This document shows, piece after piece, positions 1 to 62,068 of a DNA stretch of 62,068 nt (its first letter is position 1; every line of letters begins with the position of its first letter). The DNA lies in NCBI GenBank assembly GCA_020630065.1, contig JAHDCC010000020.1, forward strand, positions 1 through 62,068, read 5' to 3'. The stretch comes from Acidimicrobiales bacterium. Lineage in GTDB: Bacteria; Actinomycetota; Acidimicrobiia; Acidimicrobiales; SZUA-35. The notes beneath the pieces were generated by a model. It was not told the origin of the DNA. It saw nothing but the letters and a program-made list of their open reading frames with translations, and searched no databases. The translations under genes were made by a program, and so were the position numbers.

Positions 1-530
1 CACTATCGGTCACCTACGGATACTTAGCCTTACGAGATGGTCCTCGCAGATTCACACCGGGTTTCACGGGCCCGGTGATACTCGGGTGTCTGTTCGGAGG
101 TGTTATTCGCTTCGTGTACGGGACTATTACCCCCTATGGTTCATCTTTCCAGATGATTCCACTGCAAAAACACTTTGTAACTCCGTGATAGTTCTAGCGC
201 ACTATCAAACAGATCCCACAACCCCAGAATGGCAACGCCGCTAGGCTTTCCACCACTCCGGTTTAAGCTATTCCCTTTTCGCTCGCCGCTACTTGGGGAG
301 TCGTTTTTACTTTTTCTTCCTCACGGTACTTAGATGTTTCAGTTCCCGCAGTTCCCTCTACCCAACCTATGTATTCAGTTGAGAGTAACACCTCTCGGTG
401 CTGGGTTTCCCCATTCAGATATCTCTGGATCAAAACTTAGTAGGCAGTTCCCCAGAGCTTTTCGCAGCCGCTCACGTCTTTCATCGGTCTCATGTGCCAA
501 GGCATCCACCATTGGCCCTTAGTAGCTTGT
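1..530 (-). rRNA. 23S ribosomal RNA, 5' part (cut by window edge)
   Basis: The reverse complement reads as the 5' domain of bacterial 23S rRNA. The hallmark start, with the segment around GGTGGATGCCTTGGCA, lies at about 495-530 on the reverse strand, so the gene begins near 530 and runs leftward out of the window. Only about the first 530 nt are present. It follows the 16S gene in the usual 16S-23S order. The exact 5' end is judged by resemblance and may be off by a few bases. ORFs called inside it are not genes. Confidence 0.95.
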
Positions 531-2495
<1,965 letters not shown>

Positions 2496-3133
2496 GAATC
2501 CGTTAGCCACCTGGGAGGCGACTAACATAATGATCCATCGTTGAAGCTTGGCTGCCAAGCCAACTTCAACGGCCACATCAGGAAAGATGTGGCCAGGCTT
2601 ATTATTTATAAATTGACAGGATTGGTTTTATCTCCAATAATGATGTGCAAGCACTTCAGAATCGGTGGCAATAAAATCATCCCACACGCTGCGTACAATT
2701 CCTCTCTTCCGTTTTCAAGGAGCTAGTAACCTGTGAGGGTTACCCCGCAGCGGTTAGGATCTTCACGATGTTTCGTGTTGATCCGGCTTTACCATTCTAG
2801 ATGGTTTAGCTGCGAACTCTATTGCTTCAGAGCGACTTAGGTGGCTCGCCAACTTGTTTGGGGCGAAACTTCGTGTCGTTGAAGCGAGTTAGAACAATAA
2901 TGCGATTTCGGCGTTTGTGCAACGTCCACCCCAAATTCTTTCGAAATTTCCTTGACAGGTTACTGCAGGACCTCATTTATGCAACGAAAGGCTGTCGAAG
3001 TGTCTCCACAAGTGGAGCATTTGGTTGACGGTGCTACCTGACTTGACCGTACCTCATGATTCCGGTATGCGCCAGCAAATTCCCTACGTTGGGCCCCGAA
3101 ACGGACAAGAAAGACTAGAAGAATCCCCAAAAC
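2496..3133 (-). promoter_or_regulatory. rRNA operon leader and promoter region
   Basis: This region separates tyrS from the 16S gene on the same strand and should hold the rrn promoters and leader. Two strong hairpins sit just upstream of 16S: 2540-2570 (arms GTTGAAG/CTTCAAC with a nested stem) and 2571-2594 (9-bp arms GGCCACATC/GATGTGGCC). These are candidates for pre-16S processing. A plausible reverse-strand promoter near 2895-2925 reads TTGCAC, 17 nt, TATTGT; others are possible. The transcription start cannot be fixed by eye. No credible protein gene was seen; the short ORFs are spurious. Confidence 0.6.
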
Positions 3134-3170
3134 GAAAAAAGGTCGTGATCATACGATCACAACCTTTTTG
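3134..3170 (-). terminator. Rho-independent terminator of tyrS
   Basis: On the reverse strand a stem with arms at 3155-3169 and 3136-3150 (15 bp with one G-U pair, loop GTAT) ends in a run of T. It lies about 70 bp after the tyrS stop and before the rrn leader, so it should separate the two transcription units. A smaller palindrome at 3181-3197 lies between it and the gene. Confidence 0.85.
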
Positions 3171-3236
3171 AGGATTCGTAGTTGAGGCAGCCTCAACGGC
3201 CAGCGATTTCCATCAGGGCCAACCGAACCACTACGA

Positions 3237-4517
3237 CTATTCAAAAACCAGAAGGAAAATCGACTTCTTCCCTCGACGGACTACCGAGTACCGCTCATGC
3301 AACAACGCTGAAGATCCAAAGTTGAATTCCTCATCTACTTTCTGATCATTCACCGACACCCCACGTTGCTTAAGTAGCCGCATGGCTTCACCGTTCGACT
3401 TAGCAACACCGGCGGCAACCAACGCTGGCACCAAATTCTGCCGCACAGCCAGTTGAGAACGCGGAACAACCGTGGTCGGCAGCTCTTCACGCAACAACTC
3501 AAACGTGGCCTCGTCCAAATTAGCTACCGAACCACCAAAGATCACCGCGCTAGCGGCCTCTGCGGTCCGAGTTGCTTCAGCGTCATGGACCAGCGTCGTA
3601 ACTTCGGCCGCCAACCTACGCTGACCTACACGTTTGTGTGGTGCCTGAAGATGCTCGGCCATAATGTCGTCGATCTCTTCTAACGAAAGAAACGTCAGCC
3701 AGCAGAGCAACTTGCGGACTTCGTCATCCTCAGCCTGTATCCATGACTGATAGAAGCGGTAGGTCGACATGTGTTCCGCACTCAACCAGATCGTGTCACC
3801 CTCAGCGGTCTTGCCATATTTGGTGCCGTCCTTCTTCACTAGTAAAGGCCACGTAAGGCCGTGCACCTTTTTCCCAGCGCGACGTCGAACCAAATCGATA
3901 CCTAACGAAATATTGCCCCACTGATCGGATCCCCCGATCTGCAGCTCACAACCTTCGTTCTCGGCCAACCACCAATAGTCGAACGCTTGCAACAACATAT
4001 AACTGAACTCGGTATAGCTCAGACCTTCAGTCCCAGACATCCGGGACTTCACAGATTCCTTAGCCACCATCTGATTGACCGTGACGTGTTTACCAACATC
4101 GCGCAAGAACGCTATAAACGGAACACCCACGGTCCAGGCACGATTGTCAAGAAGTTTGGCGGCGCCGTCATCGAAATCGATGAACTTCTTGAGTTGAGGC
4201 ACGATGCCAGCCAAATTGTGGGCCAATGCGTCGTCATCAAGCAGATTCCGTTCGACCGACTTACCTGAAGGGTCCCCGATCATGCCGGTTGCGCCACCAG
4301 CCAGCGGAATCGGACGATGACCAGCCATCTGAAATCGACGCAACGTCAACAGGCCAACCAGGTTCCCGACGTGCAAACTGTCTGCGGTTGGGTCAACTCC
4401 GAGATAAACCGTGATGGGGCCAGAGCTGAGCCGCTCGGCCAGCAACCCCCGGTCGGTCGTGTCTTGGACCAGCCCACGCGCAACAAGATCATCCAATAAA
4501 CCGGGGTCAACAGACAT
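3237..4517 (-). CDS. tyrS: Tyrosyl-tRNA synthetase
   Basis: The enzyme charges tRNA-Tyr with tyrosine using ATP in the cytosol. The sequence shows the class I synthetase fold: a HIGH-type motif HVGN in DSLHVGNLVGL, the tyrosine-site segment QIGGSDQWGN, a KMSKS equivalent KYGKT in DGTKYGKTAEG, and a C-terminal S4 RNA-binding domain (GVAKSNGEAMRLLKQRGVSV). The reading frame is open to 4679, but the ATG at 4517 (MSVDPGLLDDL) gives the normal family length of 426 aa and avoids overlap with the divergent gene at 4564, so I chose it. No T-box leader is visible; only about 46 bp separate the two starts. A strong terminator follows. Confidence 0.95.
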   Translation of the reverse strand: MSVDPGLLDDLVARGLVQDTTDRGLLAERLSSGPITVYLGVDPTADSLHVGNLVGLLTLRRFQMAGHRPIPLAGGATGMIGDPSGKSVERNLLDDDALAHNLAGIVPQLKKFIDFDDGAAKLLDNRAWTVGVPFIAFLRDVGKHVTVNQMVAKESVKSRMSGTEGLSYTEFSYMLLQAFDYWWLAENEGCELQIGGSDQWGNISLGIDLVRRRAGKKVHGLTWPLLVKKDGTKYGKTAEGDTIWLSAEHMSTYRFYQSWIQAEDDEVRKLLCWLTFLSLEEIDDIMAEHLQAPHKRVGQRRLAAEVTTLVHDAEATRTAEAASAVIFGGSVANLDEATFELLREELPTTVVPRSQLAVRQNLVPALVAAGVAKSNGEAMRLLKQRGVSVNDQKVDEEFNFGSSALLHERYSVVRRGKKSIFLLVFE

Positions 4518-4563
4518 ATGACCTACATCATAAGCTTGTTTTCGATCTCGGACGACATCAACA

Positions 4564-5253
4564 ATGAAGCAGGCATCTGATGTGGCGATTCTACGTTCCC
4601 CAGGGCAAGCTGGTTCTGTGACCGAGACAGATGAGGCGTCCACATTGGGCGGAGAGCAAAAAAATACAACCGTCGACAAATCAAAGCTTCGTGATTTACC
4701 AACCGCTGACGAAATAGCCGACCGAGACTTCGGCGCTCACCGCCCCAAACTAAGCCCATTCACCATCCTGATTGGACTAATCGTTTTTGCTTCATTCGGA
4801 GTGTGGGTTTACGCCTACTCCGGCTCAGCAGACCGACCGCCTCCAGATGTGCTGGAAACCGATACTTTCGCCAAACAAGCAGAACCAATCTGTGCATTAG
4901 CGCTGGAAGACATCGAAGAAATCCCCGACGCGTCGCTTGCTGAGTCCGCTGTTGAGCGAAGTGAACAACTACGACAGGCGACAAATCGGTTCAGAACCAT
5001 GATCACGGACTTAGAAGACTTGACAGTCCCCGGCGAATCTACTCGAGATGCCGAACTGCGGGAAGAATGGTTGACTAACTGGGGAATTCTATTGGATGAC
5101 CGCATCCGCTATGCCGACGAGCTGCTAGTCGATGAAGACGCCAGATTCTTGGTAACCGATATTGGCGTGAGTGAGAGCCCCGAACGCAGACTCGGACGGT
5201 TCGCCGTTGTAAACGGCATGGAGTCGTGCGGCACCCCTGGCGATGCCGGCTAG
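4564..5253 (+). CDS. Single-pass membrane protein of unknown function
   Basis: This 229-aa protein has a charged cytoplasmic N-terminus of about 65 residues, one membrane helix (about residues 66-85, ILIGLIVFASFGVWVYAY) and an acidic extracytoplasmic domain with heptad-like helices around residues 100-170. Two cysteines (in PICALALED and near the C-terminus, ESCGTPG) could form a disulfide. I do not recognise the family; the architecture resembles small actinobacterial membrane proteins near tyrS. It is divergent from tyrS, sharing a 46-bp intergenic region, and upstream of the lipoprotein gene at 5404. There is no clear ribosome-binding site at the ATG, so it may be leaderless. Confidence 0.7.
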   Translation: MKQASDVAILRSPGQAGSVTETDEASTLGGEQKNTTVDKSKLRDLPTADEIADRDFGAHRPKLSPFTILIGLIVFASFGVWVYAYSGSADRPPPDVLETDTFAKQAEPICALALEDIEEIPDASLAESAVERSEQLRQATNRFRTMITDLEDLTVPGESTRDAELREEWLTNWGILLDDRIRYADELLVDEDARFLVTDIGVSESPERRLGRFAVVNGMESCGTPGDAG

Positions 5254-5403
5254 CAAGGCAACCTCGTCATAATCTTTTGTGTCGTGAGACACTTTTTTGG
5301 GAATAGTGCTTCTGGCTCGCCGGTTTACACGCTACGAGGTCCAGATCGTCTAACGGTCCGACTGCCTCGATTTAGTCCACACGACAGAGGAGCAGATTCT
5401 TTG

Positions 5404-6582
5404 ATGAGGATACGCCGCATGGCGGGCTTGGCCGTGTTAGCGGCAATGCTTTGTTCAGCCTGTATTACCTCGCGACCTCAAGCCTCTCCCGAACCGGACC
5501 AGGCGATCAAACTTGAAGTCGGCTGTCTCACGATCAATATATGGGACAGCGAACCCACCGTAACTTGGCTAGAGGGCGGGAAGCTATGGACGTATGTGCC
5601 CGAGTCTCAAGCCTGCCTAGAAGAAACGCAGGCAACCTCTCTCAATTGGAGCCCAGACGGCCTTCGGGCGGTCTTAGATAACGAGTTGGACGGCATTGTA
5701 AATGTCGACGAACTGGAGGGGGCAGACGAACTACTCGCCGCCTCTGAGACGTCCAGGCCTATTTGGCAACAACCGTTCGGCACTAGCCTACTATCGATAC
5801 AGAACGGCGCCGTTGCCCGCACGACGCCGACTGGACTGGCGGACCTGCCGCTAGACGGCCAGAGCCCAATAGCAGCTCTCGCCAGCCACCCCGATTCGGA
5901 CCACTATGCCCTAGTCAATGAAGCTGGACAAATTCATCTGTTAACACCTGAGGGTGTCTCGGCGGAGATCTTCCAACTTCCAAAGAATAGCCGAGTCGAT
6001 CAGATCGAGTTTTCTACCGACGGTTCGCTCCTATGGTTCCTCACCCAAACCAGCGAAGGCTCGACCGTACATAAACTTGACCTGTCGCCGATCACCGTAT
6101 TACTAGAAGACGATGAACCCTCAGGCTTTACTGTCGAACTGGGCGACAACATTCTGACCACGGCGCCTCTTCCCAAGTTTCTTGAGTTCGACCCTGCGGT
6201 CGAGGATGCCGATTTCATGCACGAAGAGGTCGCTACTCGCGAGAATATATCAACGTTCGCTCTCCACCCTGGACACCCCAGCTGGCTCGCTGTGACCGAA
6301 GGAGAATGCGCCAACGCAGTTACGTCGTTACTAGCCGACGATCTCCTGATCGAAGGCATCGATGGTGCAGCAATCGGCTGGATCTTTGGCGACGGTATCC
6401 CTACCCTCGCCACCACGACCGCCGGAGCGAGTTGTGAACCTGGAGACCTTTCGCTCAACAAGATCATTCTCGCTCAGTCGTCGTTTGACCAGATCTCGGT
6501 AGCTTCAGGGGTCCATGACGCGGCGGTCAGATGGAAACACCCCGACCCTAAGGACCCGACGCCGGACCCACCGTTCGCTTGA
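5404..6582 (+). CDS. Predicted lipoprotein with beta-propeller-like repeats
   Basis: The product is a 392-aa exported lipoprotein. Its N-terminus MRIRRMAGLAVLAAMLCSAC is a lipoprotein signal peptide ending in the lipobox LCSAC. The rest holds WD40/PD40-like strands with repeated segments such as LNWSPDGLRAVLD and IEFSTDGSLLWFLTQ, typical of a propeller sensing or scaffold protein. The frame opens at 5284, but the ATG at 5404 has an AGAGGAG ribosome-binding site 11 bases upstream and places the signal peptide at the start. The function is unknown. A hairpin CGTTCC/GGAACG at 6596-6611 follows and may help end the transcript. Confidence 0.75.
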   Translation: MRIRRMAGLAVLAAMLCSACITSRPQASPEPDQAIKLEVGCLTINIWDSEPTVTWLEGGKLWTYVPESQACLEETQATSLNWSPDGLRAVLDNELDGIVNVDELEGADELLAASETSRPIWQQPFGTSLLSIQNGAVARTTPTGLADLPLDGQSPIAALASHPDSDHYALVNEAGQIHLLTPEGVSAEIFQLPKNSRVDQIEFSTDGSLLWFLTQTSEGSTVHKLDLSPITVLLEDDEPSGFTVELGDNILTTAPLPKFLEFDPAVEDADFMHEEVATRENISTFALHPGHPSWLAVTEGECANAVTSLLADDLLIEGIDGAAIGWIFGDGIPTLATTTAGASCEPGDLSLNKIILAQSSFDQISVASGVHDAAVRWKHPDPKDPTPDPPFA

Positions 6583-6717
6583 TAACGTCACTCCTCGTTC
6601 CGGTCGGAACGACTCGACATACTTCCACTGACACCGCTCACGCCTCGCTAGCTCGTACGTCGACTCACGTTTGTATAGAGTGACCGTTATGTACGACCAC
6701 TTGGAAGGGTGACTGAA

Positions 6718-7305
6718 TTGGAAGACAAATTTCTCGCGTACTTCTCACAATTTAGGGCCCTTACCGTTCAGGAAAAGGCCGCCATCAAGCAGAACCTCGT
6801 CATACGAGACTTCGAGAAAAGTTCTATTGTTCTGATGGCGGGCCAAGAGCCCGTTTATAACTATTTCGTGCTGAGCGGATGTGTTCGCAAGTACTATCTC
6901 AACGATGGCGAGGAGTCAGTAACCGACTTCTTCACCGAAGAAGATTGGATCTTCCCATCGGTTGGCACATCATCTGACGCCGTGGCTGACTACTTCTTAG
7001 AGTGCCTTGAAGACACCGTACTAGTTGTCGCTGGTGAACGGGAAGGCAACGAGCTGTTACAAGAGTTTCCGCAATTCCGAGAACTTGCAATGCAGATGCT
7101 CGAGAAAGAAGTGCTTAGACAGCAGGTACAGATTGCCAATTATCAGAACGCCACGCCGGAAGAACGGTACCTTAGGCTGGAACGGGAACGCCCCGACTTG
7201 CTCGAGCGAGTCCCCCAGTTCCAGCTTTCGAGCTACATCGGGGTACGACCTGAATCGTTGAGCCGTATCCGAAAGCGATTATCGACCAGACCTGAAGATG
7301 CTTAG
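6718..7305 (+). CDS. Crp/Fnr-family transcriptional regulator
   Basis: This protein of about 195 aa has an N-terminal cyclic-nucleotide-binding-like beta-roll (about 15-125, with the turn SGCVRKYYLNDGEESVTDFF) and a C-terminal winged helix whose recognition helix is YIGVRPESLSRIRKRL. It most resembles the Bacteroidota type of Crp regulator, which lacks the canonical cAMP residues, so the ligand is unknown. The frame allows a GTG at 6709, but GGAAGGG at 6703-6709 is correctly spaced only for the TTG at 6718. A seven-codon ORF (ATG 6689, stop 6712) ends at this site and might couple translation (speculative). The gene is convergent with a DUF6326 membrane protein. Confidence 0.85.
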   Translation: MEDKFLAYFSQFRALTVQEKAAIKQNLVIRDFEKSSIVLMAGQEPVYNYFVLSGCVRKYYLNDGEESVTDFFTEEDWIFPSVGTSSDAVADYFLECLEDTVLVVAGEREGNELLQEFPQFRELAMQMLEKEVLRQQVQIANYQNATPEERYLRLERERPDLLERVPQFQLSSYIGVRPESLSRIRKRLSTRPEDA

Positions 7306-7357
7306 GTACAGCGACGTGTCGATAACCACTGTTTGGGACCTCGGCTCTGTCAGCCCG

Positions 7358-7780
7358 TCATACCGACACCATCGGTGTCTTTGAGCCAGAGGCCAAATTC
7401 CACCGAGCTACACTGACGACGATGTAGGACGTAACCGCCATTTCGATCATGGAGAATAAGACGTAGTAGGGCGCTGGGGTGCCCACAAACAGTGTGGCCC
7501 CTTGCGCCAACGTCGCGATTGTTCCTGAGATAATCTGTATTCGCCGAAGCAGTCTTGCGTTTCTTACGACGTGGGGAAGAAACACATTAGCCAGCGGGAT
7601 TTGCATGTACGCAGCTGCCAGAGTCAGAAAAGCTGGTGTGATTTCAACCCCATTGACGACTCCTGTCTGATACTGGGTCAACAGGTTGACGTCCATTAGC
7701 CCTACCAGATCTGCGTAGAGATAGTTCAACGATACGAACGCCCACAGGCTCGAGTAGATGTTTCGTCTATTTAGGTTCAT
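7358..7780 (-). CDS. DUF6326-like four-helix membrane protein
   Basis: This is a 140-aa integral membrane protein with about four helices (residues 10-30, 48-68, 78-100, 105-125). The pattern SLWAFVSLNYLYADLVGLMD near the N-terminus and the following MQIPLANVFL segment match the DUF6326 family as I remember it; those proteins have no known function. It converges with the Crp-like regulator, with about 50 bp between the two stops and a small hairpin GACACC/GGTGTC near 7365-7379 in its last codons. The pairing with a Crp regulator suggests, but does not prove, a regulatory link. Confidence 0.7.
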   Translation of the reverse strand: MNLNRRNIYSSLWAFVSLNYLYADLVGLMDVNLLTQYQTGVVNGVEITPAFLTLAAAYMQIPLANVFLPHVVRNARLLRRIQIISGTIATLAQGATLFVGTPAPYYVLFSMIEMAVTSYIVVSVARWNLASGSKTPMVSV

Positions 7781-7865
7781 TTGGTGCCACCATTCGGGTA
7801 GTGATATGTCAACATCATCTAAACCCGATACCTAAAGCCCAGTCATTGACTTCGGTTAAGACAAG

Positions 7866-8369
7866 CTAGTCGAGTCCGGGATGTGCACCGGTTACGGCGT
7901 AGCTACCTTCAGAGAAAACGAGTGGCTTCAAGTCAGACGACTGTTCAAACTCAAGAATTTCACCAACAATGATGTTGTGGTCGCCACCGTCATAGACGGC
8001 CCAGGTTTTGCATTCGAACCGGGCCGCACAACCAGCAAGCATAGGGACACCTTGTTCGTTGGTTTCATAATCGATACCTGAAAACTTATCTTCACCTCTG
8101 CTAGCGAACCGGTTGGACGTCTCGACCTGTGCCTCACATAAAACGTTCACGGCGAAGTGGGTGGCGTTCGAAAAAGCAGACTCACTACGTGCACTCTTGT
8201 CGATGCTCCATAGAACAAGCGGCGGATCCATAGAGACCGAATTGAAGCTGCTTGCAGTCACCCCGACGGGAGAGTCTTGTTCATCCAACGAGGTGATTAC
8301 TGTTACCCCGGTCGGAAACTTTCCGAGAGCTTGGCGAAAAGCTTTGCTGTCGAAGTCTGGATTAGCCAT
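7866..8369 (-). CDS. Flavin reductase / flavoprotein-domain protein
   Basis: This 167-aa protein belongs to the flavin reductase family (HpaC/RutF/StyB type), which reduces FMN or FAD with NAD(P)H for a partner monooxygenase. Typical features are FPTGVTVIT near the N-terminus, GVTASSFNSVSMDPPLVLWSI in the flavin-binding part, and the histidine in GGDHNIIVGEI. The frame extends to 8414, but the ATG at 8369 has GGAAGG eight bases upstream and fits the family start. It follows paaJ on the same strand after 77 bp and may be part of that unit. No flavin-dependent monooxygenase is in the window, so its partner is unknown. Confidence 0.85.
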   Translation of the reverse strand: MANPDFDSKAFRQALGKFPTGVTVITSLDEQDSPVGVTASSFNSVSMDPPLVLWSIDKSARSESAFSNATHFAVNVLCEAQVETSNRFASRGEDKFSGIDYETNEQGVPMLAGCAARFECKTWAVYDGGDHNIIVGEILEFEQSSDLKPLVFSEGSYAVTGAHPGLD

Positions 8370-8446
8370 GTTTACCTTCCACTTCCTGAACCGTCTACGT
8401 TCGGTCTGCGCCAAGTTTACTAATTTGCTCAGGCTCTGCGATTAAC

Positions 8447-9673
8447 TCAGCACTTCTTCAAAATGGTGGCGATTCCTTGCCCAACCCCCATACACATCGT
8501 GCACAGAGCATAGGTCCCGTCGATTCTCTCCAACTGGTTAACCGCGGTCGTGATCAGCCGCGCCCCAGAAACACCCAAAGGATGGCCAATAGCGATCGCT
8601 CCTCCGTTTGGGTTAACCCGCTTATCATCGTCGTCGAGCCCCAATTGCCGCAGGACGGCAAGTGACTGAGAAGCAAAAGCTTCGTTGAGTTCGATGACAT
8701 CCATCTGGTCTAGCGAAAGGCCGGTTTGGGCAAGAATTTTTTCGGTTGCTGGGCCCGGCCCGATCCCCATAATTCGAGGTTCGACACCGATCGCTACCGT
8801 TGCCACCACCTCAGCTCGTGGGGTCAGACCATTTGCTTTCGCCGCTTCTTCCGAAGCCAACAAGACCGCACATGCCCCATCGTTAACACCTGAAGCATTT
8901 CCTGCCGTCACCGAACCGTTCTGCCGGAACGGCGTCGGCAAAGCGGATAGACCTTCAAGCGTCGACTCTGGCCGAGGTTGTTCGTCGGTATCGACCACAT
9001 CAAAACCGCCAATCTTTCGACCTTTTCGGGTCTTTGGCACATGCACGGGGACGATCTCAGATTCGAAGAACCCGGCCGCTTGTGCAGCCGCGGTCTTTTG
9101 CTGGCTCAGTAACGCAAATGCGTCTTGGTCCTCTCTACTGATCGAGAAATCTTCGGCTACGTTTTCGCCGGTCTCAGGCATCGAGTCGACCCCGTATTGC
9201 TGGCGCATGATCTCATTGATAAATCGCCACCCAATAGTGGTGTCGTACACTTCGTTACTTCGGGTAAACGCCTGCTCCGATTTAGGCATTACAAACGGAG
9301 CACGAGACATCGACTCAACACCCCCACCGATGACTAACTGAGCGTCACCGACCTTGATCGCTCGTGCCGCTATGCTGATGGCGTCCATCCCTGAGCCACA
9401 CAGACGGTTTACAGTGCTGCCCGGTACAGACGTTGGAAGTCCAGCCAACAAAGCTGACATGCGAGCCACGTTGCGGTTATCTTCACCGGCCTGGTTTGCG
9501 CATCCGAATACAACATCTTCGACTGACGCCCAGTCGACGTCGGGGTTTCGGTCGACTAACGCCGCAAGGGGAATTGCCCCCAAATCGTCGGCGCGGATAG
9601 ATGAGAGAGATCCGCCGTAACGACCGAACGGAGTCCGCACGGCGTCACATATATATGCTCGCTGAATAGTCAT
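8447..9673 (-). CDS. paaJ: 3-oxoadipyl-CoA / 3-oxo-5,6-dehydrosuberyl-CoA thiolase
   Basis: This 408-aa thiolase carries out the last chain-cleaving steps of phenylacetate degradation, releasing acetyl-CoA and finally succinyl-CoA. The active-site cysteine is about residue 92 in VNRLCGSGMDA; the catalytic His lies in GGAIAIGHPLG and the second Cys in CTMCMGVGQG. The sequence reads well along its full length against PaaJ/PcaF thiolases, and the cluster position favours PaaJ. It is the last core gene of the leftward unit paaF-G-H-I-J, starting 25 bp after the paaI stop. Confidence 0.93.
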   Translation of the reverse strand: MTIQRAYICDAVRTPFGRYGGSLSSIRADDLGAIPLAALVDRNPDVDWASVEDVVFGCANQAGEDNRNVARMSALLAGLPTSVPGSTVNRLCGSGMDAISIAARAIKVGDAQLVIGGGVESMSRAPFVMPKSEQAFTRSNEVYDTTIGWRFINEIMRQQYGVDSMPETGENVAEDFSISREDQDAFALLSQQKTAAAQAAGFFESEIVPVHVPKTRKGRKIGGFDVVDTDEQPRPESTLEGLSALPTPFRQNGSVTAGNASGVNDGACAVLLASEEAAKANGLTPRAEVVATVAIGVEPRIMGIGPGPATEKILAQTGLSLDQMDVIELNEAFASQSLAVLRQLGLDDDDKRVNPNGGAIAIGHPLGVSGARLITTAVNQLERIDGTYALCTMCMGVGQGIATILKKC

Positions 9674-9698
9674 ATTCTTATCCTGTTAGTTGTGAAAG

Positions 9699-10130
9699 TT
9701 AGTCGAATAGCGGTTGGTCATGTTGAAAGGATTTTCCAGAAAAAAGTGCCACCAATTTTCCTGCCGAGTCATACACCGACACCTGGTAGACCCCGGTTCG
9801 TGTGCCTCGATGTTGCTCTTTGGCTACCGCCGACAAGGTTTCACCAATATCGGCGGGGCGAACGAAATCGACCGAGAAACCCTGGGCGACGGTGACCCGG
9901 TTGTAGGAGTTGGCGGCGTGAGCAAAAGCGGTATCCGCCAAGGTCGCTATGATTCCGCCTTGACACACTCCGTGACCGTTTGCGTGTTGTCCTGTAACCA
10001 CCATCTCTACCACCGAATGGCCTGGTGAGATGTCGACCACAGAAATTCCGAGGTGTGCTGCGCAGGCATCCTCGTTGTGCATGACTGCTGACGCTCGTTC
10101 TGCAATCGATTGTGAAGAAAGTTCGGTCAT
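9699..10130 (-). CDS. paaI: Hydroxyphenylacetyl-CoA thioesterase PaaI
   Basis: This 143-aa hotdog-fold thioesterase of the PaaI subfamily rescues CoA from stalled or toxic CoA esters in the pathway. The catalytic region HGVCQGGIIATLADTAFAHAAN contains the expected Asp in the long helix, and ANGHG gives the preceding conserved motif. The frame extends to 10190, but the ATG at 10130 (MTELSSQSIAERASAV) overlaps the paaH stop as ATGA, a sign of translational coupling, and yields the normal family size. Confidence 0.92.
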   Translation of the reverse strand: MTELSSQSIAERASAVMHNEDACAAHLGISVVDISPGHSVVEMVVTGQHANGHGVCQGGIIATLADTAFAHAANSYNRVTVAQGFSVDFVRPADIGETLSAVAKEQHRGTRTGVYQVSVYDSAGKLVALFSGKSFQHDQPLFD

Positions 10131-11659
10131 GCTGTTTCTTCCATCAGTGACCGACCTGAAAATTGATTTCTGAGCAGCAATGGAGAGCACCGGTATCGTT
10201 CTTCACCGTAGGCGTTCTGAATGTTGGCCAAAGTACTCACCACTCGCCCCGCTCCCAATTCGTCGCCCCAACTAAGCAGGCCACGAGGGTAGGCAACACC
10301 AAACTGCATTGCTTCGTCGACTCCGATGGCGGAACAAACACCCTGATCAACAGCGTCGGCGGCTTCGTTGATCAACATTACGACAGTGCGCATTACCAAC
10401 ATCGCTGGAACGTCTTTGATCACGCACACATCTTTCCCCAGAGCCTGGAGGAAACCGACTGCGTCCAAGAGAGCTTCCGGGGTTGCGGTCGCGGCCGCCG
10501 CTATCGCTACTACCCCACTTGTTTCGTAGTCGCTGGCAAGGTCGACCAAGATGAGGTTTGGAGTAGCTTGCTCTTGACCGCGTTGAGTAGCCGTGCGCCC
10601 ATCGGTAAGTTGTATCCGAGCTTGACCAACTTCGATATATGCCTCGACCGTTGAGGTTTCGACAACGACAGAATCGCCGCTCCTTACGAGGCGGTCAAGC
10701 GATTCGGTCCCTGTAAAAGACCCAACAAGACTACTCGAGACCTGATCGGCGCTGCCTTGTACTGGACTCTCGATAATGGCGGCTGGGGACTCAGCCGAAT
10801 AGTCATAGAACCCTACTCCGCTCTTACGTCCGAGAAGGCCGGCGGAAACCATGTCTCGCTGGAGTACCGATGGCTGGAACTTCTTGTCTTCATAAAAAGC
10901 TCGATACACCGACTCGGTGACCGCAGCGTTGACGTCTTGTCCGATTAGATCCGTCAGCTCTAGTGGACCCATTCTGAAGCCGCCGCAAGACCTAAAAAGT
11001 AAGTCGATGGTTTGAACGTCAGCTACCTTCTCGGTGAGGGAACGTAGAGCTTCTGCATAGTAAGGGCGGGCAACTCGGTTCACGATAAATCCTGGGGTCG
11101 ATGTGGCGTGAACCGGCTTCTTACCCCACGTTGTCGCCAAGTCGGCGACTGCGTTGGCCACATCATTCGAGGTGCCAAGACCAGATACGACTTCGACGAG
11201 TTTCATGACTACAGCAGGGTTGAAAAAATGCATCCCCACCAGGCGTTGGGGGTGATTCATCTCCGAAGCTAACGCCGAAATAGAGATTGACGAGGTGTTG
11301 CTGGCGATAATGGTTTCGGCCGGGCACATGGACTCAATTTGTGCGAACACTTGTTTCTTGATGTCTTCGTCTTCGATGATCGCTTCGATAACCACCGCGC
11401 TACCTCGTACCGAATCGATCTGATCGCTGGTCGTGATCCGAGCGCAGATTTCGTCGACACGGGCTTGGGTGAACTTGCCTCTTGGAATGAGTTTTTCCAT
11501 TCCTTCACGAATGGAGGCAAGTCCGCCTTCAGCGACGCCAGTGACTACGTCACAAAGGACCACGGGGTGCCCGGCAGTCGCCGCTACCTGGGCGATGCCA
11601 GCCCCCATAGTTCCGGCCCCGATGACCGATATCTGATCGTCCTTGGTTACGGATTTCAT
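10127..11659 (-). CDS. paaH: 3-hydroxyadipyl-CoA dehydrogenase
   Basis: This 510-aa NAD-dependent dehydrogenase oxidises 3-hydroxyadipyl-CoA to 3-oxoadipyl-CoA. It has a Rossmann motif VIGAGTMGAGIAQVAA at about residues 12-27, the family signature around GMHFFNPAVVMKLVEVV with the catalytic His, NRVARPYYAEAL, and a second C-terminal 3HCDH domain after about residue 310 (SAIGVDEAMQFGVAYPRGLL). The double C-terminal domain is usual for PaaH. Its ATG directly follows the paaG stop (TAGATG), and its own stop overlaps the paaI start. Confidence 0.94.
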   Translation of the reverse strand: MKSVTKDDQISVIGAGTMGAGIAQVAATAGHPVVLCDVVTGVAEGGLASIREGMEKLIPRGKFTQARVDEICARITTSDQIDSVRGSAVVIEAIIEDEDIKKQVFAQIESMCPAETIIASNTSSISISALASEMNHPQRLVGMHFFNPAVVMKLVEVVSGLGTSNDVANAVADLATTWGKKPVHATSTPGFIVNRVARPYYAEALRSLTEKVADVQTIDLLFRSCGGFRMGPLELTDLIGQDVNAAVTESVYRAFYEDKKFQPSVLQRDMVSAGLLGRKSGVGFYDYSAESPAAIIESPVQGSADQVSSSLVGSFTGTESLDRLVRSGDSVVVETSTVEAYIEVGQARIQLTDGRTATQRGQEQATPNLILVDLASDYETSGVVAIAAAATATPEALLDAVGFLQALGKDVCVIKDVPAMLVMRTVVMLINEAADAVDQGVCSAIGVDEAMQFGVAYPRGLLSWGDELGAGRVVSTLANIQNAYGEERYRCSPLLLRNQFSGRSLMEETA

Positions 11660-12478
11660 CTAGTTCCCTTGATATTCGGGTTGGCGTTTTTCAATAAATG
11701 CGGCGACGCCTTCTCGGTAGTCGTTGGTCTTGCCTGCGATACCCTGCAGATCGCGTTCGAGGTCAAGTTGCTGATCCAATGTGGAAGTGGCTGACGCGTG
11801 TATGGCTCGTTTGATCAAAGAGAGACCCTTGGTCGGCCCGTTTGCCAGCCGAGATCCCACGTTGATGGCTTCGGTTAAAAGCTCATCGTCATCGACGACC
11901 GAATAGATGAGCCCTATTCTGAGTGCCTGGTCCGCTGATATTTTTTCTCCTAGCAAACACATTGCCATCGCCTTGGCATGACCAACAAGACGCGGCAAAA
12001 TCCACGTGCCACCGGAATCGGGCACCAAACCCAATTTGTTGAATGACTGGATGAAACTTGCCGACTTGGCGGCAAACACGATGTCGCAGGCAAAGGCTAT
12101 ATTTGCTCCGGCCCCTGCGGCTACACCGTTGACGGCACAGATTACTGGCAGTTCAAGCGACGTTAGTGTTCGAATAAGAGGGTTGTAGTTTTTTTCGATC
12201 GAAGCCGACAAGTCGGGGGCCTCATCCGAGACTGAAACTGATCGATCATTGAGGTCTTGCCCGGCACAAAACCCTCGCCCGTTGCCGGTTAGCAGTAGAC
12301 ATCTAACGTCGTCGCGTTGTTTGACTTGTTTCAACGCTGCCCGCACTTCTGTGTGCATCTTGGTTGTGAAGCTGTTGAGCCGGTCTGGCCGGTTTAGCTT
12401 CAGGATGGCTAGCCCGTTTGAAACGTTGAATTCGATGGTTTCAAAGTCGCTCTCAGGCTGGTTTACAGATGGATTCAT
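11660..12478 (-). CDS. paaG: 1,2-epoxyphenylacetyl-CoA isomerase
   Basis: This 272-aa crotonase-fold enzyme converts ring-1,2-epoxyphenylacetyl-CoA to the oxepin form and also isomerises later unsaturated acyl-CoAs. The oxyanion-hole segments GRGFCAGQDL and NGVAAGAGANIAFACD are clear, and the PaaG-type GLVPDSGGTW carries the catalytic Asp in place of the glutamate of ordinary hydratases, which separates it from paaF. It lies between paaF (45 bp gap) and paaH (no gap) in the leftward unit. Confidence 0.93.
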   Translation of the reverse strand: MNPSVNQPESDFETIEFNVSNGLAILKLNRPDRLNSFTTKMHTEVRAALKQVKQRDDVRCLLLTGNGRGFCAGQDLNDRSVSVSDEAPDLSASIEKNYNPLIRTLTSLELPVICAVNGVAAGAGANIAFACDIVFAAKSASFIQSFNKLGLVPDSGGTWILPRLVGHAKAMAMCLLGEKISADQALRIGLIYSVVDDDELLTEAINVGSRLANGPTKGLSLIKRAIHASATSTLDQQLDLERDLQGIAGKTNDYREGVAAFIEKRQPEYQGN

Positions 12479-12523
12479 TGAGTTCCTTCTTCTAGCATTA
12501 GGTGACCGCAGCGGCGGTAGTAC

Positions 12524-13312
12524 TTACTGTCGATTTCCGGGAAAGTCAGGCCGGCGTTTATCTAAGAATGCTTGGATTCCCTCGTGGGCATCCGGAGTAG
12601 TGACCACCTGCAAAAACATGTCGCGTTCAGCCCGAAGCCCCTCTTCAAGCTCCGACTCAAAGAAGTGATTTACTGTGCTTTTTACCGCCTGAGCTGCCGT
12701 GGTCGCATGTTGGGCGATGACACCTGCAAGGGTGAGGGACCGTTCTAGGTAAAGTTCGGGTTCGGTTAACTCGCTGATAAGACCGAGCCGTAGCCCTTCT
12801 TCTGCATCTAGGAACTCTCCGGTCAGGTTAAGTTTCATCGCTGCAGCTTTGCCGACTGCAGCGGTCAACCGCTGGGTTCCACCAGCGCCAGGAATTATGC
12901 CAAGCTTTATTTCGGGTTGACCGAATATTGCGGTCTTGGAGGCTACGACGATGTCGGCGGTCATCATGAGTTCACATCCACCTCCGAGGGCGTAACCGCT
13001 GACCGCCGCGATGATGGGTTTCGGAAACTTACGAATAGCTTCCCATGCCGATTGCCGTTCGTTCTCAGGGAATTGCCCTTTTGCTGCGAGTTGCAGTTCC
13101 TCGATGTCTGCTCCGGCGGCAAATGCCCGATCGTTCCCCGTGATGACGACGGTCCTGATGGTGTTGTCATCGGCTACTGAGGTCAACGTGTCCGCTATCT
13201 CTTGGAGCACCAATGTATTTAGGGCGTTCATCACCTCTGGCCGGTTGATGCGTAGAAGCAAAACACCGTCCAATGGCTGGGTCTGTTCGGTTAATGATGA
13301 GGTGTTGTCCAT
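12524..13312 (-). CDS. paaF: 2,3-dehydroadipyl-CoA hydratase
   Basis: This 262-aa enoyl-CoA hydratase adds water to 2,3-dehydroadipyl-CoA. It shows DRAFAAGADIEEL for the first oxyanion-hole strand, SGYALGGGCELMMTADIVVA, and GQPEIKLGIIPGAGGTQRL with the catalytic glutamates. It is the first gene of the leftward paa unit. Its start lies about 40 bp from an inverted repeat that contains a good reverse-strand promoter, so it is probably controlled by PaaX together with the divergent paaY unit. Confidence 0.92.
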   Translation of the reverse strand: MDNTSSLTEQTQPLDGVLLLRINRPEVMNALNTLVLQEIADTLTSVADDNTIRTVVITGNDRAFAAGADIEELQLAAKGQFPENERQSAWEAIRKFPKPIIAAVSGYALGGGCELMMTADIVVASKTAIFGQPEIKLGIIPGAGGTQRLTAAVGKAAAMKLNLTGEFLDAEEGLRLGLISELTEPELYLERSLTLAGVIAQHATTAAQAVKSTVNHFFESELEEGLRAERDMFLQVVTTPDAHEGIQAFLDKRRPDFPGNRQ

Positions 13313-13352
13313 TCTTGCCCTATCGAAGATCTAGGTTTTACCGACAGAATAC

Positions 13353-13393
13353 ATGATACACATATTGCCCAAAGTGTCAAATATGTGTATCAT
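13353..13393. promoter_or_regulatory. Predicted PaaX operator with two overlapping divergent promoters
   Basis: A perfect inverted repeat with 14-bp arms (ATGATACACATATT at 13353-13366 and its complement at 13380-13393) surrounds 13 bp in the paaF-paaY intergenic region. Both promoters are embedded: forward TTGCCC (13365-13370), 17 bp, TATCAT (13388-13393); reverse TTGACA, 16 bp, TATCAT ending at 13353. Each -10 is therefore the outer end of an arm, so a bound repressor would block both. The half-site recalls the TGATTC core of known PaaX operators. A near copy lies before paaK at 20879-20920. Confidence 0.75.
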
Positions 13394-13431
13394 TTCTACG
13401 TACGCAACTTTACTAGCCAGAAACGAAACCC

Positions 13432-14058
13432 ATGCCCATATACGAACTGCAAGGAGTACGCCCAGTAGTGATGGCTAACTCTTTTGTGCACCCTTTGGCA
13501 GTACTCATCGGTGATGTCATCGTTGAAGAAAACTGCTTCATCGGTCCACATGCTGTGATGCGCGGAGACCTCGGCCGACTAACCCTCCGGTCAGGTTCCA
13601 ACCTCCAAGACAACTGCTGTATACATAGCTTCCCTCACGCCGAAACCATCGTTGAAGAAAACGGGCACGTCGGACACGGAGCCATCCTCCACGGCTGCCA
13701 TCTCCAAAAAAACGCCCTCATCGGCATGAACTCCGTGGTGATGGACGGAGCCACCATCGGCCAAAACTCTATTGTCGGAGCGAACTCTCTAGTCGTATCA
13801 AACGCCCAAATGCCAGCCAACCACATGATCGTCGGTACACCGGCTACCGCGCTCCGAGAGCTACGACCAGAAGAACGTAGCTGGAAAAGCGCGGGCACCG
13901 AGGCCTACCAACACTTGGCCACCACCTATCTCGAATCCATGAACGAAGTCACTGCCGATACAGCGATAACCCGAGATCGCCCAACCCTGCAGCCCGGCGA
14001 CTACGTCACTAAATCCACCTATCAGACCGAATCCTCAAACAAGGCCAACCACTCGTGA
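13432..14058 (+). CDS. paaY: PaaY hexapeptide-repeat protein
   Basis: This 208-aa left-handed beta-helix protein belongs to the gamma-carbonic-anhydrase-like PaaY family, reported as a thioesterase that helps clear CoA esters. Hexapeptide turns run through about residues 20-140 (VIVEENCFIGPHAVMRGD), and the metal-type histidines appear in IHSFPHAET, HVGHGAI and LHGCHL. The tail after about residue 150 is unlike the core and probably disordered. It is the first gene of the rightward unit; its stop overlaps the paaZ start as GTGA. Confidence 0.9.
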   Translation: MPIYELQGVRPVVMANSFVHPLAVLIGDVIVEENCFIGPHAVMRGDLGRLTLRSGSNLQDNCCIHSFPHAETIVEENGHVGHGAILHGCHLQKNALIGMNSVVMDGATIGQNSIVGANSLVVSNAQMPANHMIVGTPATALRELRPEERSWKSAGTEAYQHLATTYLESMNEVTADTAITRDRPTLQPGDYVTKSTYQTESSNKANHS

Positions 14059-16130
14059 AAACAATAGAAACAACAAACCCACAAAAGCTAGCCAAACTCC
14101 AGAGCTACAGCCAAGGCAAATGGTTCACCTCGCCCGAGACAGGAGCGATACTCAAAAACGCCGTAACCGGAGATGACGTTGCATCGATCTGCAGCGATGG
14201 GCTCGACTTCGCTGCCATGGCAAACTATGCCCGGACAGTCGGCGGCCCAGCACTCCGAGAGTTCACATTCCATCAACGAGCCATGATGGTGAAAAACTTA
14301 GCCACATATCTACTAGAACGCAAAGAACTGTTCTACGAACTATCAACGGCTACCGGCGCCACCCGAGCAGACTCATGGATCGATATCGAAGGCGGCATAG
14401 GAACCCTCTTTTCGATCTCGAGCAAAGCGCGCATCGAAATGCCGAACAGCAAAGTCTTTCCTGAAGGCAAGCAGGAACAATTGTCCCGAAAAGGAACATT
14501 CGTAGGACAACACATATACACCCCTCTACAAGGCGTCGCCATACACATCAACGCCTACAACTTCCCCTGTTGGGGAATGCTCGAAAAACTGGCACCCGCC
14601 CTCGTAGCCGGCATGCCCGTAATCGTAAAACCAGCTAGCCAAACCGCGTACCTAACCGAGCTGATGGTTCGCCACATCGTCGAATCAAACATTCTTCCCG
14701 AAGGCTCTCTGCAACTAATTTGTGGACGAACAGGCGACCTTCTAGACCATGTCACCTACCAAGATGTTGTGAGTTTCACCGGCTCAGCGTCGACCGGACT
14801 GCGGCTTCGACAAGGCGAAAAAATAGCCGCCGCAAACACTCGATTCATTATGGAAGCCGACTCACTAAACTGCACTATTCTCGGAGATGACGTTGAACCA
14901 GGGTCGGCTGAATTCGACCTTTTCGTCAATGAGGTCGTCCGGGAAATGACGGTGAAAGCGGGACAAAAATGCACCGCTATCCGACGAGCGATCGTTCCCA
15001 CAACCAAACTTGATGCCGTCTCGGATGCCATTAGCAAAGCCCTAGAACAAGTCGTGGTCGGCGACCCCGCAGATGATTCTGTGACGATGGGAGCTCTAGC
15101 CGGAACCGACCAACGACAAGACGTTCTGACCGCCGTCGACCAATTACTCAAACACAGCCGCTTGGCATTCGGTGACGTTACACAGCAAAGCTTCGTTGGT
15201 GAGAACACTTCCAACGGGGCGTTTCTCTCTCCCCTTCTAATGGTCGCAAACGATCCACATACCACCGTCGCTCATGACGTCGAAGCCTTTGGCCCGGTAT
15301 GCACGTTAGTCGGATATACCGACCGAGAGGACGCAGTCAGACTCGCAGCGAAAGGTAAAGGTAGTCTCGTAGGTTCGCTCGTAACAAACGATGGCGACGT
15401 AGCACAAGACATCACCCTTGGGGTCGCTGCCCATCACGGCCGAATCTTGATTCTCAATGAGGCATGTGCCAAAGAATCAACCGGGCACGGCTCACCGCTG
15501 CCACAGCTAGTTCATGGAGGCCCCGGACGAGCAGGCGGAGGTGAAGAACTCGGCGGCGTACGAGGCATCAAACACTACATGCAGCGAACGGCTCTTCAAG
15601 GCTCACCAGACATGCTTAGCAACGTTACCGGCATACATATGACTGGCAGCACAGTCAAGTCATCAGAAATTCATCCGTTTCAAAAAACGTTCGAGGAGCT
15701 CGAAGTCGGCGACACGTTGATAACCGAAAAGAGAACCGTGACTCTCGAAGACATCGAAGCTTTCGCTGAGTTATCCGGCGACAAATTCTACGCCCATACC
15801 AACGAAGAAGCAGCCGCCCGCAACCCCTTCTTCGACGGTCGAGTAGCTCACGGCTACCTCTTGGTGTCGATAGCGGCTGGCCTCTTTGTCTGGCCGGATG
15901 AAGGCCCCGTCTTGGCTAACACAGGACTCGAGAACCTTCAGTTCCAAAAGCCGGTCTACCCCGGCGACGTCGTCCATGTGCAGTTCACCTGCAAGCAGAA
16001 GAAGAACCGGGAGACCGAAACCTGGGGTGAAGTCCGATGGGATACCACAATCTTCAACCAAAACGGCGATATTTGCGCCCACTATGACGTCTTAACCGGC
16101 GTCGCCAACAGTTCAGACGAAACCAAATAA
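14055..16130 (+). CDS. paaZ: Bifunctional oxepin-CoA hydrolase / semialdehyde dehydrogenase
   Basis: PaaZ opens the oxepin ring and oxidises the resulting aldehyde. The 691-aa product has an N-terminal aldehyde dehydrogenase (about 1-530) with Cys about 306 in GQKCTAIRR, Glu in MEADSLN and the NADP-site Lys in VIVKPAS. A C-terminal MaoC hydratase (about 545-690) has the catalytic Asp-His pair in [10 protein letters not shown]. Both halves look intact, so ring opening and oxidation should be coupled. It starts with GTG overlapping the paaY stop by 4 bp, and is followed after 13 bp by paaA. Confidence 0.95.
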
Positions 16131-16143
16131 GCGAGGAAGAAGT

Positions 16144-17133
16144 ATGTATAGCCCAGACGCACCCAACAACCAGAAGCTAACCAAAGCCTCTTCGGAGGAT
16201 GTAATCGAGTCGTTCGAACAACTCCTCGAAAACGACCAACGCATCGAACCTCGAGACGATATGCCCGACAACTACCGCCGGACACTGATCCGCCAGATCG
16301 GCCAACACGCACACTCCGAGATTATAGGGATGCAGCCAGAAGCAAACTGGATTACCCGAGCACCAAGTTTGCGCCGTAAAGCGATTCTTATGTCGAAAGT
16401 CCAAGACGAAGCCGGACACGGGCTTTATCTCTACAGCGCGGCCGAAACCCTCGGAGCCGACCGCACTGACCTATTAGAAAAACTCAACGACGGCAAGATG
16501 AAATACTCCAGTATCTTCAACTACCCCACCCCAACGTGGGCCGACATGGGGGCGATCGGCTGGCTCGTCGACGGTGCCGCAATCGTCAATCAAGTGCCGC
16601 TCTGCCGTAACTCTTACGGACCTTACGCTCGGGCGATGGTTCGCATCTGCAAAGAAGAAAGCTTCCATCAACGCCAAGGCTATGAAATCATGCTGACCCT
16701 TAGCAATGGCACGCCGGAACAAAAAGAAATGGCACAAGACGCCCTAAATCGTTGGTGGTGGCCATCGGTCATGATGTTTGGGCCACCAGATGACCAGTCG
16801 CCCAACTCTGCCGCCTCCATGAAATGGAAAATCAAGCTCTTCTCCAACGATGATCTGCGACAAAAGTTCGTTGATATGGCTGTTGGTCAAGCCGACATTC
16901 TGGGACTTACCATTCCCGACCCTGACCTCAAGTGGAACGAAGAAACCGGACACTACGACTTTGGAGAACCTGACTGGGATGAGTTCTTCGACGTGATCAA
17001 CGGCAACGGACCGTGCAACAAACTGCGTGTTGATTCTCGCCGTAAAGCACACGAGGACGGCCAATGGGTCCGCGACGCCGCCGTTGCATTTGCCAACAAA
17101 CAGAAAACCCTTGCCGAGAATCAAGCAGCATAA
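16144..17133 (+). CDS. paaA: Phenylacetyl-CoA epoxidase catalytic subunit A
   Basis: PaaA is the di-iron catalytic subunit of the multicomponent 1,2-phenylacetyl-CoA epoxidase, which activates the aromatic ring with O2. The 329-aa sequence contains ferritin-like iron motifs: [15 protein letters not shown] (DEAGH) and [13 protein letters not shown] (EESFH), with the substrate-side region [19 protein letters not shown] between them. It is close to the family length. It lies between paaZ and paaB in the unit encoding the full epoxidase (A, B, C, D, E). Confidence 0.96.
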
Positions 17134-17155
17134 CAATCTACAGGAACCTACAACT

Positions 17156-17446
17156 ATGAACCCAACAAATGACTACAGCATGTGGGAAGTATTTATCCGA
17201 AGCCGACGCGGCCTCGACCACAAACACGTCGGCAGCCTCCGAGCCCCCGACGCCGAAATGGCTATTCAGAACGCCCGAGATCTCTACACCCGCAGAAGTG
17301 AGGGAGTAAGTATCTGGGTAGTTCCGTCACAACAAATTGTGGCTTCAACCCCGGGTGAGAAAGAACCATTGTTCGACCCCGCCGACGACAAGATCTACCG
17401 TCACCCGACGTTCTACGAACTACCGGCCGAATTGGAGCACATGTGA
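17156..17446 (+). CDS. paaB: Phenylacetyl-CoA epoxidase subunit B
   Basis: This 96-aa small subunit bridges PaaA-PaaC complexes in the epoxidase. The family pattern is plain: MWEVFIRSRRGLDHKHVGSL near the start, HAEMAIQNARDLYTRR-type helix, and the C-terminal HPTFYELPAELEHM. The frame opens further upstream inside paaA, but the ATG at 17156 has AGGAA about 10 bases before it and matches the usual start. The stop overlaps the paaC GTG by 4 bp. Confidence 0.94.
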   Translation: MNPTNDYSMWEVFIRSRRGLDHKHVGSLRAPDAEMAIQNARDLYTRRSEGVSIWVVPSQQIVASTPGEKEPLFDPADDKIYRHPTFYELPAELEHM

Positions 17447-18234
17447 GCCAACATACGACAACATTTACCCCGGCCACTGCCGCCGACGCTGATCTCTACT
17501 ACTACGTTCTACGCCAAGCCGACACCGCAATGGTCCTCTGCCAACGCCTGTGCGAGTGGGTGGCTAAGGGCCCCGAACTTGAAGAAGACATCGCCTTGAC
17601 CAACATCGGCCTCGACCTAATCGGTCAAGCTCGTTCGTTGTACCAGTACGCAGCAGAATGCTCTGGGCAACCCATTACCGACGATGATTTGGTGTTTCAA
17701 CGCAACGAAAGACAGTGGGTCAATTGTCTTTTGGTTGAGCAACCCAACGGAAATTTTGCCGACACGATAGTCCGCCAGTATTTCTTTGATGCATGGCATA
17801 AAGCGTTTCTCACCCAACTCACTACCTCAAAAGATGAGACACTCGCTGCGGTGGCGGCCAAGTCGGTAAAGGAATCCGCGTATCATCTTCGCCATTCATC
17901 CAGCTGGGTCGAGCGGCTAGGTGCCGGTACCGAACTAAGCAACGAACGGGCCCAAAAAGCCGTCGATGATCTTTGGGCGTTCACCTACGAATTGTTGACT
18001 CCCGATGAGCTAGATGAACGAATGCAAGTTCGAGGTGTCGGAGCCGACCTTGTAGCAATCCGGGCGGACTGGGAACGATCTGTCCACCAACACCTCACAC
18101 GCAGTGAACTGGCCGTCCCAAGTGAAGTTTTCCCGGCCACAGGAGGTCGAAACGGCGTGCATTCACAGCATATGGGATACCTTCTGGCCGAGATGCAAAT
18201 CCTGGCTCGAAGCATGCCCGGATGCGAATGGTAA
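17443..18234 (+). CDS. paaC: Phenylacetyl-CoA epoxidase structural subunit C
   Basis: PaaC is the non-catalytic ferritin-like partner of PaaA, needed for stable complex and CoA binding. The 263-aa protein shows the PaaC pattern LEEDIALTNIGLDLIGQARS, NLLVEQPNGNFADT-like text and KESAYHLRHSSSWVERLG, with the C-terminal GRNGVHSQHMGYLLAEMQ. The start is GTG, overlapping the paaB stop, and the 3' end overlaps paaD by 13 bp, consistent with translational coupling in the operon. Confidence 0.94.
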   Translation: MSQHTTTFTPATAADADLYYYVLRQADTAMVLCQRLCEWVAKGPELEEDIALTNIGLDLIGQARSLYQYAAECSGQPITDDDLVFQRNERQWVNCLLVEQPNGNFADTIVRQYFFDAWHKAFLTQLTTSKDETLAAVAAKSVKESAYHLRHSSSWVERLGAGTELSNERAQKAVDDLWAFTYELLTPDELDERMQVRGVGADLVAIRADWERSVHQHLTRSELAVPSEVFPATGGRNGVHSQHMGYLLAEMQILARSMPGCEW

Positions 18235-18767
18235 GGCCCGTGTCTGGCAAGGCTCTTAAGCGGGTCGCTAACGCACGAAACCAGAGTCGACTACCTTCTG
18301 GCGACGCGAAGATCCTCTCCCTTCTATCCCTCGTCACAGACCCTGAGATACCAGTGTTGACCATCGAAGAGATGGGCATCCTTCGAGGGGCCTGGAACGA
18401 TCATGGAACCGTTCTAGTCGAGCTCACACCGACCTATTCTGGCTGCCCGGCGATCGACCAAATCGCTGACGACATCCTCATCGTGCTTAGAGACAACGGG
18501 TACTCAGACGTTGAGATCCAACTCGCACTGTCGCCGGTATGGACGACCGACTGGATGAGTGAAGAGTCCAAAAAGAAACTGTCCGGATATGGCATCGCTC
18601 CACCTTGTCAAACCGCAAAAGCTGGCAACGTTACTTGGCGGGTTAGGTGCCCCCAGTGTCGTTCGTTTAACACCTCGATGATTAGCCAGTTCGGTTCAAC
18701 TGCTTGTAAAGCGCTGTGGAAATGCGTGAACTGCCAAGAACCATTCGACTACTTCAAACCTTACTAA
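18222..18767 (+). CDS. paaD: PaaD, Fe-S/di-iron assembly-type protein of the epoxidase
   Basis: PaaD is needed for epoxidase activity, probably in cofactor assembly. The 181-aa product has an N-terminal MIP18/DUF59 domain (LLSLVTDPEIPVLTIEEMGI; GCPAIDQIADDI with the conserved Cys) and a C-terminal zinc-ribbon-like tail with CPQC and CVNC pairs before YFKPY. The ATG at 18222 lies inside the last codons of paaC. The last part overlaps only the upstream extension of the paaE frame, not its chosen start. Confidence 0.92.
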   Translation: MRMVRPVSGKALKRVANARNQSRLPSGDAKILSLLSLVTDPEIPVLTIEEMGILRGAWNDHGTVLVELTPTYSGCPAIDQIADDILIVLRDNGYSDVEIQLALSPVWTTDWMSEESKKKLSGYGIAPPCQTAKAGNVTWRVRCPQCRSFNTSMISQFGSTACKALWKCVNCQEPFDYFKPY

Positions 18768-18790
18768 CCCACGAACAAGAAGCTAAAAGT

Positions 18791-19867
18791 ATGCACGAAG
18801 CAACCGTCACCTCAGTCAACCAAGAAACGCCAGATTCGGTATGTGTCACCCTCAAAGTTCCTGAGCAAAGTAAACCCAAGTTCACCTATACCCAGGGACA
18901 GAATCTGACGCTGATCAAAGAGATCAGTGGCAATGAAGTACGCCGCTCGTATTCGATTTGCAGCAGTGTCGCCGACGAAACTCTTCGCGTCGGGATCAAA
19001 CGAGTACCGGACGGTGTTTTCTCCACATGGGCTACGACCGAACTTGTTGTTGGTGATCGGGTATCGCTACTTCCCCCTTCGGGTAGCTTCTTTGTTGAGC
19101 TTGACCCAGGTCTGGCCCGGAATCATGTCGGTGTTGCCGCCGGAAGTGGCATCACCCCAATTCTGTCAATCCTTAAGACGACGTTAGAAACTGAACCCAT
19201 GAGCACCTTTACGCTGCTGTACGGTAATAAGTCGGCCAACACCGTGATGTTTCTCGAAGAGCTAGCGGCGCTCAAAAACGTGTACCCAGAACGCTTTCAG
19301 CTGTTTCATATTCTGAGCAGGGAAGTCCAAGATTCTGAGCTACTGTCGGGTCGAATCACTGGCGAGAAGATTCTTGAGTTCGTGGATCGTGTGCTGCCAG
19401 CAGCAGAAATCGACGAAGTTTTTCTTTGCGGACCTCACGAGATGGTGACAAGCGCTCACGACGCGTTCGCTCAGGCTGGGGTACAAACGACCTCGATACA
19501 TACCGAATTGTTTTTTGTGCAAACTTCTGCAGTCGAGGCTCAGCGGCTCCCCCAGAACGACAGCGCTTCGACTATCGAAGAAAAGACAAGCTCTGTCGCT
19601 ATCGTTCTCGACGGTACACGATCGGAGCTTTCACTAGCTCAAGATGGTCAGTCAATTCTCGATGCTGCGTTGGAGGCAGGAAGAGACCTTCCCTTTGCGT
19701 GCAAGGGAGGAGTATGTGCAACATGTAAAGCAACGGTCATCGAAGGCGAAGTTCGGATGGATCTGAACTATTCTCTAAGTGATGAAGAAGTTTTACAGGG
19801 AGCGATTCTCACATGCCAAGCCCATCCAACGAGCGATCGCGTTCTCGTTGATTTTGACCAAAAGTAG
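18791..19867 (+). CDS. paaE: Phenylacetyl-CoA epoxidase reductase subunit
   Basis: PaaE moves electrons from NADPH to the PaaA di-iron site. The 358-aa protein has an FAD domain (RRSYSICSS), an NAD(P)-binding domain (VAAGSGITPILS) and a C-terminal plant-type 2Fe-2S ferredoxin domain with cysteines in CKGGVCATC and LTCQAH. The frame opens at 18716 within paaD, but the ATG at 18791 (MHEATVTSVNQETPDS) begins just after the paaD stop and fits the family. It is followed by paaX after 21 bp. Confidence 0.94.
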   Translation: MHEATVTSVNQETPDSVCVTLKVPEQSKPKFTYTQGQNLTLIKEISGNEVRRSYSICSSVADETLRVGIKRVPDGVFSTWATTELVVGDRVSLLPPSGSFFVELDPGLARNHVGVAAGSGITPILSILKTTLETEPMSTFTLLYGNKSANTVMFLEELAALKNVYPERFQLFHILSREVQDSELLSGRITGEKILEFVDRVLPAAEIDEVFLCGPHEMVTSAHDAFAQAGVQTTSIHTELFFVQTSAVEAQRLPQNDSASTIEEKTSSVAIVLDGTRSELSLAQDGQSILDAALEAGRDLPFACKGGVCATCKATVIEGEVRMDLNYSLSDEEVLQGAILTCQAHPTSDRVLVDFDQK

Positions 19868-19888
19868 TCACAAAAATGGGGGCCTGAG

Positions 19889-20842
19889 TTGCTCATGACA
19901 GCCGATGCTGCAAGCCTTATTTCCCTATACAGCCAGACATTGCCCATTCGAGCAAAGTCGATCATCTCTACCGTATTCGGCGACATAGTCCTACCATTCG
20001 GAGATTCGATTTGGCTGGAAAGTTTGTCTCAGATCGTCCAACCTTTGGGCATTAACGACCGTCTTGTCAGAACAACGCTTTACCGGTTATGCGAGGCCGA
20101 GTGGACGGTTGGTACTCGGGTTGGTCGCAAAAGCTGGTACCAGCTGACCGAGTCTGCGATAGAACAAACTCAGCAGGCGGAGCAATCGATCTATTACCCA
20201 CAATCGTCAGATTGGGACGGTAATTGGCTGATGGTGTTTCTTGTGATCACCCCGGTCGACAGACAAGCGCGCTCCGAGCTGGAACAAGAACTCAAGTGGA
20301 TGGGGTTCGGTTTGATTTCCAAACACGTGTGGGCCCATCCGAACGGCTCGATTGAGCGTCTGAAGTCAAAGATCGCCAAGCTTGGCTTAGAGAACCATGC
20401 GGTCTGCATGCAGGCTCAAAACGTGTTGGATAGTGATGACTCAATAGACTCTCTCGACGATGCGACCTTGGCCCAGATGTGTGCACCCACCGAGGAGGTT
20501 GCCAAGGAGTACAACGACTTTGTTGCGGCCTTTTCGCCGCTCCGAGAGCATTTACCGGAGATACTTGACAACTCCTCTGGCGCAGAGTTGTTGACGCTGC
20601 GCATACTGTTGATCGATCAGTTCCGTCGAATCGTCCTTCACGATCCCTTACTCCCGTTGGCCCTCCTTCCATACGATTGGGCTGGAAGCTCTGCACGTGC
20701 GCTCTGCGAGGAGATATATCCAGATTTGGCCCGGTCGAGCAATAGGTATTACGTCGGGGTTAGTTCGGATGGCTCAGGTGATAGCGATTGGCAACCGCCA
20801 AGTAAGAAGAAAGCAGGCTATTCCAGACGTTTCAGGACATAG
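19889..20842 (+). CDS. paaX: PaaX-family phenylacetyl-CoA-responsive repressor
   Basis: PaaX represses phenylacetate genes and is released by phenylacetyl-CoA. The 317-aa protein has an N-terminal winged helix (SLSQIVQPLGINDRLVRTTL with the recognition helix), a middle Cas2-like domain (DGNWLMVFLVITPVDRQARS) and the C-terminal PaaX domain (PLLPLALLPYDWAGSSAR). Two starts are possible: TTG at 19889, six bases after GGGGG, or ATG at 19895. Being the last gene of the rightward unit, it would be autoregulated through the operator at 13353-13393. Confidence 0.92.
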   Translation: MLMTADAASLISLYSQTLPIRAKSIISTVFGDIVLPFGDSIWLESLSQIVQPLGINDRLVRTTLYRLCEAEWTVGTRVGRKSWYQLTESAIEQTQQAEQSIYYPQSSDWDGNWLMVFLVITPVDRQARSELEQELKWMGFGLISKHVWAHPNGSIERLKSKIAKLGLENHAVCMQAQNVLDSDDSIDSLDDATLAQMCAPTEEVAKEYNDFVAAFSPLREHLPEILDNSSGAELLTLRILLIDQFRRIVLHDPLLPLALLPYDWAGSSARALCEEIYPDLARSSNRYYVGVSSDGSGDSDWQPPSKKKAGYSRRFRT

Positions 20843-20878
20843 CGGGGCGTAAATCCAGGCGGAAACTCAACTAAATAA

Positions 20879-20920
20879 ACGATACAGATTTATACAACAA
20901 ACCGCACAATTGTGTATCAT
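20879..20920. promoter_or_regulatory. Second predicted PaaX operator, upstream of paaK
   Basis: The left half-site ACGATACAGATTT (20879-20891) and the right half-site, complement of ATGATACACAATT (20908-20920), form an imperfect inverted repeat of 42 bp overall. This is almost the same size and half-site text as the 41-bp repeat between paaF and paaY. The right arm again ends in TATCAT, a fair -10 box, but no strong -35 is visible. It lies about 70 bp before the paaK start, so paaK probably has its own PaaX-controlled promoter. Confidence 0.65.
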
Positions 20921-20992
20921 GTCACTAGGGGGATATTCACGGCTAGACAGCTCTGTCGACCCTCATAAGAGATCGCTACTTGAGGAGCAACT

Positions 20993-22303
20993 ATGACGGT
21001 AAACCTGACCCACAACAACCAAGACCTCGCCGAATTGGAACCGATCGAGAAGGCCAGCCAGTCCGAACTACAACAGGTCCAACTCGACCGGCTTAGATGG
21101 ACCGTCCAACATGCCTACGACAATGTCGCCTTCTACCGTCAAGGCTTCGATAACGCTGGCGTTTCCCCCAATGACATCACCTCGCTGTCAGACCTAGCAA
21201 AGCTACCGTTCACCACCAAACAAGACCTACGGGACAACTATCCGTTCGACATGTTTGCGGTACCACAAGACCAAATCGTGCGAATCCATGCCTCAAGTGG
21301 CACTACCGGCAAACCAACCGTAGTCGGGTACACCCGCAACGACATCGACGCTTGGTCGAACGTGGTCGCACGCACAATCAGAGCCGCAGGCGGGCGACCC
21401 GGCGACATGCTCCACAATTCGTATGGCTATGGCCTATTCACCGGCGGACTAGGCGCCCACTACGGCGCCGAACGTTTAGGATGCACGGTTGTTCCAATGT
21501 CGGGCGGCCAAACCGCCAAGCAGGTTCAACTCATCCAAGATTTCAAACCCCGCATTATTACGGTGACACCGTCCTACTGCCTAAACCTGATCGACGAATT
21601 CGAAAAACAGGGAATCGATCCCAAATCCACATCACTTAAGATCGGCATCTTCGGCGCCGAGCCGTGGACCAACGAAATGCGGCTCGAAATCGAAGAACGT
21701 CTGGGCATAGACGCCGTCGACATCTACGGCCTATCCGAAGTGATCGGCCCCGGAGTCGCTCAAGAATGTGTAGAAACGAAAGACGGCCCGACGATTTGGG
21801 AAGACATGTTCTACCCCGAAATAATCGACCCTGAAACTCACGAGGTGCTACCTGACGGCGAGCTGGGCGAACTAGTATTTACGTCGCTGGTCAAAGAAGC
21901 AATGCCCGTTATCCGTTACCGCACAAGGGACCTCACCCGTCTACTCCCGGGAACCGCTAGACCGATGAGACGGATGGAGAAAGTAACGGGACGCAACGAC
22001 GACATGCTGATCTTGCGGGGAGTCAACGTCTTTCCATCACAGATCGAAGAGCAAATCCTGCTTATCGACGGCCTATCACCCCATTACCAGCTCGAACTTA
22101 GCCGGAATGGCAACATGGACGCCCTAACCGTCAACTGTGAACGATCCAGCACGACAAACAACGACGATCGGGCATTACAGCAAACACTTAAAGCCAAGAT
22201 CAAAGAAATGATAGGAATCTCGACCTCGGTCAATATCGTCGCCACCGGCGAGATTCCTCGGTCACAGGGCAAGGCTCAACGGGTAGTCGACCGCCGGTCG
22301 TAG
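20993..22303 (+). CDS. paaK: Phenylacetate-CoA ligase
   Basis: PaaK activates phenylacetate to phenylacetyl-CoA with ATP and CoA, the first pathway step. The 436-aa protein has the adenylate-forming motif ASSGTTGKPTVVGYT, then YGLSEVIGPGVAQEC, the hinge region YRTRDLTRLLPG and the C-terminal catalytic Lys in RSQGKAQRVVDRR. A GAGGAG ribosome-binding site precedes the ATG. It is separated from paaX by 150 bp that contain the second operator. No phenylacetate permease is encoded in the cluster. Confidence 0.96.
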   Translation: MTVNLTHNNQDLAELEPIEKASQSELQQVQLDRLRWTVQHAYDNVAFYRQGFDNAGVSPNDITSLSDLAKLPFTTKQDLRDNYPFDMFAVPQDQIVRIHASSGTTGKPTVVGYTRNDIDAWSNVVARTIRAAGGRPGDMLHNSYGYGLFTGGLGAHYGAERLGCTVVPMSGGQTAKQVQLIQDFKPRIITVTPSYCLNLIDEFEKQGIDPKSTSLKIGIFGAEPWTNEMRLEIEERLGIDAVDIYGLSEVIGPGVAQECVETKDGPTIWEDMFYPEIIDPETHEVLPDGELGELVFTSLVKEAMPVIRYRTRDLTRLLPGTARPMRRMEKVTGRNDDMLILRGVNVFPSQIEEQILLIDGLSPHYQLELSRNGNMDALTVNCERSSTTNNDDRALQQTLKAKIKEMIGISTSVNIVATGEIPRSQGKAQRVVDRRS

Positions 22304-22317
22304 GGTCTAAATAGAAC

Positions 22318-22345
22318 CGCCCGCTGCAGATATCTGCAGCGGGCG
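22318..22345. terminator. Perfect 28-bp palindrome between paaK and the amidase gene
   Basis: Two 14-bp arms meet at 22331/22332 with no spacer and would form a long stem in RNA from either strand. It lies 15 bp after the paaK stop and about 100 bp beyond the stop of the converging amidase gene. There is no clear T-run, so termination, if it occurs, would be of the bidirectional stem-only type. A protein-binding site is also possible. Confidence 0.5.
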
Positions 22346-22442
22346 ATAACCCAAACAAGCCGACCCAATAGGGTTCTAGGCAACTAGCCAGTGCAGGTCG
22401 ACCCACGCAATAGTCGGGCCGACAACACCGCTCCCTACCCCA

Positions 22443-23813
22443 TCATCCAATCTCGGATGGACTCGCCTCGTGGTAGTCGGTGACCTGTTGGAAGGCGGTG
22501 CCAAGCGCAGTCAAAGTGTGTTCAGCAAATGGTCGGCCGATGAGCTGAAAACCTATTGGCATTCCATCTGAAGCAAAGCCTCCAGGCAAGGCAAGAGACG
22601 GCAATCCCGCACCGTTTACCGGGAATGTAAACTGGGTGGTCGCGGGAATAAGTGGGACACCACCGAGCTCGGTAGCCCCGTGATCAAGCACCTGATTAGG
22701 TGTCACCGGAGCGATAATCACATCGACATCTTGATCGTCAAAAACATCAAGATACGCCCGCTCAACGTTCATTCTCGCATCGTGGGCTTGGGCCAAGGCA
22801 GTACCAGGAATTGCGGCGCCAGCCGCTAGTGTCTCACGGGCCTCTTCTCCGATTTTGTCGTTCGAGGACTCCCGAGTCTTTTCAAGAATGGCGGCCGCTT
22901 CAGCAAACACGATCGTGGCACCGGCGTCAAAATGTTCGACGGAGTTCGGGACCTTCACCTTCGACGCTCCGGCCATAATTCCGGCCAGCGTCGAAATGGC
23001 GTCGGATAAAATCGCGTTGATTTCGGGGTCGACATCGATTCCTTCGTAAAACGACTCGTCCGGTACTCCTAGGCGAAGGCTGGCGGGCTTCTGTGCCATC
23101 GACAACCCAGTTTTCACCGAATATGGGTCTAACGGAGAGTAGCCGGCAATAACATCCAGCAAGATTCGACAGTCCTCGGCGCTTCTCGCCATAGGACCAA
23201 CCGTGTCGTAGGTCCAGGAAAGCATATGGACCCCATCGCGGGGAACAAGCCCGCGAGTAGTCTTTAAACCAGTGACACCACAATAGCTCGATGGCAGACG
23301 AACCGACGCTCCGGTCTCGGTGCCGAGCGCACCATAAACTTGCCGGGCGGCCAAACTTGCGGCGCTTCCACCCGATGAACCTCCGGTCATTCGATCGAGT
23401 TTCCAAGGGTTATGAGAATCTGGACATGAGACTCCGAAGGCGAGTTCGTGGGTGTTGGTTTTGCCTACGATCACGGCTCCAGCCGCCTCCAGACGGGCCG
23501 CCACCGTCGAGTCGTTCTCTGGCGTGAAGCCCTCGAGGGCGTCACAGTTAGCTTCACACGGCACCCCCTTAGTAAAAAACAGGTCTTTCAACGCTATCGG
23601 CACGCCGTGTAGAGAACCTTGTGGTACTTCTGCATCCAATCTGGCGGCACGCTGTTTTGCATCTTCGTCTTGGACCGACGCAAACGCTTTGACATGAAGA
23701 TCAGTTTTTTCGATGCGGTCCAGGGAACCGGCAACCAGTTTGGTTGCTGTCGTTGTTCCACTACGGACCGCTTCCGCAGCTTCTGACAACGAGGCTTCGA
23801 GCGGAATAGTCAT
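22443..23813 (-). CDS. Amidase-signature hydrolase
   Basis: This 456-aa enzyme hydrolyses a carboxamide to acid and ammonia. The Ser-cisSer-Lys triad is visible: Lys in VPIALKDLFF, the cis-Ser in the glycine/serine-rich loop TGGSSGGSAASLAA, and the nucleophile in GTETGASVRLPSSYCG. It is closer to stand-alone GatA-like amidases than to a tRNA amidotransferase, since no gatB/C lie nearby. It is the last gene of a leftward operon with an ABC transporter of the amide/urea/branched-chain type, starting 9 bp after the ATPase stop, so it probably cleaves the imported substrate. The substrate is unknown. Confidence 0.85.
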   Translation of the reverse strand: MTIPLEASLSEAAEAVRSGTTTATKLVAGSLDRIEKTDLHVKAFASVQDEDAKQRAARLDAEVPQGSLHGVPIALKDLFFTKGVPCEANCDALEGFTPENDSTVAARLEAAGAVIVGKTNTHELAFGVSCPDSHNPWKLDRMTGGSSGGSAASLAARQVYGALGTETGASVRLPSSYCGVTGLKTTRGLVPRDGVHMLSWTYDTVGPMARSAEDCRILLDVIAGYSPLDPYSVKTGLSMAQKPASLRLGVPDESFYEGIDVDPEINAILSDAISTLAGIMAGASKVKVPNSVEHFDAGATIVFAEAAAILEKTRESSNDKIGEEARETLAAGAAIPGTALAQAHDARMNVERAYLDVFDDQDVDVIIAPVTPNQVLDHGATELGGVPLIPATTQFTFPVNGAGLPSLALPGGFASDGMPIGFQLIGRPFAEHTLTALGTAFQQVTDYHEASPSEIG

Positions 23814-23822
23814 TGGGTCTCC

Positions 23823-24509
23823 TTAAATAGCAAGTCGTTTTTTGATTCGAGTTTGGATCGTGGGATCGTCGGCTGGACTAGCTTCGACAACTCGGCCTTT
23901 TTCGACGACGATGAATCGATCAGCCAGCCGGTTTGCCAACGCAATGTGTTGTTCGATTAGAAGCACGCCGCGCCCAGCGGACCGGGCGTTGTCAATATGA
24001 TCACCGAGAACTTCAACGTTCGATGGCTGGAGACCTTCGGTCGGTTCGTCCATGATGATCAACGATGCGTCTGTCTTTAGCGCACACGCGGCGGCAAGCA
24101 TCTTTTGTTCGCCGCCTGAGAGTGTTCCCGCTCGCTGCGATTGTCTACCAGACAACGACTTTGGGAACTGTTCGAGCACCGCGTCCTGGGCGTTTGGTTC
24201 AAACCCGTTTAGTCTCAGGTTCTCACCAACCGTCAATTCTTGGAACAGACCTTTTTCCTGGAAGGTAGCCCGTAAACCGGCCCGGACTCGTTTCGATGGC
24301 GCCCAGTTAGTGATTGGTTGATCGTCGAGTAGAAGTTCCCCATCGGTTACCGGTAGCAGACCCATCAAGGTTTTGACCAGTGTGGTTTTGCCGACGCCGT
24401 TACGACCAACTAAGGCGACTATTTCGCCCGATTGGATCTCCATCGAGATGCCGTGCAAAGCGGGCACGCCGCCGTAGCCGGCGTGAAGGTTCGTAGCGTT
24501 AAGCCGCAT
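23823..24509 (-). CDS. ABC transporter ATPase, LivF/UrtE type
   Basis: This 228-aa cytoplasmic ATPase powers a branched-chain amino acid/amide-type importer. Walker A is VGRNGVGKTTLVK, the signature TLSGGEQKML and Walker B SLIIMDEP, with EGLQPSN typical of LivF/UrtE. It has one nucleotide-binding domain and no membrane part. It overlaps the LivM-LivG fusion gene by 11 bp, so the two ATPase subunits are likely made in equal amounts. Confidence 0.92.
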   Translation of the reverse strand: MRLNATNLHAGYGGVPALHGISMEIQSGEIVALVGRNGVGKTTLVKTLMGLLPVTDGELLLDDQPITNWAPSKRVRAGLRATFQEKGLFQELTVGENLRLNGFEPNAQDAVLEQFPKSLSGRQSQRAGTLSGGEQKMLAAACALKTDASLIIMDEPTEGLQPSNVEVLGDHIDNARSAGRGVLLIEQHIALANRLADRFIVVEKGRVVEASPADDPTIQTRIKKRLAI

Positions 24510-26247
24510 GGTGATCTGCTCCTAGATAGACGGCTCGGACCTGTGGGTCGGCTTCGACTTCGGCGACCGTGCCGTCGGCGATCAGCCCGCCGTCAGCGAG
24601 CACGGTAACCCGGTCGGCTACGGCTCGGATAAAGGCCATGTCGTGTTCAACGATTACGATTGGCAACTCATAGCGGGAATGAAGTTCGCGTAGTAGCTCT
24701 GCGGCTTCTAGGCTTTCTTCCACGGTCATCCCGGCGGTGGGTTCGTCGAGAAGCAGCATGCGGCACGATCCAGCCATGGCCATCGCTATCTCGAGCCACT
24801 GTTTTTCGCCATGGGAAAGGTCGCCGGCTGGGGTGTCTCGGCGATCATCGAGACCCGTTTTTTCGATGATACGCATCGCGCCTTCCCCAACGTCGGCAGC
24901 CCAACTCCGAGTCAACAACCGTAAAATTGTCGGTTTGGTCGACCATGCGGCAACTGCGATGTTTTCGGCGACCGACAACGAACCGATAACTTGAGGCGCC
25001 TGGAATTTTCTACTTATACCGTGTCGAGCGAACTGCCAAGACGATCGATTTGTTACATCGGTTCCGAACATCGAGATGGTTCCGCCTTGATGAGGCTGTT
25101 GCCCACCAAGGACATCTAGGAATGTACTCTTACCTGCTCCATTGGGCCCGATTAGGCAGCGAAGTTCCGGTTCGGCCATTGTTAAGTCCACCCCTTCGAG
25201 TACACGGAACGGCCCGTAGCTCTTGTCAATGTTGGTTGCCGCTATGACGTCGGAAGAATCGGCCTCGTAAGATACCGGTTCAGCCGTAGTCAGGTTTGGA
25301 GTCCGCGTAGGGCGCGCCGGGCGACCTAGTAGTTTCAAAAAGAATGGCACTAGCCCATCCGGGATCAAGATTACCGACGCTATGAATAGGACACCGGTGG
25401 CGAGTACCCAGTATTGAAGGAAACTGTCGGCCAACGTGGCTGAGGCAAACCCGATTACCAGGGTTCCTATTACCGGACCTATGATTGTTCCTCGCCCGCC
25501 CACCAAGGTCCACAGCACAACATTGGTTGCCAGAACGAATCCGAATTTTCCGGGTGAGACGAAGCCGGTTTGATGAACGTTGAGCCATCCGGCTGCTCCG
25601 GCGACCGCACCACCGAGGGCGAAAACCATGATCTTTAAGCCGATCGTGTTGTAACCCAGGGTCTGCATTCGTCGCTCGTTGTCGCGGATGCCGATTAACA
25701 CGGCACCGAGGGGGGTCGAGACGACAACGCCTACGGCTGCGATAATGGTTACCGCCAGAATCGCTGCGGCCAAGTCTTGGGCCTCAGCTGAAAGTTGAAC
25801 ACCAAACAGATTTATGGATGGGACACCGCTTAGACCGTTAAATCCGCCTGTGACGCTGTTCCATTGGTTTGCAATCTTTTCGAACGTTAGAGAAAGCATG
25901 AGGGTCAGAAGTCCAACGACGACCAAAGACAATCGCCGGTAGAAGGCTGCCGCCGCGATTAGACCTGATATGGCAGCACCCACGATCACCGACGCCGCCA
26001 AAGCAGCAAGACTCCAAGATGGTTCTGCCGTTGCCATCCTGGCGGTAACGTACGCTGCTGTTCCGAATGGTAGTAGTTGCCCCAGCGACAAGATGCCGGT
26101 GTAACCCCACACAAGGTCGAGGCTTACCGCTAGTACTGCCAGGCTCAGAAATACTGCGAGCTGTCCGCTTCGGAATACGCCAGCAAATGAGTTCACGGCG
26201 ACCACGGCAACGATTGCGGCTATGTAGTAGCCAGTCATGCGTTTCAT
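24499..26247 (-). CDS. ABC transporter permease-ATPase fusion (LivM-LivG type)
   Basis: The 582-aa protein joins a LivM-like permease (residues 1 to about 310, roughly nine to ten membrane helices, with SLGQLLPFGTAAYV and GRGTIIGPVIGTLVIG) to a LivG-like ATPase (about 335-580). The ATPase has Walker A IGPNGAGKSTFLD, signature DLSHGEKQWLEIAM and Walker B MLLLDEP. Such fusions are known for urea/amide and branched-chain systems. It overlaps the LivH gene by 4 bp (ATGA) and the LivF gene by 11 bp. Confidence 0.92.
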   Translation of the reverse strand: MKRMTGYYIAAIVAVVAVNSFAGVFRSGQLAVFLSLAVLAVSLDLVWGYTGILSLGQLLPFGTAAYVTARMATAEPSWSLAALAASVIVGAAISGLIAAAAFYRRLSLVVVGLLTLMLSLTFEKIANQWNSVTGGFNGLSGVPSINLFGVQLSAEAQDLAAAILAVTIIAAVGVVVSTPLGAVLIGIRDNERRMQTLGYNTIGLKIMVFALGGAVAGAAGWLNVHQTGFVSPGKFGFVLATNVVLWTLVGGRGTIIGPVIGTLVIGFASATLADSFLQYWVLATGVLFIASVILIPDGLVPFFLKLLGRPARPTRTPNLTTAEPVSYEADSSDVIAATNIDKSYGPFRVLEGVDLTMAEPELRCLIGPNGAGKSTFLDVLGGQQPHQGGTISMFGTDVTNRSSWQFARHGISRKFQAPQVIGSLSVAENIAVAAWSTKPTILRLLTRSWAADVGEGAMRIIEKTGLDDRRDTPAGDLSHGEKQWLEIAMAMAGSCRMLLLDEPTAGMTVEESLEAAELLRELHSRYELPIVIVEHDMAFIRAVADRVTVLADGGLIADGTVAEVEADPQVRAVYLGADHHAA

Positions 26248-27098
26248 ATCGTCACCTCACGAGAGCCGCTTCGGCTCAGTTGCAACATGACGACCGCCAA
26301 GACGAGGGCGGCTATTTGGGCCCATACTGCGTCGACGTAGTGTGTGACGCCGGTTTGCACGGCTGCGACAATGGCGGCGCCGATCACGACACCCCATAGC
26401 CGAGTAAATCCACCGACGATGACTACTAGGAATGCTCCTGGCAGGTAGCTCAAACCGATTTGTGAATCGACGGATACCAATGGGGCTACCAGGACTCCGG
26501 CTACACCAGCGGCGGCTGCCCCAATCCCGAAGGCCAGAATGTTTGCGACGCTAGTTCGGATACCGCTTGATTCGGCGAGCCCCCGGTTTGCGACGATGGC
26601 TCGTACTGTAAGACCAAATCGTGATTTGGTGAACAGTAGAAGAACGGCTACGACTATCAGGGTTGCGACAACGATCAGGACAAGTCGATACGTCGGAAAT
26701 GTGATACCAAAAACGTCGGTTGCCCCAGGGATAGGGTTCGAAACTTTGCGGGAGTTTTTGGAGAATAGTATTTCGGCTAGTTGCCTCAGCACGATCGACA
26801 GTCCGAAGGTGGCGAGGATTGTTAGTTCCGGTTTTTGATATATCCGGCGGATGAGCACCATCTCCACGGCGGAACCGACGAAGAATAAGACGACTGCGGC
26901 GGCCGGTATCGCTAGCCAGTAGTTCAGTCCTCCGTCTTGGACCAGGTAGGCCACGTAGGCGCCGATCATCACAAATTCACCGTGCGCCAAGTTAATGACA
27001 CCCATGAGCCCAAACACGATTCCAAGACCGAGGGCGACGATCCCTAAGGTTGCGAACAGGCCGAGACCGTTCAGCAACTCGATTCCTAATGCTTCCAA
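26244..27098 (-). CDS. ABC transporter permease, LivH/UrtB type
   Basis: This 284-aa inner-membrane subunit has about eight helices and the family text VFGLMGVINLAHGEFVMIGA near the N-terminus and VGGFTRLWGVVIGA near the C-terminus. It pairs with the LivM part of the next gene to form the channel. The start ATG lies 99 bp after the binding-protein stop, across a hairpin that may set the ratio of binding protein to membrane parts. Confidence 0.93.
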   Translation of the reverse strand: MEALGIELLNGLGLFATLGIVALGLGIVFGLMGVINLAHGEFVMIGAYVAYLVQDGGLNYWLAIPAAAVVLFFVGSAVEMVLIRRIYQKPELTILATFGLSIVLRQLAEILFSKNSRKVSNPIPGATDVFGITFPTYRLVLIVVATLIVVAVLLLFTKSRFGLTVRAIVANRGLAESSGIRTSVANILAFGIGAAAAGVAGVLVAPLVSVDSQIGLSYLPGAFLVVIVGGFTRLWGVVIGAAIVAAVQTGVTHYVDAVWAQIAALVLAVVMLQLSRSGSREVTI

Positions 27099-27124
27099 CT
27101 ACTTCGCCTTTGTTTTTTGGCAGT

Positions 27125-27161
27125 CGAGTGGGGTGATGCGTTAGAAGCACCACCCCACTCG
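27125..27161 (-). terminator. Intercistronic hairpin between binding protein and permease genes
   Basis: An 11-bp stem (CGAGTGGGGTG paired with CACCCCACTCG) with a partly paired loop lies in the 99-bp gap. There is no T-run on the reverse strand, so it is more likely a partial terminator or an mRNA stabiliser that raises binding-protein levels over the permease. This arrangement is common in ABC importer operons. Confidence 0.5.
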
Positions 27162-27197
27162 TTTAGCCGTTTGTTAACTATTTATGGGGAACTGGGA

Positions 27198-28466
27198 TTA
27201 CAGTTCGCAGGTTTCTTCTGGTACGACTGCCGGGAACGTCTCGACAATTTCCTGACTGCCGTCTTCTTGTACCTGAGCAACGTGGATCGACTGAGTGAGA
27301 TGTCGACTTTCGGTGATGGCGACATCACCATTTAGTGTCTGTTTGATCTCTCGACCCTGCATTGCTTCAAGAACAGCTTCAGTTTCGGTTGTTTCTGCCG
27401 CGTTGGCGGCGTCAGCGTACAGGGTTGCTGCGTCGTAGATGTGTGAACTGAAGGTGGCAATTGGGGCTGTGCTCATGTCGAACTGACCCGAGTAGCGTTC
27501 AACAATATCCTGGTTTACTTCGTTGTTTAGCTCTTTGAAGTAGCCGAGTGATACGTACATGCCGTCGGTGACCTCGGGGCCCATTGCTGCCAGAACGTTC
27601 TCTTCGTAGATGTTCGCCAGCCGTGCAATTTCGTCTTGGCCAATCCCGAAGTCGACTGCCTGAGTCTCAAACGCAATGGCGTCTCCTCCAACCAAGGCTG
27701 GCAGAAGAAGGTCAGCTTCGGAATCTGATATTTCTTGGACAATTGATGAGAAGTCTTCGGTGCCTAGTGGAACGTATTGTTCACCGACAACTTCGCCGCC
27801 TGATTCCTCGATGTATTCTCGGGCTAGTTCGAAGCTCTTTTGCGGCCATGCGTAGTCGTTGCCTAGGAGGAACCATTTCTTGCCACCTGTTTGTTCCATG
27901 ACCCATGGGATGGTTGGTTTCAGCTGTTGACTTGGCACTTCACCGGTGTTGAACATTACCGATGAGCATTCGCCACCTTCGTAGAGCGCAGCGTAAATGT
28001 ATGGGATGTTGGCCGCTTCTGCTAGTGGTTTGACTGCTTCTCGGGTGGCACTTGAATGTGTACCGATTACGACATCGACCTGGTCGGAGTCGAGTAGTTG
28101 TTCCATAGCTTGGCGACCGACTTCTGGGTCGCTGGCGTCGTCGGCCAAAACAACTTCGACCGGGCGCCCATTAATGCCGCCTGCCCCGTTGATGTCCTCA
28201 ACTAAGAGTTCGGAGATATTGGCGGTTGGAGGACCGAATACACCGGCTGGCCCACTGTTTGAGAACAAGATGCCGATCTTGACTGAATCGCCAGAGAGTT
28301 CTGGAGATTGGGTGCCCTCAGTTTCGGTTGAGCTTTCGGTTGTTGGGTCGGTCTCTTCTGTGTTTTCTGCTTCGCTGGATCCGCTTGAGCACGCAGCCAT
28401 CATGAACCCCATAGCGGATGCCGCCGCCAGGATTCTCATGCGCGTCGAATAACTACCCTTGTACAT
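27198..28466 (-). CDS. Amide/urea/branched-chain-type substrate-binding lipoprotein
   Basis: This protein of about 422 aa is the extracytoplasmic binding protein of the importer. It has a lipoprotein signal (lipobox in GFMMAACSSGS), an acidic Ser/Thr/Glu-rich linker to about residue 60, and a type I periplasmic-binding fold of the AmiC/UrtA class starting at VKIGILFSNSGPAG. The pocket-side motif GNDYAWP is the family's GSDY/GNDY variant. The frame allows an ATG at 28478, but GGGAGAG is better placed for 28466. It is a clear paralogue of the C-terminal domain of the next gene upstream (same GNDYxWP and VVGE motifs). Confidence 0.9.
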   Translation of the reverse strand: MYKGSYSTRMRILAAASAMGFMMAACSSGSSEAENTEETDPTTESSTETEGTQSPELSGDSVKIGILFSNSGPAGVFGPPTANISELLVEDINGAGGINGRPVEVVLADDASDPEVGRQAMEQLLDSDQVDVVIGTHSSATREAVKPLAEAANIPYIYAALYEGGECSSVMFNTGEVPSQQLKPTIPWVMEQTGGKKWFLLGNDYAWPQKSFELAREYIEESGGEVVGEQYVPLGTEDFSSIVQEISDSEADLLLPALVGGDAIAFETQAVDFGIGQDEIARLANIYEENVLAAMGPEVTDGMYVSLGYFKELNNEVNQDIVERYSGQFDMSTAPIATFSSHIYDAATLYADAANAAETTETEAVLEAMQGREIKQTLNGDVAITESRHLTQSIHVAQVQEDGSQEIVETFPAVVPEETCEL

Positions 28467-28545
28467 TCTCTCTCCCATTCGTTACCCATTTCAATGATTA
28501 CTTACATATTAACGGATGGGAGGCCTTGCGGCAACAGTCACGCCT

Positions 28546-29985
28546 CTAACGACTACTAACCGCACCAGGTATTTCGTCGAGAATACGCATTCCAGAAGCG
28601 GTCGCTTGCCCGAGCAGCAGGCGATCCGGGACAGACGAAACAGAAGACAACCGCGGACCCTCAAATCTGACGTTTTGAAGCCCAGCCAACACCGCGGTAG
28701 CCTCCGTGCTTCGCTCGCCGATACACGCTCGAGACCATTTATGTACAGCCTCATAGACTCCCTCAGCGGCAGCTGAAACCGGACCACAGTGCTGACCGAA
28801 CCTGTTCCGGTAGCGGGCAAGAAATGCCCGATTTTCTTGCGTCTCAAGACCCTGAAAATAGCCCAACACATTCCAGATATCTGTCGCAGTTTCACCCAAA
28901 TGCTCAACTACAGCGTCGTCCATGAGTGGAGCGAACGTAACCGTCGACTGCCGTAGACCGCTCGCCACAAAATCTCGCTCAAACCGCACATGGTCTTCCC
29001 CCACAAATCCGGCGACCACAATTTCGGCACCCCCACGGCGTATCCGGTCTAACGTCCGGTCGAATCGACGGGTACCAACTGGCGAGAACTCCTCCCCCAC
29101 GATCACCCCACCCATCGTCTCAACAATCCGACGAGCAGTAGACGCCAGCGCATGAGGCCACGAATAGTCATTCCCGGCGAAGAACCACCTCGTTCCGCCT
29201 GTTTCTCGGGCCAACAATGGGAGAGCCCGGTGCAGCTGATCGAGAGGTGACTCCCCAGAACAAACCAGCAATGGATGCTCGGCCTTAACTTCACTCGTCG
29301 GTGTGTAAAGATACGGAATACCAGCCTGAATAGCCAGTGGATTTACCTTCTTGAACGTGTCCGAAGAGTGCATCCCGACAACGGCCGCCAAGTTAGGAAC
29401 AGCTAGTAGACGCCGCATCGCGACCCGCCCGATCGAAGAATTCGTTGCATCGTCAGCAACCACCAACCTCACTTGACGACCGAGGATGCCCCCGTCGGCA
29501 TTAACTTCCTCGATTGCCAGCTCGGCGCAGTTCACAGTCGAACGACCCAGAATGCCAGCCGAACCAGATAGACACGTTAACAGACCTAACGGAATCGACC
29601 GATCATCAACGTTTACCTGCTGAAACAGCCCCAACTCGGTACCCAGCCGGGCTATTTCTTCCTCGTCGATCGTGACCCGAAGACGGACCCGAGTACCTCC
29701 GGTAGACAACGGTTGGAGCCGACAATCCACCTGCCCCGTCCATGGCGATTCGTGAGCCAACACGATTTGTCGGTTCGGGCGCACCGAAAGAATTCGAGCC
29801 GTACCGCCCACCCCAGGCAAACCGGCAAGAGGAACAGCGAGCCGAACAAGCACTCCGGGCTGCAAAGCGGAAGCCTCCGACCCAAAAAGCCAACCTAGCG
29901 ACGGATCACCCTGACCGAAATAGCCACACAGCTCACTAGGACCGGCGTTGAGCTTGACTTCTTTGTGCAATACCAATTCGCCCAT
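28546..29985 (-). CDS. Cytoplasmic SRPBCC - periplasmic-binding-protein fusion (predicted ligand sensor)
   Basis: This 479-aa protein has two parts. Residues 3 to about 117 look like an SRPBCC/AHSA1 domain (GTARILSVRPNRQIVLAHES followed by TGGTRVRLRVTI). Residues about 130-475 form an AmiC/UrtA-like type I periplasmic-binding fold (IPLGLLTCLSGSAGILG, GMHSSDTFKKVNPLA, GNDYSWP, VVGEEFSPVGT). There is no signal peptide or membrane helix, so it should be cytoplasmic. The second part is a paralogue of the transporter's own binding protein. Cytosolic AmiC is a known amide sensor, so a sensing role is likely. It lies 11 bp after an ArsR regulator, a usual SRPBCC partner, and before the transporter genes. 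Confidence 0.85.
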   Translation of the reverse strand: MGELVLHKEVKLNAGPSELCGYFGQGDPSLGWLFGSEASALQPGVLVRLAVPLAGLPGVGGTARILSVRPNRQIVLAHESPWTGQVDCRLQPLSTGGTRVRLRVTIDEEEIARLGTELGLFQQVNVDDRSIPLGLLTCLSGSAGILGRSTVNCAELAIEEVNADGGILGRQVRLVVADDATNSSIGRVAMRRLLAVPNLAAVVGMHSSDTFKKVNPLAIQAGIPYLYTPTSEVKAEHPLLVCSGESPLDQLHRALPLLARETGGTRWFFAGNDYSWPHALASTARRIVETMGGVIVGEEFSPVGTRRFDRTLDRIRRGGAEIVVAGFVGEDHVRFERDFVASGLRQSTVTFAPLMDDAVVEHLGETATDIWNVLGYFQGLETQENRAFLARYRNRFGQHCGPVSAAAEGVYEAVHKWSRACIGERSTEATAVLAGLQNVRFEGPRLSSVSSVPDRLLLGQATASGMRILDEIPGAVSSR

Positions 29986-29996
29986 AGAGCTTCTCC

Positions 29997-30341
29997 CTAG
30001 GCGCTTTGCTCCTCATTTTCGGAACCAGGAGCGACGCCTTCCACAACTGCGGCCAATTGATCTAACGAATTTTCGTAGACTTCAGCCAAAAAGGTTACAA
30101 CGGCATCGGCGGGCTGAGAGTTTAATGAATAGAACCGATAGCGACCTTCACGACGCTCCGAAACCAAGCCTGCTAGCCGTAAGATTCGTAAATGTGTAGA
30201 TACCGCACTACGACCAATCTCGAATTCTTCCGCAATCGCCCCAGACGTAATCTCGTCGTGTTGCCCCACCAAACTTAAGATGGCCCGACGATTCGGGTCG
30301 GCCAAAGCGTTAAATACTGCGTTGTTATCCGGTGGTTCCAT
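29997..30341 (-). CDS. ArsR-family winged-helix regulator
   Basis: This 114-aa repressor-type protein has the ArsR winged helix: NAVFNALADPNRRAILSLV, EITSGAIAEEFEIGRSAVST with the recognition helix, and the wing GRYRFYSLN. No metal-binding Cys motif (CxC) is present; it matches the ArsR group that pairs with SRPBCC proteins. The frame reaches 30359, but the ATG at 30341 (MEPPDNN) fits the family. It heads the leftward transporter operon. A direct repeat TTGTC-N5-TTGTC at 30360-30374 just upstream could be part of its operator (weak). Confidence 0.85.
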   Translation of the reverse strand: MEPPDNNAVFNALADPNRRAILSLVGQHDEITSGAIAEEFEIGRSAVSTHLRILRLAGLVSERREGRYRFYSLNSQPADAVVTFLAEVYENSLDQLAAVVEGVAPGSENEEQSA

Positions 30342-30455
30342 AGCAAACCTGATGATCACTTGTCAATAATTGTCTACATATCATACCATACGGCAGCCCG
30401 GAGGGATAGCCCCAGCGCTGCTAGGGTTTCTACCCATGACATCGAAGGATTCTAG

Positions 30456-31571
30456 ATGACTGCGGCAGCTTTACCGATAGGAATCAGCCTCATCATTATT
30501 GCCCTGGCAGATCTGATGAATACCTTGGTAACGACATCCACCTCAGATTGGAAATGGTGGCCATCACGGATAATCGGATACCGAGCGTTCGCCGCCGTCC
30601 GACTTCTTTCCTCTCGACTACCTGAACACTCTTGGCTACGCGAGCGGATGTTGTCACTATTCGCCCCCGTCCTAGTTCTCCTTCTCTTAGCCACCTGGGC
30701 TGCGATGCAGATAGCCGGGTTCGGGATTATTTGGTGGGGTTTCGGAGGCATCGACGGAGCCGAAACCTTTACCGACGCCATGTACTATTCTGGCATAGTC
30801 TACTTCACGGTCGGGTTCGGCGAAATCGTTCCCACTACCGGGTTCGCCCGGTTCGGCGCTCTGATCGAAGCCTTTTCCGGAGTAACTACAACCGCGCTAG
30901 TCATCGGGTACCTGCCTTCGCTGTACAGCGCGTACTCGGCTCGGGAACAGAAACTGATGACCTTGGACGACGGTTCAGATGACCGGATCACACCAACCAA
31001 CCTGGTTCTAGCCTGGGCGCCAGACGCTGACACCGACCGACTGAATGCCCGATTTTCAGAATGGGAACACTGGGTGAGCTCCATGCTGGAAACCCACTCA
31101 ACACTCCCGTTGTTACAACTTTTCAGATCACACGACCGACAACAAAACTGGGTAACCGCACTTGGTCTGTTAAGCGACGCCGCCCTTCACGCCCAAATCA
31201 TCGTTGACTGCTCCGGCAAAACCGAGTCCTACTGGTTTCTTCGACGTTCGATCGCCCTATTCGAAGAACTCACCCGCGGTGCCGACCTAACGGACTATCA
31301 ACATTTTGCCATCGACGCTTCAAACTCAGACCCCGACGACGTCCGAGGAAAACTCTTTCGTGACCTATATACAAGTCTTGAAGACCACGGGTTTGAACTT
31401 CTGCCCTACCAGGAAGCTCTCGAACGAACCGCCGTTCTAAGAAACCGCTTCGCACCGCAGCTTGAATACCTGATCGACACGTTGTTATGCCCACGGGGGT
31501 TTTGGGCCCCGAACTTGGCGCTCGGTTTGGGAGATCTCGAACATAGCGAAACCGAGCCGACTGACTACTGA
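30456..31571 (+). CDS. Potassium-channel-like membrane protein with large C-terminal domain
   Basis: The 371-aa protein has membrane helices at about 5-22, 66-90 and 130-155, a pore loop with the selectivity-filter-like TVGFGEIVP (about 119-127) between the last two, and a soluble helical C-terminal domain of about 200 residues. TVGFG instead of TVGYG is seen in some cation channels, so potassium selectivity is likely but not certain. The C-terminal domain has no RCK/TrkA nucleotide motif that I can see. The gene is divergent from the ArsR operon. Confidence 0.75.
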   Translation: MTAAALPIGISLIIIALADLMNTLVTTSTSDWKWWPSRIIGYRAFAAVRLLSSRLPEHSWLRERMLSLFAPVLVLLLLATWAAMQIAGFGIIWWGFGGIDGAETFTDAMYYSGIVYFTVGFGEIVPTTGFARFGALIEAFSGVTTTALVIGYLPSLYSAYSAREQKLMTLDDGSDDRITPTNLVLAWAPDADTDRLNARFSEWEHWVSSMLETHSTLPLLQLFRSHDRQQNWVTALGLLSDAALHAQIIVDCSGKTESYWFLRRSIALFEELTRGADLTDYQHFAIDASNSDPDDVRGKLFRDLYTSLEDHGFELLPYQEALERTAVLRNRFAPQLEYLIDTLLCPRGFWAPNLALGLGDLEHSETEPTDY

Positions 31572-31624
31572 AATTACGGCCAAATGCCAGAGCCACGCAC
31601 ACAAGTGAAATAGCATGTGTCGGA

Positions 31625-32668
31625 ATGAAGAGCTACACGTTACCGAAGACGACATTGAACGCATTTCATTGTCTAGCTATCGTCGGAATCGCCCTTGCAT
31701 CTAGTTGCACGGCTTCGGTTGCCAACAGCCCAAACGCGTCGACCACTACGACACCGCCTGAACCAATACCTGATCGACTAGCGTCCGAGGCCGAACCTCT
31801 AGACATTACAGACACCGTCTTAACCTCGACGGAATCTAGCTGTGCCGACCATGTCGGCACCTACATTTCGAAACCAAACGAAACCCAGACCCGTCCGGTT
31901 GAAGGCAAACTCACCGTTTCGGTCAAAGACGAAATTTGCCTGTTCGAATCGAACCAGATCCCGAACCACGAACCCGGCAGCGCGTTAGGGGCAGATGAAT
32001 CTGTTGAACCTCGCCCGCTCCAACTAGAAATTCCAGCCCGCCCGATGATCGCTGAATCGTTCACACGGATCGGGCTAGGCACCAATGCTGTGTTGTTAAA
32101 CGGGGTGCCATGGGAAGCGCTGTTCGATGCATGTTTTGACGCCGGAGATGAACCGGTCGGAACAGAAACCGCGTTCTGTGGGGAAGACCCCCAGAACCCT
32201 TGGCGTTACGACACCGGATCTGAGCTAAGCGACTTCGGTTTCGACGACTGGAACGCCCACCTTCAAACCGACGGACACTATCACTATCATTCTCAGCCCG
32301 CGGCCCTCTTCGACCCTGACTGTGCCGATACTGGTCCATCTCCTACCATCGGTTTTGCCCTCGACGGTTTCCCCGTCTTCGGACCATGTTATGAGGACCC
32401 CAATGGCGACATAAAGAAGGCGCTCTCTAGCTACCAAGTCAAAGATGGGAAACGTCAAGATATCGACGGCTACACGACACCGCGTCAAGTGGGCAACGTC
32501 GCCAGCGACAACTACGACGGCCAGTTCAACGGCGACTACGAATACGTCGAAGGCTCAGGAGACCTCGACGAATGTAACGGAATGCAGGTTGGTGATGTTT
32601 ACGGCTACTACCTCACCGACGACTACCCGCATGTTCTGGCCTGCTATTCAGGTACCCCACTCCCCTAA
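31625..32668 (+). CDS. YHYH-domain lipoprotein
   Basis: This 347-aa protein has a lipoprotein-type signal (VGIALASSCTAS), a Thr/Pro-rich spacer and a YHYH domain, named for the motif seen here in DGHYHYHSQP. The surrounding pattern SPTIGFALDGFPVFGPC and the C-terminal DECNGMQVGDVYGYYLTDDYPHVLACYSG match the family. Its biochemical role is unknown; the histidines suggest metal binding. It follows the channel-like gene by 53 bp and precedes the DUF2520 gene by 55 bp, so co-transcription is possible. Confidence 0.85.
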   Translation: MKSYTLPKTTLNAFHCLAIVGIALASSCTASVANSPNASTTTTPPEPIPDRLASEAEPLDITDTVLTSTESSCADHVGTYISKPNETQTRPVEGKLTVSVKDEICLFESNQIPNHEPGSALGADESVEPRPLQLEIPARPMIAESFTRIGLGTNAVLLNGVPWEALFDACFDAGDEPVGTETAFCGEDPQNPWRYDTGSELSDFGFDDWNAHLQTDGHYHYHSQPAALFDPDCADTGPSPTIGFALDGFPVFGPCYEDPNGDIKKALSSYQVKDGKRQDIDGYTTPRQVGNVASDNYDGQFNGDYEYVEGSGDLDECNGMQVGDVYGYYLTDDYPHVLACYSGTPLP

Positions 32669-32723
32669 AACCCGCCGACAGGCAAATCTGAGTACGGGTT
32701 CGGTCGGATAAGATTCTCCCACC

Positions 32724-33599
32724 ATGAAAATGAACATTGTCGGCTGTGGCCGCTTAGGCTCAACAATAGGTCGGGCGCTCACAGATTCTGAATCGTTCGA
32801 GATCGAGGCGGTAGCAAACCGAACTCTTGAGAGTTCGAAATCGGCCACCGACTTTATTGGTTCGGGAACCCCAGTAGGGTCTCTCGACGACCTGCTCCCC
32901 GCCGACTCGACCATGCTGGCTTGCCCAGATGACAGCATCGAATCCTGTTGTGAACAGATAGTGGCCGCCCAGGTTGTTCGTCCTGGCTCTTTTGTGTTTC
33001 ACTGCAGCGGCGCGCATTCTTCAGAATTGTTGTCGTCGGCGGCGGCCGCTGGGGCCCATACCGGAAGTTTCCATCCGGTGAAAAGTTTCGCTGACCCTAG
33101 CCACGCGTACGCTACTCTTCCCGGAACGTTAGGCGGGATTGAGGGTGACGAACCCTGTATTAGCCATCTTCAGTCCGTCGCAGAAGCGTGTCGCATTTCG
33201 ACGTTTGAAATCGACGCAGCGTCGAAGTTTCACTACCACGCGGGAAGCGTGCTGGTTTGCAACTATCTGGTTGCACTGTTAGAGGCCGGCTACCAATGTT
33301 TCGATCGGGCCGGTCTCAGCAAAGAGACCGCCAGCCAGATCATCGGCCCATTTGCGGCGGAGACTCTCGCCAACGTTGAACGACTCGGAACCACCCAAGC
33401 CCTCACCGGACCGATCGCCCGGGGCGAAAAACGACTGGTCGAAGCCCAATTCGAGGCGTTATATTCTGCCGATGAACGTCTCGGAGCTATCTATCAGTCG
33501 TTAGGCATGATGGCGGTAGAGCTGTCGAAGAACCAGGGGTCAGCTGCCAAAGCTGACCTGACCGCGATCACCGAAACGTTCAAGCGCGACTATCGTTAA
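32724..33599 (+). CDS. Rossmann-like DUF2520 protein
   Basis: The 291-aa protein has an N-terminal NAD(P)-binding motif (MNIVGCGRLGSTIGRAL), a central SFHPVKSFADP segment and a C-terminal helical DUF2520 domain (GSVLVCNYLVALLEAGYQC). This is the 'DUF2520/Rossmann-like' family related to ketopantoate reductase and 6-phosphogluconate dehydrogenase folds. In many actinobacteria it lies near pantothenate genes, but none are here. The substrate is unknown. The ATG at 32724 follows the YHYH gene. Confidence 0.88.
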   Translation: MKMNIVGCGRLGSTIGRALTDSESFEIEAVANRTLESSKSATDFIGSGTPVGSLDDLLPADSTMLACPDDSIESCCEQIVAAQVVRPGSFVFHCSGAHSSELLSSAAAAGAHTGSFHPVKSFADPSHAYATLPGTLGGIEGDEPCISHLQSVAEACRISTFEIDAASKFHYHAGSVLVCNYLVALLEAGYQCFDRAGLSKETASQIIGPFAAETLANVERLGTTQALTGPIARGEKRLVEAQFEALYSADERLGAIYQSLGMMAVELSKNQGSAAKADLTAITETFKRDYR

Positions 33600-33630
33600 C
33601 GGGGCGACAACCACAGAAGGGTCCATATTC

Positions 33631-34500
33631 ATGAAGATCGGACTAACGCTTGGGGGCGGAGGAGCAAGAGGCATCTCACATATTGTCGTGCTTGAGGTGA
33701 TCGACGAACTCGGGATACGAGTGGCCGGTATCTCCGGGTCCTCTATCGGGTCGATTATGGGGATGGCTTATGCGAGTGGAATGACGGGAGCCGAAATTCG
33801 GGACTATGCGGTGGAAACCTTCCATGACCGATCCAAGGTTGCGTCAAAGCTTTGGGGTATGCGCCCGTCTAGCCTGCAGGACTGGTTCAACCCCAAATCC
33901 TATGCGATCGGCCGGATCGACGCCGAGCTGATCCTAAGCCGGTTCACCCCAGTAGAGTTACTCGATCAAGATATCGAAGATCTTCCAATACCGTTAGCGG
34001 TCGTCGCCACCGACTTCTACAACGGCGAAGACATAGTGATACGGTCCGGAAATCTCAGAAGAGCGGTCGCCGCATCGATCGCCTTACCTATGGTATTTAA
34101 ACCACAGCTGGTCAACGGACGGGTCGCCGTCGACGGCGGGGTGTCAAACCCGGTCCCGTTCGACCATATCCCAGCAGTATGTGACCGGACTATAGCCGTC
34201 AACGTAACAGGAGCTCCGGATCAGCAAGAAGGCGTAGATATCAAGATCCCAACCGGGTTTGACGTTCTGATGGGAGTCAGTCAAATCTCGATGAACACGA
34301 TTGTCCGGTCCAAGATCGCCGCAGGCACGGTTCCAGATGTGTTGATCGAGCCGCCTATTTCAGATTTTGGGGTCCTCGACTTTTTAAAAACGACTGCGGT
34401 GCTTGAGGCCGCAGATGCCAAACGCGACGAGATAAAACGTGATATCGAAATCGCTCTTGAGGGTCGCCAACATGTCGAGTCGGATGCAGCCGGGTCCTAA
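33631..34500 (+). CDS. Patatin-like phospholipase (RssA type)
   Basis: This 289-aa patatin-family hydrolase carries the oxyanion motif LGGGGARGISH, the nucleophile elbow GISGSSIGSIMG and the catalytic Asp in VAVDGGVSNPVP, so the Ser-Asp dyad is complete. Such proteins hydrolyse acyl chains of lipids; bacterial RssA-type members have no fixed substrate. There is no signal peptide, suggesting a cytoplasmic or membrane-face enzyme. It lies between the DUF2520 gene and a methyltransferase gene on the same strand. Confidence 0.9.
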   Translation: MKIGLTLGGGGARGISHIVVLEVIDELGIRVAGISGSSIGSIMGMAYASGMTGAEIRDYAVETFHDRSKVASKLWGMRPSSLQDWFNPKSYAIGRIDAELILSRFTPVELLDQDIEDLPIPLAVVATDFYNGEDIVIRSGNLRRAVAASIALPMVFKPQLVNGRVAVDGGVSNPVPFDHIPAVCDRTIAVNVTGAPDQQEGVDIKIPTGFDVLMGVSQISMNTIVRSKIAAGTVPDVLIEPPISDFGVLDFLKTTAVLEAADAKRDEIKRDIEIALEGRQHVESDAAGS

Positions 34501-34553
34501 ACGATTGTTCTAGCTATCGTTGGGCATCTACCGATACATTCTCGCAAGGCAAG

Positions 34554-35054
34554 ATGGCTTCTTTCGAACAGCTACGACACAAACCACAAACCGAGCTTTC
34601 GTATCCTCGTGAGCTCGTCGTTGCTTGTGTCCCGATGCGAAGCAATGTCAATATCTCGACCATCGCCCGAACCGCTAGTGCATGTGGCGTCCAGAAACTG
34701 GTCTTGTGTGGCAACAATAAGCTAATCAGCAAAATCGCACGGGACGGAGCTAGCGAACTCGAAATCGTGGTTCGACGCACCCTAGGACCGGCCCTAAAGA
34801 AATTTAAAGACGACGGATATCGGCTGGTTGGGGTGGAACAAACCACCAACTCACAGAGCATCCACTCATACCGCTTTGAGGAACGGACTCTGCTTGTTGT
34901 CGGCAACGAGCGGCTGGGAATTTCCGAAGATGTGCTAGCCGCCTTAGACGACGTCGTCGAAATCCCGGTCTACGGGCTTCCGCATAGTTTCAACGCGGCG
35001 ACGGCAACATCGATGGCTATCTACGAATACTGTCGCCAGTACAGCAACTATTAA
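34554..35054 (+). CDS. SpoU/TrmH-family RNA methyltransferase
   Basis: This 166-aa SPOUT methyltransferase has the knotted SAM-binding motifs: VPMRSNVNISTIARTASACG (motif 1), VVGNERLGISEDVL (motif 2) and PVYGLPHSFNAATATSMAIY (motif 3). It likely 2'-O-methylates a ribose in tRNA or rRNA. It is short and lacks an extra N-terminal RNA-binding domain, so the target cannot be told. The next gene (ABC-F) starts 14 bp downstream, suggesting one operon linked to translation. Confidence 0.88.
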   Translation: MASFEQLRHKPQTELSYPRELVVACVPMRSNVNISTIARTASACGVQKLVLCGNNKLISKIARDGASELEIVVRRTLGPALKKFKDDGYRLVGVEQTTNSQSIHSYRFEERTLLVVGNERLGISEDVLAALDDVVEIPVYGLPHSFNAATATSMAIYEYCRQYSNY

Positions 35055-35068
35055 AGGTTGAACTCATC

Positions 35069-36703
35069 ATGAGCAGCATTGTTGTTTCCGATCTTGACTA
35101 CGCGCCACCTGGAGGTGACTCACTTTTCTTCGATATTTCGTTTGGGGTTTCCCCCGGAGAACACGCGGTGATTGTCGGCCCAAACGGTGCGGGGAAAAGC
35201 ACGATCCTGCGGATCCTGTCCAAAGAGATCGAAGCAGACGAAGGTGAGTTTGCCCTCGGTGGTACCGCGTTAACGATGAGCCAGGATGTTGGTATGAGCA
35301 GGCCCAACGATTCGTTGCGAGACATGCTTTTAGATATCGCCGTTCCCGAGTTACGGTCAGCGGGCCAGAAACTAGTTGAGGCCGAAAAGGCGATGGCTGA
35401 CGGCACAGACGACGGGATGGCGTATGCCAACGCGATTATCGCGTGGGGCGACTTAGGCGGGTACGAGCTGGAATCACAGTGGGCGGCAGCCGCAGAACGG
35501 AGTGTAAAATCACCGGTCGATGATTTCTCGACCCGGCTCGTCGGTGAGCTATCTGGAGGTGAACGTAAGCGTCTCGTATTAGATATTTTGCTGCATTCGG
35601 GGGCTGATGTGCTGTTACTTGACGAACCGGACAACTACCTCGACATACCGACCAGGGTTTGGCTCGAAAACCAAATCATCAATTGCCCCAGCACCATTCT
35701 TATGGTCAGCCACGATCGCTCGCTATTAGAACGCACAGCCACAAAGGTCGTAGTACTCGAAGGTTCAGGGTGCTGGGTACACGGCGGACCGTACGCCACT
35801 TTTCATGACGCTAGAGCGGCTAGACAATCCCAGCTAGGCGACGCCTTAAAACGGTGGAACGCGGAAGAACGTCGACTACACGGCCACATGAAGATGATGA
35901 AGACTCGGGCCGCCCAGAATTTCAAGAATGCAACAAAAGCAAACGCGGCGGAAACCCGGTGGGAGAAATTCGTTGCGGCAGGGCCACCTCCTCCGCCGGT
36001 GGCAGACCAGAAAATCCAGGTCGGGTTACGAGGTGCCGATTCGGCTCGACGGGTTCTGAACATCGTCGATGTGGCGATCGACGACTTGTTTTTGCCCTTT
36101 TCCGACGAAGTCCATTTCGGCGAGCGGGTGGGCCTAATCGGCCCAAACGGTACTGGAAAGACCCATCTTCTCCGGTCTTTGGCCCAAGAAACAACACCAA
36201 CTGAGGGGTCGATAACTCTCGGTCCTCGAACCTCAATTGGCACGTTTACTCAAATCAATGACCGCCCAGACTTTCTCGGACACGCGGCGTTCGACATCGT
36301 CCGTGGCCGAGTGAGCGATGACGAAAAGGCCATGAAGTCTTTGGCCCGATATGGTCTTGCCGGGCACGCCCGTCAAGAATTCGAGACACTGTCCGGCGGC
36401 CAGAAAGCCCGCCTTGAAGTGTTGTGTTTAGAACTTGAAGGCCACAATGTTCTTCTGCTCGACGAGCCGACAGACAACCTAGATATAGAATCCTCCGAAG
36501 CTCTTGAACAGGCACTCGACGGCTTTGTTGGAACAGTGGTCGCCGTCAGCCACGATCGAACTTTTCTGGAACGCATGGACCGGTTTATTATGATCGATGA
36601 CGACGGTAGCGTATTTTCGATCCCCGACTTCGAACTAGCACTCGAAGCGCTATCGAAGCCCGACCAAACCAGCAATCTAGCCATGGTGAAAACACTCACC
36701 TAA
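35069..36703 (+). CDS. ABC-F family ATPase
   Basis: The 544-aa protein has two ABC domains and no membrane helices. Domain 1 has GPNGAGKSTILR, signature ELSGGERKRLV and LLLDEPDNYLD; domain 2 has GPNGTGKTHLLR, TLSGGQKARLE and LLLDEPTDNLD. Between them lies the linker of about 80 residues that in ABC-F proteins reaches the ribosomal E/P sites. These proteins act on stalled ribosomes or antibiotic resistance. The linker here is rich in Lys/Arg helices (MKMMKTRAAQNFKNATK). I cannot assign a subtype. Confidence 0.92.
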   Translation: MSSIVVSDLDYAPPGGDSLFFDISFGVSPGEHAVIVGPNGAGKSTILRILSKEIEADEGEFALGGTALTMSQDVGMSRPNDSLRDMLLDIAVPELRSAGQKLVEAEKAMADGTDDGMAYANAIIAWGDLGGYELESQWAAAAERSVKSPVDDFSTRLVGELSGGERKRLVLDILLHSGADVLLLDEPDNYLDIPTRVWLENQIINCPSTILMVSHDRSLLERTATKVVVLEGSGCWVHGGPYATFHDARAARQSQLGDALKRWNAEERRLHGHMKMMKTRAAQNFKNATKANAAETRWEKFVAAGPPPPPVADQKIQVGLRGADSARRVLNIVDVAIDDLFLPFSDEVHFGERVGLIGPNGTGKTHLLRSLAQETTPTEGSITLGPRTSIGTFTQINDRPDFLGHAAFDIVRGRVSDDEKAMKSLARYGLAGHARQEFETLSGGQKARLEVLCLELEGHNVLLLDEPTDNLDIESSEALEQALDGFVGTVVAVSHDRTFLERMDRFIMIDDDGSVFSIPDFELALEALSKPDQTSNLAMVKTLT

Positions 36704-36918
36704 GCCCGAAACGTGACGGCTGTGCCAGATTCGACCCGATGACTTCGGCGCTCATGACGGACACTAATTGGGTTCTTGCCGAGCGCGAAGCGTTGACCTA
36801 ATCCAGTTATCCCTGCGATACTGGTTGTGTTGGAAAAGAATGCAGTGATGCGGAAATCCTGCGGGCAGCGTTAGACGGTCATACCAAAAGGTTCCTCGAA
36901 CTCTTTGATCGGCACGGG

Positions 36919-38061
36919 TTGCGGATACACCAATTTGTCGCGCTCAGGAGCCCGAGCACTGCGGCCGCCGATAGTGCCGTCGTTGAGGTCTTTCGTGACT
37001 GTTACAACAAACTCTCCGAAATCGACGTAGATCATGTCGAACCTCTGCTGTGGCTGTATTCGGCAGCGATCCGTCAACGCCGAGAAGCGCCAACTATCGA
37101 ACGAGCAGCCGCCACTACAAAGAGCCACCTTTGCGCGCCGGAAACGAAAAGGCTTCTCGAACAGTGCACGACTCAAGAACAAGAGATTCTGATGTTGTCA
37201 GTCTGGGAAAACCTTTCGACTGAACAGGTCTCAACCGTTTTGAACCTACCGGTCGAATCTGCTGCCCGGATCGTGACCCGCACAAGAGCTACATACGTTT
37301 CGTTTCTGAACACATGCAGCGTTCACCCACGTAGTGGCAGCGTCGATGAGACCGACGGTTTGCCAACAATCGTAGACCGGCCGCTAGCCCCAACGTCGGA
37401 AGAACTAGCCACCATCAGGAGCCAACTTTTAGCAGCACTTGAAGGTTTGGCTCCACGAAAACGGGTGAAGGTCGAAGGGGTCTCAACCTGGCCGCTTGAA
37501 TCCTCTAACGTCAAATCAGTCGACTCTTCCAGTAGCAAGAACTGGACGCTGACGAAATCTGCAGGCTCGGTTGCCGCCATCGCTTTCTTTGTCGCCGCCG
37601 TTATCTTCGCTGGAAGGTTAGGGTCAACGAGCAAAACACCCGACCGCGAAGCTGGGATCACCCAAGATCAAGAGATTGCAGAAGCAACGCTCGGTGACAA
37701 TGTCATCTACGGACTTTCCACACCTCCTCAACAATCGGTTTTGTTTTACGACCCTGAAGTCAACCTCATCACGTACGCATCCGAGGAACGCAACCAGTTT
37801 CTCTATATCAACACCCAAGAACGATCGGATATAGCGCTCTCAGAAGTCGAACAGCCCCAATGTGCCGCCTGGTGGCAGTATCACTGCGACGTTGAATTGT
37901 CGGAACGGCAGAGCCGAACCATCGGGGGTTCATGGCAGCGTCTTACCACCCGTCTCAGCCCTGAGCTAACAATTCAGATCGATGCGATCGGGTTTAGCGA
38001 AGACGAACTCGTGTCCTTCGGGGACGACCTTATCGAGATCGAGCCAACAGATCTGAACTAG
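36919..38061 (+). CDS. ECF sigma factor fused to membrane/extracytoplasmic domain
   Basis: The listed TTG start gives 380 aa, but the frame stays open upstream to 36802 and codes for clear sigma region 2 (SDAEILRAALDG, then RFLELFDRHG from 36844), so the true N-terminus is upstream. No ATG, GTG or TTG occurs in that stretch, an anomaly. Sigma region 4 follows (TTQEQEILMLSVWENLSTEQ). After about residue 130 comes a linker, one membrane helix (about 213-233, AAIAFFVAAVIFAGRLG) and an extracytoplasmic domain. In many actinobacteria an ECF sigma gene is followed by a separate membrane-protein gene of this shape; here they are one frame. Confidence 0.7.
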   Translation: MRIHQFVALRSPSTAAADSAVVEVFRDCYNKLSEIDVDHVEPLLWLYSAAIRQRREAPTIERAAATTKSHLCAPETKRLLEQCTTQEQEILMLSVWENLSTEQVSTVLNLPVESAARIVTRTRATYVSFLNTCSVHPRSGSVDETDGLPTIVDRPLAPTSEELATIRSQLLAALEGLAPRKRVKVEGVSTWPLESSNVKSVDSSSSKNWTLTKSAGSVAAIAFFVAAVIFAGRLGSTSKTPDREAGITQDQEIAEATLGDNVIYGLSTPPQQSVLFYDPEVNLITYASEERNQFLYINTQERSDIALSEVEQPQCAAWWQYHCDVELSERQSRTIGGSWQRLTTRLSPELTIQIDAIGFSEDELVSFGDDLIEIEPTDLN

Positions 38062-38285
38062 AGGTCTCGAAACCAGGCGTCGAGTTTCTAACGACATCCA
38101 CGACGACACCAGTCTCGTTAACTAAGCTGGCGTCGTTGGCAGACCCCGCATCTCTTCTGCTCTTTTCACCGAGAATCGACGGTTACTTTCCCGCGACTTA
38201 ACGGCGACTGACGAGCTATGGATCTTATGACGGCGGTCACCGACAATGACCTACAAGAACACTTGATAAAACAAGGGGAGAAAAT

Positions 38286-39407
38286 ATGAAGTACAAAAAG
38301 GTTCTGCCGTTTTTGACGGCACTAGCTCTTGTCGCCGCGTCTTGCAGCGGTTCCAGTAGCGAAGAAGCAACCGACACCACCGCAGGTGACGCCGGCAGCG
38401 AAACAACCGCCGCTGACTCGGGTGGCAGTGAGAAATTAGAACCAGAAGACGACTTGGTTATTCTCTGTGGTTTGCAAGAAGAGTGGTGTGAAGTAGCGAC
38501 AGCTGCGTTCCAGGAAGAGACCGGTATCAATAGTTCGTTCCTTCGACTTTCTTCGGGTGAGGCGCTAACCCGTCTCGAGGCAGAAGCCGATGACCCATTG
38601 TTTGACGTATGGTTCGGAGGTCCGAGCTTGGGACCAGTCGCAGCCGCTGAAAAGGGCCTCGTCACACCATATGTTTCTGACGTCGCTGACGAAATTCCTG
38701 ACAACCTCAAATCTGGAGACGGAATCTGGACCGGAATCTATCTTGGCGCTCTAGGTTTCTGCTCCAACGTTGAACTGCTGGAAGAACTGGGAGTTGAGGC
38801 TCCAACATCATACGACGATTTACTCGATCCGAAGTTCAAGGACAACATCGCTATCGCCGATCAGCGGACCTCGGGGACAGCGATTACGGCCTCTGCCAAC
38901 ATCGCAGCTATCCGCGGCTCTGAACAAGCTGCACTGGATTACCTCAAGGAACTCGACGCCAACATAGCGTCATACACAAAGAGTGGATCAGCTCCAGGCC
39001 GTATGGCGACACAGGGCGAAGTAGCAACCGCGATAATCTTCTCGCACGACTGTGTTCAGTTCGAACTTGAAACTGGCGTCGATATGGAAGTTACCTTCCC
39101 AGAGGAAGGCACCGGCTACGAAGTTGGCCAGGTATCGGTCATAAACAACGCAGCGAACCCAGGTTCGGCTCAAGCATTTGTCGATTGGGCACTGAGCGCT
39201 GAAGGCCAAAGCAAAGCTACAGAGGCAGACGCATTCCAAATTTCAACGAATGCAGGGGCAGAAACCACCGAGTACACCATCAATCTTGATGAGGTTCCGC
39301 TCCACCCTGACTTCACACCACAGCTGGCTGAAGATCTCCGTAGCGGTGACTTCGCTGAGCGGTTCGCACTTGAAGTACGTGGCGGCGCTGACGCTCCCAC
39401 CGAGTAA
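38286..39407 (+). CDS. ABC transporter substrate-binding lipoprotein, iron/phosphosugar type
   Basis: This 373-aa binding protein has a lipoprotein signal (lipobox in LVAASCSGSS), a Thr/Ser/Glu-rich linker, and a type II binding fold of the FbpA/AfuA class (FDVWFGGPSLGPVAAAEKGL, ANPGSAQAFVDWALSAEGQ). The tyrosines that bind ferric iron in classical FbpA are not obvious to me, so the ligand could be ferric iron, a phosphosugar (as for AfuA) or a polyamine-like compound. GGGGAG precedes the ATG. It heads an operon with permease, ATPase, histidine kinase and response regulator. Confidence 0.85.
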   Translation: MKYKKVLPFLTALALVAASCSGSSSEEATDTTAGDAGSETTAADSGGSEKLEPEDDLVILCGLQEEWCEVATAAFQEETGINSSFLRLSSGEALTRLEAEADDPLFDVWFGGPSLGPVAAAEKGLVTPYVSDVADEIPDNLKSGDGIWTGIYLGALGFCSNVELLEELGVEAPTSYDDLLDPKFKDNIAIADQRTSGTAITASANIAAIRGSEQAALDYLKELDANIASYTKSGSAPGRMATQGEVATAIIFSHDCVQFELETGVDMEVTFPEEGTGYEVGQVSVINNAANPGSAQAFVDWALSAEGQSKATEADAFQISTNAGAETTEYTINLDEVPLHPDFTPQLAEDLRSGDFAERFALEVRGGADAPTE

Positions 39408-39452
39408 TACCTAACTTTATTTCGAAACTGGTTCGGACCTGAAAGAACAATT

Positions 39453-41171
39453 GTGACTACAAATCAACACAAATCGGCGCCAAGCTCGCCTCTTCAGCCG
39501 CTTCGGCGACTGGCTGGCAGCATCAAGGCACAAGGAAGCTTCGGTGTTGCCATAGCGGTAGCCTTGCTCATCGTCGGAGGGTTCGTTATATACCCTACGA
39601 TTCGGATTATCGCCCGCTCTTTAGGGGTCAAAGGTCTGGAGCAATGGACTGAGCTACTGTCATCGGGCACGACGTTGTCGGTACTACGAAACACGGTAGT
39701 ACTCGGCGTCTTAAGCGGCCTGCTTGGCACATTTGCCGGTCTAGTAATGGCCCTTGTTCAGGTCCGAACCAAGTTTCGTTTCAAACGAACACTACACATA
39801 ATTTCACTACTTCCAGTGATTTCTCCGCCGTTCGCTGTTTCGATGTCAATCCTGAGCCTCTTTGGGCGAAGCGGACTGATCTCAAAAGACCTCTTCGGTG
39901 TCCGGTACGACATTTCCGGGCTTGATGGGCTCCTTCTAGCCTTAAGTATCTCGTTTATGCCAGTGGCGTACTTAAACTTTGTCGGGATGCTTCAATCATT
40001 TGACGGAGCGTTAGAAGAAGCCGCTAACGACCTCGGAGGAAGCCTGGTTCATCGGTTCCGCACCATCGTCATACCATTGCTTGCCCCGGGGATAGCAAAT
40101 TCATTTCTGCTTATTTTCGTGTCGGCCATAGCCGACCTTGGTAACCCGATAGTCCTCGGAGGAAGCAACTTCGAAGTTCTGTCGACGGGAATTTACCTCG
40201 CAATCGTCGGTGAATTCAACCAGCCGAAAGCTGCCGTCTTCTCGGTAATGCTGCTGCTACCTTCGCTTCTGATCTTTGCCGCCCAATACTTCTGGCTCAA
40301 CAAAAAACAGTATGTGACCATCACCGGGAAACCCGTTGGGACTCCAAAGCCAGTGGAGCAACGAAATGTTCTGATTCCGCTCTATACCATCGCACTTGTT
40401 ATCACCGCTGCGATCGTGATGATCTACGGCTACATCGTTGTCGGCGCCTTCACCCAAGTTTGGAATATCGACTTCACACCGACGCTTGAAAACTTTATTG
40501 GCGCAATGAACGGTGCAAGCAGAGAAGCCATGCTCGACACGCTGAAACTCGCCGCTATCTCAACCCCGCTTGCTGCCTTCTCAGGGCTAGTCATAGCGTT
40601 CGTAATTACCCAACGCGAATTCAAAGGACGGGGTCTCCTCGACTTCGCCTCGGTTCTCGGAGTCGCAGTACCCGGAATCATTATCGGTGTCGGATTGTTG
40701 TTGGCTTACAACGCTCCCCTGTTCGGAGGACTAATTCCTAAGCTTCAAGGCACAGCCACCATACTTGTTCTGGCGTTCACGGTGCGAGCGTTACCTGGAG
40801 TGGTGCGAGTGGCGGTAGGAGCGTTAAACCAGCTCAGCAAAAACCTTGAAGAAGCCTCGATTAGTCTCGGAGCAACTCCGGCGCAGACCTTCCGCAAGAT
40901 CATCTTGCCTCTTATTCGTCCGGCGCTATTCTCAAGTTTGATCTGGAGTTTCGCCCGCTCGATGACATCGCTTTCGCCGATCATCCTCTTGGTAACACCC
41001 GAATGGCGAATCTTTACCGAACGAATTCTCAACGATGCCCAGCAAGGACGCTATGGTGACGCCGCAGCCAAGAGCATGGTCCTTGTGACAGTCATCTTGA
41101 TAGCCATCGGTTTCCTATCCCTTGTAACCGGTTTCAAAGTGTCGAACGACGACTCGTCGTTCGCTAAATAA
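39453..41171 (+). CDS. ABC transporter permease with two fused permease units
   Basis: This 572-aa inner-membrane protein has about 12 helices and two EAA loops (ALEEAANDLGGSLVHRFRTI near residue 190 and LEEASISLGATPAQTFRKI near residue 470), so one chain forms both halves of the channel, as in FbpB/AfuB. It starts with GTG at 39453 and lies between the binding protein (45 bp) and the ATPase (11 bp). It should be specific for the same ligand as its binding protein. Confidence 0.92.
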   Translation: MTTNQHKSAPSSPLQPLRRLAGSIKAQGSFGVAIAVALLIVGGFVIYPTIRIIARSLGVKGLEQWTELLSSGTTLSVLRNTVVLGVLSGLLGTFAGLVMALVQVRTKFRFKRTLHIISLLPVISPPFAVSMSILSLFGRSGLISKDLFGVRYDISGLDGLLLALSISFMPVAYLNFVGMLQSFDGALEEAANDLGGSLVHRFRTIVIPLLAPGIANSFLLIFVSAIADLGNPIVLGGSNFEVLSTGIYLAIVGEFNQPKAAVFSVMLLLPSLLIFAAQYFWLNKKQYVTITGKPVGTPKPVEQRNVLIPLYTIALVITAAIVMIYGYIVVGAFTQVWNIDFTPTLENFIGAMNGASREAMLDTLKLAAISTPLAAFSGLVIAFVITQREFKGRGLLDFASVLGVAVPGIIIGVGLLLAYNAPLFGGLIPKLQGTATILVLAFTVRALPGVVRVAVGALNQLSKNLEEASISLGATPAQTFRKIILPLIRPALFSSLIWSFARSMTSLSPIILLVTPEWRIFTERILNDAQQGRYGDAAAKSMVLVTVILIAIGFLSLVTGFKVSNDDSSFAK

Positions 41172-41182
41172 CGGAGTTAGAA

Positions 41183-42364
41183 ATGACAGTATTGAACCGA
41201 CCGATGTCGGGCAAACCAGCGGACCCTACCGATACCGTCGCCGTGCGAGTCGTCGGTGTGCAGAAAATATTTGACACCAAACGAGGACGACACGAAGCAC
41301 TCAAATCAATCGACCTAGAGATTACCGACGGCGAGTTCCTCACCATTCTCGGACCATCCGGTTGCGGCAAAACGACACTGCTGCGAATTCTCGCCGGGTT
41401 CGAAACACCAACCAAAGGCGATCTTTTGCTAGACGGCAAGTCGCTAACAAACGTACCCCCCAATAAACGCCCGATGGCGATGGTCTTCCAAAGTTATGCG
41501 TTATTCCCTCACATGACTGTTGCGGAGAACATCGCCTACGGGTTAAAGATCGCCAAGATCTCCAAGGCTGAGATCAAAGAACGAACCGACGTTGTGTTGT
41601 CGATTATGGATCTGGTAGGTCTCGGTGACCGGTTGCCGACTCAACTATCGGGCGGGCAGCAACAACGAGTAGCGTTAGCTCGAGCCGTCGTGGTCCGACC
41701 ACGAGTACTGCTCTTCGACGAGCCCTTATCCAACCTCGATGCCCGGCTGCGTGATCAGATGCGTTCCGAGCTACGTCGTATCCAACGACAACTTGGCGTA
41801 ACCAGCGTGTATGTAACCCACGACCAGTCCGAAGCGATGGCGATGTCAGACCGAATCGTGGTCATGAGCGAAGGCCACATCGAACAGGTTGGAACTCCAA
41901 GCGAGATCTACCGTCAACCAACGTCGCTTTTTGTTGCCGACTTTATTGGCAAAGCCAACGTCTTGACTACTTCGGTTGCCAGCCAAAGCAATGGAACCTT
42001 GACGTTGAACATTTTGGACACACAAATCCAACTTCCAGACCCGGGGCTGTCCAGTTCTGAAATCACGACCGTCCTTCGTCCAGAAGATGTCAACGTAAGC
42101 CGACATCCCTCCCCTAACGACCATGTGCCGAGGAACGAGAGTGGAATTCTCGAAGTTGCGGGCTGGCTGCGGGGCGTCGAATATCTCGGTTCGTCGACCC
42201 ACTTAACCATCGAGTTGCTCGACGGGACACTACTCGCAGCAGTTGAACAGCACACCGCTTTGCGTGGACCGCAGGATCTACCTGAAGAAGGAGCCGGTGT
42301 TGTGGTCTCAATGCCTATCGCCGCATTCCGCGCCGTTTCGGCCGAAGAAAGACTACTGGTTTAG
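41183..42364 (+). CDS. ABC transporter ATPase, FbpC/PotA type
   Basis: This 393-aa ATPase has Walker A LGPSGCGKTTLLR, signature LSGGQQQRVALARA, Walker B VLLFDEPLSNLD and the switch His in YVTHDQSEAM, followed by a TOBE-like C-terminal domain (about 290-390; TVLRPEDVNV). The architecture matches the ferric-iron/polyamine/phosphosugar ATPase group. It overlaps no gene but is only 12 bp from the kinase gene. Confidence 0.93.
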   Translation: MTVLNRPMSGKPADPTDTVAVRVVGVQKIFDTKRGRHEALKSIDLEITDGEFLTILGPSGCGKTTLLRILAGFETPTKGDLLLDGKSLTNVPPNKRPMAMVFQSYALFPHMTVAENIAYGLKIAKISKAEIKERTDVVLSIMDLVGLGDRLPTQLSGGQQQRVALARAVVVRPRVLLFDEPLSNLDARLRDQMRSELRRIQRQLGVTSVYVTHDQSEAMAMSDRIVVMSEGHIEQVGTPSEIYRQPTSLFVADFIGKANVLTTSVASQSNGTLTLNILDTQIQLPDPGLSSSEITTVLRPEDVNVSRHPSPNDHVPRNESGILEVAGWLRGVEYLGSSTHLTIELLDGTLLAAVEQHTALRGPQDLPEEGAGVVVSMPIAAFRAVSAEERLLV

Positions 42365-42376
42365 GTTCATGGTAAT

Positions 42377-43177
42377 GTGGCCCTCATTAGTGATGGAACA
42401 AGCATTCTTGTAGCTGCACTGGGAGTCTTAACGCTGGCGCTGGTCGGTCTGTCCGTCGCCTTTTTTGTTCTGTACAACAAGCACGGAACGATAAAGCGGC
42501 GGCTGGCGACCCGCCAGGAACAGTTTTCAGTCCTTGCCCACGAGATTAAGACCCCGCTGGCGTTGATCACAGCCACCGTCGAAATGCTACTCAACGAGAT
42601 ACCGGGTCCGGTCACTGGCGATCAACAAGCGTTCCTACGGGAGATCGATCAGTCGACGGCCAGAATGTTGTTACTCGCCGACAATATTTTGACAGAAAGC
42701 AAACTCCAGGTCGGCATCTTCTCCCCTACGTTCGCCCCCACCGATGTTCGAGAAGTAATGCGTGAAGTATGGCGGGCGATGCGAAGACTCGCAGAGCAAC
42801 GGGATCAACAATTGTTGATCAAATATCCTCGCATGATGGATTCGATTATGGTCGATGAGGCGCTTCTCCGACAAGCGATAACAAACCTCGTCCAAAACGC
42901 CATCCGACATACCTCAACCGGTGGAGTCGTGACCCTCAAAGCTTTCCAGAACGAAGAAAGTATCGTGATCTCGGTTTGGGACGACGGCGTCGGTATGAGC
43001 CCGGAAACTCGAAAAGAAGCATTCCAGCAGTTCGTTTCAGACGCTGGCGGCACCGGGTTAGGGCTAACGATAGTTGAGACAATTGCTTCGCTTCATGGAG
43101 GCAACGTCATAGTCGACACCTCGCTCGGCAAAGGGGCGGCATTCTTACTTTCACTACCGAGGAGAAAAGATGTCTGA
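42377..43177 (+). CDS. Histidine kinase with a single N-terminal membrane segment
   Basis: This 266-aa kinase starts with GTG, has one membrane segment (about residues 8-34) with almost nothing outside the cell, then HisKA with His55 in LAHEIKTPLALI and a GHKL ATPase domain ([29 protein letters not shown]). Lacking a sensor domain, it may read the state of a partner membrane protein such as the adjacent transporter. It overlaps the response regulator by 8 bp. Confidence 0.9.
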   Translation: MALISDGTSILVAALGVLTLALVGLSVAFFVLYNKHGTIKRRLATRQEQFSVLAHEIKTPLALITATVEMLLNEIPGPVTGDQQAFLREIDQSTARMLLLADNILTESKLQVGIFSPTFAPTDVREVMREVWRAMRRLAEQRDQQLLIKYPRMMDSIMVDEALLRQAITNLVQNAIRHTSTGGVVTLKAFQNEESIVISVWDDGVGMSPETRKEAFQQFVSDAGGTGLGLTIVETIASLHGGNVIVDTSLGKGAAFLLSLPRRKDV

Positions 43178-43862
43178 AAACGCGCCGTTGATACTTGTAG
43201 TCGACGACGAAGATCAACTTCTCACCCTGACCAGCTATGCCCTGACCTCGGCCGGATTCAGAATCGTAACCGCACAAACCGGCCACGACGCTCTTGAGGC
43301 CGTCAAGGAACACGCCATCGACCTGATCGTGCTCGATGTGTTACTGCCCGACGCCAACGGCATCGATCTCTGCCGCCAAATCAGGCGACACAGCGGAGCC
43401 CCAGTGGTTTTTTTAACGGTCCGATCAGACCAAGCGGACGTAATCGCAGGTTTGGAAGCCGGAGGCGACGACTATCTAGCGAAGCCGTTTAGCGTTGAGG
43501 AACTGCTACTGCGAATCAATGCCATACTCCGCCGTTCCACCCCTGCCGATTCACTCCTCAGCTTGGGGGGACTGAGCCTGAATCTTGATAGCCATGAAGC
43601 TACCGCTAGCGGCCATCAACTCGACTTGACCCCACTCGAGTTCAGATTTCTTCGGTATTTATTGACGAACAGAGAAAGAATCATTTCGACGTCAGAACTG
43701 GTCACCGAAGTGTGGGGAGTCGTCGACTTAGGGGCCCACGACCCGATCGTGAAAACGGTTGTTTACCGTATCCGACAAAAACTTGGGGAGCCGGTGCCAC
43801 CAACAGTCGAGATCCGCAACGTACGAGGGGTCGGCTACCAGATACGGACCGCTAAACCGTAA
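43170..43862 (+). CDS. OmpR-family response regulator
   Basis: This 230-aa regulator has a receiver domain (acidic VVDDED, phospho-acceptor Asp56 in LIVLDVLLPD, Lys in YLAKPF) and a C-terminal OmpR/PhoB winged helix (LTPLEFRFLRYLL, VKTVVYRIRQKL, VRGVGYQI). It overlaps the kinase gene by 8 bp, so the pair is cognate. Being contiguous with the ABC transporter genes, it may control the transporter, or the transporter may feed it a signal. Confidence 0.93.
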   Translation: MSENAPLILVVDDEDQLLTLTSYALTSAGFRIVTAQTGHDALEAVKEHAIDLIVLDVLLPDANGIDLCRQIRRHSGAPVVFLTVRSDQADVIAGLEAGGDDYLAKPFSVEELLLRINAILRRSTPADSLLSLGGLSLNLDSHEATASGHQLDLTPLEFRFLRYLLTNRERIISTSELVTEVWGVVDLGAHDPIVKTVVYRIRQKLGEPVPPTVEIRNVRGVGYQIRTAKP

Positions 43863-43954
43863 GTGGCTATGTGAATCTGGGCAATGATAGCAGTTACGTC
43901 CGTTCGCTAGGAATCCGATACCTATGACGTCCAGAACCAGAAAGAGGACTTCGC

Positions 43955-44452
43955 ATGGGGATACTGTCGTTTTCGGGTCGAGCAGGCAGGCTCGAATATT
44001 TCTTGGTAAATATTGGGATCTACCTTCTATCTGTTGTCAGCCAGCTCGCTTTTATCTCGACGGACCCCATCACCGGTGAAGCCTCAGTTTCACCGGTGAT
44101 CATCATGCTTCTTCTCCCGACAATATATTTCGGCTACGGCAATGCGGTTCGACGGCTTCACGACCTTGGGCACACCGGCTGGGTTGTGCTCCTATCACTG
44201 GTACCCTTTATCAACCTTGCTCTCAGCTTCTATCTTTTGTTTACGGCGGGCAACGAGTTCGGGAACAAGTTCGGTCCTCCTCCTGGCCGCTCACCTGAGA
44301 TCACTCCCGAAGCTCAACGTGCACGGGCTGAGTCGATAGCACGGCAAGCGGAAGAACAAATGAGCGCTCAACGATCTTCGAGCAGCCACAGTTACGTCAA
44401 CGACGATGGCACCTTCAACGCTGACGACATCTACACGTTCCAGGATCGTTAG
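43955..44452 (+). CDS. DUF805 membrane protein
   Basis: The 165-aa protein has about three to four membrane helices and the DUF805 pattern FSGRAGRLEYFLVN, NAVRRLHDLGHTGWVV and LLFTAGNEFGNKFGP. Its charged C-terminal tail of about 50 residues (to DDIYTFQDR) is cytoplasmic. The function of the family is unknown. An AGAGGAC ribosome-binding site precedes the ATG. Its stop overlaps the 3' end of the converging CobW gene by 4 bp. Confidence 0.88.
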   Translation: MGILSFSGRAGRLEYFLVNIGIYLLSVVSQLAFISTDPITGEASVSPVIIMLLLPTIYFGYGNAVRRLHDLGHTGWVVLLSLVPFINLALSFYLLFTAGNEFGNKFGPPPGRSPEITPEAQRARAESIARQAEEQMSAQRSSSSHSYVNDDGTFNADDIYTFQDR

Positions 44453-45435
44453 GCGACCGTTATCACTACCAGGTCAGTTGTGTCTTGGGATTCGGCTGCT
44501 GAGAGTTCAGAGACGCTTCGCCTGCTTCCGACCTGGTGAATGAGTTGTAGTGAACCGTCGGCGAGGCGAACGATTCCTTTGGCCCGGACCGTCGAAGATG
44601 GAAGGCCGTCGAGTAACGTCTCAACATCGTCCAGGGTTTGGACATCGTCTAGACGCGTTGAGGTGACCTGGTGGGCATCAAACAGCGTCGTTTCCGGTTC
44701 GACCACCAGCCGGTCTCCCATTCTCCCACCTGTGCTTAACAAACCTGCGGTTGCCATCGCTTCAGCAAATCCCACTATCGGGGTTGTTGGGGCCATTTGA
44801 ACTAACGCTTTACGCACCCGTTCCACCGTTTGGGAGTCGGCTAAATCTTGTTTGGTTAGCACGAGCTGATCGGCTTGAGTGATCTGGTTTTCTAAATGCC
44901 GTTTCACTCGGCTTTGTATGGCTGTTTCGAATTGGTCGACGTCGACGAGCACAACAATTCCATCCAAAAAGAAGCCGGCGCTACGACCCCAGGGGATCAT
45001 TCTCTCCGGTTCAGCTACTCCACTCAGCTCGACAACCACTTGGTCCGGAGGGACTTCACGAGACCGGATTTGGTCAAAGGCTGCCCCGAACCCGTCGACC
45101 AGACTGCAGCAAACACAACCATCGGTCAGTTCAATTGTGTCCCCGTGACGTCGACGTATGAGCGATGCGTCTATATTTACGGACCCAATGTCGTTTACTA
45201 ACACGGCAATTGGGCGGTCGCTGCGGGCCAGAAGTTCATTGATGGCAGTCGTTTTTCCTGCGCCGAGATACCCGCCGACAAAGGTTAACGGCACCTGTTT
45301 CCCGTCCCAGGGAAGAAATTCTGGTTCTTGATACTTCACAGACGCTAATGCTAGCGTCGCCGCCGCCCCACATCGATACTTACCTTGAACTCCCGCTTTT
45401 AGCTCATTTAGTGGCCAAGCGGGCCCCCGTGCCAC
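44449..45435 (-). CDS. CobW/COG0523 family GTPase
   Basis: This is a G3E GTPase of the metal-chaperone group. It carries the P-loop GGYLGAGKTTAIN, the metal-binding CVCC motif in DGCVCCSLVDG, the ELSGVAEPERM region and the guanine-specificity TKQD. A CobW C-terminal domain follows (RAKGIVRLADGSLQLIHQVG). It likely delivers Zn or Co to a client protein. The outer GTG at 45435 gives 328 aa; a GTG at 45339 (KYQEPEFLPWDG) would give a more typical N-terminus. Neither has a strong ribosome-binding site. Confidence 0.88.
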   Translation of the reverse strand: MARGPAWPLNELKAGVQGKYRCGAAATLALASVKYQEPEFLPWDGKQVPLTFVGGYLGAGKTTAINELLARSDRPIAVLVNDIGSVNIDASLIRRRHGDTIELTDGCVCCSLVDGFGAAFDQIRSREVPPDQVVVELSGVAEPERMIPWGRSAGFFLDGIVVLVDVDQFETAIQSRVKRHLENQITQADQLVLTKQDLADSQTVERVRKALVQMAPTTPIVGFAEAMATAGLLSTGGRMGDRLVVEPETTLFDAHQVTSTRLDDVQTLDDVETLLDGLPSSTVRAKGIVRLADGSLQLIHQVGSRRSVSELSAAESQDTTDLVVITVA

Positions 45436-45546
45436 TATTCAAGGGCCGACTTCGTTTTCTTGAGGAAGTCTTGACTCCAGAAATGTCCAGTTGCCGACGA
45501 TTCTTTCTTTGTACCCATACAAACAACCGTCAACAAGGATTTTCTA

Positions 45547-47193
45547 ATGGCACGATCTAAGGCTCGAAAGATCACCGCAACTGCCGTCGGAGTTGCGATG
45601 TCCGCTGCGACCCTGGCTTCCCTCTCCAATCCGGTCTCAGCAGCTGAAGACCAGTTTGCCTGCGATCCTGATTTCTACCAGGTAATCGCAGGTCAACTGG
45701 CTGAGCTAGACCCCGCCAACGAGGCATACACGACCATCGGTCCAGATCACGCAAACTACAACGCTATGGGTTATCGCATCGCCGATGGCTACATGTACGC
45801 CATCAACGGCAAGACCCTGTATCGAATCACCGCCAACGGTGACCGAATCGATCTAGCTGAGCTAGATATTCCTGGGGGTTCGTATGCCGGCGACTTTGAC
45901 GACGATGGACTGCTCAATATCTCTCGAGGTGGCCGTGAATGGTACAAAGTCAATGTAGACACCTACGAGGTTGAACACGTCCCCGAATTCGACGGCTACA
46001 CCGCCGTTGCAGACATAACTAACGTACACGGCGTCTTTTACGGTGTCAGCAGCGACGGCACCCTGTACTCCTACGATCAAGCCTCACTTACCCGAACAGA
46101 AATCGGCGCAATCTCCGGTCTACCTGAAACTCTGAAATCCTACGGTGCAGCGTGGGCGACCGCCGGTGGAAACCTCTATGTCGGCCGCAACTCTGGCGAG
46201 ATTTACCAAATCACCGGCTACACGACTTCTACCCCAACCGCCACGTTGGTTGGCCGCTCACCGAGCACGAACTCGAACGACGGCGCATCGTGTGCACTAG
46301 CTGCACCGGCAGCTGGCCTAGACGATGTCGATGGGCCTGAACCAGAAAGCGAACCTCGCTCGCCTGAAGCGAAAAAGGCCTCAGACGACTACTCGAACAA
46401 CTACGACGAAATTTCACAGACGTTTACCCCTGCCGAACCTGAGCCGGAACCGGAACCTGAGCCGGAGCCAGAACCAGACGGTTCGACCTACACGTTCGAC
46501 GACGCCGAGTTAGGAACAGGCCCGGGATGTGAGATCGGTGGAGACGTCGACCGACCAGACCGTGATGCTACCCCGGCTGTTACCGTAGTTTCGGAAGCGA
46601 CCACACTGTACTCGACCGGATTTGACGCTACCTCGCTGAATGACTTCACAATCTTGGCCGGCAGTTGGACAGCAACTGACGGAGCGTTGGTTCAGAACCA
46701 TGACTGCGGCCACGACTACACGGTCCTTCTTGATGGGCACAACGTCGACCACTTCACTTGGACCGCTACATTCAGCAGCGTCGCCGAACGAAACCAAGGC
46801 GGGATCTTGTTCAACCAGGCGTCAAAGAGGTCTAGAAGTGGAGCGATGGTCGTTGACTTTACTGACGACGGCTCAACACTTCGGTGGGGAGAATACGACA
46901 ACAAGGGGTACTACCAGAACATTGGTTCTACCCCGGTGATGGCACCGCTGACTGGTCAGAACGTGACACTATCGGTGGAGGTCCACGGGAACGACGTCGA
47001 AATCTTCATGGACGGTAACCCAATTGCGACCACCGAATCGACCCACGCTGGGGGCATGGTCGGGCTAGTAGCCACATTGACCGCCATCTCGTTTGACAAC
47101 GCTGAGCTCGTAGCACTGCCAGCACCAGCTGTCGAGCCAACAACTTCAACCGAACCAGCACCAACTTCTGAACCTGTTGGAAGTGAATCATGA
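45547..47193 (+). CDS. Secreted beta-propeller (DUF6923-like) protein with EP repeats and C-terminal jelly-roll
   Basis: The 548-aa product has a Sec signal peptide (to about residue 32, NPVSAAEDQ). A propeller-like domain (about 35-260; ITANGDRIDLAELDIPGG, LNISRGGREWYKVN) resembles DUF6923. A repeated Glu-Pro linker spans about 298-312, followed by a LamG/DUF1080-like jelly-roll (about 350-525; TLRWGEYDNKGYYQNIG). A Thr/Pro/Glu-rich tail ends it. No catalytic residues are evident; a surface carbohydrate- or wall-binding role is possible. AAGGA precedes the ATG. Its stop overlaps the next gene by 4 bp. Confidence 0.75.
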   Translation: MARSKARKITATAVGVAMSAATLASLSNPVSAAEDQFACDPDFYQVIAGQLAELDPANEAYTTIGPDHANYNAMGYRIADGYMYAINGKTLYRITANGDRIDLAELDIPGGSYAGDFDDDGLLNISRGGREWYKVNVDTYEVEHVPEFDGYTAVADITNVHGVFYGVSSDGTLYSYDQASLTRTEIGAISGLPETLKSYGAAWATAGGNLYVGRNSGEIYQITGYTTSTPTATLVGRSPSTNSNDGASCALAAPAAGLDDVDGPEPESEPRSPEAKKASDDYSNNYDEISQTFTPAEPEPEPEPEPEPEPDGSTYTFDDAELGTGPGCEIGGDVDRPDRDATPAVTVVSEATTLYSTGFDATSLNDFTILAGSWTATDGALVQNHDCGHDYTVLLDGHNVDHFTWTATFSSVAERNQGGILFNQASKRSRSGAMVVDFTDDGSTLRWGEYDNKGYYQNIGSTPVMAPLTGQNVTLSVEVHGNDVEIFMDGNPIATTESTHAGGMVGLVATLTAISFDNAELVALPAPAVEPTTSTEPAPTSEPVGSES

Positions 47194-47792
47194 GGTCGGG
47201 CCGAATCGCAACCGCCGTAATCTGCGCTCTTACTCTCGGAGCATCGGCTGGATGTGCTGACCTGCGAGGTGAGGTTGCTGGATCAGGCGACGAAGAATCG
47301 ACCCGAGATTGGGAACCCGGCAACGCTGAAAGTGGCCAGAACGTGACAGCGGTATCCACTTTGGAAGAATCCGCCGAAGCGTTTCGCTTCAGCGCCCCGG
47401 AACTATTCACGGGTGCTACGGTGTCGGGCACCGATTTGTACACCTCAGGACCAGTAGTTCTGACATTCGTATCGCCCAATTGCCCCATTTCGGTTGATGA
47501 AGGCCCCGATCTCGCTGACGCAGCCGAGTACGGTTCAGATATCACCTACGTGTTTGTTCATACTGGGGGTGAACGGGAGGAGTATCTTCAATACGTCGAA
47601 GATAACGACCTGTATCAACAGAATTCGATCCATATCGACGACTCTGACCTGGCGCTTTGGGATCGATTCGGTGTAAAGATTCAGCCTTCATCGGTGCTAG
47701 TTGACTCGGAAGGAACTATCCGGTTTACGACCGGCGGGCTCGAACACCAAGGCCTGAGTGAGGCTGCCGACCTTCTCCGGGGCAACACATAA
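47190..47792 (+). CDS. Thioredoxin-like lipoprotein
   Basis: This 200-aa protein has a lipoprotein signal (LGASAGCADL) and a thioredoxin/AhpC-TSA-like fold from about residue 70 (GPVVLTFVSPNCPIS, then DDSDLALWDRFGVKIQPSSVLVDSEG). The redox site has a single Cys in SPNCPIS, lacking the second Cys of a CxxC, so it may be a peroxiredoxin-like or structural variant. It overlaps the secreted propeller gene (ATGA), which suggests that the two work together at the cell surface. Confidence 0.78.
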   Translation: MRSGRIATAVICALTLGASAGCADLRGEVAGSGDEESTRDWEPGNAESGQNVTAVSTLEESAEAFRFSAPELFTGATVSGTDLYTSGPVVLTFVSPNCPISVDEGPDLADAAEYGSDITYVFVHTGGEREEYLQYVEDNDLYQQNSIHIDDSDLALWDRFGVKIQPSSVLVDSEGTIRFTTGGLEHQGLSEAADLLRGNT

Positions 47793-47800
47793 GTTCTCAT

Positions 47801-47850
47801 GACCCTACGCGGCGGGTACCTCGAGCCGGTACCCAATGCCACGTAGGGTC
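47801..47850. terminator. Nested hairpin at the convergent junction
   Basis: Arms GACCCTACG (47801-47809) and CGTAGGGTC (47842-47850) enclose a second stem GGGTACC (47814-47820) / GGTACCC (47828-47834). The structure overlaps the last codons of the response-regulator gene on the reverse strand and lies just after the thioredoxin-like gene on the forward strand, so it could end transcription from both sides. No strong T-run is present. Confidence 0.5.
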
Positions 47851-48533
47851 GTGATGAGCTGATTGTTATCGGTCGAAATTTTCTTCCGAAGGTTCGCTAT
47901 ATGGACGCTCACTACGTGGTCGCCTCCGACCCAGCTCGGACCCCAAACCGCTTCTATCAGCTGTGTCCGGGTGACGACGCTGCGGTGATTGTCGACTAGG
48001 ACTTCAAGAATCGACATTTCGATTTTGGTGACTCGCAGTTCCGTTTCACCAACCCACACTTGTCTAGTTGTCCGATCAAATCGCAGGTGGCCAAGGTCGG
48101 TAGTGTTGTTACGTTCGTTGTTCGGCACTCTTCGACGAAGTAAGACCCGTATCGACATGAGTAGCTCCCGAGCTTCGAACGGTTTCGTCACGTATGCGTC
48201 GGCCCCAATCTCAAGCCCGGCGAAACGACTCTCGTCATCTTTTCGCCCGGTGAGCATCACAATATTCGAATCGCTCGCTTCTCGGATCTGTCGGCAAACT
48301 TCCATCCCACCTATTCCCGGTAAACCTAAGTCCAAAACGACGAGGTCGGGTTGTAGGGTTTTGAGAAGCTCTAAACCTTCTTCGCCTGTTGAGGCAACCG
48401 ACACTGAATAACCAGCCTGTTCGAGCATGAGTTTGACGGCCGCCTGAAACATGGCAGCGTCTTCTACGACTAGAAGTCGGTACGCTGACAAAGTCATTGG
48501 GTTTGAGGAGGCCACGTCTGGTATGGTTGCCAT
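47805..48533 (-). CDS. Orphan OmpR-family response regulator
   Basis: The 242-aa regulator has a receiver domain (LVVEDAAMFQ, phospho-acceptor Asp68 in LVVLDLGLPGIGG, Lys in YVTKPF) and an OmpR-type winged helix (LRFDRTTRQVWVGETELRVT, GGDHVVSVHIANLRKKI, LRGIGYRLEV). No kinase is adjacent, so its partner is unknown. The frame begins at 48533; an internal ATG at 48497 (MTLSAYRLLVVED) is an alternative. It is divergent from a 479-bp intergenic region. Confidence 0.9.
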   Translation of the reverse strand: MATIPDVASSNPMTLSAYRLLVVEDAAMFQAAVKLMLEQAGYSVSVASTGEEGLELLKTLQPDLVVLDLGLPGIGGMEVCRQIREASDSNIVMLTGRKDDESRFAGLEIGADAYVTKPFEARELLMSIRVLLRRRVPNNERNNTTDLGHLRFDRTTRQVWVGETELRVTKIEMSILEVLVDNHRSVVTRTQLIEAVWGPSWVGGDHVVSVHIANLRKKISTDNNQLITTLRGIGYRLEVPAA

Positions 48534-49012
48534 ATTTTCACATCGGACGATCTGCGGTCAAACTTTGCTGTTTTCGGGTCCTAGGGCTTGACGGCGTTTA
48601 CTTACATTAAATCTTGGTAGTAAAATACCTTTCTATGCGTTTAGCTGTATAGTCTCGTTTATGGGTTCGGATCCGTTCAAAACACGATTAGTCCATCACC
48701 TATCTGAACCCTGTTGTGATGGAATAGCAGTACCTTTTCTGATTTGACTACGACCTGAGGTCCACATACGACCGAAGGCGATGCCAACGATAATTCAACA
48801 ACGTTGGCGTTAACGAAAATAGAACGCCGAGACAACCCCGGTCCGAGCGTTCGTTTAACACCCGTGATCGCCCAGATCTCTCTTTGTGGTGTCGGGATCT
48901 TATTTGCCTATCCCAAATTCTTCGAAACGTCCGGTCCTCTTCGAAGAAGACCTCCTAAAGGAACAGTGACCAGAAAATCCAGCTACCACTCGACTAACCC
49001 AACCGGAGAAAA
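48534..49012. other. 479-bp intergenic region with several inverted repeats
   Basis: No convincing protein gene was found; the ORF at 48804-49025 is poor and overlaps the next start. The stretch has inverted repeats TCCATCAC/GTGATGGA (48692-48699/48716-48723) and GCCAACG/CGTTGGC (48783-48789/48802-48808). A possible -10 box TATAGT lies near 48644-48655. A promoter for the gene at 49013 and for the response regulator should be here; a small RNA is possible but unproved. Confidence 0.4.
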
Positions 49013-49411
49013 ATGCATTATCTGAGGAACTCCATTATGGGACTCGCCATATCTTCAATACTCATCGTCATTTTATTTACGTTGTCAAAAGCCACTAGCC
49101 CTAGTTTGGTTGTTCAACCTCCAGGTCAAGCAACGCAACAAATCGTCGCTCTGCCGAACGCTCTGACTGCAACTATCATCGGCTGCGTTGCGTCTTCATT
49201 ATTTGCTCTCGTGTTGCACCGCACCATTGGAGACAAAGCCCGGATCACCTTGATAGTGGTCGGAGTCACAGCCACCGTACTTTCACTCTTATCGCCTCTT
49301 ACCGCTACCAGCTCTATCACCACGCTGGCCTGGCTTAGTTCGTTCCACCTCGCCGTCGCGGTGCCGATGCTGATGTGCCTTTCGTCCGCCCTGTCCCGAC
49401 CAATCAAATAG
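49013..49411 (+). CDS. DUF6069-like four-helix membrane protein
   Basis: This 132-aa protein has four membrane helices (about 8-28, 48-68, 74-94, 106-126) and the layout of the DUF6069 family, common in actinobacteria and of unknown function. A GGAG ribosome-binding site lies 8 bp before the ATG. It has no charged functional motifs. The next gene starts 82 bp downstream on the same strand. Confidence 0.65.
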   Translation: MHYLRNSIMGLAISSILIVILFTLSKATSPSLVVQPPGQATQQIVALPNALTATIIGCVASSLFALVLHRTIGDKARITLIVVGVTATVLSLLSPLTATSSITTLAWLSSFHLAVAVPMLMCLSSALSRPIK

Positions 49412-49493
49412 CCCAAAACCGCTACCCCATCGGTGTCCATTCTGCTACCAACAGGCTATTAAGAAGCAGCGGTTTCTAGCCGATGTAGTAGCC

Positions 49494-50780
49494 ATGACTG
49501 TCATGACAAAGAGTTCAACGCCAACGGTTCCTCCGGCGCGACTCGGATTACTCTTAACACAACGTCGCCATCAGCTCGGGCTGTCTTTGGAAGAGTTAGC
49601 CGAGATTTCCGAGGGTGAACTCACCGTAGATGAACTCAAACTAGCCGAGCAAGGTCACCATAGTCTTGACGATGACTTCGTCACCAGAATCACAAAGCTC
49701 TACGAATGTAACTCGGGCTCAGTCATACCTGTTCGTTATCGTCTAATTGTCGATATCGATCGCGGCGAAATCATCACCGGGTCTTCCTCGACCACACTTC
49801 CAAAGACGGAGCCGACAGAAATTCTGGAACGGTATCTAGCCTTTGTGTATTTGATGAGGGGCCAGATACCGGGCACGAAACTCAACCTTCGAGGCGAAGA
49901 CCTGGAAGTTTTGGCTGAAGCACTTGGAGCCAGTTCCGAACAAATCGAGCGACGGCTTATCATCATGATGGGCTCTAAGCAGGTCAAACAACGGACGTAC
50001 TCACTACGAAAGCGAATCGCAGTATCGGCTGTTGGACTTTTGGTTGGGTTCACGTCGATGGGTGCGCTAATTCTGACACCAGATACATCTCCGGCATCGG
50101 CAGAGACACCCCTAACCCAAGAAGCTACGACATCTGTCGTTGAACGTTCGATGGGAAAGACCGGTAGCGGACCTCAAATTGAAATGCCGTCAACCAGCTC
50201 AACCGAAGTCACGCTAGAAAAAACGGCGCCGAATTCGTCGGCTGAAACTTCGACAACGGCCCCGGGTGGCGGAAACCCCCAGAAGGCTGACGAGGTGGCC
50301 CCGGCGGGGCCGGAAACCGTTGAAGAACCCGATCTCGCAGCCGCTGAGTCGACCTCAATAACTCAAGAAGCCGAGGCCCTAATTAGCTACGACTGGCAGA
50401 CCCATCTACCCGGCTGGACCGTCGAATATGATGAGAGCAGATCTGGCCACCGAGGAATGACCAATCGGTCGATGAAGAAAATTACGATCTATGTTCGGGA
50501 TGATGACTCACCAGAAAGCATCGCCGATGTTTTAGCCCACGAACTGGGACATGCACTCGATCTGGAACATCTCAACGATGATGACCGGATTCAGTGGCTC
50601 AACAGTCGAAACCTTCCCCACGTTTGGTGGGTTAGCGATGGCCACGCCGACTTCTCTGTTGGCCAGGGCGACTTTGCTGAAGCTGTAGCAGCGATAATGG
50701 TTGGCTCTCCCAGTGACTCCGCTCACGGAGGGTTCACCGACGACCAGCTTGAACTTGCCGCTAGTTTACTGCCAGCCTAG
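49494..50780 (+). CDS. HTH - transmembrane - extracellular metallopeptidase fusion
   Basis: The 428-aa protein has a cytoplasmic XRE-like helix-turn-helix (about 14-75; LGLLLTQRRHQLGLSLEELA), a middle region with a second helix-turn-helix-like stretch (about 130-160), and one membrane helix (about 175-195). A Thr/Ser/Pro-rich linker and an extracellular domain (about 298-428) follow. That domain carries HELGH at about 349-353 with a third His at 359 (HExxHxxxxxH), and an EAVAAIM motif that could supply an acidic ligand. Zinc-metallopeptidase activity is likely. This looks like a membrane-spanning regulator with a protease output or sensor domain. I know no named family with this whole layout. 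Confidence 0.75.
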   Translation: MTVMTKSSTPTVPPARLGLLLTQRRHQLGLSLEELAEISEGELTVDELKLAEQGHHSLDDDFVTRITKLYECNSGSVIPVRYRLIVDIDRGEIITGSSSTTLPKTEPTEILERYLAFVYLMRGQIPGTKLNLRGEDLEVLAEALGASSEQIERRLIIMMGSKQVKQRTYSLRKRIAVSAVGLLVGFTSMGALILTPDTSPASAETPLTQEATTSVVERSMGKTGSGPQIEMPSTSSTEVTLEKTAPNSSAETSTTAPGGGNPQKADEVAPAGPETVEEPDLAAAESTSITQEAEALISYDWQTHLPGWTVEYDESRSGHRGMTNRSMKKITIYVRDDDSPESIADVLAHELGHALDLEHLNDDDRIQWLNSRNLPHVWWVSDGHADFSVGQGDFAEAVAAIMVGSPSDSAHGGFTDDQLELAASLLPA

Positions 50781-50894
50781 AACTGTCCTATACCGAACTG
50801 TTCTTCGCAATGATCGCAGTTGTAACTGCACTTTCGGGTTGATGGTTGAGTTGTTTGTGGCTATCGTCGTGGCTTCCAACACAGATCGTCGAGT

Positions 50895-51638
50895 ATGACC
50901 CCACAGCCTCTAACGAATCATGTACGCATCGAGTCACTTGAAGCGCTTCCAACCGACGCGGCCTCTACCGGCTCTATTGCTTTGGTTCACGGCGAACCAG
51001 ATTCCATTCCTCCGGCTCAGTTGACAAAGCTGAGCAGCGAATTTGTGTCTATCCATTTTGTTGAAAATGTTGATGCCATAGATTTCTCTGGTGTTGACAA
51101 CATCACCTCTATCACGAAGTTCGCTGCAGTCGGGTTCGGTTTAGATACCGACCACGCCTTGTCTTTTGCCAGCTACCTAACCGAGTTGGAAGTGCTGTAT
51201 CTCGATGATAACCGAATAGCCGCCGCCGGGTTACGGGCTCTGTCAGAGCTGGAAAGCCTAACATCGCTACATGTTGCCAACAATGGGGTCGGCCGTGGTG
51301 TAGCATCACTGGCCGAACTGTGGCAGCTGACCGATCTCGACATTTCAAGAAACAGCCTGGGAGGCAAGAAATTTCTCGCTATCGGAGAACTAAGCAACCT
51401 CGAATGCCTCACGGCCGACAGCTGCCATATTTATGCAAAGAACCTGCATGTCTTAACCCAACTACCAAAACTGAAGTCGTTGAGTATTGCCGACAATAAC
51501 CTCGGGGACGAAGCGGCTGAACTTCTGTGTGGGTTGACATCGCTAACTGAGCTAAACGTTGCCGGAAACAACTTGAGCGACCGTGCGCTGGATTCGTTGC
51601 GTGATCTGCCAAATTTGATGGATCTCAGGTTCGAGTAG
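50895..51638 (+). CDS. Leucine-rich-repeat protein
   Basis: This 247-aa protein is built of about seven leucine-rich repeats of the ribonuclease-inhibitor type (LTELEVLYLDDNRIAAAGLR; LKSLSIADNNLGDEAAELL; LTELNVAGNNLSDRALDSL). No signal peptide or membrane helix is present, so it is probably cytoplasmic and binds other proteins. The C-terminal end overlaps the converging SGNH hydrolase gene by 14 bp. The start ATG at 50895 has no clear ribosome-binding site. Confidence 0.8.
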   Translation: MTPQPLTNHVRIESLEALPTDAASTGSIALVHGEPDSIPPAQLTKLSSEFVSIHFVENVDAIDFSGVDNITSITKFAAVGFGLDTDHALSFASYLTELEVLYLDDNRIAAAGLRALSELESLTSLHVANNGVGRGVASLAELWQLTDLDISRNSLGGKKFLAIGELSNLECLTADSCHIYAKNLHVLTQLPKLKSLSIADNNLGDEAAELLCGLTSLTELNVAGNNLSDRALDSLRDLPNLMDLRFE

Positions 51639-52350
51639 TCGATTTGGGTTTGCCTCGGCCCTGGGCCAACACGTCGGTGAACGCTTTTGCTATCAGCTCA
51701 TATCCGAGGTCATTTGGGTGAAACTTGTCTTCCGCCAAACGGCTTTTGCCCGACGGACCCGGCATCGCCCACGGGTTGAGAAACGTGTGAGATCGACCTT
51801 CAAGTAACTGCTTTAGCATTCTATTTGAGGCCCTAGATCGAGGCGAACCACCAGCCAAAGCCGCGACAAGGCTCTTCTCTGGCAACTCGGCAACTAGACC
51901 TTTTAGTTTGTGGTGCAGCGAGAACGTCGAAAGTGACCAGAATATGTCGTTGCTCCCGACGCAACAAATCACCAAGTCGGGCTGAGCGAGCTTGCCGAGT
52001 TCAACAAGCTGACGTTCTAACGCGTCGTCTACTTTCGCCCCTGATTTGGCGAGATTGGCGATGCCCCACTGGCGTCTGTCTCGATCGGACAAGTATTGTC
52101 GAACAAGCTGCACATATCCTTTGCTGGGGTGGGAGGCTCCAATGCCTAGGGCGCTTGAATCGCCGATCACAGCTAGTACCGGACCGTCGCCTGTGTAACT
52201 TAGCCGGTTCTCGTTGTCCCACCATTGTGTATAGGCCGGAATCTGGTCGGCGACGTCTCGCACACCGGTCGAGAATCGAGACATAGCAGAAATCAGTCTT
52301 CCGGGTTGCCCAACCACGAGTGGCTTGAGTGGATACGCGCCTTGGTCCAT
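51625..52350 (-). CDS. SGNH/GDSL-type hydrolase
   Basis: The 241-aa hydrolase has block [12 protein letters not shown] with the nucleophile Ser, block [12 protein letters not shown], and block [12 protein letters not shown] with the Asp-His pair, so the catalytic set is complete. The substrate (ester or acyl/acetyl group) is unknown. The chain begins with a short polar stretch and has no clear signal peptide. It converges with and overlaps the LRR gene by 14 bp. Confidence 0.88.
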
Positions 52351-52452
52351 ACGGTCATAATATGCCAGCTCTTCGACACTGGTGGAGAGTCGAAGCCAGA
52401 TAATTCAGCGACATTACAGCCTCTAACGACCATAGATTCCTCAGAAGCTTCA

Positions 52453-54462
52453 ATGTTTGTCTCAACTAGTAGCCCAAACGGCCTAAAGTCGACGGCGCTA
52501 TGGTCCGATTCCTTGCATATGTCAGAAGCCAGCAAACGTAATTCCAGATGGAATGCCGTGCATCGATATAGCCTGGCTGGAGCGGTCTTCGGATTGGTGT
52601 TTCCTCTCGTCGCGATACCACTAGACGTTTGGCTATACGAGAGCACCGTTTCATTGGCGTCCGCTCAGCAACGGTTCTTTGAGAACCCGCTTCTTTGGAT
52701 CATCGCGACCGCCCCAATTTTTCTTGGCTTGTTTGCTCGAATCGGCGGCATTCGAGAGGACCGCATCAACGATGTTGTGTCGTTTCAGGACCAGATAATC
52801 GAGACACAAACCTCTGATCTTAAACAGGCTCTGGAACAAGCCCAGCAGGCTGACGCCGCCAAGAGTGTTTTTCTGGCCAATATGAGCCACGAGATTCGTA
52901 CCCCGATGAATGGTGTCATCGGCATGGCTGACGTTTTGTTGGATACAGAACTCGACCCGATCCAGTCGGACTATGTCCGTACGCTTCGCTCCAGCGGCGA
53001 ATCCTTGCTTGTGATCCTGAACGATATTCTCGACTTCTCTAAAATCGAGGCTGGTCAGATGGATTTGGAACATGAGCCATACGATTTCTGCGAGTCTGTG
53101 ATGTCGGGTGTTGAACTTATGGCGGCCAAAGCAGCGGCGAAACAGATTGAACTGTTGTATCTCGCAGATAAATCGATTGACCGTATGGTTCGTGGCGACA
53201 CCACCCGGCTGCGTCAGATCGTGATGAACCTGGTAGGCAATGCAGTGAAATTTACTGAGACGGGTGAGGTGACGGTCGAGGTATCTTCGGCTCCCGTTGA
53301 GCCAACAGGATCGGGTTCAACAAATCAACGGACCATGACTGTGTCGGTGGCTGATACCGGTATCGGTTTATCGGAGGAAGACAAAGGCCAACTCTTTAAG
53401 TCGTTTAGCCAGGCTGACTCTTCAACCGCTAGACGTTTCGGAGGAACCGGGCTAGGCCTGACCATCTGTCAGTCCTTAACTGAGCTGATGGGTGGAGGGA
53501 TTCGCGTCGACAGCAAAGGGCGAGGACACGGATCGGTTTTCACTTTTTGGATAACGGTCGAGGACACCGACATCGAGCTGCCAGATGACGACAACCAAGA
53601 CGACAAGACGCTTCAGGATCGCATGGTCCTGATCGTAGACGACAATAAAACCAACCGTATGATCTTGGAAGCCGAGACCAGGTCTTGGGGCATGATCCCC
53701 AAAAGCTTTTCGTCGGCCGACGATGCACTCCGCTACCTCGATCTAGGGTCATCCCATATTGACATTGCCCTGCTTGATATGGAGATGCCGGGAACTAATG
53801 GGCTGCAGCTCGCCGAGCTGCTCCGGTCTCGGTTTGTTTTAATAACCGACGCGTTCCCGCTAGTTTTACTTTCTTCTGGGCGCCTGGCTGACAAAGATGA
53901 CGCATTATTTGCTGCCGCGTTGATGAAACCTGTTCGAAGCAACCGGCTCAAAACGATTTTGATCGACCTGTTGGTCTCCAATCAACAAGGCGACTCACCA
54001 GGTGATGAAGATCACCAGCCAGATGAAGATGAGGCTGTTGGTCCTCAACCGGAGACAAGCCAGCTACGAATACTGATGGCTGAAGACAATGCGGTCAATC
54101 AGATGGTCACTCAAGCAATGCTCTCAAATCTGGGACTTTCGGCGACCGTTGTTGCCGATGGTGTCGAGGCGGTCGCCGCGGTTGAGAATGCGGACGAGCC
54201 TTGGGACATTATTTTGATGGATATGCAGATGCCGAATTTGGATGGTTTGGGGGCGACTGAACAGATCCGTCAGCTCGAAATCGAGTATCAACCCCGAATT
54301 ATCGCGCTTACCGCTAATGCTCTCCAGGAAGATGTCGATCGGTGTTCGGCTGCCGGTATGGATGACTTCGTGACTAAACCGGTTCGAAAAGAAGTGCTGG
54401 GGGAAGCGCTCGACCGGGCGAAAACCCAAGTGAATAGTTTTAAGCTGCGCGACTTGGCTTAA
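52453..54462 (+). CDS. Hybrid histidine kinase with two receiver domains
   Basis: The protein has two membrane helices near the N-terminus ([20 protein letters not shown] and [20 protein letters not shown]), a short coiled coil, HisKA ([17 protein letters not shown]), a GHKL ATPase domain ([23 protein letters not shown]) and two receivers. Receiver 1 has [13 protein letters not shown] and the acceptor in ALLDMEMPG; receiver 2 has [24 protein letters not shown] and VTKPVR. No Hpt domain is present. The frame is open upstream to 52225 inside the SGNH gene; ATG 52453 or 52519 are the likely starts, neither with a good ribosome-binding site. Confidence 0.88.
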
Positions 54463-54529
54463 GAGGCGAGCGGACTCGACGGCGGTAAGGGGCCGAAGCG
54501 AATCAAACTTTTCCTACCCGCTAGCCCCT

Positions 54530-55108
54530 TTAGGTGAAGTTCGTTAAGAGCGTGGCTTCGGCGAGGCTAATTCCTTCGTCGAGCAGTTCGACCAGTTCTC
54601 CTTCGTCTTTCACCCAGAGTCCGCAGGAGGCGTCGATGATTCCCATGTAGGCGGCAGCAACCATGTGGGCTTCGTTGTTGACCTGGTGGGGTTCTCGTTC
54701 GTATATGAGCTCGGTGTAGATTCGTTCAATCCACGCTTGGGATGTGGCGGCGTAACGTCCGGCGATTGTGGAGTGTTGAAATGCCAGACCAAAGAGAAGC
54801 CGGACTGGTTCTGGGTTTTGTGAGATGTGTTCCCCTACTGCGATGACGGCCAAACGCAGACGAGGCTTTAGCGGAAGTGACCGGTTCTCTACAATGACGG
54901 AGTCGAAAACGTTCCTCCACTCGTGTGGGTATTCGAGCAGAAGGTCGGCCTTCGAGGGAAAGTACCGGAACGCGGTTCGCCGGGAAACAGCCGATGCCTC
55001 GGCGACATCGGCCATAGTGACGTTCTCATAGCCCTGTTCGGTGAACAGACGGATCGCTGCGTCGGCTAGGTCGTGTCGCGTTTTCCGTTTTTTCTCTTCC
55101 TGGTTCAC
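54530..55108 (-). CDS. TetR-family regulator
   Basis: The product is about 192 aa, with an N-terminal helix-turn-helix (TRHDLADAAIRLFTEQGYEN and VTMADVAEASAVSRRTAFRYF) and a helical ligand-binding C-terminus. The frame reaches 55141, but the GTG at 55108 has GGGAG about 10 bases upstream and starts at the family position, so I chose it. It is divergent from the DUF2867 gene, sharing an 85-bp region with a palindromic element, and likely represses that gene and itself. Confidence 0.85.
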   Translation of the reverse strand: MNQEEKKRKTRHDLADAAIRLFTEQGYENVTMADVAEASAVSRRTAFRYFPSKADLLLEYPHEWRNVFDSVIVENRSLPLKPRLRLAVIAVGEHISQNPEPVRLLFGLAFQHSTIAGRYAATSQAWIERIYTELIYEREPHQVNNEAHMVAAAYMGIIDASCGLWVKDEGELVELLDEGISLAEATLLTNFT

Positions 55109-55169
55109 AGGTACTAATCTCCCACAAATCCGTTCTGACATCTAGTGCCAAATACCACTTGACTATTTT

Positions 55170-55186
55170 TTGACACTGAGTGACAA
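55170..55186. promoter_or_regulatory. Predicted TetR operator and leaderless promoter of the DUF2867 gene
   Basis: The 17-bp element TTGACACTGAGTGACAA is a near-palindrome (TTGNCACT/AGTGNCAA) centred at 55178. An additional AGTGCCAA half-site lies at 55145-55152. A promoter TTGACT (55159-55164), 17 bp, GACAAT (55182-55187) overlaps it, so binding would block transcription. The start point would fall at or next to the ATG at 55194, suggesting a leaderless mRNA. Confidence 0.55.
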
Positions 55187-55193
55187 TAAGGTT

Positions 55194-55763
55194 ATGAGTT
55201 CTACCCCAGACACCCGAATCGCGTCATTCGACACGCCCCAACCCAACACAGCGAACAATGCGTCGACACAACTGAACACCTCTGGAGTAATCCAGGAACT
55301 CGAACCAGATGTCTCCTCACTTATATCGACCCAGTTCAATCCGGCGGACTACAGAGACCGGTTCACTATCAGCGTCGACTCGGACCACTACCATAGCGTA
55401 GATGACGTTGTCACAGACTGGTTCACCAAGCAACCGATGTGGCTTCGAGCGTTAAGTACCAACTCGTTTTCTAGAGCTAAGGTCGAGCAGGCGATTTCGG
55501 AGAAACCCTTCAAGGTTGGAGACCGAATCGGGTCGTGGGAGATTGTTGACCGGAATGGAAACGAAATAGTGTTCGGAGACGACATGGGATTCATGACGTA
55601 TCGATTTTCGTTTCGATTAATCGACCAAGGCGCAACCCAAGTAGAAGGAGCAACATCAGTCAAGTTCTTGTGGCGCAGGTCTGGCCGATTCTATTTTGGC
55701 CTCGTCCGCCCGTTCCACCGACGCTTCGTAAAACTAGCCCTACGGATCACGACAAGCCAGTAG
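55194..55763 (+). CDS. DUF2867 protein
   Basis: The 189-aa protein has a disordered Asn/Thr/Pro-rich N-terminus and a DUF2867-like domain from about residue 50. Typical elements are VTDWFTKQPMWLRALST, VGDRIGSWEIVDRNGNEIVFG, GFMTYRFSFRLI and RSGRFYFGLVRPFHRRFVK. DUF2867 proteins are distantly related to the START/SRPBCC group and have no assigned role. The frame opens with a TTG at 55170; the ATG at 55194 lies just after the promoter and I prefer it. It is probably controlled by the divergent TetR gene. Confidence 0.8.
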   Translation: MSSTPDTRIASFDTPQPNTANNASTQLNTSGVIQELEPDVSSLISTQFNPADYRDRFTISVDSDHYHSVDDVVTDWFTKQPMWLRALSTNSFSRAKVEQAISEKPFKVGDRIGSWEIVDRNGNEIVFGDDMGFMTYRFSFRLIDQGATQVEGATSVKFLWRRSGRFYFGLVRPFHRRFVKLALRITTSQ

Positions 55764-56082
55764 ACAGTCACACCGCCGACGATCGACCCCACCTCCAGAT
55801 GGTAAAGAGACTTGTACCTCCGATAGTTACACACGCCGTCAGAATATGCGGCCAAGCGACAACGGGAATACCTTCAGCTCCCGCTACCGCCAGCAATCCT
55901 GGAACAGCAACCAAAAAGTATTCACACCGTTCCGCCGTTTTGGGCCGGACTTATTCGACCACTGGGTAAATCAAGCAAAACGACAACAGCTTCGTTTCCC
56001 TGGTCTGAGAAACGAAGCTGCGATGTTATGTAATTTAGTCATGTGCAAGGTCTGAGATCTCCAACCCTTCCACACGACACAT
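55764..56082. other. Intergenic region with strong bidirectional hairpin
   Basis: The stretch lies between two convergent genes and has no credible ORF. A perfect hairpin with 12-bp arms (55987-55998, CAGCTTCGTTTC, and 56009-56020) and a 10-nt loop sits near its end. On the reverse strand the stem is followed after a few bases by TTTT, so it fits a terminator for the gene at 56083, and perhaps for the DUF2867 gene too. Nothing else recognisable was seen. Confidence 0.55.
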
Positions 56083-56388
56083 TTACTGTCCGTCTACATC
56101 AGCGTCGGCGTCACCTTCCTCCACGTCTATGTCGCCCGGCTCAACATCCACATCGACATCAGGGGTCTCGACGTCGACGTCTGGAGCGTCAACATCTACA
56201 TCTACTGCTGGCGGATCAACATCTACGCTCCCACTGTCGCCATCAATATCGGCATCGCCGCCGAGGGCCACGAAAGCTCCTATCGCCAAAACGCTTACAA
56301 CAACAAGACCAATCGCCCACATTGCCCAGCTTGGGAAACCCCCAGATCCGTCTGAAGTGCTTCGGTTTCCTAAATCTGCATTTGACAC
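56083..56388 (-). CDS. Small membrane protein with acidic Asp-Val repeat tail
   Basis: This product of about 101 aa has one membrane helix (about residues 20-45, AMWAIGLVVVSVLAIGAFVA) followed by about 55 residues of Asp/Val-rich repeats, for example DVDVDAPDVDVETPDVDV, giving a very acidic extracytoplasmic tail. No family is recognised. The frame opens with TTG at 56403, but the GTG at 56388 has GAGGAG about eight bases upstream. A SigB-type promoter lies upstream, and an ORF on the other strand here is its shadow. Confidence 0.7.
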   Translation of the reverse strand: MSNADLGNRSTSDGSGGFPSWAMWAIGLVVVSVLAIGAFVALGGDADIDGDSGSVDVDPPAVDVDVDAPDVDVETPDVDVDVEPGDIDVEEGDADADVDGQ

Positions 56389-56438
56389 GCTAGAACTCCT
56401 CAAAAGTTAAACTTCTACTATGTTTCTCTAACTTTGAT

Positions 56439-56463
56439 GTACCCATAAAAAACTAAATTAAAC
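56439..56463 (-). promoter_or_regulatory. SigB-type promoter for the acidic membrane protein
   Basis: On the reverse strand GTTT (56460-56463), 15 bp, GGGTAC (56439-56444) matches the GNNT-N14-16-GGGTAC/T consensus known for Streptomyces SigB (GTTT-type -35). The gene start is about 50 bp downstream. The divergent csbD gene has its own such promoter nearby. Confidence 0.65.
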
Positions 56464-56490
56464 CGACCTGAGACAAAAAGACCGCAATGG

Positions 56491-56516
56491 GTATAAACCA
56501 AGAGGGCGATGGGTAC
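56491..56516 (+). promoter_or_regulatory. SigB-type promoter for csbD
   Basis: GTAT (56491-56494), 16 bp, GGGTAC (56511-56516) fits GNNT-N16-GGGTAC. The CsbD-family gene starts 64 bp downstream. This is one of four such promoters around the sigma-factor operon. The -35 is the loose part of the consensus, so support comes mainly from the identical -10 and equal spacing. Confidence 0.6.
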
Positions 56517-56579
56517 TACACACCGCAGGAGGGTTCCACTTAGGCCCCCACCTAAACTTACACGACCAAAGGAGCCGCT

Positions 56580-56768
56580 ATGAGCGGAGAAAAAGACAAG
56601 TTAGTAGGGCGCGCAAAGCAGTCTGTCGGCGATTTGACCGACGACACAGAACTCGAACAGGAGGGTGAGAACCAGGAGTCTGCCGGGAAACTCAAAGATG
56701 CCGTGAATGACGCTACGGAGAAAATCGAAGACAGCATCGACGCTGTCCGAGAGAAATTTGACAACTGA
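56580..56768 (+). CDS. CsbD-family stress protein
   Basis: The 62-aa hydrophilic protein matches the CsbD family (small, acidic, helical), which in Bacillus belongs to the SigB general stress regulon. It contains KDKLVGRAKQSVGDLT and the repeat-like GKLKDAVNDATEKIEDS. An AAAGGAG ribosome-binding site precedes the ATG. Function is unknown beyond stress association. A SigB-type promoter at 56491-56516 and the downstream sigma-factor operon agree with the family's regulation. Confidence 0.9.
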   Translation: MSGEKDKLVGRAKQSVGDLTDDTELEQEGENQESAGKLKDAVNDATEKIEDSIDAVREKFDN

Positions 56769-56782
56769 CGCATCTTGAGGAC

Positions 56783-56813
56783 GGGGCAGCGGTTCAATGT
56801 GAGCCGTCGCCCC
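56783..56813 (+). terminator. Hairpin downstream of csbD
   Basis: GGGGC...GCCCC arms (56783-56787 / 56809-56813) extend with mismatches and G-U pairs into a 12-13-bp stem about 15 bp after the csbD stop. No T-run follows, so it may be a weak terminator or stabiliser. The rest of the stretch to 56993 shows no gene that I can support. Confidence 0.45.
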
Positions 56814-56993
56814 ATCCGATTCACAGACATTCTTACAACTCCCGAGCCGCCCTTCCATGCTGGCCTAAAAGGTAGACATCAATCGGCGCAAACCCGTGGC
56901 AGAAGTACGCTGGCTGGTTTGCCTAAACACAAACAGCTGAGGGTGTAGAACGAAAACAGTAAGACCCGTTATTCCCCGCCCTTGAAACGTCCT

Positions 56994-57019
56994 GAATCGC
57001 CGAAGCTAGTTTGGGGTAC
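56994..57019 (+). promoter_or_regulatory. SigB-type promoter for the sigma-factor operon
   Basis: GAAT (56994-56997), 16 bp, GGGTAC (57014-57019) has exactly the same spacing as the site at about 60153-60178, with the same GAATC start. It lies 69 bp before the phosphatase start, so the sigma factor would drive its own operon. TACAAT at 57017-57022 could also serve as an ordinary -10. Confidence 0.6.
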
Positions 57020-57087
57020 AATCTAATGATGGATCAGACCCGCTGCATTTCGAACCAAAGAGCAGTATATCGAACTCGATACGTCCG

Positions 57088-58167
57088 ATGAATTTCGCAA
57101 ATGCTGTTACCGCTAAGCGAACTGATGAGGCGATAGCCGGGCTGAAATCTGCGCTCGGAGCAGAGAACCTCTACATAATGTCTCATGACCTCTCTTCTCT
57201 TCATTCACTGGACGAATCGTCAGACGTCTTCATCACCGATGAGGGCCTGATCGACTCTCTTCTTGGAGGCGAGGGAACAGAGTACCAGGGAAAGTACTTT
57301 GTCCCGGTGATGAACCGAATGTTTCCCATCCTCGCCGCCACCGGTATTACTCCAGATCCGAATGACGATGACCCACAACTTTTTGCCGGTCTCGTGACCG
57401 ACTATCTCTTTGATCTCTTTGACTTTCTAGAGTCCAGGCGCAGGCCAGAGCCGCTCACGCCAGCCGCCCAGCTCCAATGGTCGATGCTGCCTTTACGAGC
57501 CGCCTGTATTGGGGGCTACGAAATTGCGGGAGCTCTCCAACCAGCGGCTTCGGTGGCAGGTGACGCCTACGATTTTGCTGTAACACCCGGCGAGAGCGTA
57601 GCCGCCCTCGTCATGGACGCTATGGGCCACGGAGTGGCCGCTGCACTCTCCTCGTCTTTGGCCCTCGCCACAATTCGAACCACGAGACGTTCAGGCGCAC
57701 CGCTTCTTGATCAAGTGTGTGCGGCCGACGCCGCAATCCAGGCACAATATGGTGGTGACAGATTTGTGACCATGGCTGCAATGGAAATTTATTCTGACTC
57801 CGTTTCGGTCGTGAACGCAGGCCATGAACCAATACGTCGAGTGTCAGCAAAAGGCGAGGTGCAGACGCTGTCGCTAGATGCAGATCCACCACTCGGTTTG
57901 GACGGCTTAACTGAGTACCGGGTTCACTCTCTGCCAAAGCTTGAGCCGCTCGAAATGTTTGTATTGCTCAGTGACGGCGCAACCGAGTCCAAAGATAGCG
58001 AAGGAAAAGTGTTCGGCGAGCAAGGAGTCAACAAGTCCCTCTCAAAGTTAACGGGTATAGCCCCCCTGCAAACTGCTGATCGTCTAGGGAGAGCCGTAAT
58101 GAAATTCATTCCCGGTGAGATCGCCGACGATCTCACGACATTAATTGTCCAACGAAACGACACATGA
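57088..58167 (+). CDS. PP2C/SpoIIE-type serine phosphatase (RsbU/RsbP-like)
   Basis: This 359-aa protein has an N-terminal region of about 130 residues with no firm match (perhaps a degenerate sensor) and a C-terminal PP2C-type phosphatase domain: VAGDAYDFA with the metal Asp, MDAMGHGVAAALSSS, LLSDGATESKD and ADDLTTLIVQ. It should dephosphorylate the anti-anti-sigma factor encoded four genes downstream, releasing the sigma factor on stress. Its stop overlaps the next gene as ATGA. There is no clear ribosome-binding site at the ATG. Confidence 0.9.
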   Translation: MNFANAVTAKRTDEAIAGLKSALGAENLYIMSHDLSSLHSLDESSDVFITDEGLIDSLLGGEGTEYQGKYFVPVMNRMFPILAATGITPDPNDDDPQLFAGLVTDYLFDLFDFLESRRRPEPLTPAAQLQWSMLPLRAACIGGYEIAGALQPAASVAGDAYDFAVTPGESVAALVMDAMGHGVAAALSSSLALATIRTTRRSGAPLLDQVCAADAAIQAQYGGDRFVTMAAMEIYSDSVSVVNAGHEPIRRVSAKGEVQTLSLDADPPLGLDGLTEYRVHSLPKLEPLEMFVLLSDGATESKDSEGKVFGEQGVNKSLSKLTGIAPLQTADRLGRAVMKFIPGEIADDLTTLIVQRNDT

Positions 58168-58532
58168 ACCCACTTAGTGTCTCAGTCTCCACGATCAGTC
58201 ATGAACCTTTTGTCATTTCCGCGTGCGCCACCGCGTTGTACACCCTGGCAGCGACGAAGACCGGCGCGACGATCAACGACTTAGAGAGGGGCGAAATAGC
58301 CCTGGCCGAACTCGTAGAAGTGTTGAGCGAAACGGCGGAAATTACCGAAGTGGTCGTGCAAACAACAACGCACGGGTTCGACCTGCACATCCAGTTTGAA
58401 CCGTTCGGCACAATGCCAATGCCGGTAGGGTCTCGACAGGTGATCGACGCTGGTCTTGATAGCTGGCAGCTGACCCAGAACTCAGCTGTGGTTCAGCTGG
58501 AACAACCTTTAGGGCACCAAAACCATGAATGA
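58164..58532 (+). CDS. Small unknown protein of the sigma-factor operon (possible degenerate GHKL domain)
   Basis: The 122-aa protein is translationally coupled on both sides (ATGA with the phosphatase, 8-bp overlap with the sigma gene). I do not recognise a family. The stretch RGEIALAELVEVLSETAEIT followed by VVVQTTTHGFDLHIQFEP loosely aligns with the N-box region and following strand of RsbW-type GHKL kinases but lacks the catalytic Asn and the glycine motifs. If so, it would be an inactive anti-sigma-like subunit that may modulate the switch (inference). Confidence 0.6.
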   Translation: MNPLSVSVSTISHEPFVISACATALYTLAATKTGATINDLERGEIALAELVEVLSETAEITEVVVQTTTHGFDLHIQFEPFGTMPMPVGSRQVIDAGLDSWQLTQNSAVVQLEQPLGHQNHE

Positions 58533-59196
58533 CCAAATAGACAGCGGTATCGAAACGCTGATCGACCAACATCGGCGGATGGCGGAACGTCTCGCTCGCA
58601 GGTACTCTCATGGGTCTGAGGTCGATCCCGATCTACGGCAGGTGGCCGATCTAGGCTTATTCCTAGCCGCATCCAGGTATCGGCCAGAAGCAGGCCCTTT
58701 TAGGCCTTTTGCCTTAGCGACGATAGTCGGTGAGCTGAAGAAGTACTTACGCTCCAACGGGTGGGCTGTCAAGGTACCGAGAGGACTTCAAGAAGCCTCC
58801 ATCACTGTAGACAAGGCGGTAGAGCGGCTCGAGCAACAGCTGCGACGCTCTCCCACCCCAGGTGAGCTTGCTATTGAAACAGGCCTCACAGAGGAGAGAG
58901 TACTAAGCGCCATTCAAGCACGCAACGCTCGTTTCGTTTCAGAACCGCCTGCTGTCGACCAACCCACCAGCGAGGTGACAGAGATAGTTGATACAAGTTT
59001 AGACATGCGTAAAGCCGCAGCTACTTTACAAGAAGCTAGTCAGTATCTGCTCAAACTGCGCTTTACCGACGAACTCACTCAGAGGGAGATAGCTGGTCGC
59101 CTCGAGATCTCCCAAAGCCAGGTTCACCGTCGGCTCGCCGCAGCGTTGAACGAGCTCCGATCTGCGGTCGACGGAGTCAGTGAGCACAAAGTATGA
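58525..59196 (+). CDS. SigB/SigF-family sigma factor
   Basis: This 223-aa alternative sigma factor has region 2 (VDPDLRQVADLGLFLAASRY, ATIVGELKKYLRSNGWAVKV), region 3 (SPTPGELAIETGLTEERVLS) and region 4 (YLLKLRFTDELTQREIAGRL, ISQSQVHRRLAAALNELR). The GELKKYLR-WAVKVPRGLQE stretch is diagnostic for the SigB/SigF/SigG stress and sporulation group. It overlaps its anti-sigma gene by 4 bp. It likely recognises the GNNT-N16-GGGTAC sites nearby. Confidence 0.93.
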   Translation: MNDQIDSGIETLIDQHRRMAERLARRYSHGSEVDPDLRQVADLGLFLAASRYRPEAGPFRPFALATIVGELKKYLRSNGWAVKVPRGLQEASITVDKAVERLEQQLRRSPTPGELAIETGLTEERVLSAIQARNARFVSEPPAVDQPTSEVTEIVDTSLDMRKAAATLQEASQYLLKLRFTDELTQREIAGRLEISQSQVHRRLAAALNELRSAVDGVSEHKV

Positions 59197-59603
59197 AGAG
59201 GGAAACCTACGAGTGCTCTGAGCTCGAAGTTAAACTCTCAAACAATCTCGAAGGCATCGCTTTCGTTCGCATGTTAGTTCGTCGATTGTTACCGCCGTTG
59301 GACGAGGTTCAAGAACCTCTACTCCTCGGAGCGTTGAGTGAGGTTGTGACAAACGCAATCGAGGAACATGTCCGGATCGGAAGCGAAGCTTACATCGAGG
59401 TAACGTTGTCCTTGGGCCCTGAACCCAAAATCACCATTACCGATCACGGGACCGGTTTCGAACCAGAGCTTCGCCCGAGTACCACTCACACAGGGGCAGG
59501 GCTCGGGCTTATAATAAGCAAGGCGGTTGTTCCTGAAATGCAAATTACTAGCGGAAGGCAAGGAACTACGGTTGTCTTTCCATACCCTGAAGAAGCCGTA
59601 TGA
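59193..59603 (+). CDS. RsbW-like anti-sigma factor (GHKL serine kinase)
   Basis: The 136-aa protein is a GHKL ATPase of the RsbW/SpoIIAB class: N-box ALSEVVTNAIEEHV, G1 ITDHGTGFEP and G2 TGAGLGLIISKAV. It should bind and inhibit the sigma factor, and phosphorylate the STAS protein encoded next. Both ends overlap neighbours as ATGA, so the three partners are translated in step. Confidence 0.92.
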   Translation: MKRETYECSELEVKLSNNLEGIAFVRMLVRRLLPPLDEVQEPLLLGALSEVVTNAIEEHVRIGSEAYIEVTLSLGPEPKITITDHGTGFEPELRPSTTHTGAGLGLIISKAVVPEMQITSGRQGTTVVFPYPEEAV

Positions 59604-59926
59604 AACGACCTTCAAACTTTAGTACTACGCTATCGACAGATGCGGAAACGCAATTAGTTACCGTCGCCGTCATCGGAGAGTTCGAATCAGCTACCATTGC
59701 AGCATTCGAAGTCGTCGTAAGTCGAGCCATGAAACTCAACCCGGTCCAGGTTTCACTCGATCTCTCAGAAACACAGCTTATCGACTCGGCCGCTATAGGT
59801 GCGATAATGCGATTCAGGAGGGACCTCAGTGCTGACGGAACTGACCTTGTGGTCGATGCGCCACATGACTACCAGAAACGACTGTTCAAAATAGCTGGTC
59901 TCGGTCACGTACTTAACACCGAGTAG
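59600..59926 (+). CDS. STAS-domain anti-anti-sigma factor (RsbV-like)
   Basis: The 108-aa STAS protein has the family strand-helix layout and the phosphorylatable serine at about residue 63 in QLIDSAAIGAIMR (the DS of the family). In its unphosphorylated form it sequesters the anti-sigma factor. It is the last gene of the five-gene operon: phosphatase, unknown, sigma, anti-sigma, antagonist. Confidence 0.92.
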   Translation: MKRPSNFSTTLSTDAETQLVTVAVIGEFESATIAAFEVVVSRAMKLNPVQVSLDLSETQLIDSAAIGAIMRFRRDLSADGTDLVVDAPHDYQKRLFKIAGLGHVLNTE

Positions 59927-60152
59927 TTCCGAAGCCTAAGACTTCAACGAACCCGTTCAAATGATGGGATGCCTTGCGAATTCGACTAGTTTGCGACACC
60001 TTAGGGTTGCCCGGTTGAACAGCACCGCCCTGAATCGAATTCATCCCACGATGACCATATCTTCTATGTAGGTTCATCCATCTACTACTGACACTTCTTC
60101 GCCTAGCCCCGGAGTAAATCGTCATCTACGTGAGCGCTTCTATCCTCGCAAC
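59927..60152. other. Intergenic region without a supported gene
   Basis: The stretch after the STAS gene contains no credible ORF and no clear terminator that I can see. It ends with the SigB-type promoter at about 60153-60178. Nothing else recognisable was found. Confidence 0.4.
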
Positions 60153-60178
60153 GAATCATACCGTTCGCGCTTGGGTAC
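60153..60178 (+). promoter_or_regulatory. SigB-type promoter of the YtxH/holin/DUF3618 operon
   Basis: GAATC, 15 bp, GGGTAC again fits GNNT-N16-GGGTAC and matches the operon promoter at 56994 in spacing and in its GAATC. The next gene starts about 35 bp downstream at 60213 with a GAGGAG ribosome-binding site. Coordinates here could be off by one base. Confidence 0.6.
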
Positions 60179-60212
60179 AACACTGACAATAATGACCACC
60201 CGAGGAGAAACT

Positions 60213-60749
60213 ATGCCAACGGCTAAATGGAACCCGACCGACCCGCCATCAACTTCGGATGCAGCAGCCGACAAGGCTGGTGACGTCGCCAAGACTGTCG
60301 AAGACAAAGCTAGCGAAGTGGCTTCCGAGGCAAAAGACCACGCCCAGCAATTGTTACTTGAATCCCGACAGAACATGAGGGCCGAAGCAGAAGCTCAAGG
60401 AGCGAAACTCTCCAGCATTGCTAAAGAGCTAGCCAAAGATCTTTCATCAATGGCCTCAGCAAGCCAAGGCCAGATCGGAGGCTTAGTGGAACAGGGCGCC
60501 GATCAAATCTCGAATCTTGCAAACCGATTCGACACAGACGGACTTGAGGGGTTCACAACCGACGTCCGACGAGTGGCCCGCAGACGCCCTTTGGTATTCG
60601 TAGCTTCGACATTCGCAGCAGGCTTTGCTGCAGGGAGAATGCTACGCAATATTGATAACGAGGAATTGAAAAGTGCTATAGCTCAGCCTGACGGGATGCC
60701 AGCAGCAAGCCGGGACCAGGCGGCGTGGACAGGGACACTGCAGCGATGA
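60213..60749 (+). CDS. YtxH/apolipoprotein-like helical membrane-associated protein
   Basis: This 178-aa protein has long amphipathic Ala/Lys/Glu/Asp-rich helices (about 10-100; KAGDVAKTVEDKASEVASEA) and a hydrophobic stretch near residues 130-150 (PLVFVASTFAAGFAAGRML), typical of YtxH-type stress proteins. The frame opens earlier with TTG/ATG codons; the ATG at 60213 has GAGGAG seven bases upstream. It overlaps the next gene by 4 bp. Its operon has a SigB-type promoter. Confidence 0.78.
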   Translation: MPTAKWNPTDPPSTSDAAADKAGDVAKTVEDKASEVASEAKDHAQQLLLESRQNMRAEAEAQGAKLSSIAKELAKDLSSMASASQGQIGGLVEQGADQISNLANRFDTDGLEGFTTDVRRVARRRPLVFVASTFAAGFAAGRMLRNIDNEELKSAIAQPDGMPAASRDQAAWTGTLQR

Positions 60750-61162
60750 ACGCTGATCAAAGACGAGACTACGAGCTTCGCGATCCTGAAAAGTCACTCG
60801 GAGATCTAGTAACCGACTTAACCAGCGAGACCGGCGACCTCATAACCGCCCACATCGATCTAGCAAAGACCGAAATTAAGCAAGATATAGCTGACGCCGG
60901 AAAGGGTGCAGGAATGCTTGGAGCGGGCGCAATTGCCGCTCTCGTCGCAGTATTCATGCTGTCGGCTGCTGCAGCCTGGGGTTTGGCCGAACTAATGACG
61001 CCTGCTCTAGCGTTTCTTATCGTCGGGGTTATCTGGGCGGCTGTAGCTCTCGGTCTAGCCATAACTGGAAGTAACAGACTAGGCGACGTAGATCCTATGC
61101 CACGACAAACTCAAATCGAAATTCAGGAGGACAAACAATGGCTGAAGAACCAAGCGAACTAA
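60746..61162 (+). CDS. Phage holin superfamily III / DUF1469-like membrane protein
   Basis: The 138-aa protein has an N-terminal amphipathic helix (KSLGDLVTDLTSETGDLITA, AKTEIKQDIADA) and two membrane helices (about 57-80 and 86-108). This matches the actinobacterial DUF1469 'phage holin family' (not a true phage lysis gene here). The frame opens at 60725; the ATG at 60746 overlaps the previous stop (ATGA). It overlaps the next gene by 25 bp. Confidence 0.85.
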   Translation: MNADQRRDYELRDPEKSLGDLVTDLTSETGDLITAHIDLAKTEIKQDIADAGKGAGMLGAGAIAALVAVFMLSAAAAWGLAELMTPALAFLIVGVIWAAVALGLAITGSNRLGDVDPMPRQTQIEIQEDKQWLKNQAN

Positions 61163-61731
61163 GAGAACAGATAGAACACCGTAGAGAGTCGATAGCGACG
61201 ACCGTTGACCAGATCGAGAACCGAGTCAGTCCGTCGAGCATCGCTGCTCGAAGAACTGCTGGGCTCCGTCAGAGACTATCGAGCATGGCCGATTCGGTAT
61301 TCGGAGCCGACGAACCTGACAACTCTGATTATCTGAACGGACCCCATGGCTATTCGAGCAACGATCAATCCTTGATTGACCGAGCCAAAGATGCCACCCC
61401 ATCGCTGGATACGGCTCCAAGCGAACTGAGACAACGCACTAGAGGCAACCCGGCAGCGGTGGGCTTCATTAGTTTCGGGGCTGGCATGCTCCTTGGATCG
61501 GTACTGCCCGAATCTAGTAAGGAGAAAGACTTAGCTCGCAATGTGCAACCACAACTTCAAGACGTCGCATCCGAAGCGGCTTCCGCTGGTAAAGGCGTCC
61601 TGGAAGACCTTAGGGAACCTGCTAAGCAAGCGGCTCAAAGCGTCAAAGACTCAGCCGCTTCGGCGACCGACGATGTCAAGGCAAACGCCAAGTCTGCAGC
61701 TAAAGACATAAAGGACCAAGCCAAACCGTAA
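61138..61731 (+). CDS. DUF3618 protein
   Basis: This 197-aa protein has the DUF3618 N-terminus (ELREQIEHRRESIATTVDQI), a hydrophobic segment around 100-120 (AAVGFISFGAGMLLGSVLPE) and a C-terminal Ala/Lys/Ser-rich helical repeat region (AAQSVKDSAASATDDVKANA). AGGAGG at the ideal distance precedes the ATG. The YtxH-like, holin-like, DUF3618 trio is a recurring actinobacterial stress gene set, though its role is unknown. Confidence 0.88.
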   Translation: MAEEPSELREQIEHRRESIATTVDQIENRVSPSSIAARRTAGLRQRLSSMADSVFGADEPDNSDYLNGPHGYSSNDQSLIDRAKDATPSLDTAPSELRQRTRGNPAAVGFISFGAGMLLGSVLPESSKEKDLARNVQPQLQDVASEAASAGKGVLEDLREPAKQAAQSVKDSAASATDDVKANAKSAAKDIKDQAKP

Positions 61732-62068
61732 TCAACGGTTACTGAGCGAAACGTACTTGTGTTCATCGAGCGCGTTGCGATCGGACGTAGTAAGCCCATT
61801 GTCAGGTCGCAACGTGATCGATGTTCGAAGGGTGGCGGCCTGAGCCGCCCCTCTCTTCCCAGCAATCGAAAGAATCAGACCGCACCCTGTTGAATTGGTA
61901 ACAGTTACGGTTTCTCGATTTGGCATCCATCTGGGAGTATGGGTCACAGGCTGCCAGGCGGGTACGCTAATGCACTGGCTACACCTCACGACTTTTCTGG
62001 AATTACCGCACTATTGAGGGGTCCCTGTTGGTTGGTCCAGGGGTAATGCGGGTTTAGATTTGGTGGGC
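61732..62068. other. Intergenic region to window end, with possible terminator
   Basis: About 337 bp without a supported gene. A hairpin GGCGGC (61834-61839) / GCCGCC (61844-61849) with a CTGA loop is followed by CTCTCTTCC and may end the upstream operon. A GGGTAC at 61961-61966 preceded by GGGT after 15 bp formally fits the SigB-type pattern, but no gene follows it in view. A reverse-strand ORF at 61732-61989 has no family signature and was not accepted. Confidence 0.4.

Follow-up and report, generated by a model that had tools for sequence, protein, structure and literature searches.

An NhlD/NhlC-type ArsR-fusion pair heads an importer-amidase operon in an Acidimicrobiales bacterium and shares an operator-like site with it

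We have identified an ArsR-family regulator gene followed by a gene for a two-domain fusion protein in a 62,068-nucleotide contig of an Acidimicrobiales bacterium (the window, meaning the whole stretch of DNA analysed). The pair belongs to the NhlD/NhlC type, a kind already known beside nitrile-degrading genes of Rhodococcus. Within the window this pair stands at the head of an importer-amidase operon, and a phenylacetate pathway adjoins. We propose that the pair probably acts as a switch in which an ArsR repressor is relieved by the amide-loaded fusion, driving the importer-amidase operon.

Nitrile hydratase is an industrial enzyme, and to our knowledge the molecular basis of its induction by amides in Rhodococcus has been open since deletion work of 1996. 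In that work, by Komeda on R. rhodochrous J1, nhlD reportedly represses, nhlC activates and amides induce. AmiC acts with the antiterminator AmiR, which it silences until amide arrives. SRPBCC proteins often bind hydrophobic ligands. According to a later paper, induction by amide or urea was first elucidated for R. rhodochrous J1 (PMC11573777). In the portions of the literature that were searched, with the two 1996 Komeda papers outside their scope, neither an SRPBCC part nor an operator was described for an NhlD/NhlC-type pair. The features of the window are as follows.

29997..30341, minus strand: ArsR-family regulator (NhlD-type), 114 aa from ATG (NF033788, HTH_20/HTH_5)
28546..29985, minus strand: fusion co-regulator (NhlC-type), 479 aa, ATG start, without export signal (open reading frame, Pfam, homologues)
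29626..29985, minus strand: predicted SRPBCC/AHSA1-like N-terminal domain, residues 1-120 of the fusion (AF2 and fold searches)
28648..29604, minus strand: UrtA/AmiC-type ligand-binding domain, residues 128-446 of the fusion (PF13458; Foldseek)
27198..28478, minus strand: exported UrtA/AmiC-type binding protein of the ABC importer (PF13458, E 1.8e-92)
26244..27098, minus strand: UrtB/LivH-like permease (PF02653; TIGR03409 at 228.5 bits, below the cut-off of 250.3)
24499..26247, minus strand: UrtC-like permease fused to a UrtD-like ATPase (PF02653 at 30-291, PF00005 at 350-505)
23823..24509, minus strand: UrtE/LivF-like ATPase (PF00005; TIGR03410 at 191 bits, below the cut-off of 285.8)
22443..23813, minus strand: amidase (PF01425; best NCBIfam model indoleacetamide hydrolase, 280.5 of 532 bits)
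20993..22303, plus strand: phenylacetate-CoA ligase PaaK, adjoining the amidase (TIGR02155 at 731 bits, above 646.3)
8447..19867, both strands: phenylacetate catabolic genes (profile matches), with thiolase, PaaH-like, PaaG and PaaF-like genes on the minus strand and PaaY-like, PaaZ, PaaA, PaaC, PaaD and PaaE-like genes on the plus strand
17027-17446: PaaB-like open reading frame, assigned by eye
30361..30381, minus strand: operator-like site upstream of ArsR, ATATGTAGACAATTATTGACA (matrix scan)
28489..28509, minus strand: operator-like site ahead of the gene for the exported binding protein, ATATGTAAGTAATCATTGAAA (matrix scan)

The phenylacetate genes cover most of that pathway. Among them, PaaZ, PaaA, PaaC, PaaD, PaaG and the thiolase score over their model cut-offs, and PaaH, PaaF, PaaY and PaaE score below. 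An alternative GTG start at 30359 is possible for the ArsR gene.

The preliminary description of this DNA had placed a 479-aa open reading frame 11 bp after the ArsR gene, and this was confirmed (28546-29985, minus strand). Pfam assigns Peripla_BP_6 to fusion residues 131-446 (E 1.1e-66). No Pfam family reaches its cut-off in residues 1-123; the match to AHSA1 (PF08327) lies below the gathering score (E 0.077, 13.7 versus 22.1 bits) and was seen in one of 20 members scanned. An AF2 model of residues 1-123 (pLDDT 73, pTM 0.70) has the element order beta-alpha-alpha-beta5-alpha, which is the SRPBCC order. Foldseek returned 67 matches to this model at E <= 0.001 (best E 3.2e-5), and among the 50 listed the titles that name a family include Aha1, PR-10/Bet v 1, PYL1 and similar. 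The best VIA match was 3q63_E (rmsd 3.7, 105 aligned positions), with a Z of 8.7 that is slightly above the 7-8 given by the tool as typical without a clear match. In a full-length model the N-terminal part was poor, with block pLDDT of 36-44 for residues 1-40. The structure prediction of the N-terminal half and the fold searches agree with the SRPBCC-like N-terminus that had been claimed, and an SRPBCC/AHSA1-like helix-grip fold for residues 1-120 is supported, as predicted from one mid-confidence model (pLDDT 73). Ten residues of this half (W32, L33, G44, V47, R64, H78, P81, W82, G84 and G96) are invariant in a 12-row alignment covering both lineages.

For the C-terminal half, Foldseek matches include UrtA (8tg1) and AmiC (1qnl/1pea), the latter among the top folds, and by sequence the nearest solved structures to the fusion are likewise UrtA and AmiC, binders of urea and of amides. 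The fusion scores 129 bits against the UrtA model TIGR03407 (cut-off 492.75). Urea was considered as a proven ligand and rejected, as scores against UrtA models fall far below cut-off. The expectation that the protein stays in the cytosol for want of an export signal was supported: its first strand begins at residue 3, and the most hydrophobic 19-residue stretch scores 0.10 within the first 40 residues and 1.44 over the whole fusion, so that neither a signal peptide nor a membrane-spanning segment is indicated. By the same measure the exported protein of the operon scores 1.37 within its first 40 residues, and it carries a lipobox-like AAC (by eye).

Full-length relatives of the fusion were found in a close group of 19 further homologues, comprising 18 full-length proteins and L030. 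The first 21 residues of the L030 fusion are unaligned, perhaps through a frame error, and it was retained in the alignments. One of the homologues is a second full-length copy in the same genome (contig C75, locus L009), 59% identical and again located after an ArsR gene. The fusion is encoded at 17 loci of GTDB genomes and in genome G305 (locus L030, also L077), at 59-64% identity; a weak partial match (L027) was dropped, and L028, L029 and L031-L038, which repeat contigs of L010-L026, were counted once. The relatives L010-L026 are labelled Acidimicrobiia, Acidimicrobiaceae or Microthrixaceae, with one labelled just "bacterium" and one Acidobacteria. Across the order, 12 of 397 genomes have the fusion at E <= 1e-70, the source genome included; in the family it is found in one of 39, the source genome only. 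In searches of wider scope, scoring was confined to the 4 or 11 best candidates from each genome. At the class level a profile of the N-terminal half matched 4 of 395 genomes: the source genome, two whose members were already known and one with a short stand-alone match; in the source genome itself this profile matched just the two known copies. At the phylum level the close-group fusion profile found the source genome only (1 of 396, E <= 1e-100), and a further profile (A5, E <= 0.001) matched five of 396 genomes: the source genome, one distant fused member (G629) and three with weak matches in frames of 154-274 aa.

An ArsR gene lies directly upstream of the fusion on the same strand in all 26 loci opened (20 of the close group, five plasmid loci and L076), so that the search for other genomes with the same two-domain layout and ArsR neighbour, which had been put forward as a check, returned both. 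The exported binding protein adjoins the pair in all 19 close-group loci long enough to tell (L017 ends after the fusion), and the importer genes and the amidase then follow in 17 of these 19. In L010 a LigB-type gene follows, and the contig end cuts a UrtB-like gene that lies 5.7 kb farther along; L025 has a Rieske-type gene. No amidase match was found in the stretches examined of these two loci. The ArsR-fusion pair is a separate unit, since at L012 and L013 the importer operon runs divergently from it.

A tblastn search of plasmids returned 14 records in which at least 80% of the query is covered by one place, and five loci were opened from the eight (H1-H8) identifiable among the matches listed: R. 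rhodochrous BAA-870 pNit (L066), R. aetherivorans pN1, Paenarthrobacter aurescens pTC2 and two R. pyridinivorans plasmids. All five homologues align over both fusion domains at 33-36% identity and have an ArsR gene directly 5', and in four of the five, nitrile hydratase and amidase genes lie within 8 kb; at L069 neither is among the features listed for the locus. On pNit the order is ArsR, AmiC-like, nitrile hydratase beta, nitrile hydratase alpha, accessory protein, cobalt transporter and amidase, with a 15-bp gap after ArsR and a both-domain homologue 36% identical to the fusion (annotated "substrate-binding protein"). We take this to be the gene order of the J1 nhl cluster, in which nhlD (ArsR-like) precedes nhlC (AmiC-like), and the BAA-870 pair may well equal J1 NhlD/NhlC. 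The window pair is filed with NhlD/NhlC because of the two-domain homology, the ArsR neighbour and the nhl-like gene order on the plasmids. In the window the pair has an amidase neighbour, and no nitrile hydratase occurs among the window genes classified; we take nitrile hydratase adjacency as a trait of the known examples, not of the protein pair. What differs from BAA-870 is the set of targets: in the window these would comprise an ABC importer together with the exported binding protein that belongs to it, an amidase and probably the phenylacetate route.

The preliminary description had suggested a candidate new module, with AmiC and its antiterminator as the sole precedent. A new kind of module was rejected, given the both-domain homologues with an upstream ArsR gene in nitrile hydratase clusters on Rhodococcus plasmids, and these ArsR-linked homologues are a further precedent beside AmiC.

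Several other systems resemble the pair in part. AmiC of Pseudomonas aeruginosa is likewise a cytosolic UrtA/AmiC-type amide sensor that regulates an amidase operon (PDB titles), but it matches just fusion residues 133-420 and so lacks the SRPBCC half, and the gene directly upstream of the fusion is an ArsR gene, with no AmiR-type ANTAR partner there. UrtA has the same fold and is the best sequence match of the C-terminal half, but UrtA is exported and the fusion is not. AmiC-like proteins paired with MarR (Pleomorphomonas pSM30-1, where an amiC-named second gene and importer genes then follow, and Rhodococcus qingshengii pCP1) also combine a sensor without evident signal (by eye) with an adjoining regulator; that regulator is MarR rather than ArsR, there is no SRPBCC part, and these sensors form a separate tree branch (99/98). 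Pairs of ArsR with stand-alone AHSA1 genes, as on contig C55 of the source genome, likewise have SRPBCC genes after ArsR but no binding-protein half.

The preliminary description had called the binding domain of the fusion paralogous to the operon's exported protein. This holds only distantly, at 34% identity, and the tree instead groups the fusion with the plasmid fusions. In this tree (23 rows, four with an odd letter make-up) the fusion binding domains, plasmid members included, form one group (100/99), the exported proteins of the window's operon type form a separate group (100/100), and the exported proteins belonging to the second copy are more distant still. An origin as a recent duplicate of the operon's exported protein was rejected on this tree. 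The GNDYxWP- and VVGEE-type motifs noted earlier are present in both proteins (AGNDYSWP/LLGNDYAWP and IVGEEFSPVGT/VVGEQYVPLGT), but UrtA carries similar ones (GSDYVFP and VVGEEYTPLGH), so they denote the superfamily rather than one ligand. Their use as proof of a common ligand was rejected on the same ground.

In order to locate operator-like sites, a site matrix was trained solely on 17 ArsR-upstream sites of the relatives (11 distinct), importer promoters not being used. Upstream of the importer genes this matrix scored 27.2-33.3 in all 16 relatives (six distinct sequences; L017 excluded, as its contig ends), 26.0 in L030 and 15.0 in the window, each score being reached by 0 of 200 shuffles. 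A scan of both strands of the 62-kb window placed the ArsR-upstream site best (26.9, 0 of 200 shuffles) and the site of the exported binding protein second (15.0, 0 of 200 shuffles), with third place at 13.0. None of 871 other stretches matched the importer-site score of the window, and across the 16 relatives and the window (L030 excluded) none of 4380 others reached the importer score of its own locus. A common operator-like site at both promoters links the pair to the importer operon. The matrix signal is weak at the second copy (7.5 and 9.9, 1 of 200 shuffles each), where 8 of 269 other stretches reach 7.5. Among the plasmid ArsR promoters it is weak in L067 (2 of 200 shuffles), with no signal in L068 and L069 (17 and 55 of 200 shuffles).

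The sites can also be written as the palindrome ATATGTCA-N8-TGACATAT, which was scanned in 18 loci. Importer sites fit it at 15 of 16 positions in nine of the relatives scanned and at 14 in L077; second-copy sites fit at 13 of 16. ArsR sites are less symmetric, most fitting at fewer than 12 of 16, and in most relatives scanned the importer site alone reaches 12. By palindrome alone the two sites of the window are weak, at 12 of 16, a level at which chance would give 1.5 sites. At the plasmid loci and L076, sites fitting at 12 of 16 or better begin 82 bp before nthB in L066 and L070 and 93 bp before amdA in L067; others lie 30-60 bp before ArsR in L066, L068 and L076, 18 bp before a second ArsR gene in L069, just behind the fusion gene in L067, L069 and L076, and in L068 at the annotated start of the amidase and nitrile hydratase operon. 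The background there is 0.05-0.2 sites expected per locus; these counts are no independent test because the consensus was written after viewing the sites, whereas the matrix scan is independent. Over the source genome the palindrome occurs at 11 places with <= 3 mismatches, versus 3 for the control; four of these lie at the second copy within C75:207884-210966 and seven elsewhere. The second-copy sites precede the aldoxime dehydratase, ArsR (two) and binding-protein genes. A pattern typed from the window's ArsR site gave 30 places at <= 3 mismatches versus 14 for the control, its exact match at that site being uninformative because the pattern was written from it. At a third importer locus, on contig C76, there is no site of at least 11 of 16 in 19 kb. 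Both genes, the binding-domain family, the pairing, the common sites and the catabolic setting can be read from the sequences. The regulatory reading of the ArsR-fusion pair is well supported; ArsR would presumably bind the predicted operators.

The ArsR protein of the window scores 81.9 bits against NF033788 (cut-off 55) and remains below cut-off for the SdpR autorepressor model NF033789 (71.9 versus 100). It is 47-52% identical to the fusion-linked ArsR proteins of plasmid loci L066-L069, and an unlinked ArsR on the plasmid of L068 matches it only at E 0.01. In the source genome an SRPBCC domain comes after three of the six over-cut-off ArsR genes, as part of a fusion in two cases and in the form of stand-alone AHSA1 genes in the third (C55); two further over-cut-off AHSA1 genes (C68 and C69) are not near any ArsR match. 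A metal-sensing ArsR was rejected: cysteine is absent from all 20 ArsR proteins of the close group, so that a thiolate metal sensor is unlikely, and the five plasmid proteins have 0-2.

The gene neighbours suggest what the ligand may be. The seven relatives classified differ in what comes after the amidase: PaaK in three (L011, L012 and L013, the last from part of the gene), PaaA in three (L020, L024 and L026) and a Rieske-type oxygenase in one (L014). The second copy adjoins a gene of the haem aldoxime-dehydratase family (PF13816 over cut-off; OxdA equivalog at 187 of 600 bits), a CN-hydrolase (nitrilase-type) gene and an amidase. The C76 importer locus has amidase, nitrile hydratase and PucR-type genes, including the genome's only nitrile hydratase alpha match, and no ArsR-fusion match. 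AmiC S85 and Y150, which with T106 we take to be its pocket residues, align to fusion S208 and Y274, which are present in 20 of 20 close-group rows and in 9 of 9 rows of the alignment with plasmid members; T106 has no counterpart, fusion position 229 being P or V in the latter alignment. Our best guess for the ligand, judging from the neighbours, is an aryl-acetamide such as phenylacetamide.

In the proposed switch, ArsR would bind an operator resembling ATATGTCA-N8-TGACATAT both at the promoter of its own gene and at that of the importer-amidase operon, and would repress the two. The fusion would remain in the cytosol, where its UrtA/AmiC-type half would bind an amide derived from the ABC importer or from nitrile conversion. 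The SRPBCC half probably contacts ArsR, for which the SRPBCC domains encoded after ArsR genes in the source genome give indirect support, and the ligand-bound fusion would lift ArsR off the DNA. Imported amide would be converted by the amidase to the acid, which PaaK would pass to the phenylacetate pathway. The direction of the effect, relief of repression, is what we infer, and it has to be weighed against an arrangement in which the unliganded fusion would hold ArsR on the DNA and amide would break the complex. Such co-repression has a model in AmiC, whose fold is close to the C-terminal half and which was solved with AmiR as 1qo0, and ArsR and fusion always occur together; relief of repression is nonetheless favoured because nhlC is said to activate and nhlD to repress in J1, roles that fit it better, and we consider co-repression unlikely.

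The SRPBCC half could instead be a second sensor, its pocket binding a hydrophobic ligand (nitrile, aldoxime or aryl-acetate) and the other half the amide, with the ArsR contact elsewhere. The fold matches listed include PYL1 and Bet v 1, and W32, H78 and W82 do not vary across the 12 aligned rows, which span both lineages; the stand-alone AHSA1 genes after ArsR on C55 fit a contact role as well, and we hold two inputs to be distinctly improbable. That ArsR and the fusion meet at all rests on inference, which leaves some room for a fusion that serves as a cytosolic ligand buffer or chaperone while ArsR alone senses another signal. The pairing in 26 of 26 loci opened, including those with divergent importer operons, its retention between lineages at 33-36% identity and the lack of a cysteine for a thiolate metal site in close-group ArsR speak against this, and it appears very improbable. 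Relief of repression by the amide-loaded fusion is accordingly the reading that we carry forward.

More speculatively, the SRPBCC half may be an adaptor that docks onto ArsR proteins in general. The NhlC-type fusion and the pairs of ArsR with stand-alone AHSA1 would then follow one logic, whereby an ArsR repressor could be driven by whatever ligand-binding domain is fused to such an adaptor, the NhlD/NhlC branch acting via the ATATGTCA-N8-TGACATAT operator. We regard this extension as doubtful; if true, it would explain the amide induction of nitrile hydratase and would offer a plug-in sensor design. The comparison gives the induction question its parts, namely a sensor of two domains, the ArsR protein that partners it and an operator predicted in two actinobacterial lineages, and it ties the same switch to amide import and the phenylacetate pathway. 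Its value lies in a parts list and a predicted operator that make the old induction question testable.

The genome from which the window derives carries a second copy of the ArsR-fusion pair on another contig (C75), flanked on one side by a gene of the haem aldoxime-dehydratase family (PF13816) and on the other by an importer (locus L009, 7938-19854). The importer is followed by an amidase (PF01425), a CN-hydrolase and a further exported-type binding protein, and the stretch is likely an aldoxime-nitrile-amide locus. Permease and ATPase are encoded there by separate genes, whereas in the window a single 582-aa protein (24499-26247) joins the permease and ATPase of the urea/branched-chain-type importer; a single ORF matching this permease-ATPase protein was also found in 14 relatives and in the G305 locus (L077). 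A third importer locus of the same genome (L094 4505-13982; G000:C76:16504-25981), whose importer is 64-76% identical to that of C75, codes for an amidase-like protein and for the alpha and beta subunits of nitrile hydratase. In place of the ArsR-fusion pair it has a divergently oriented gene for a PucR-type regulator of 504 aa. On a further contig (G000:C55:16104-17336), two AHSA1 genes lie 3' of an ArsR gene on the same strand, which is a stand-alone form of the ArsR-SRPBCC pairing.

Outside this genome, a stretch of the Pleomorphomonas plasmid pSM30-1 (L091, 4375-10882) encodes a MarR regulator and an AmiC-like protein without an evident signal, together with a second amiC-named gene whose start is signal-like, a Liv-type importer and urease genes. 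The design is that of the window locus, but the regulator family differs. One of the five Rhodococcus/Paenarthrobacter plasmid loci (L069) has a second NhlD-like ArsR gene (747-1153) with a palindrome of its own; no fusion gene is annotated beside it.

In two loci of close relatives, aromatic-ring genes occupy the importer's usual place downstream of the exported binding protein, LigB-type in L010 (9957-10976) and Rieske-type in L025 (4480-5640). Near the divergent form of the locus in L012 lies a tryptophan 2,3-dioxygenase-like gene (15781-16581; 272 of 390.7 bits), and indoleacetamide is therefore a further possible ligand.
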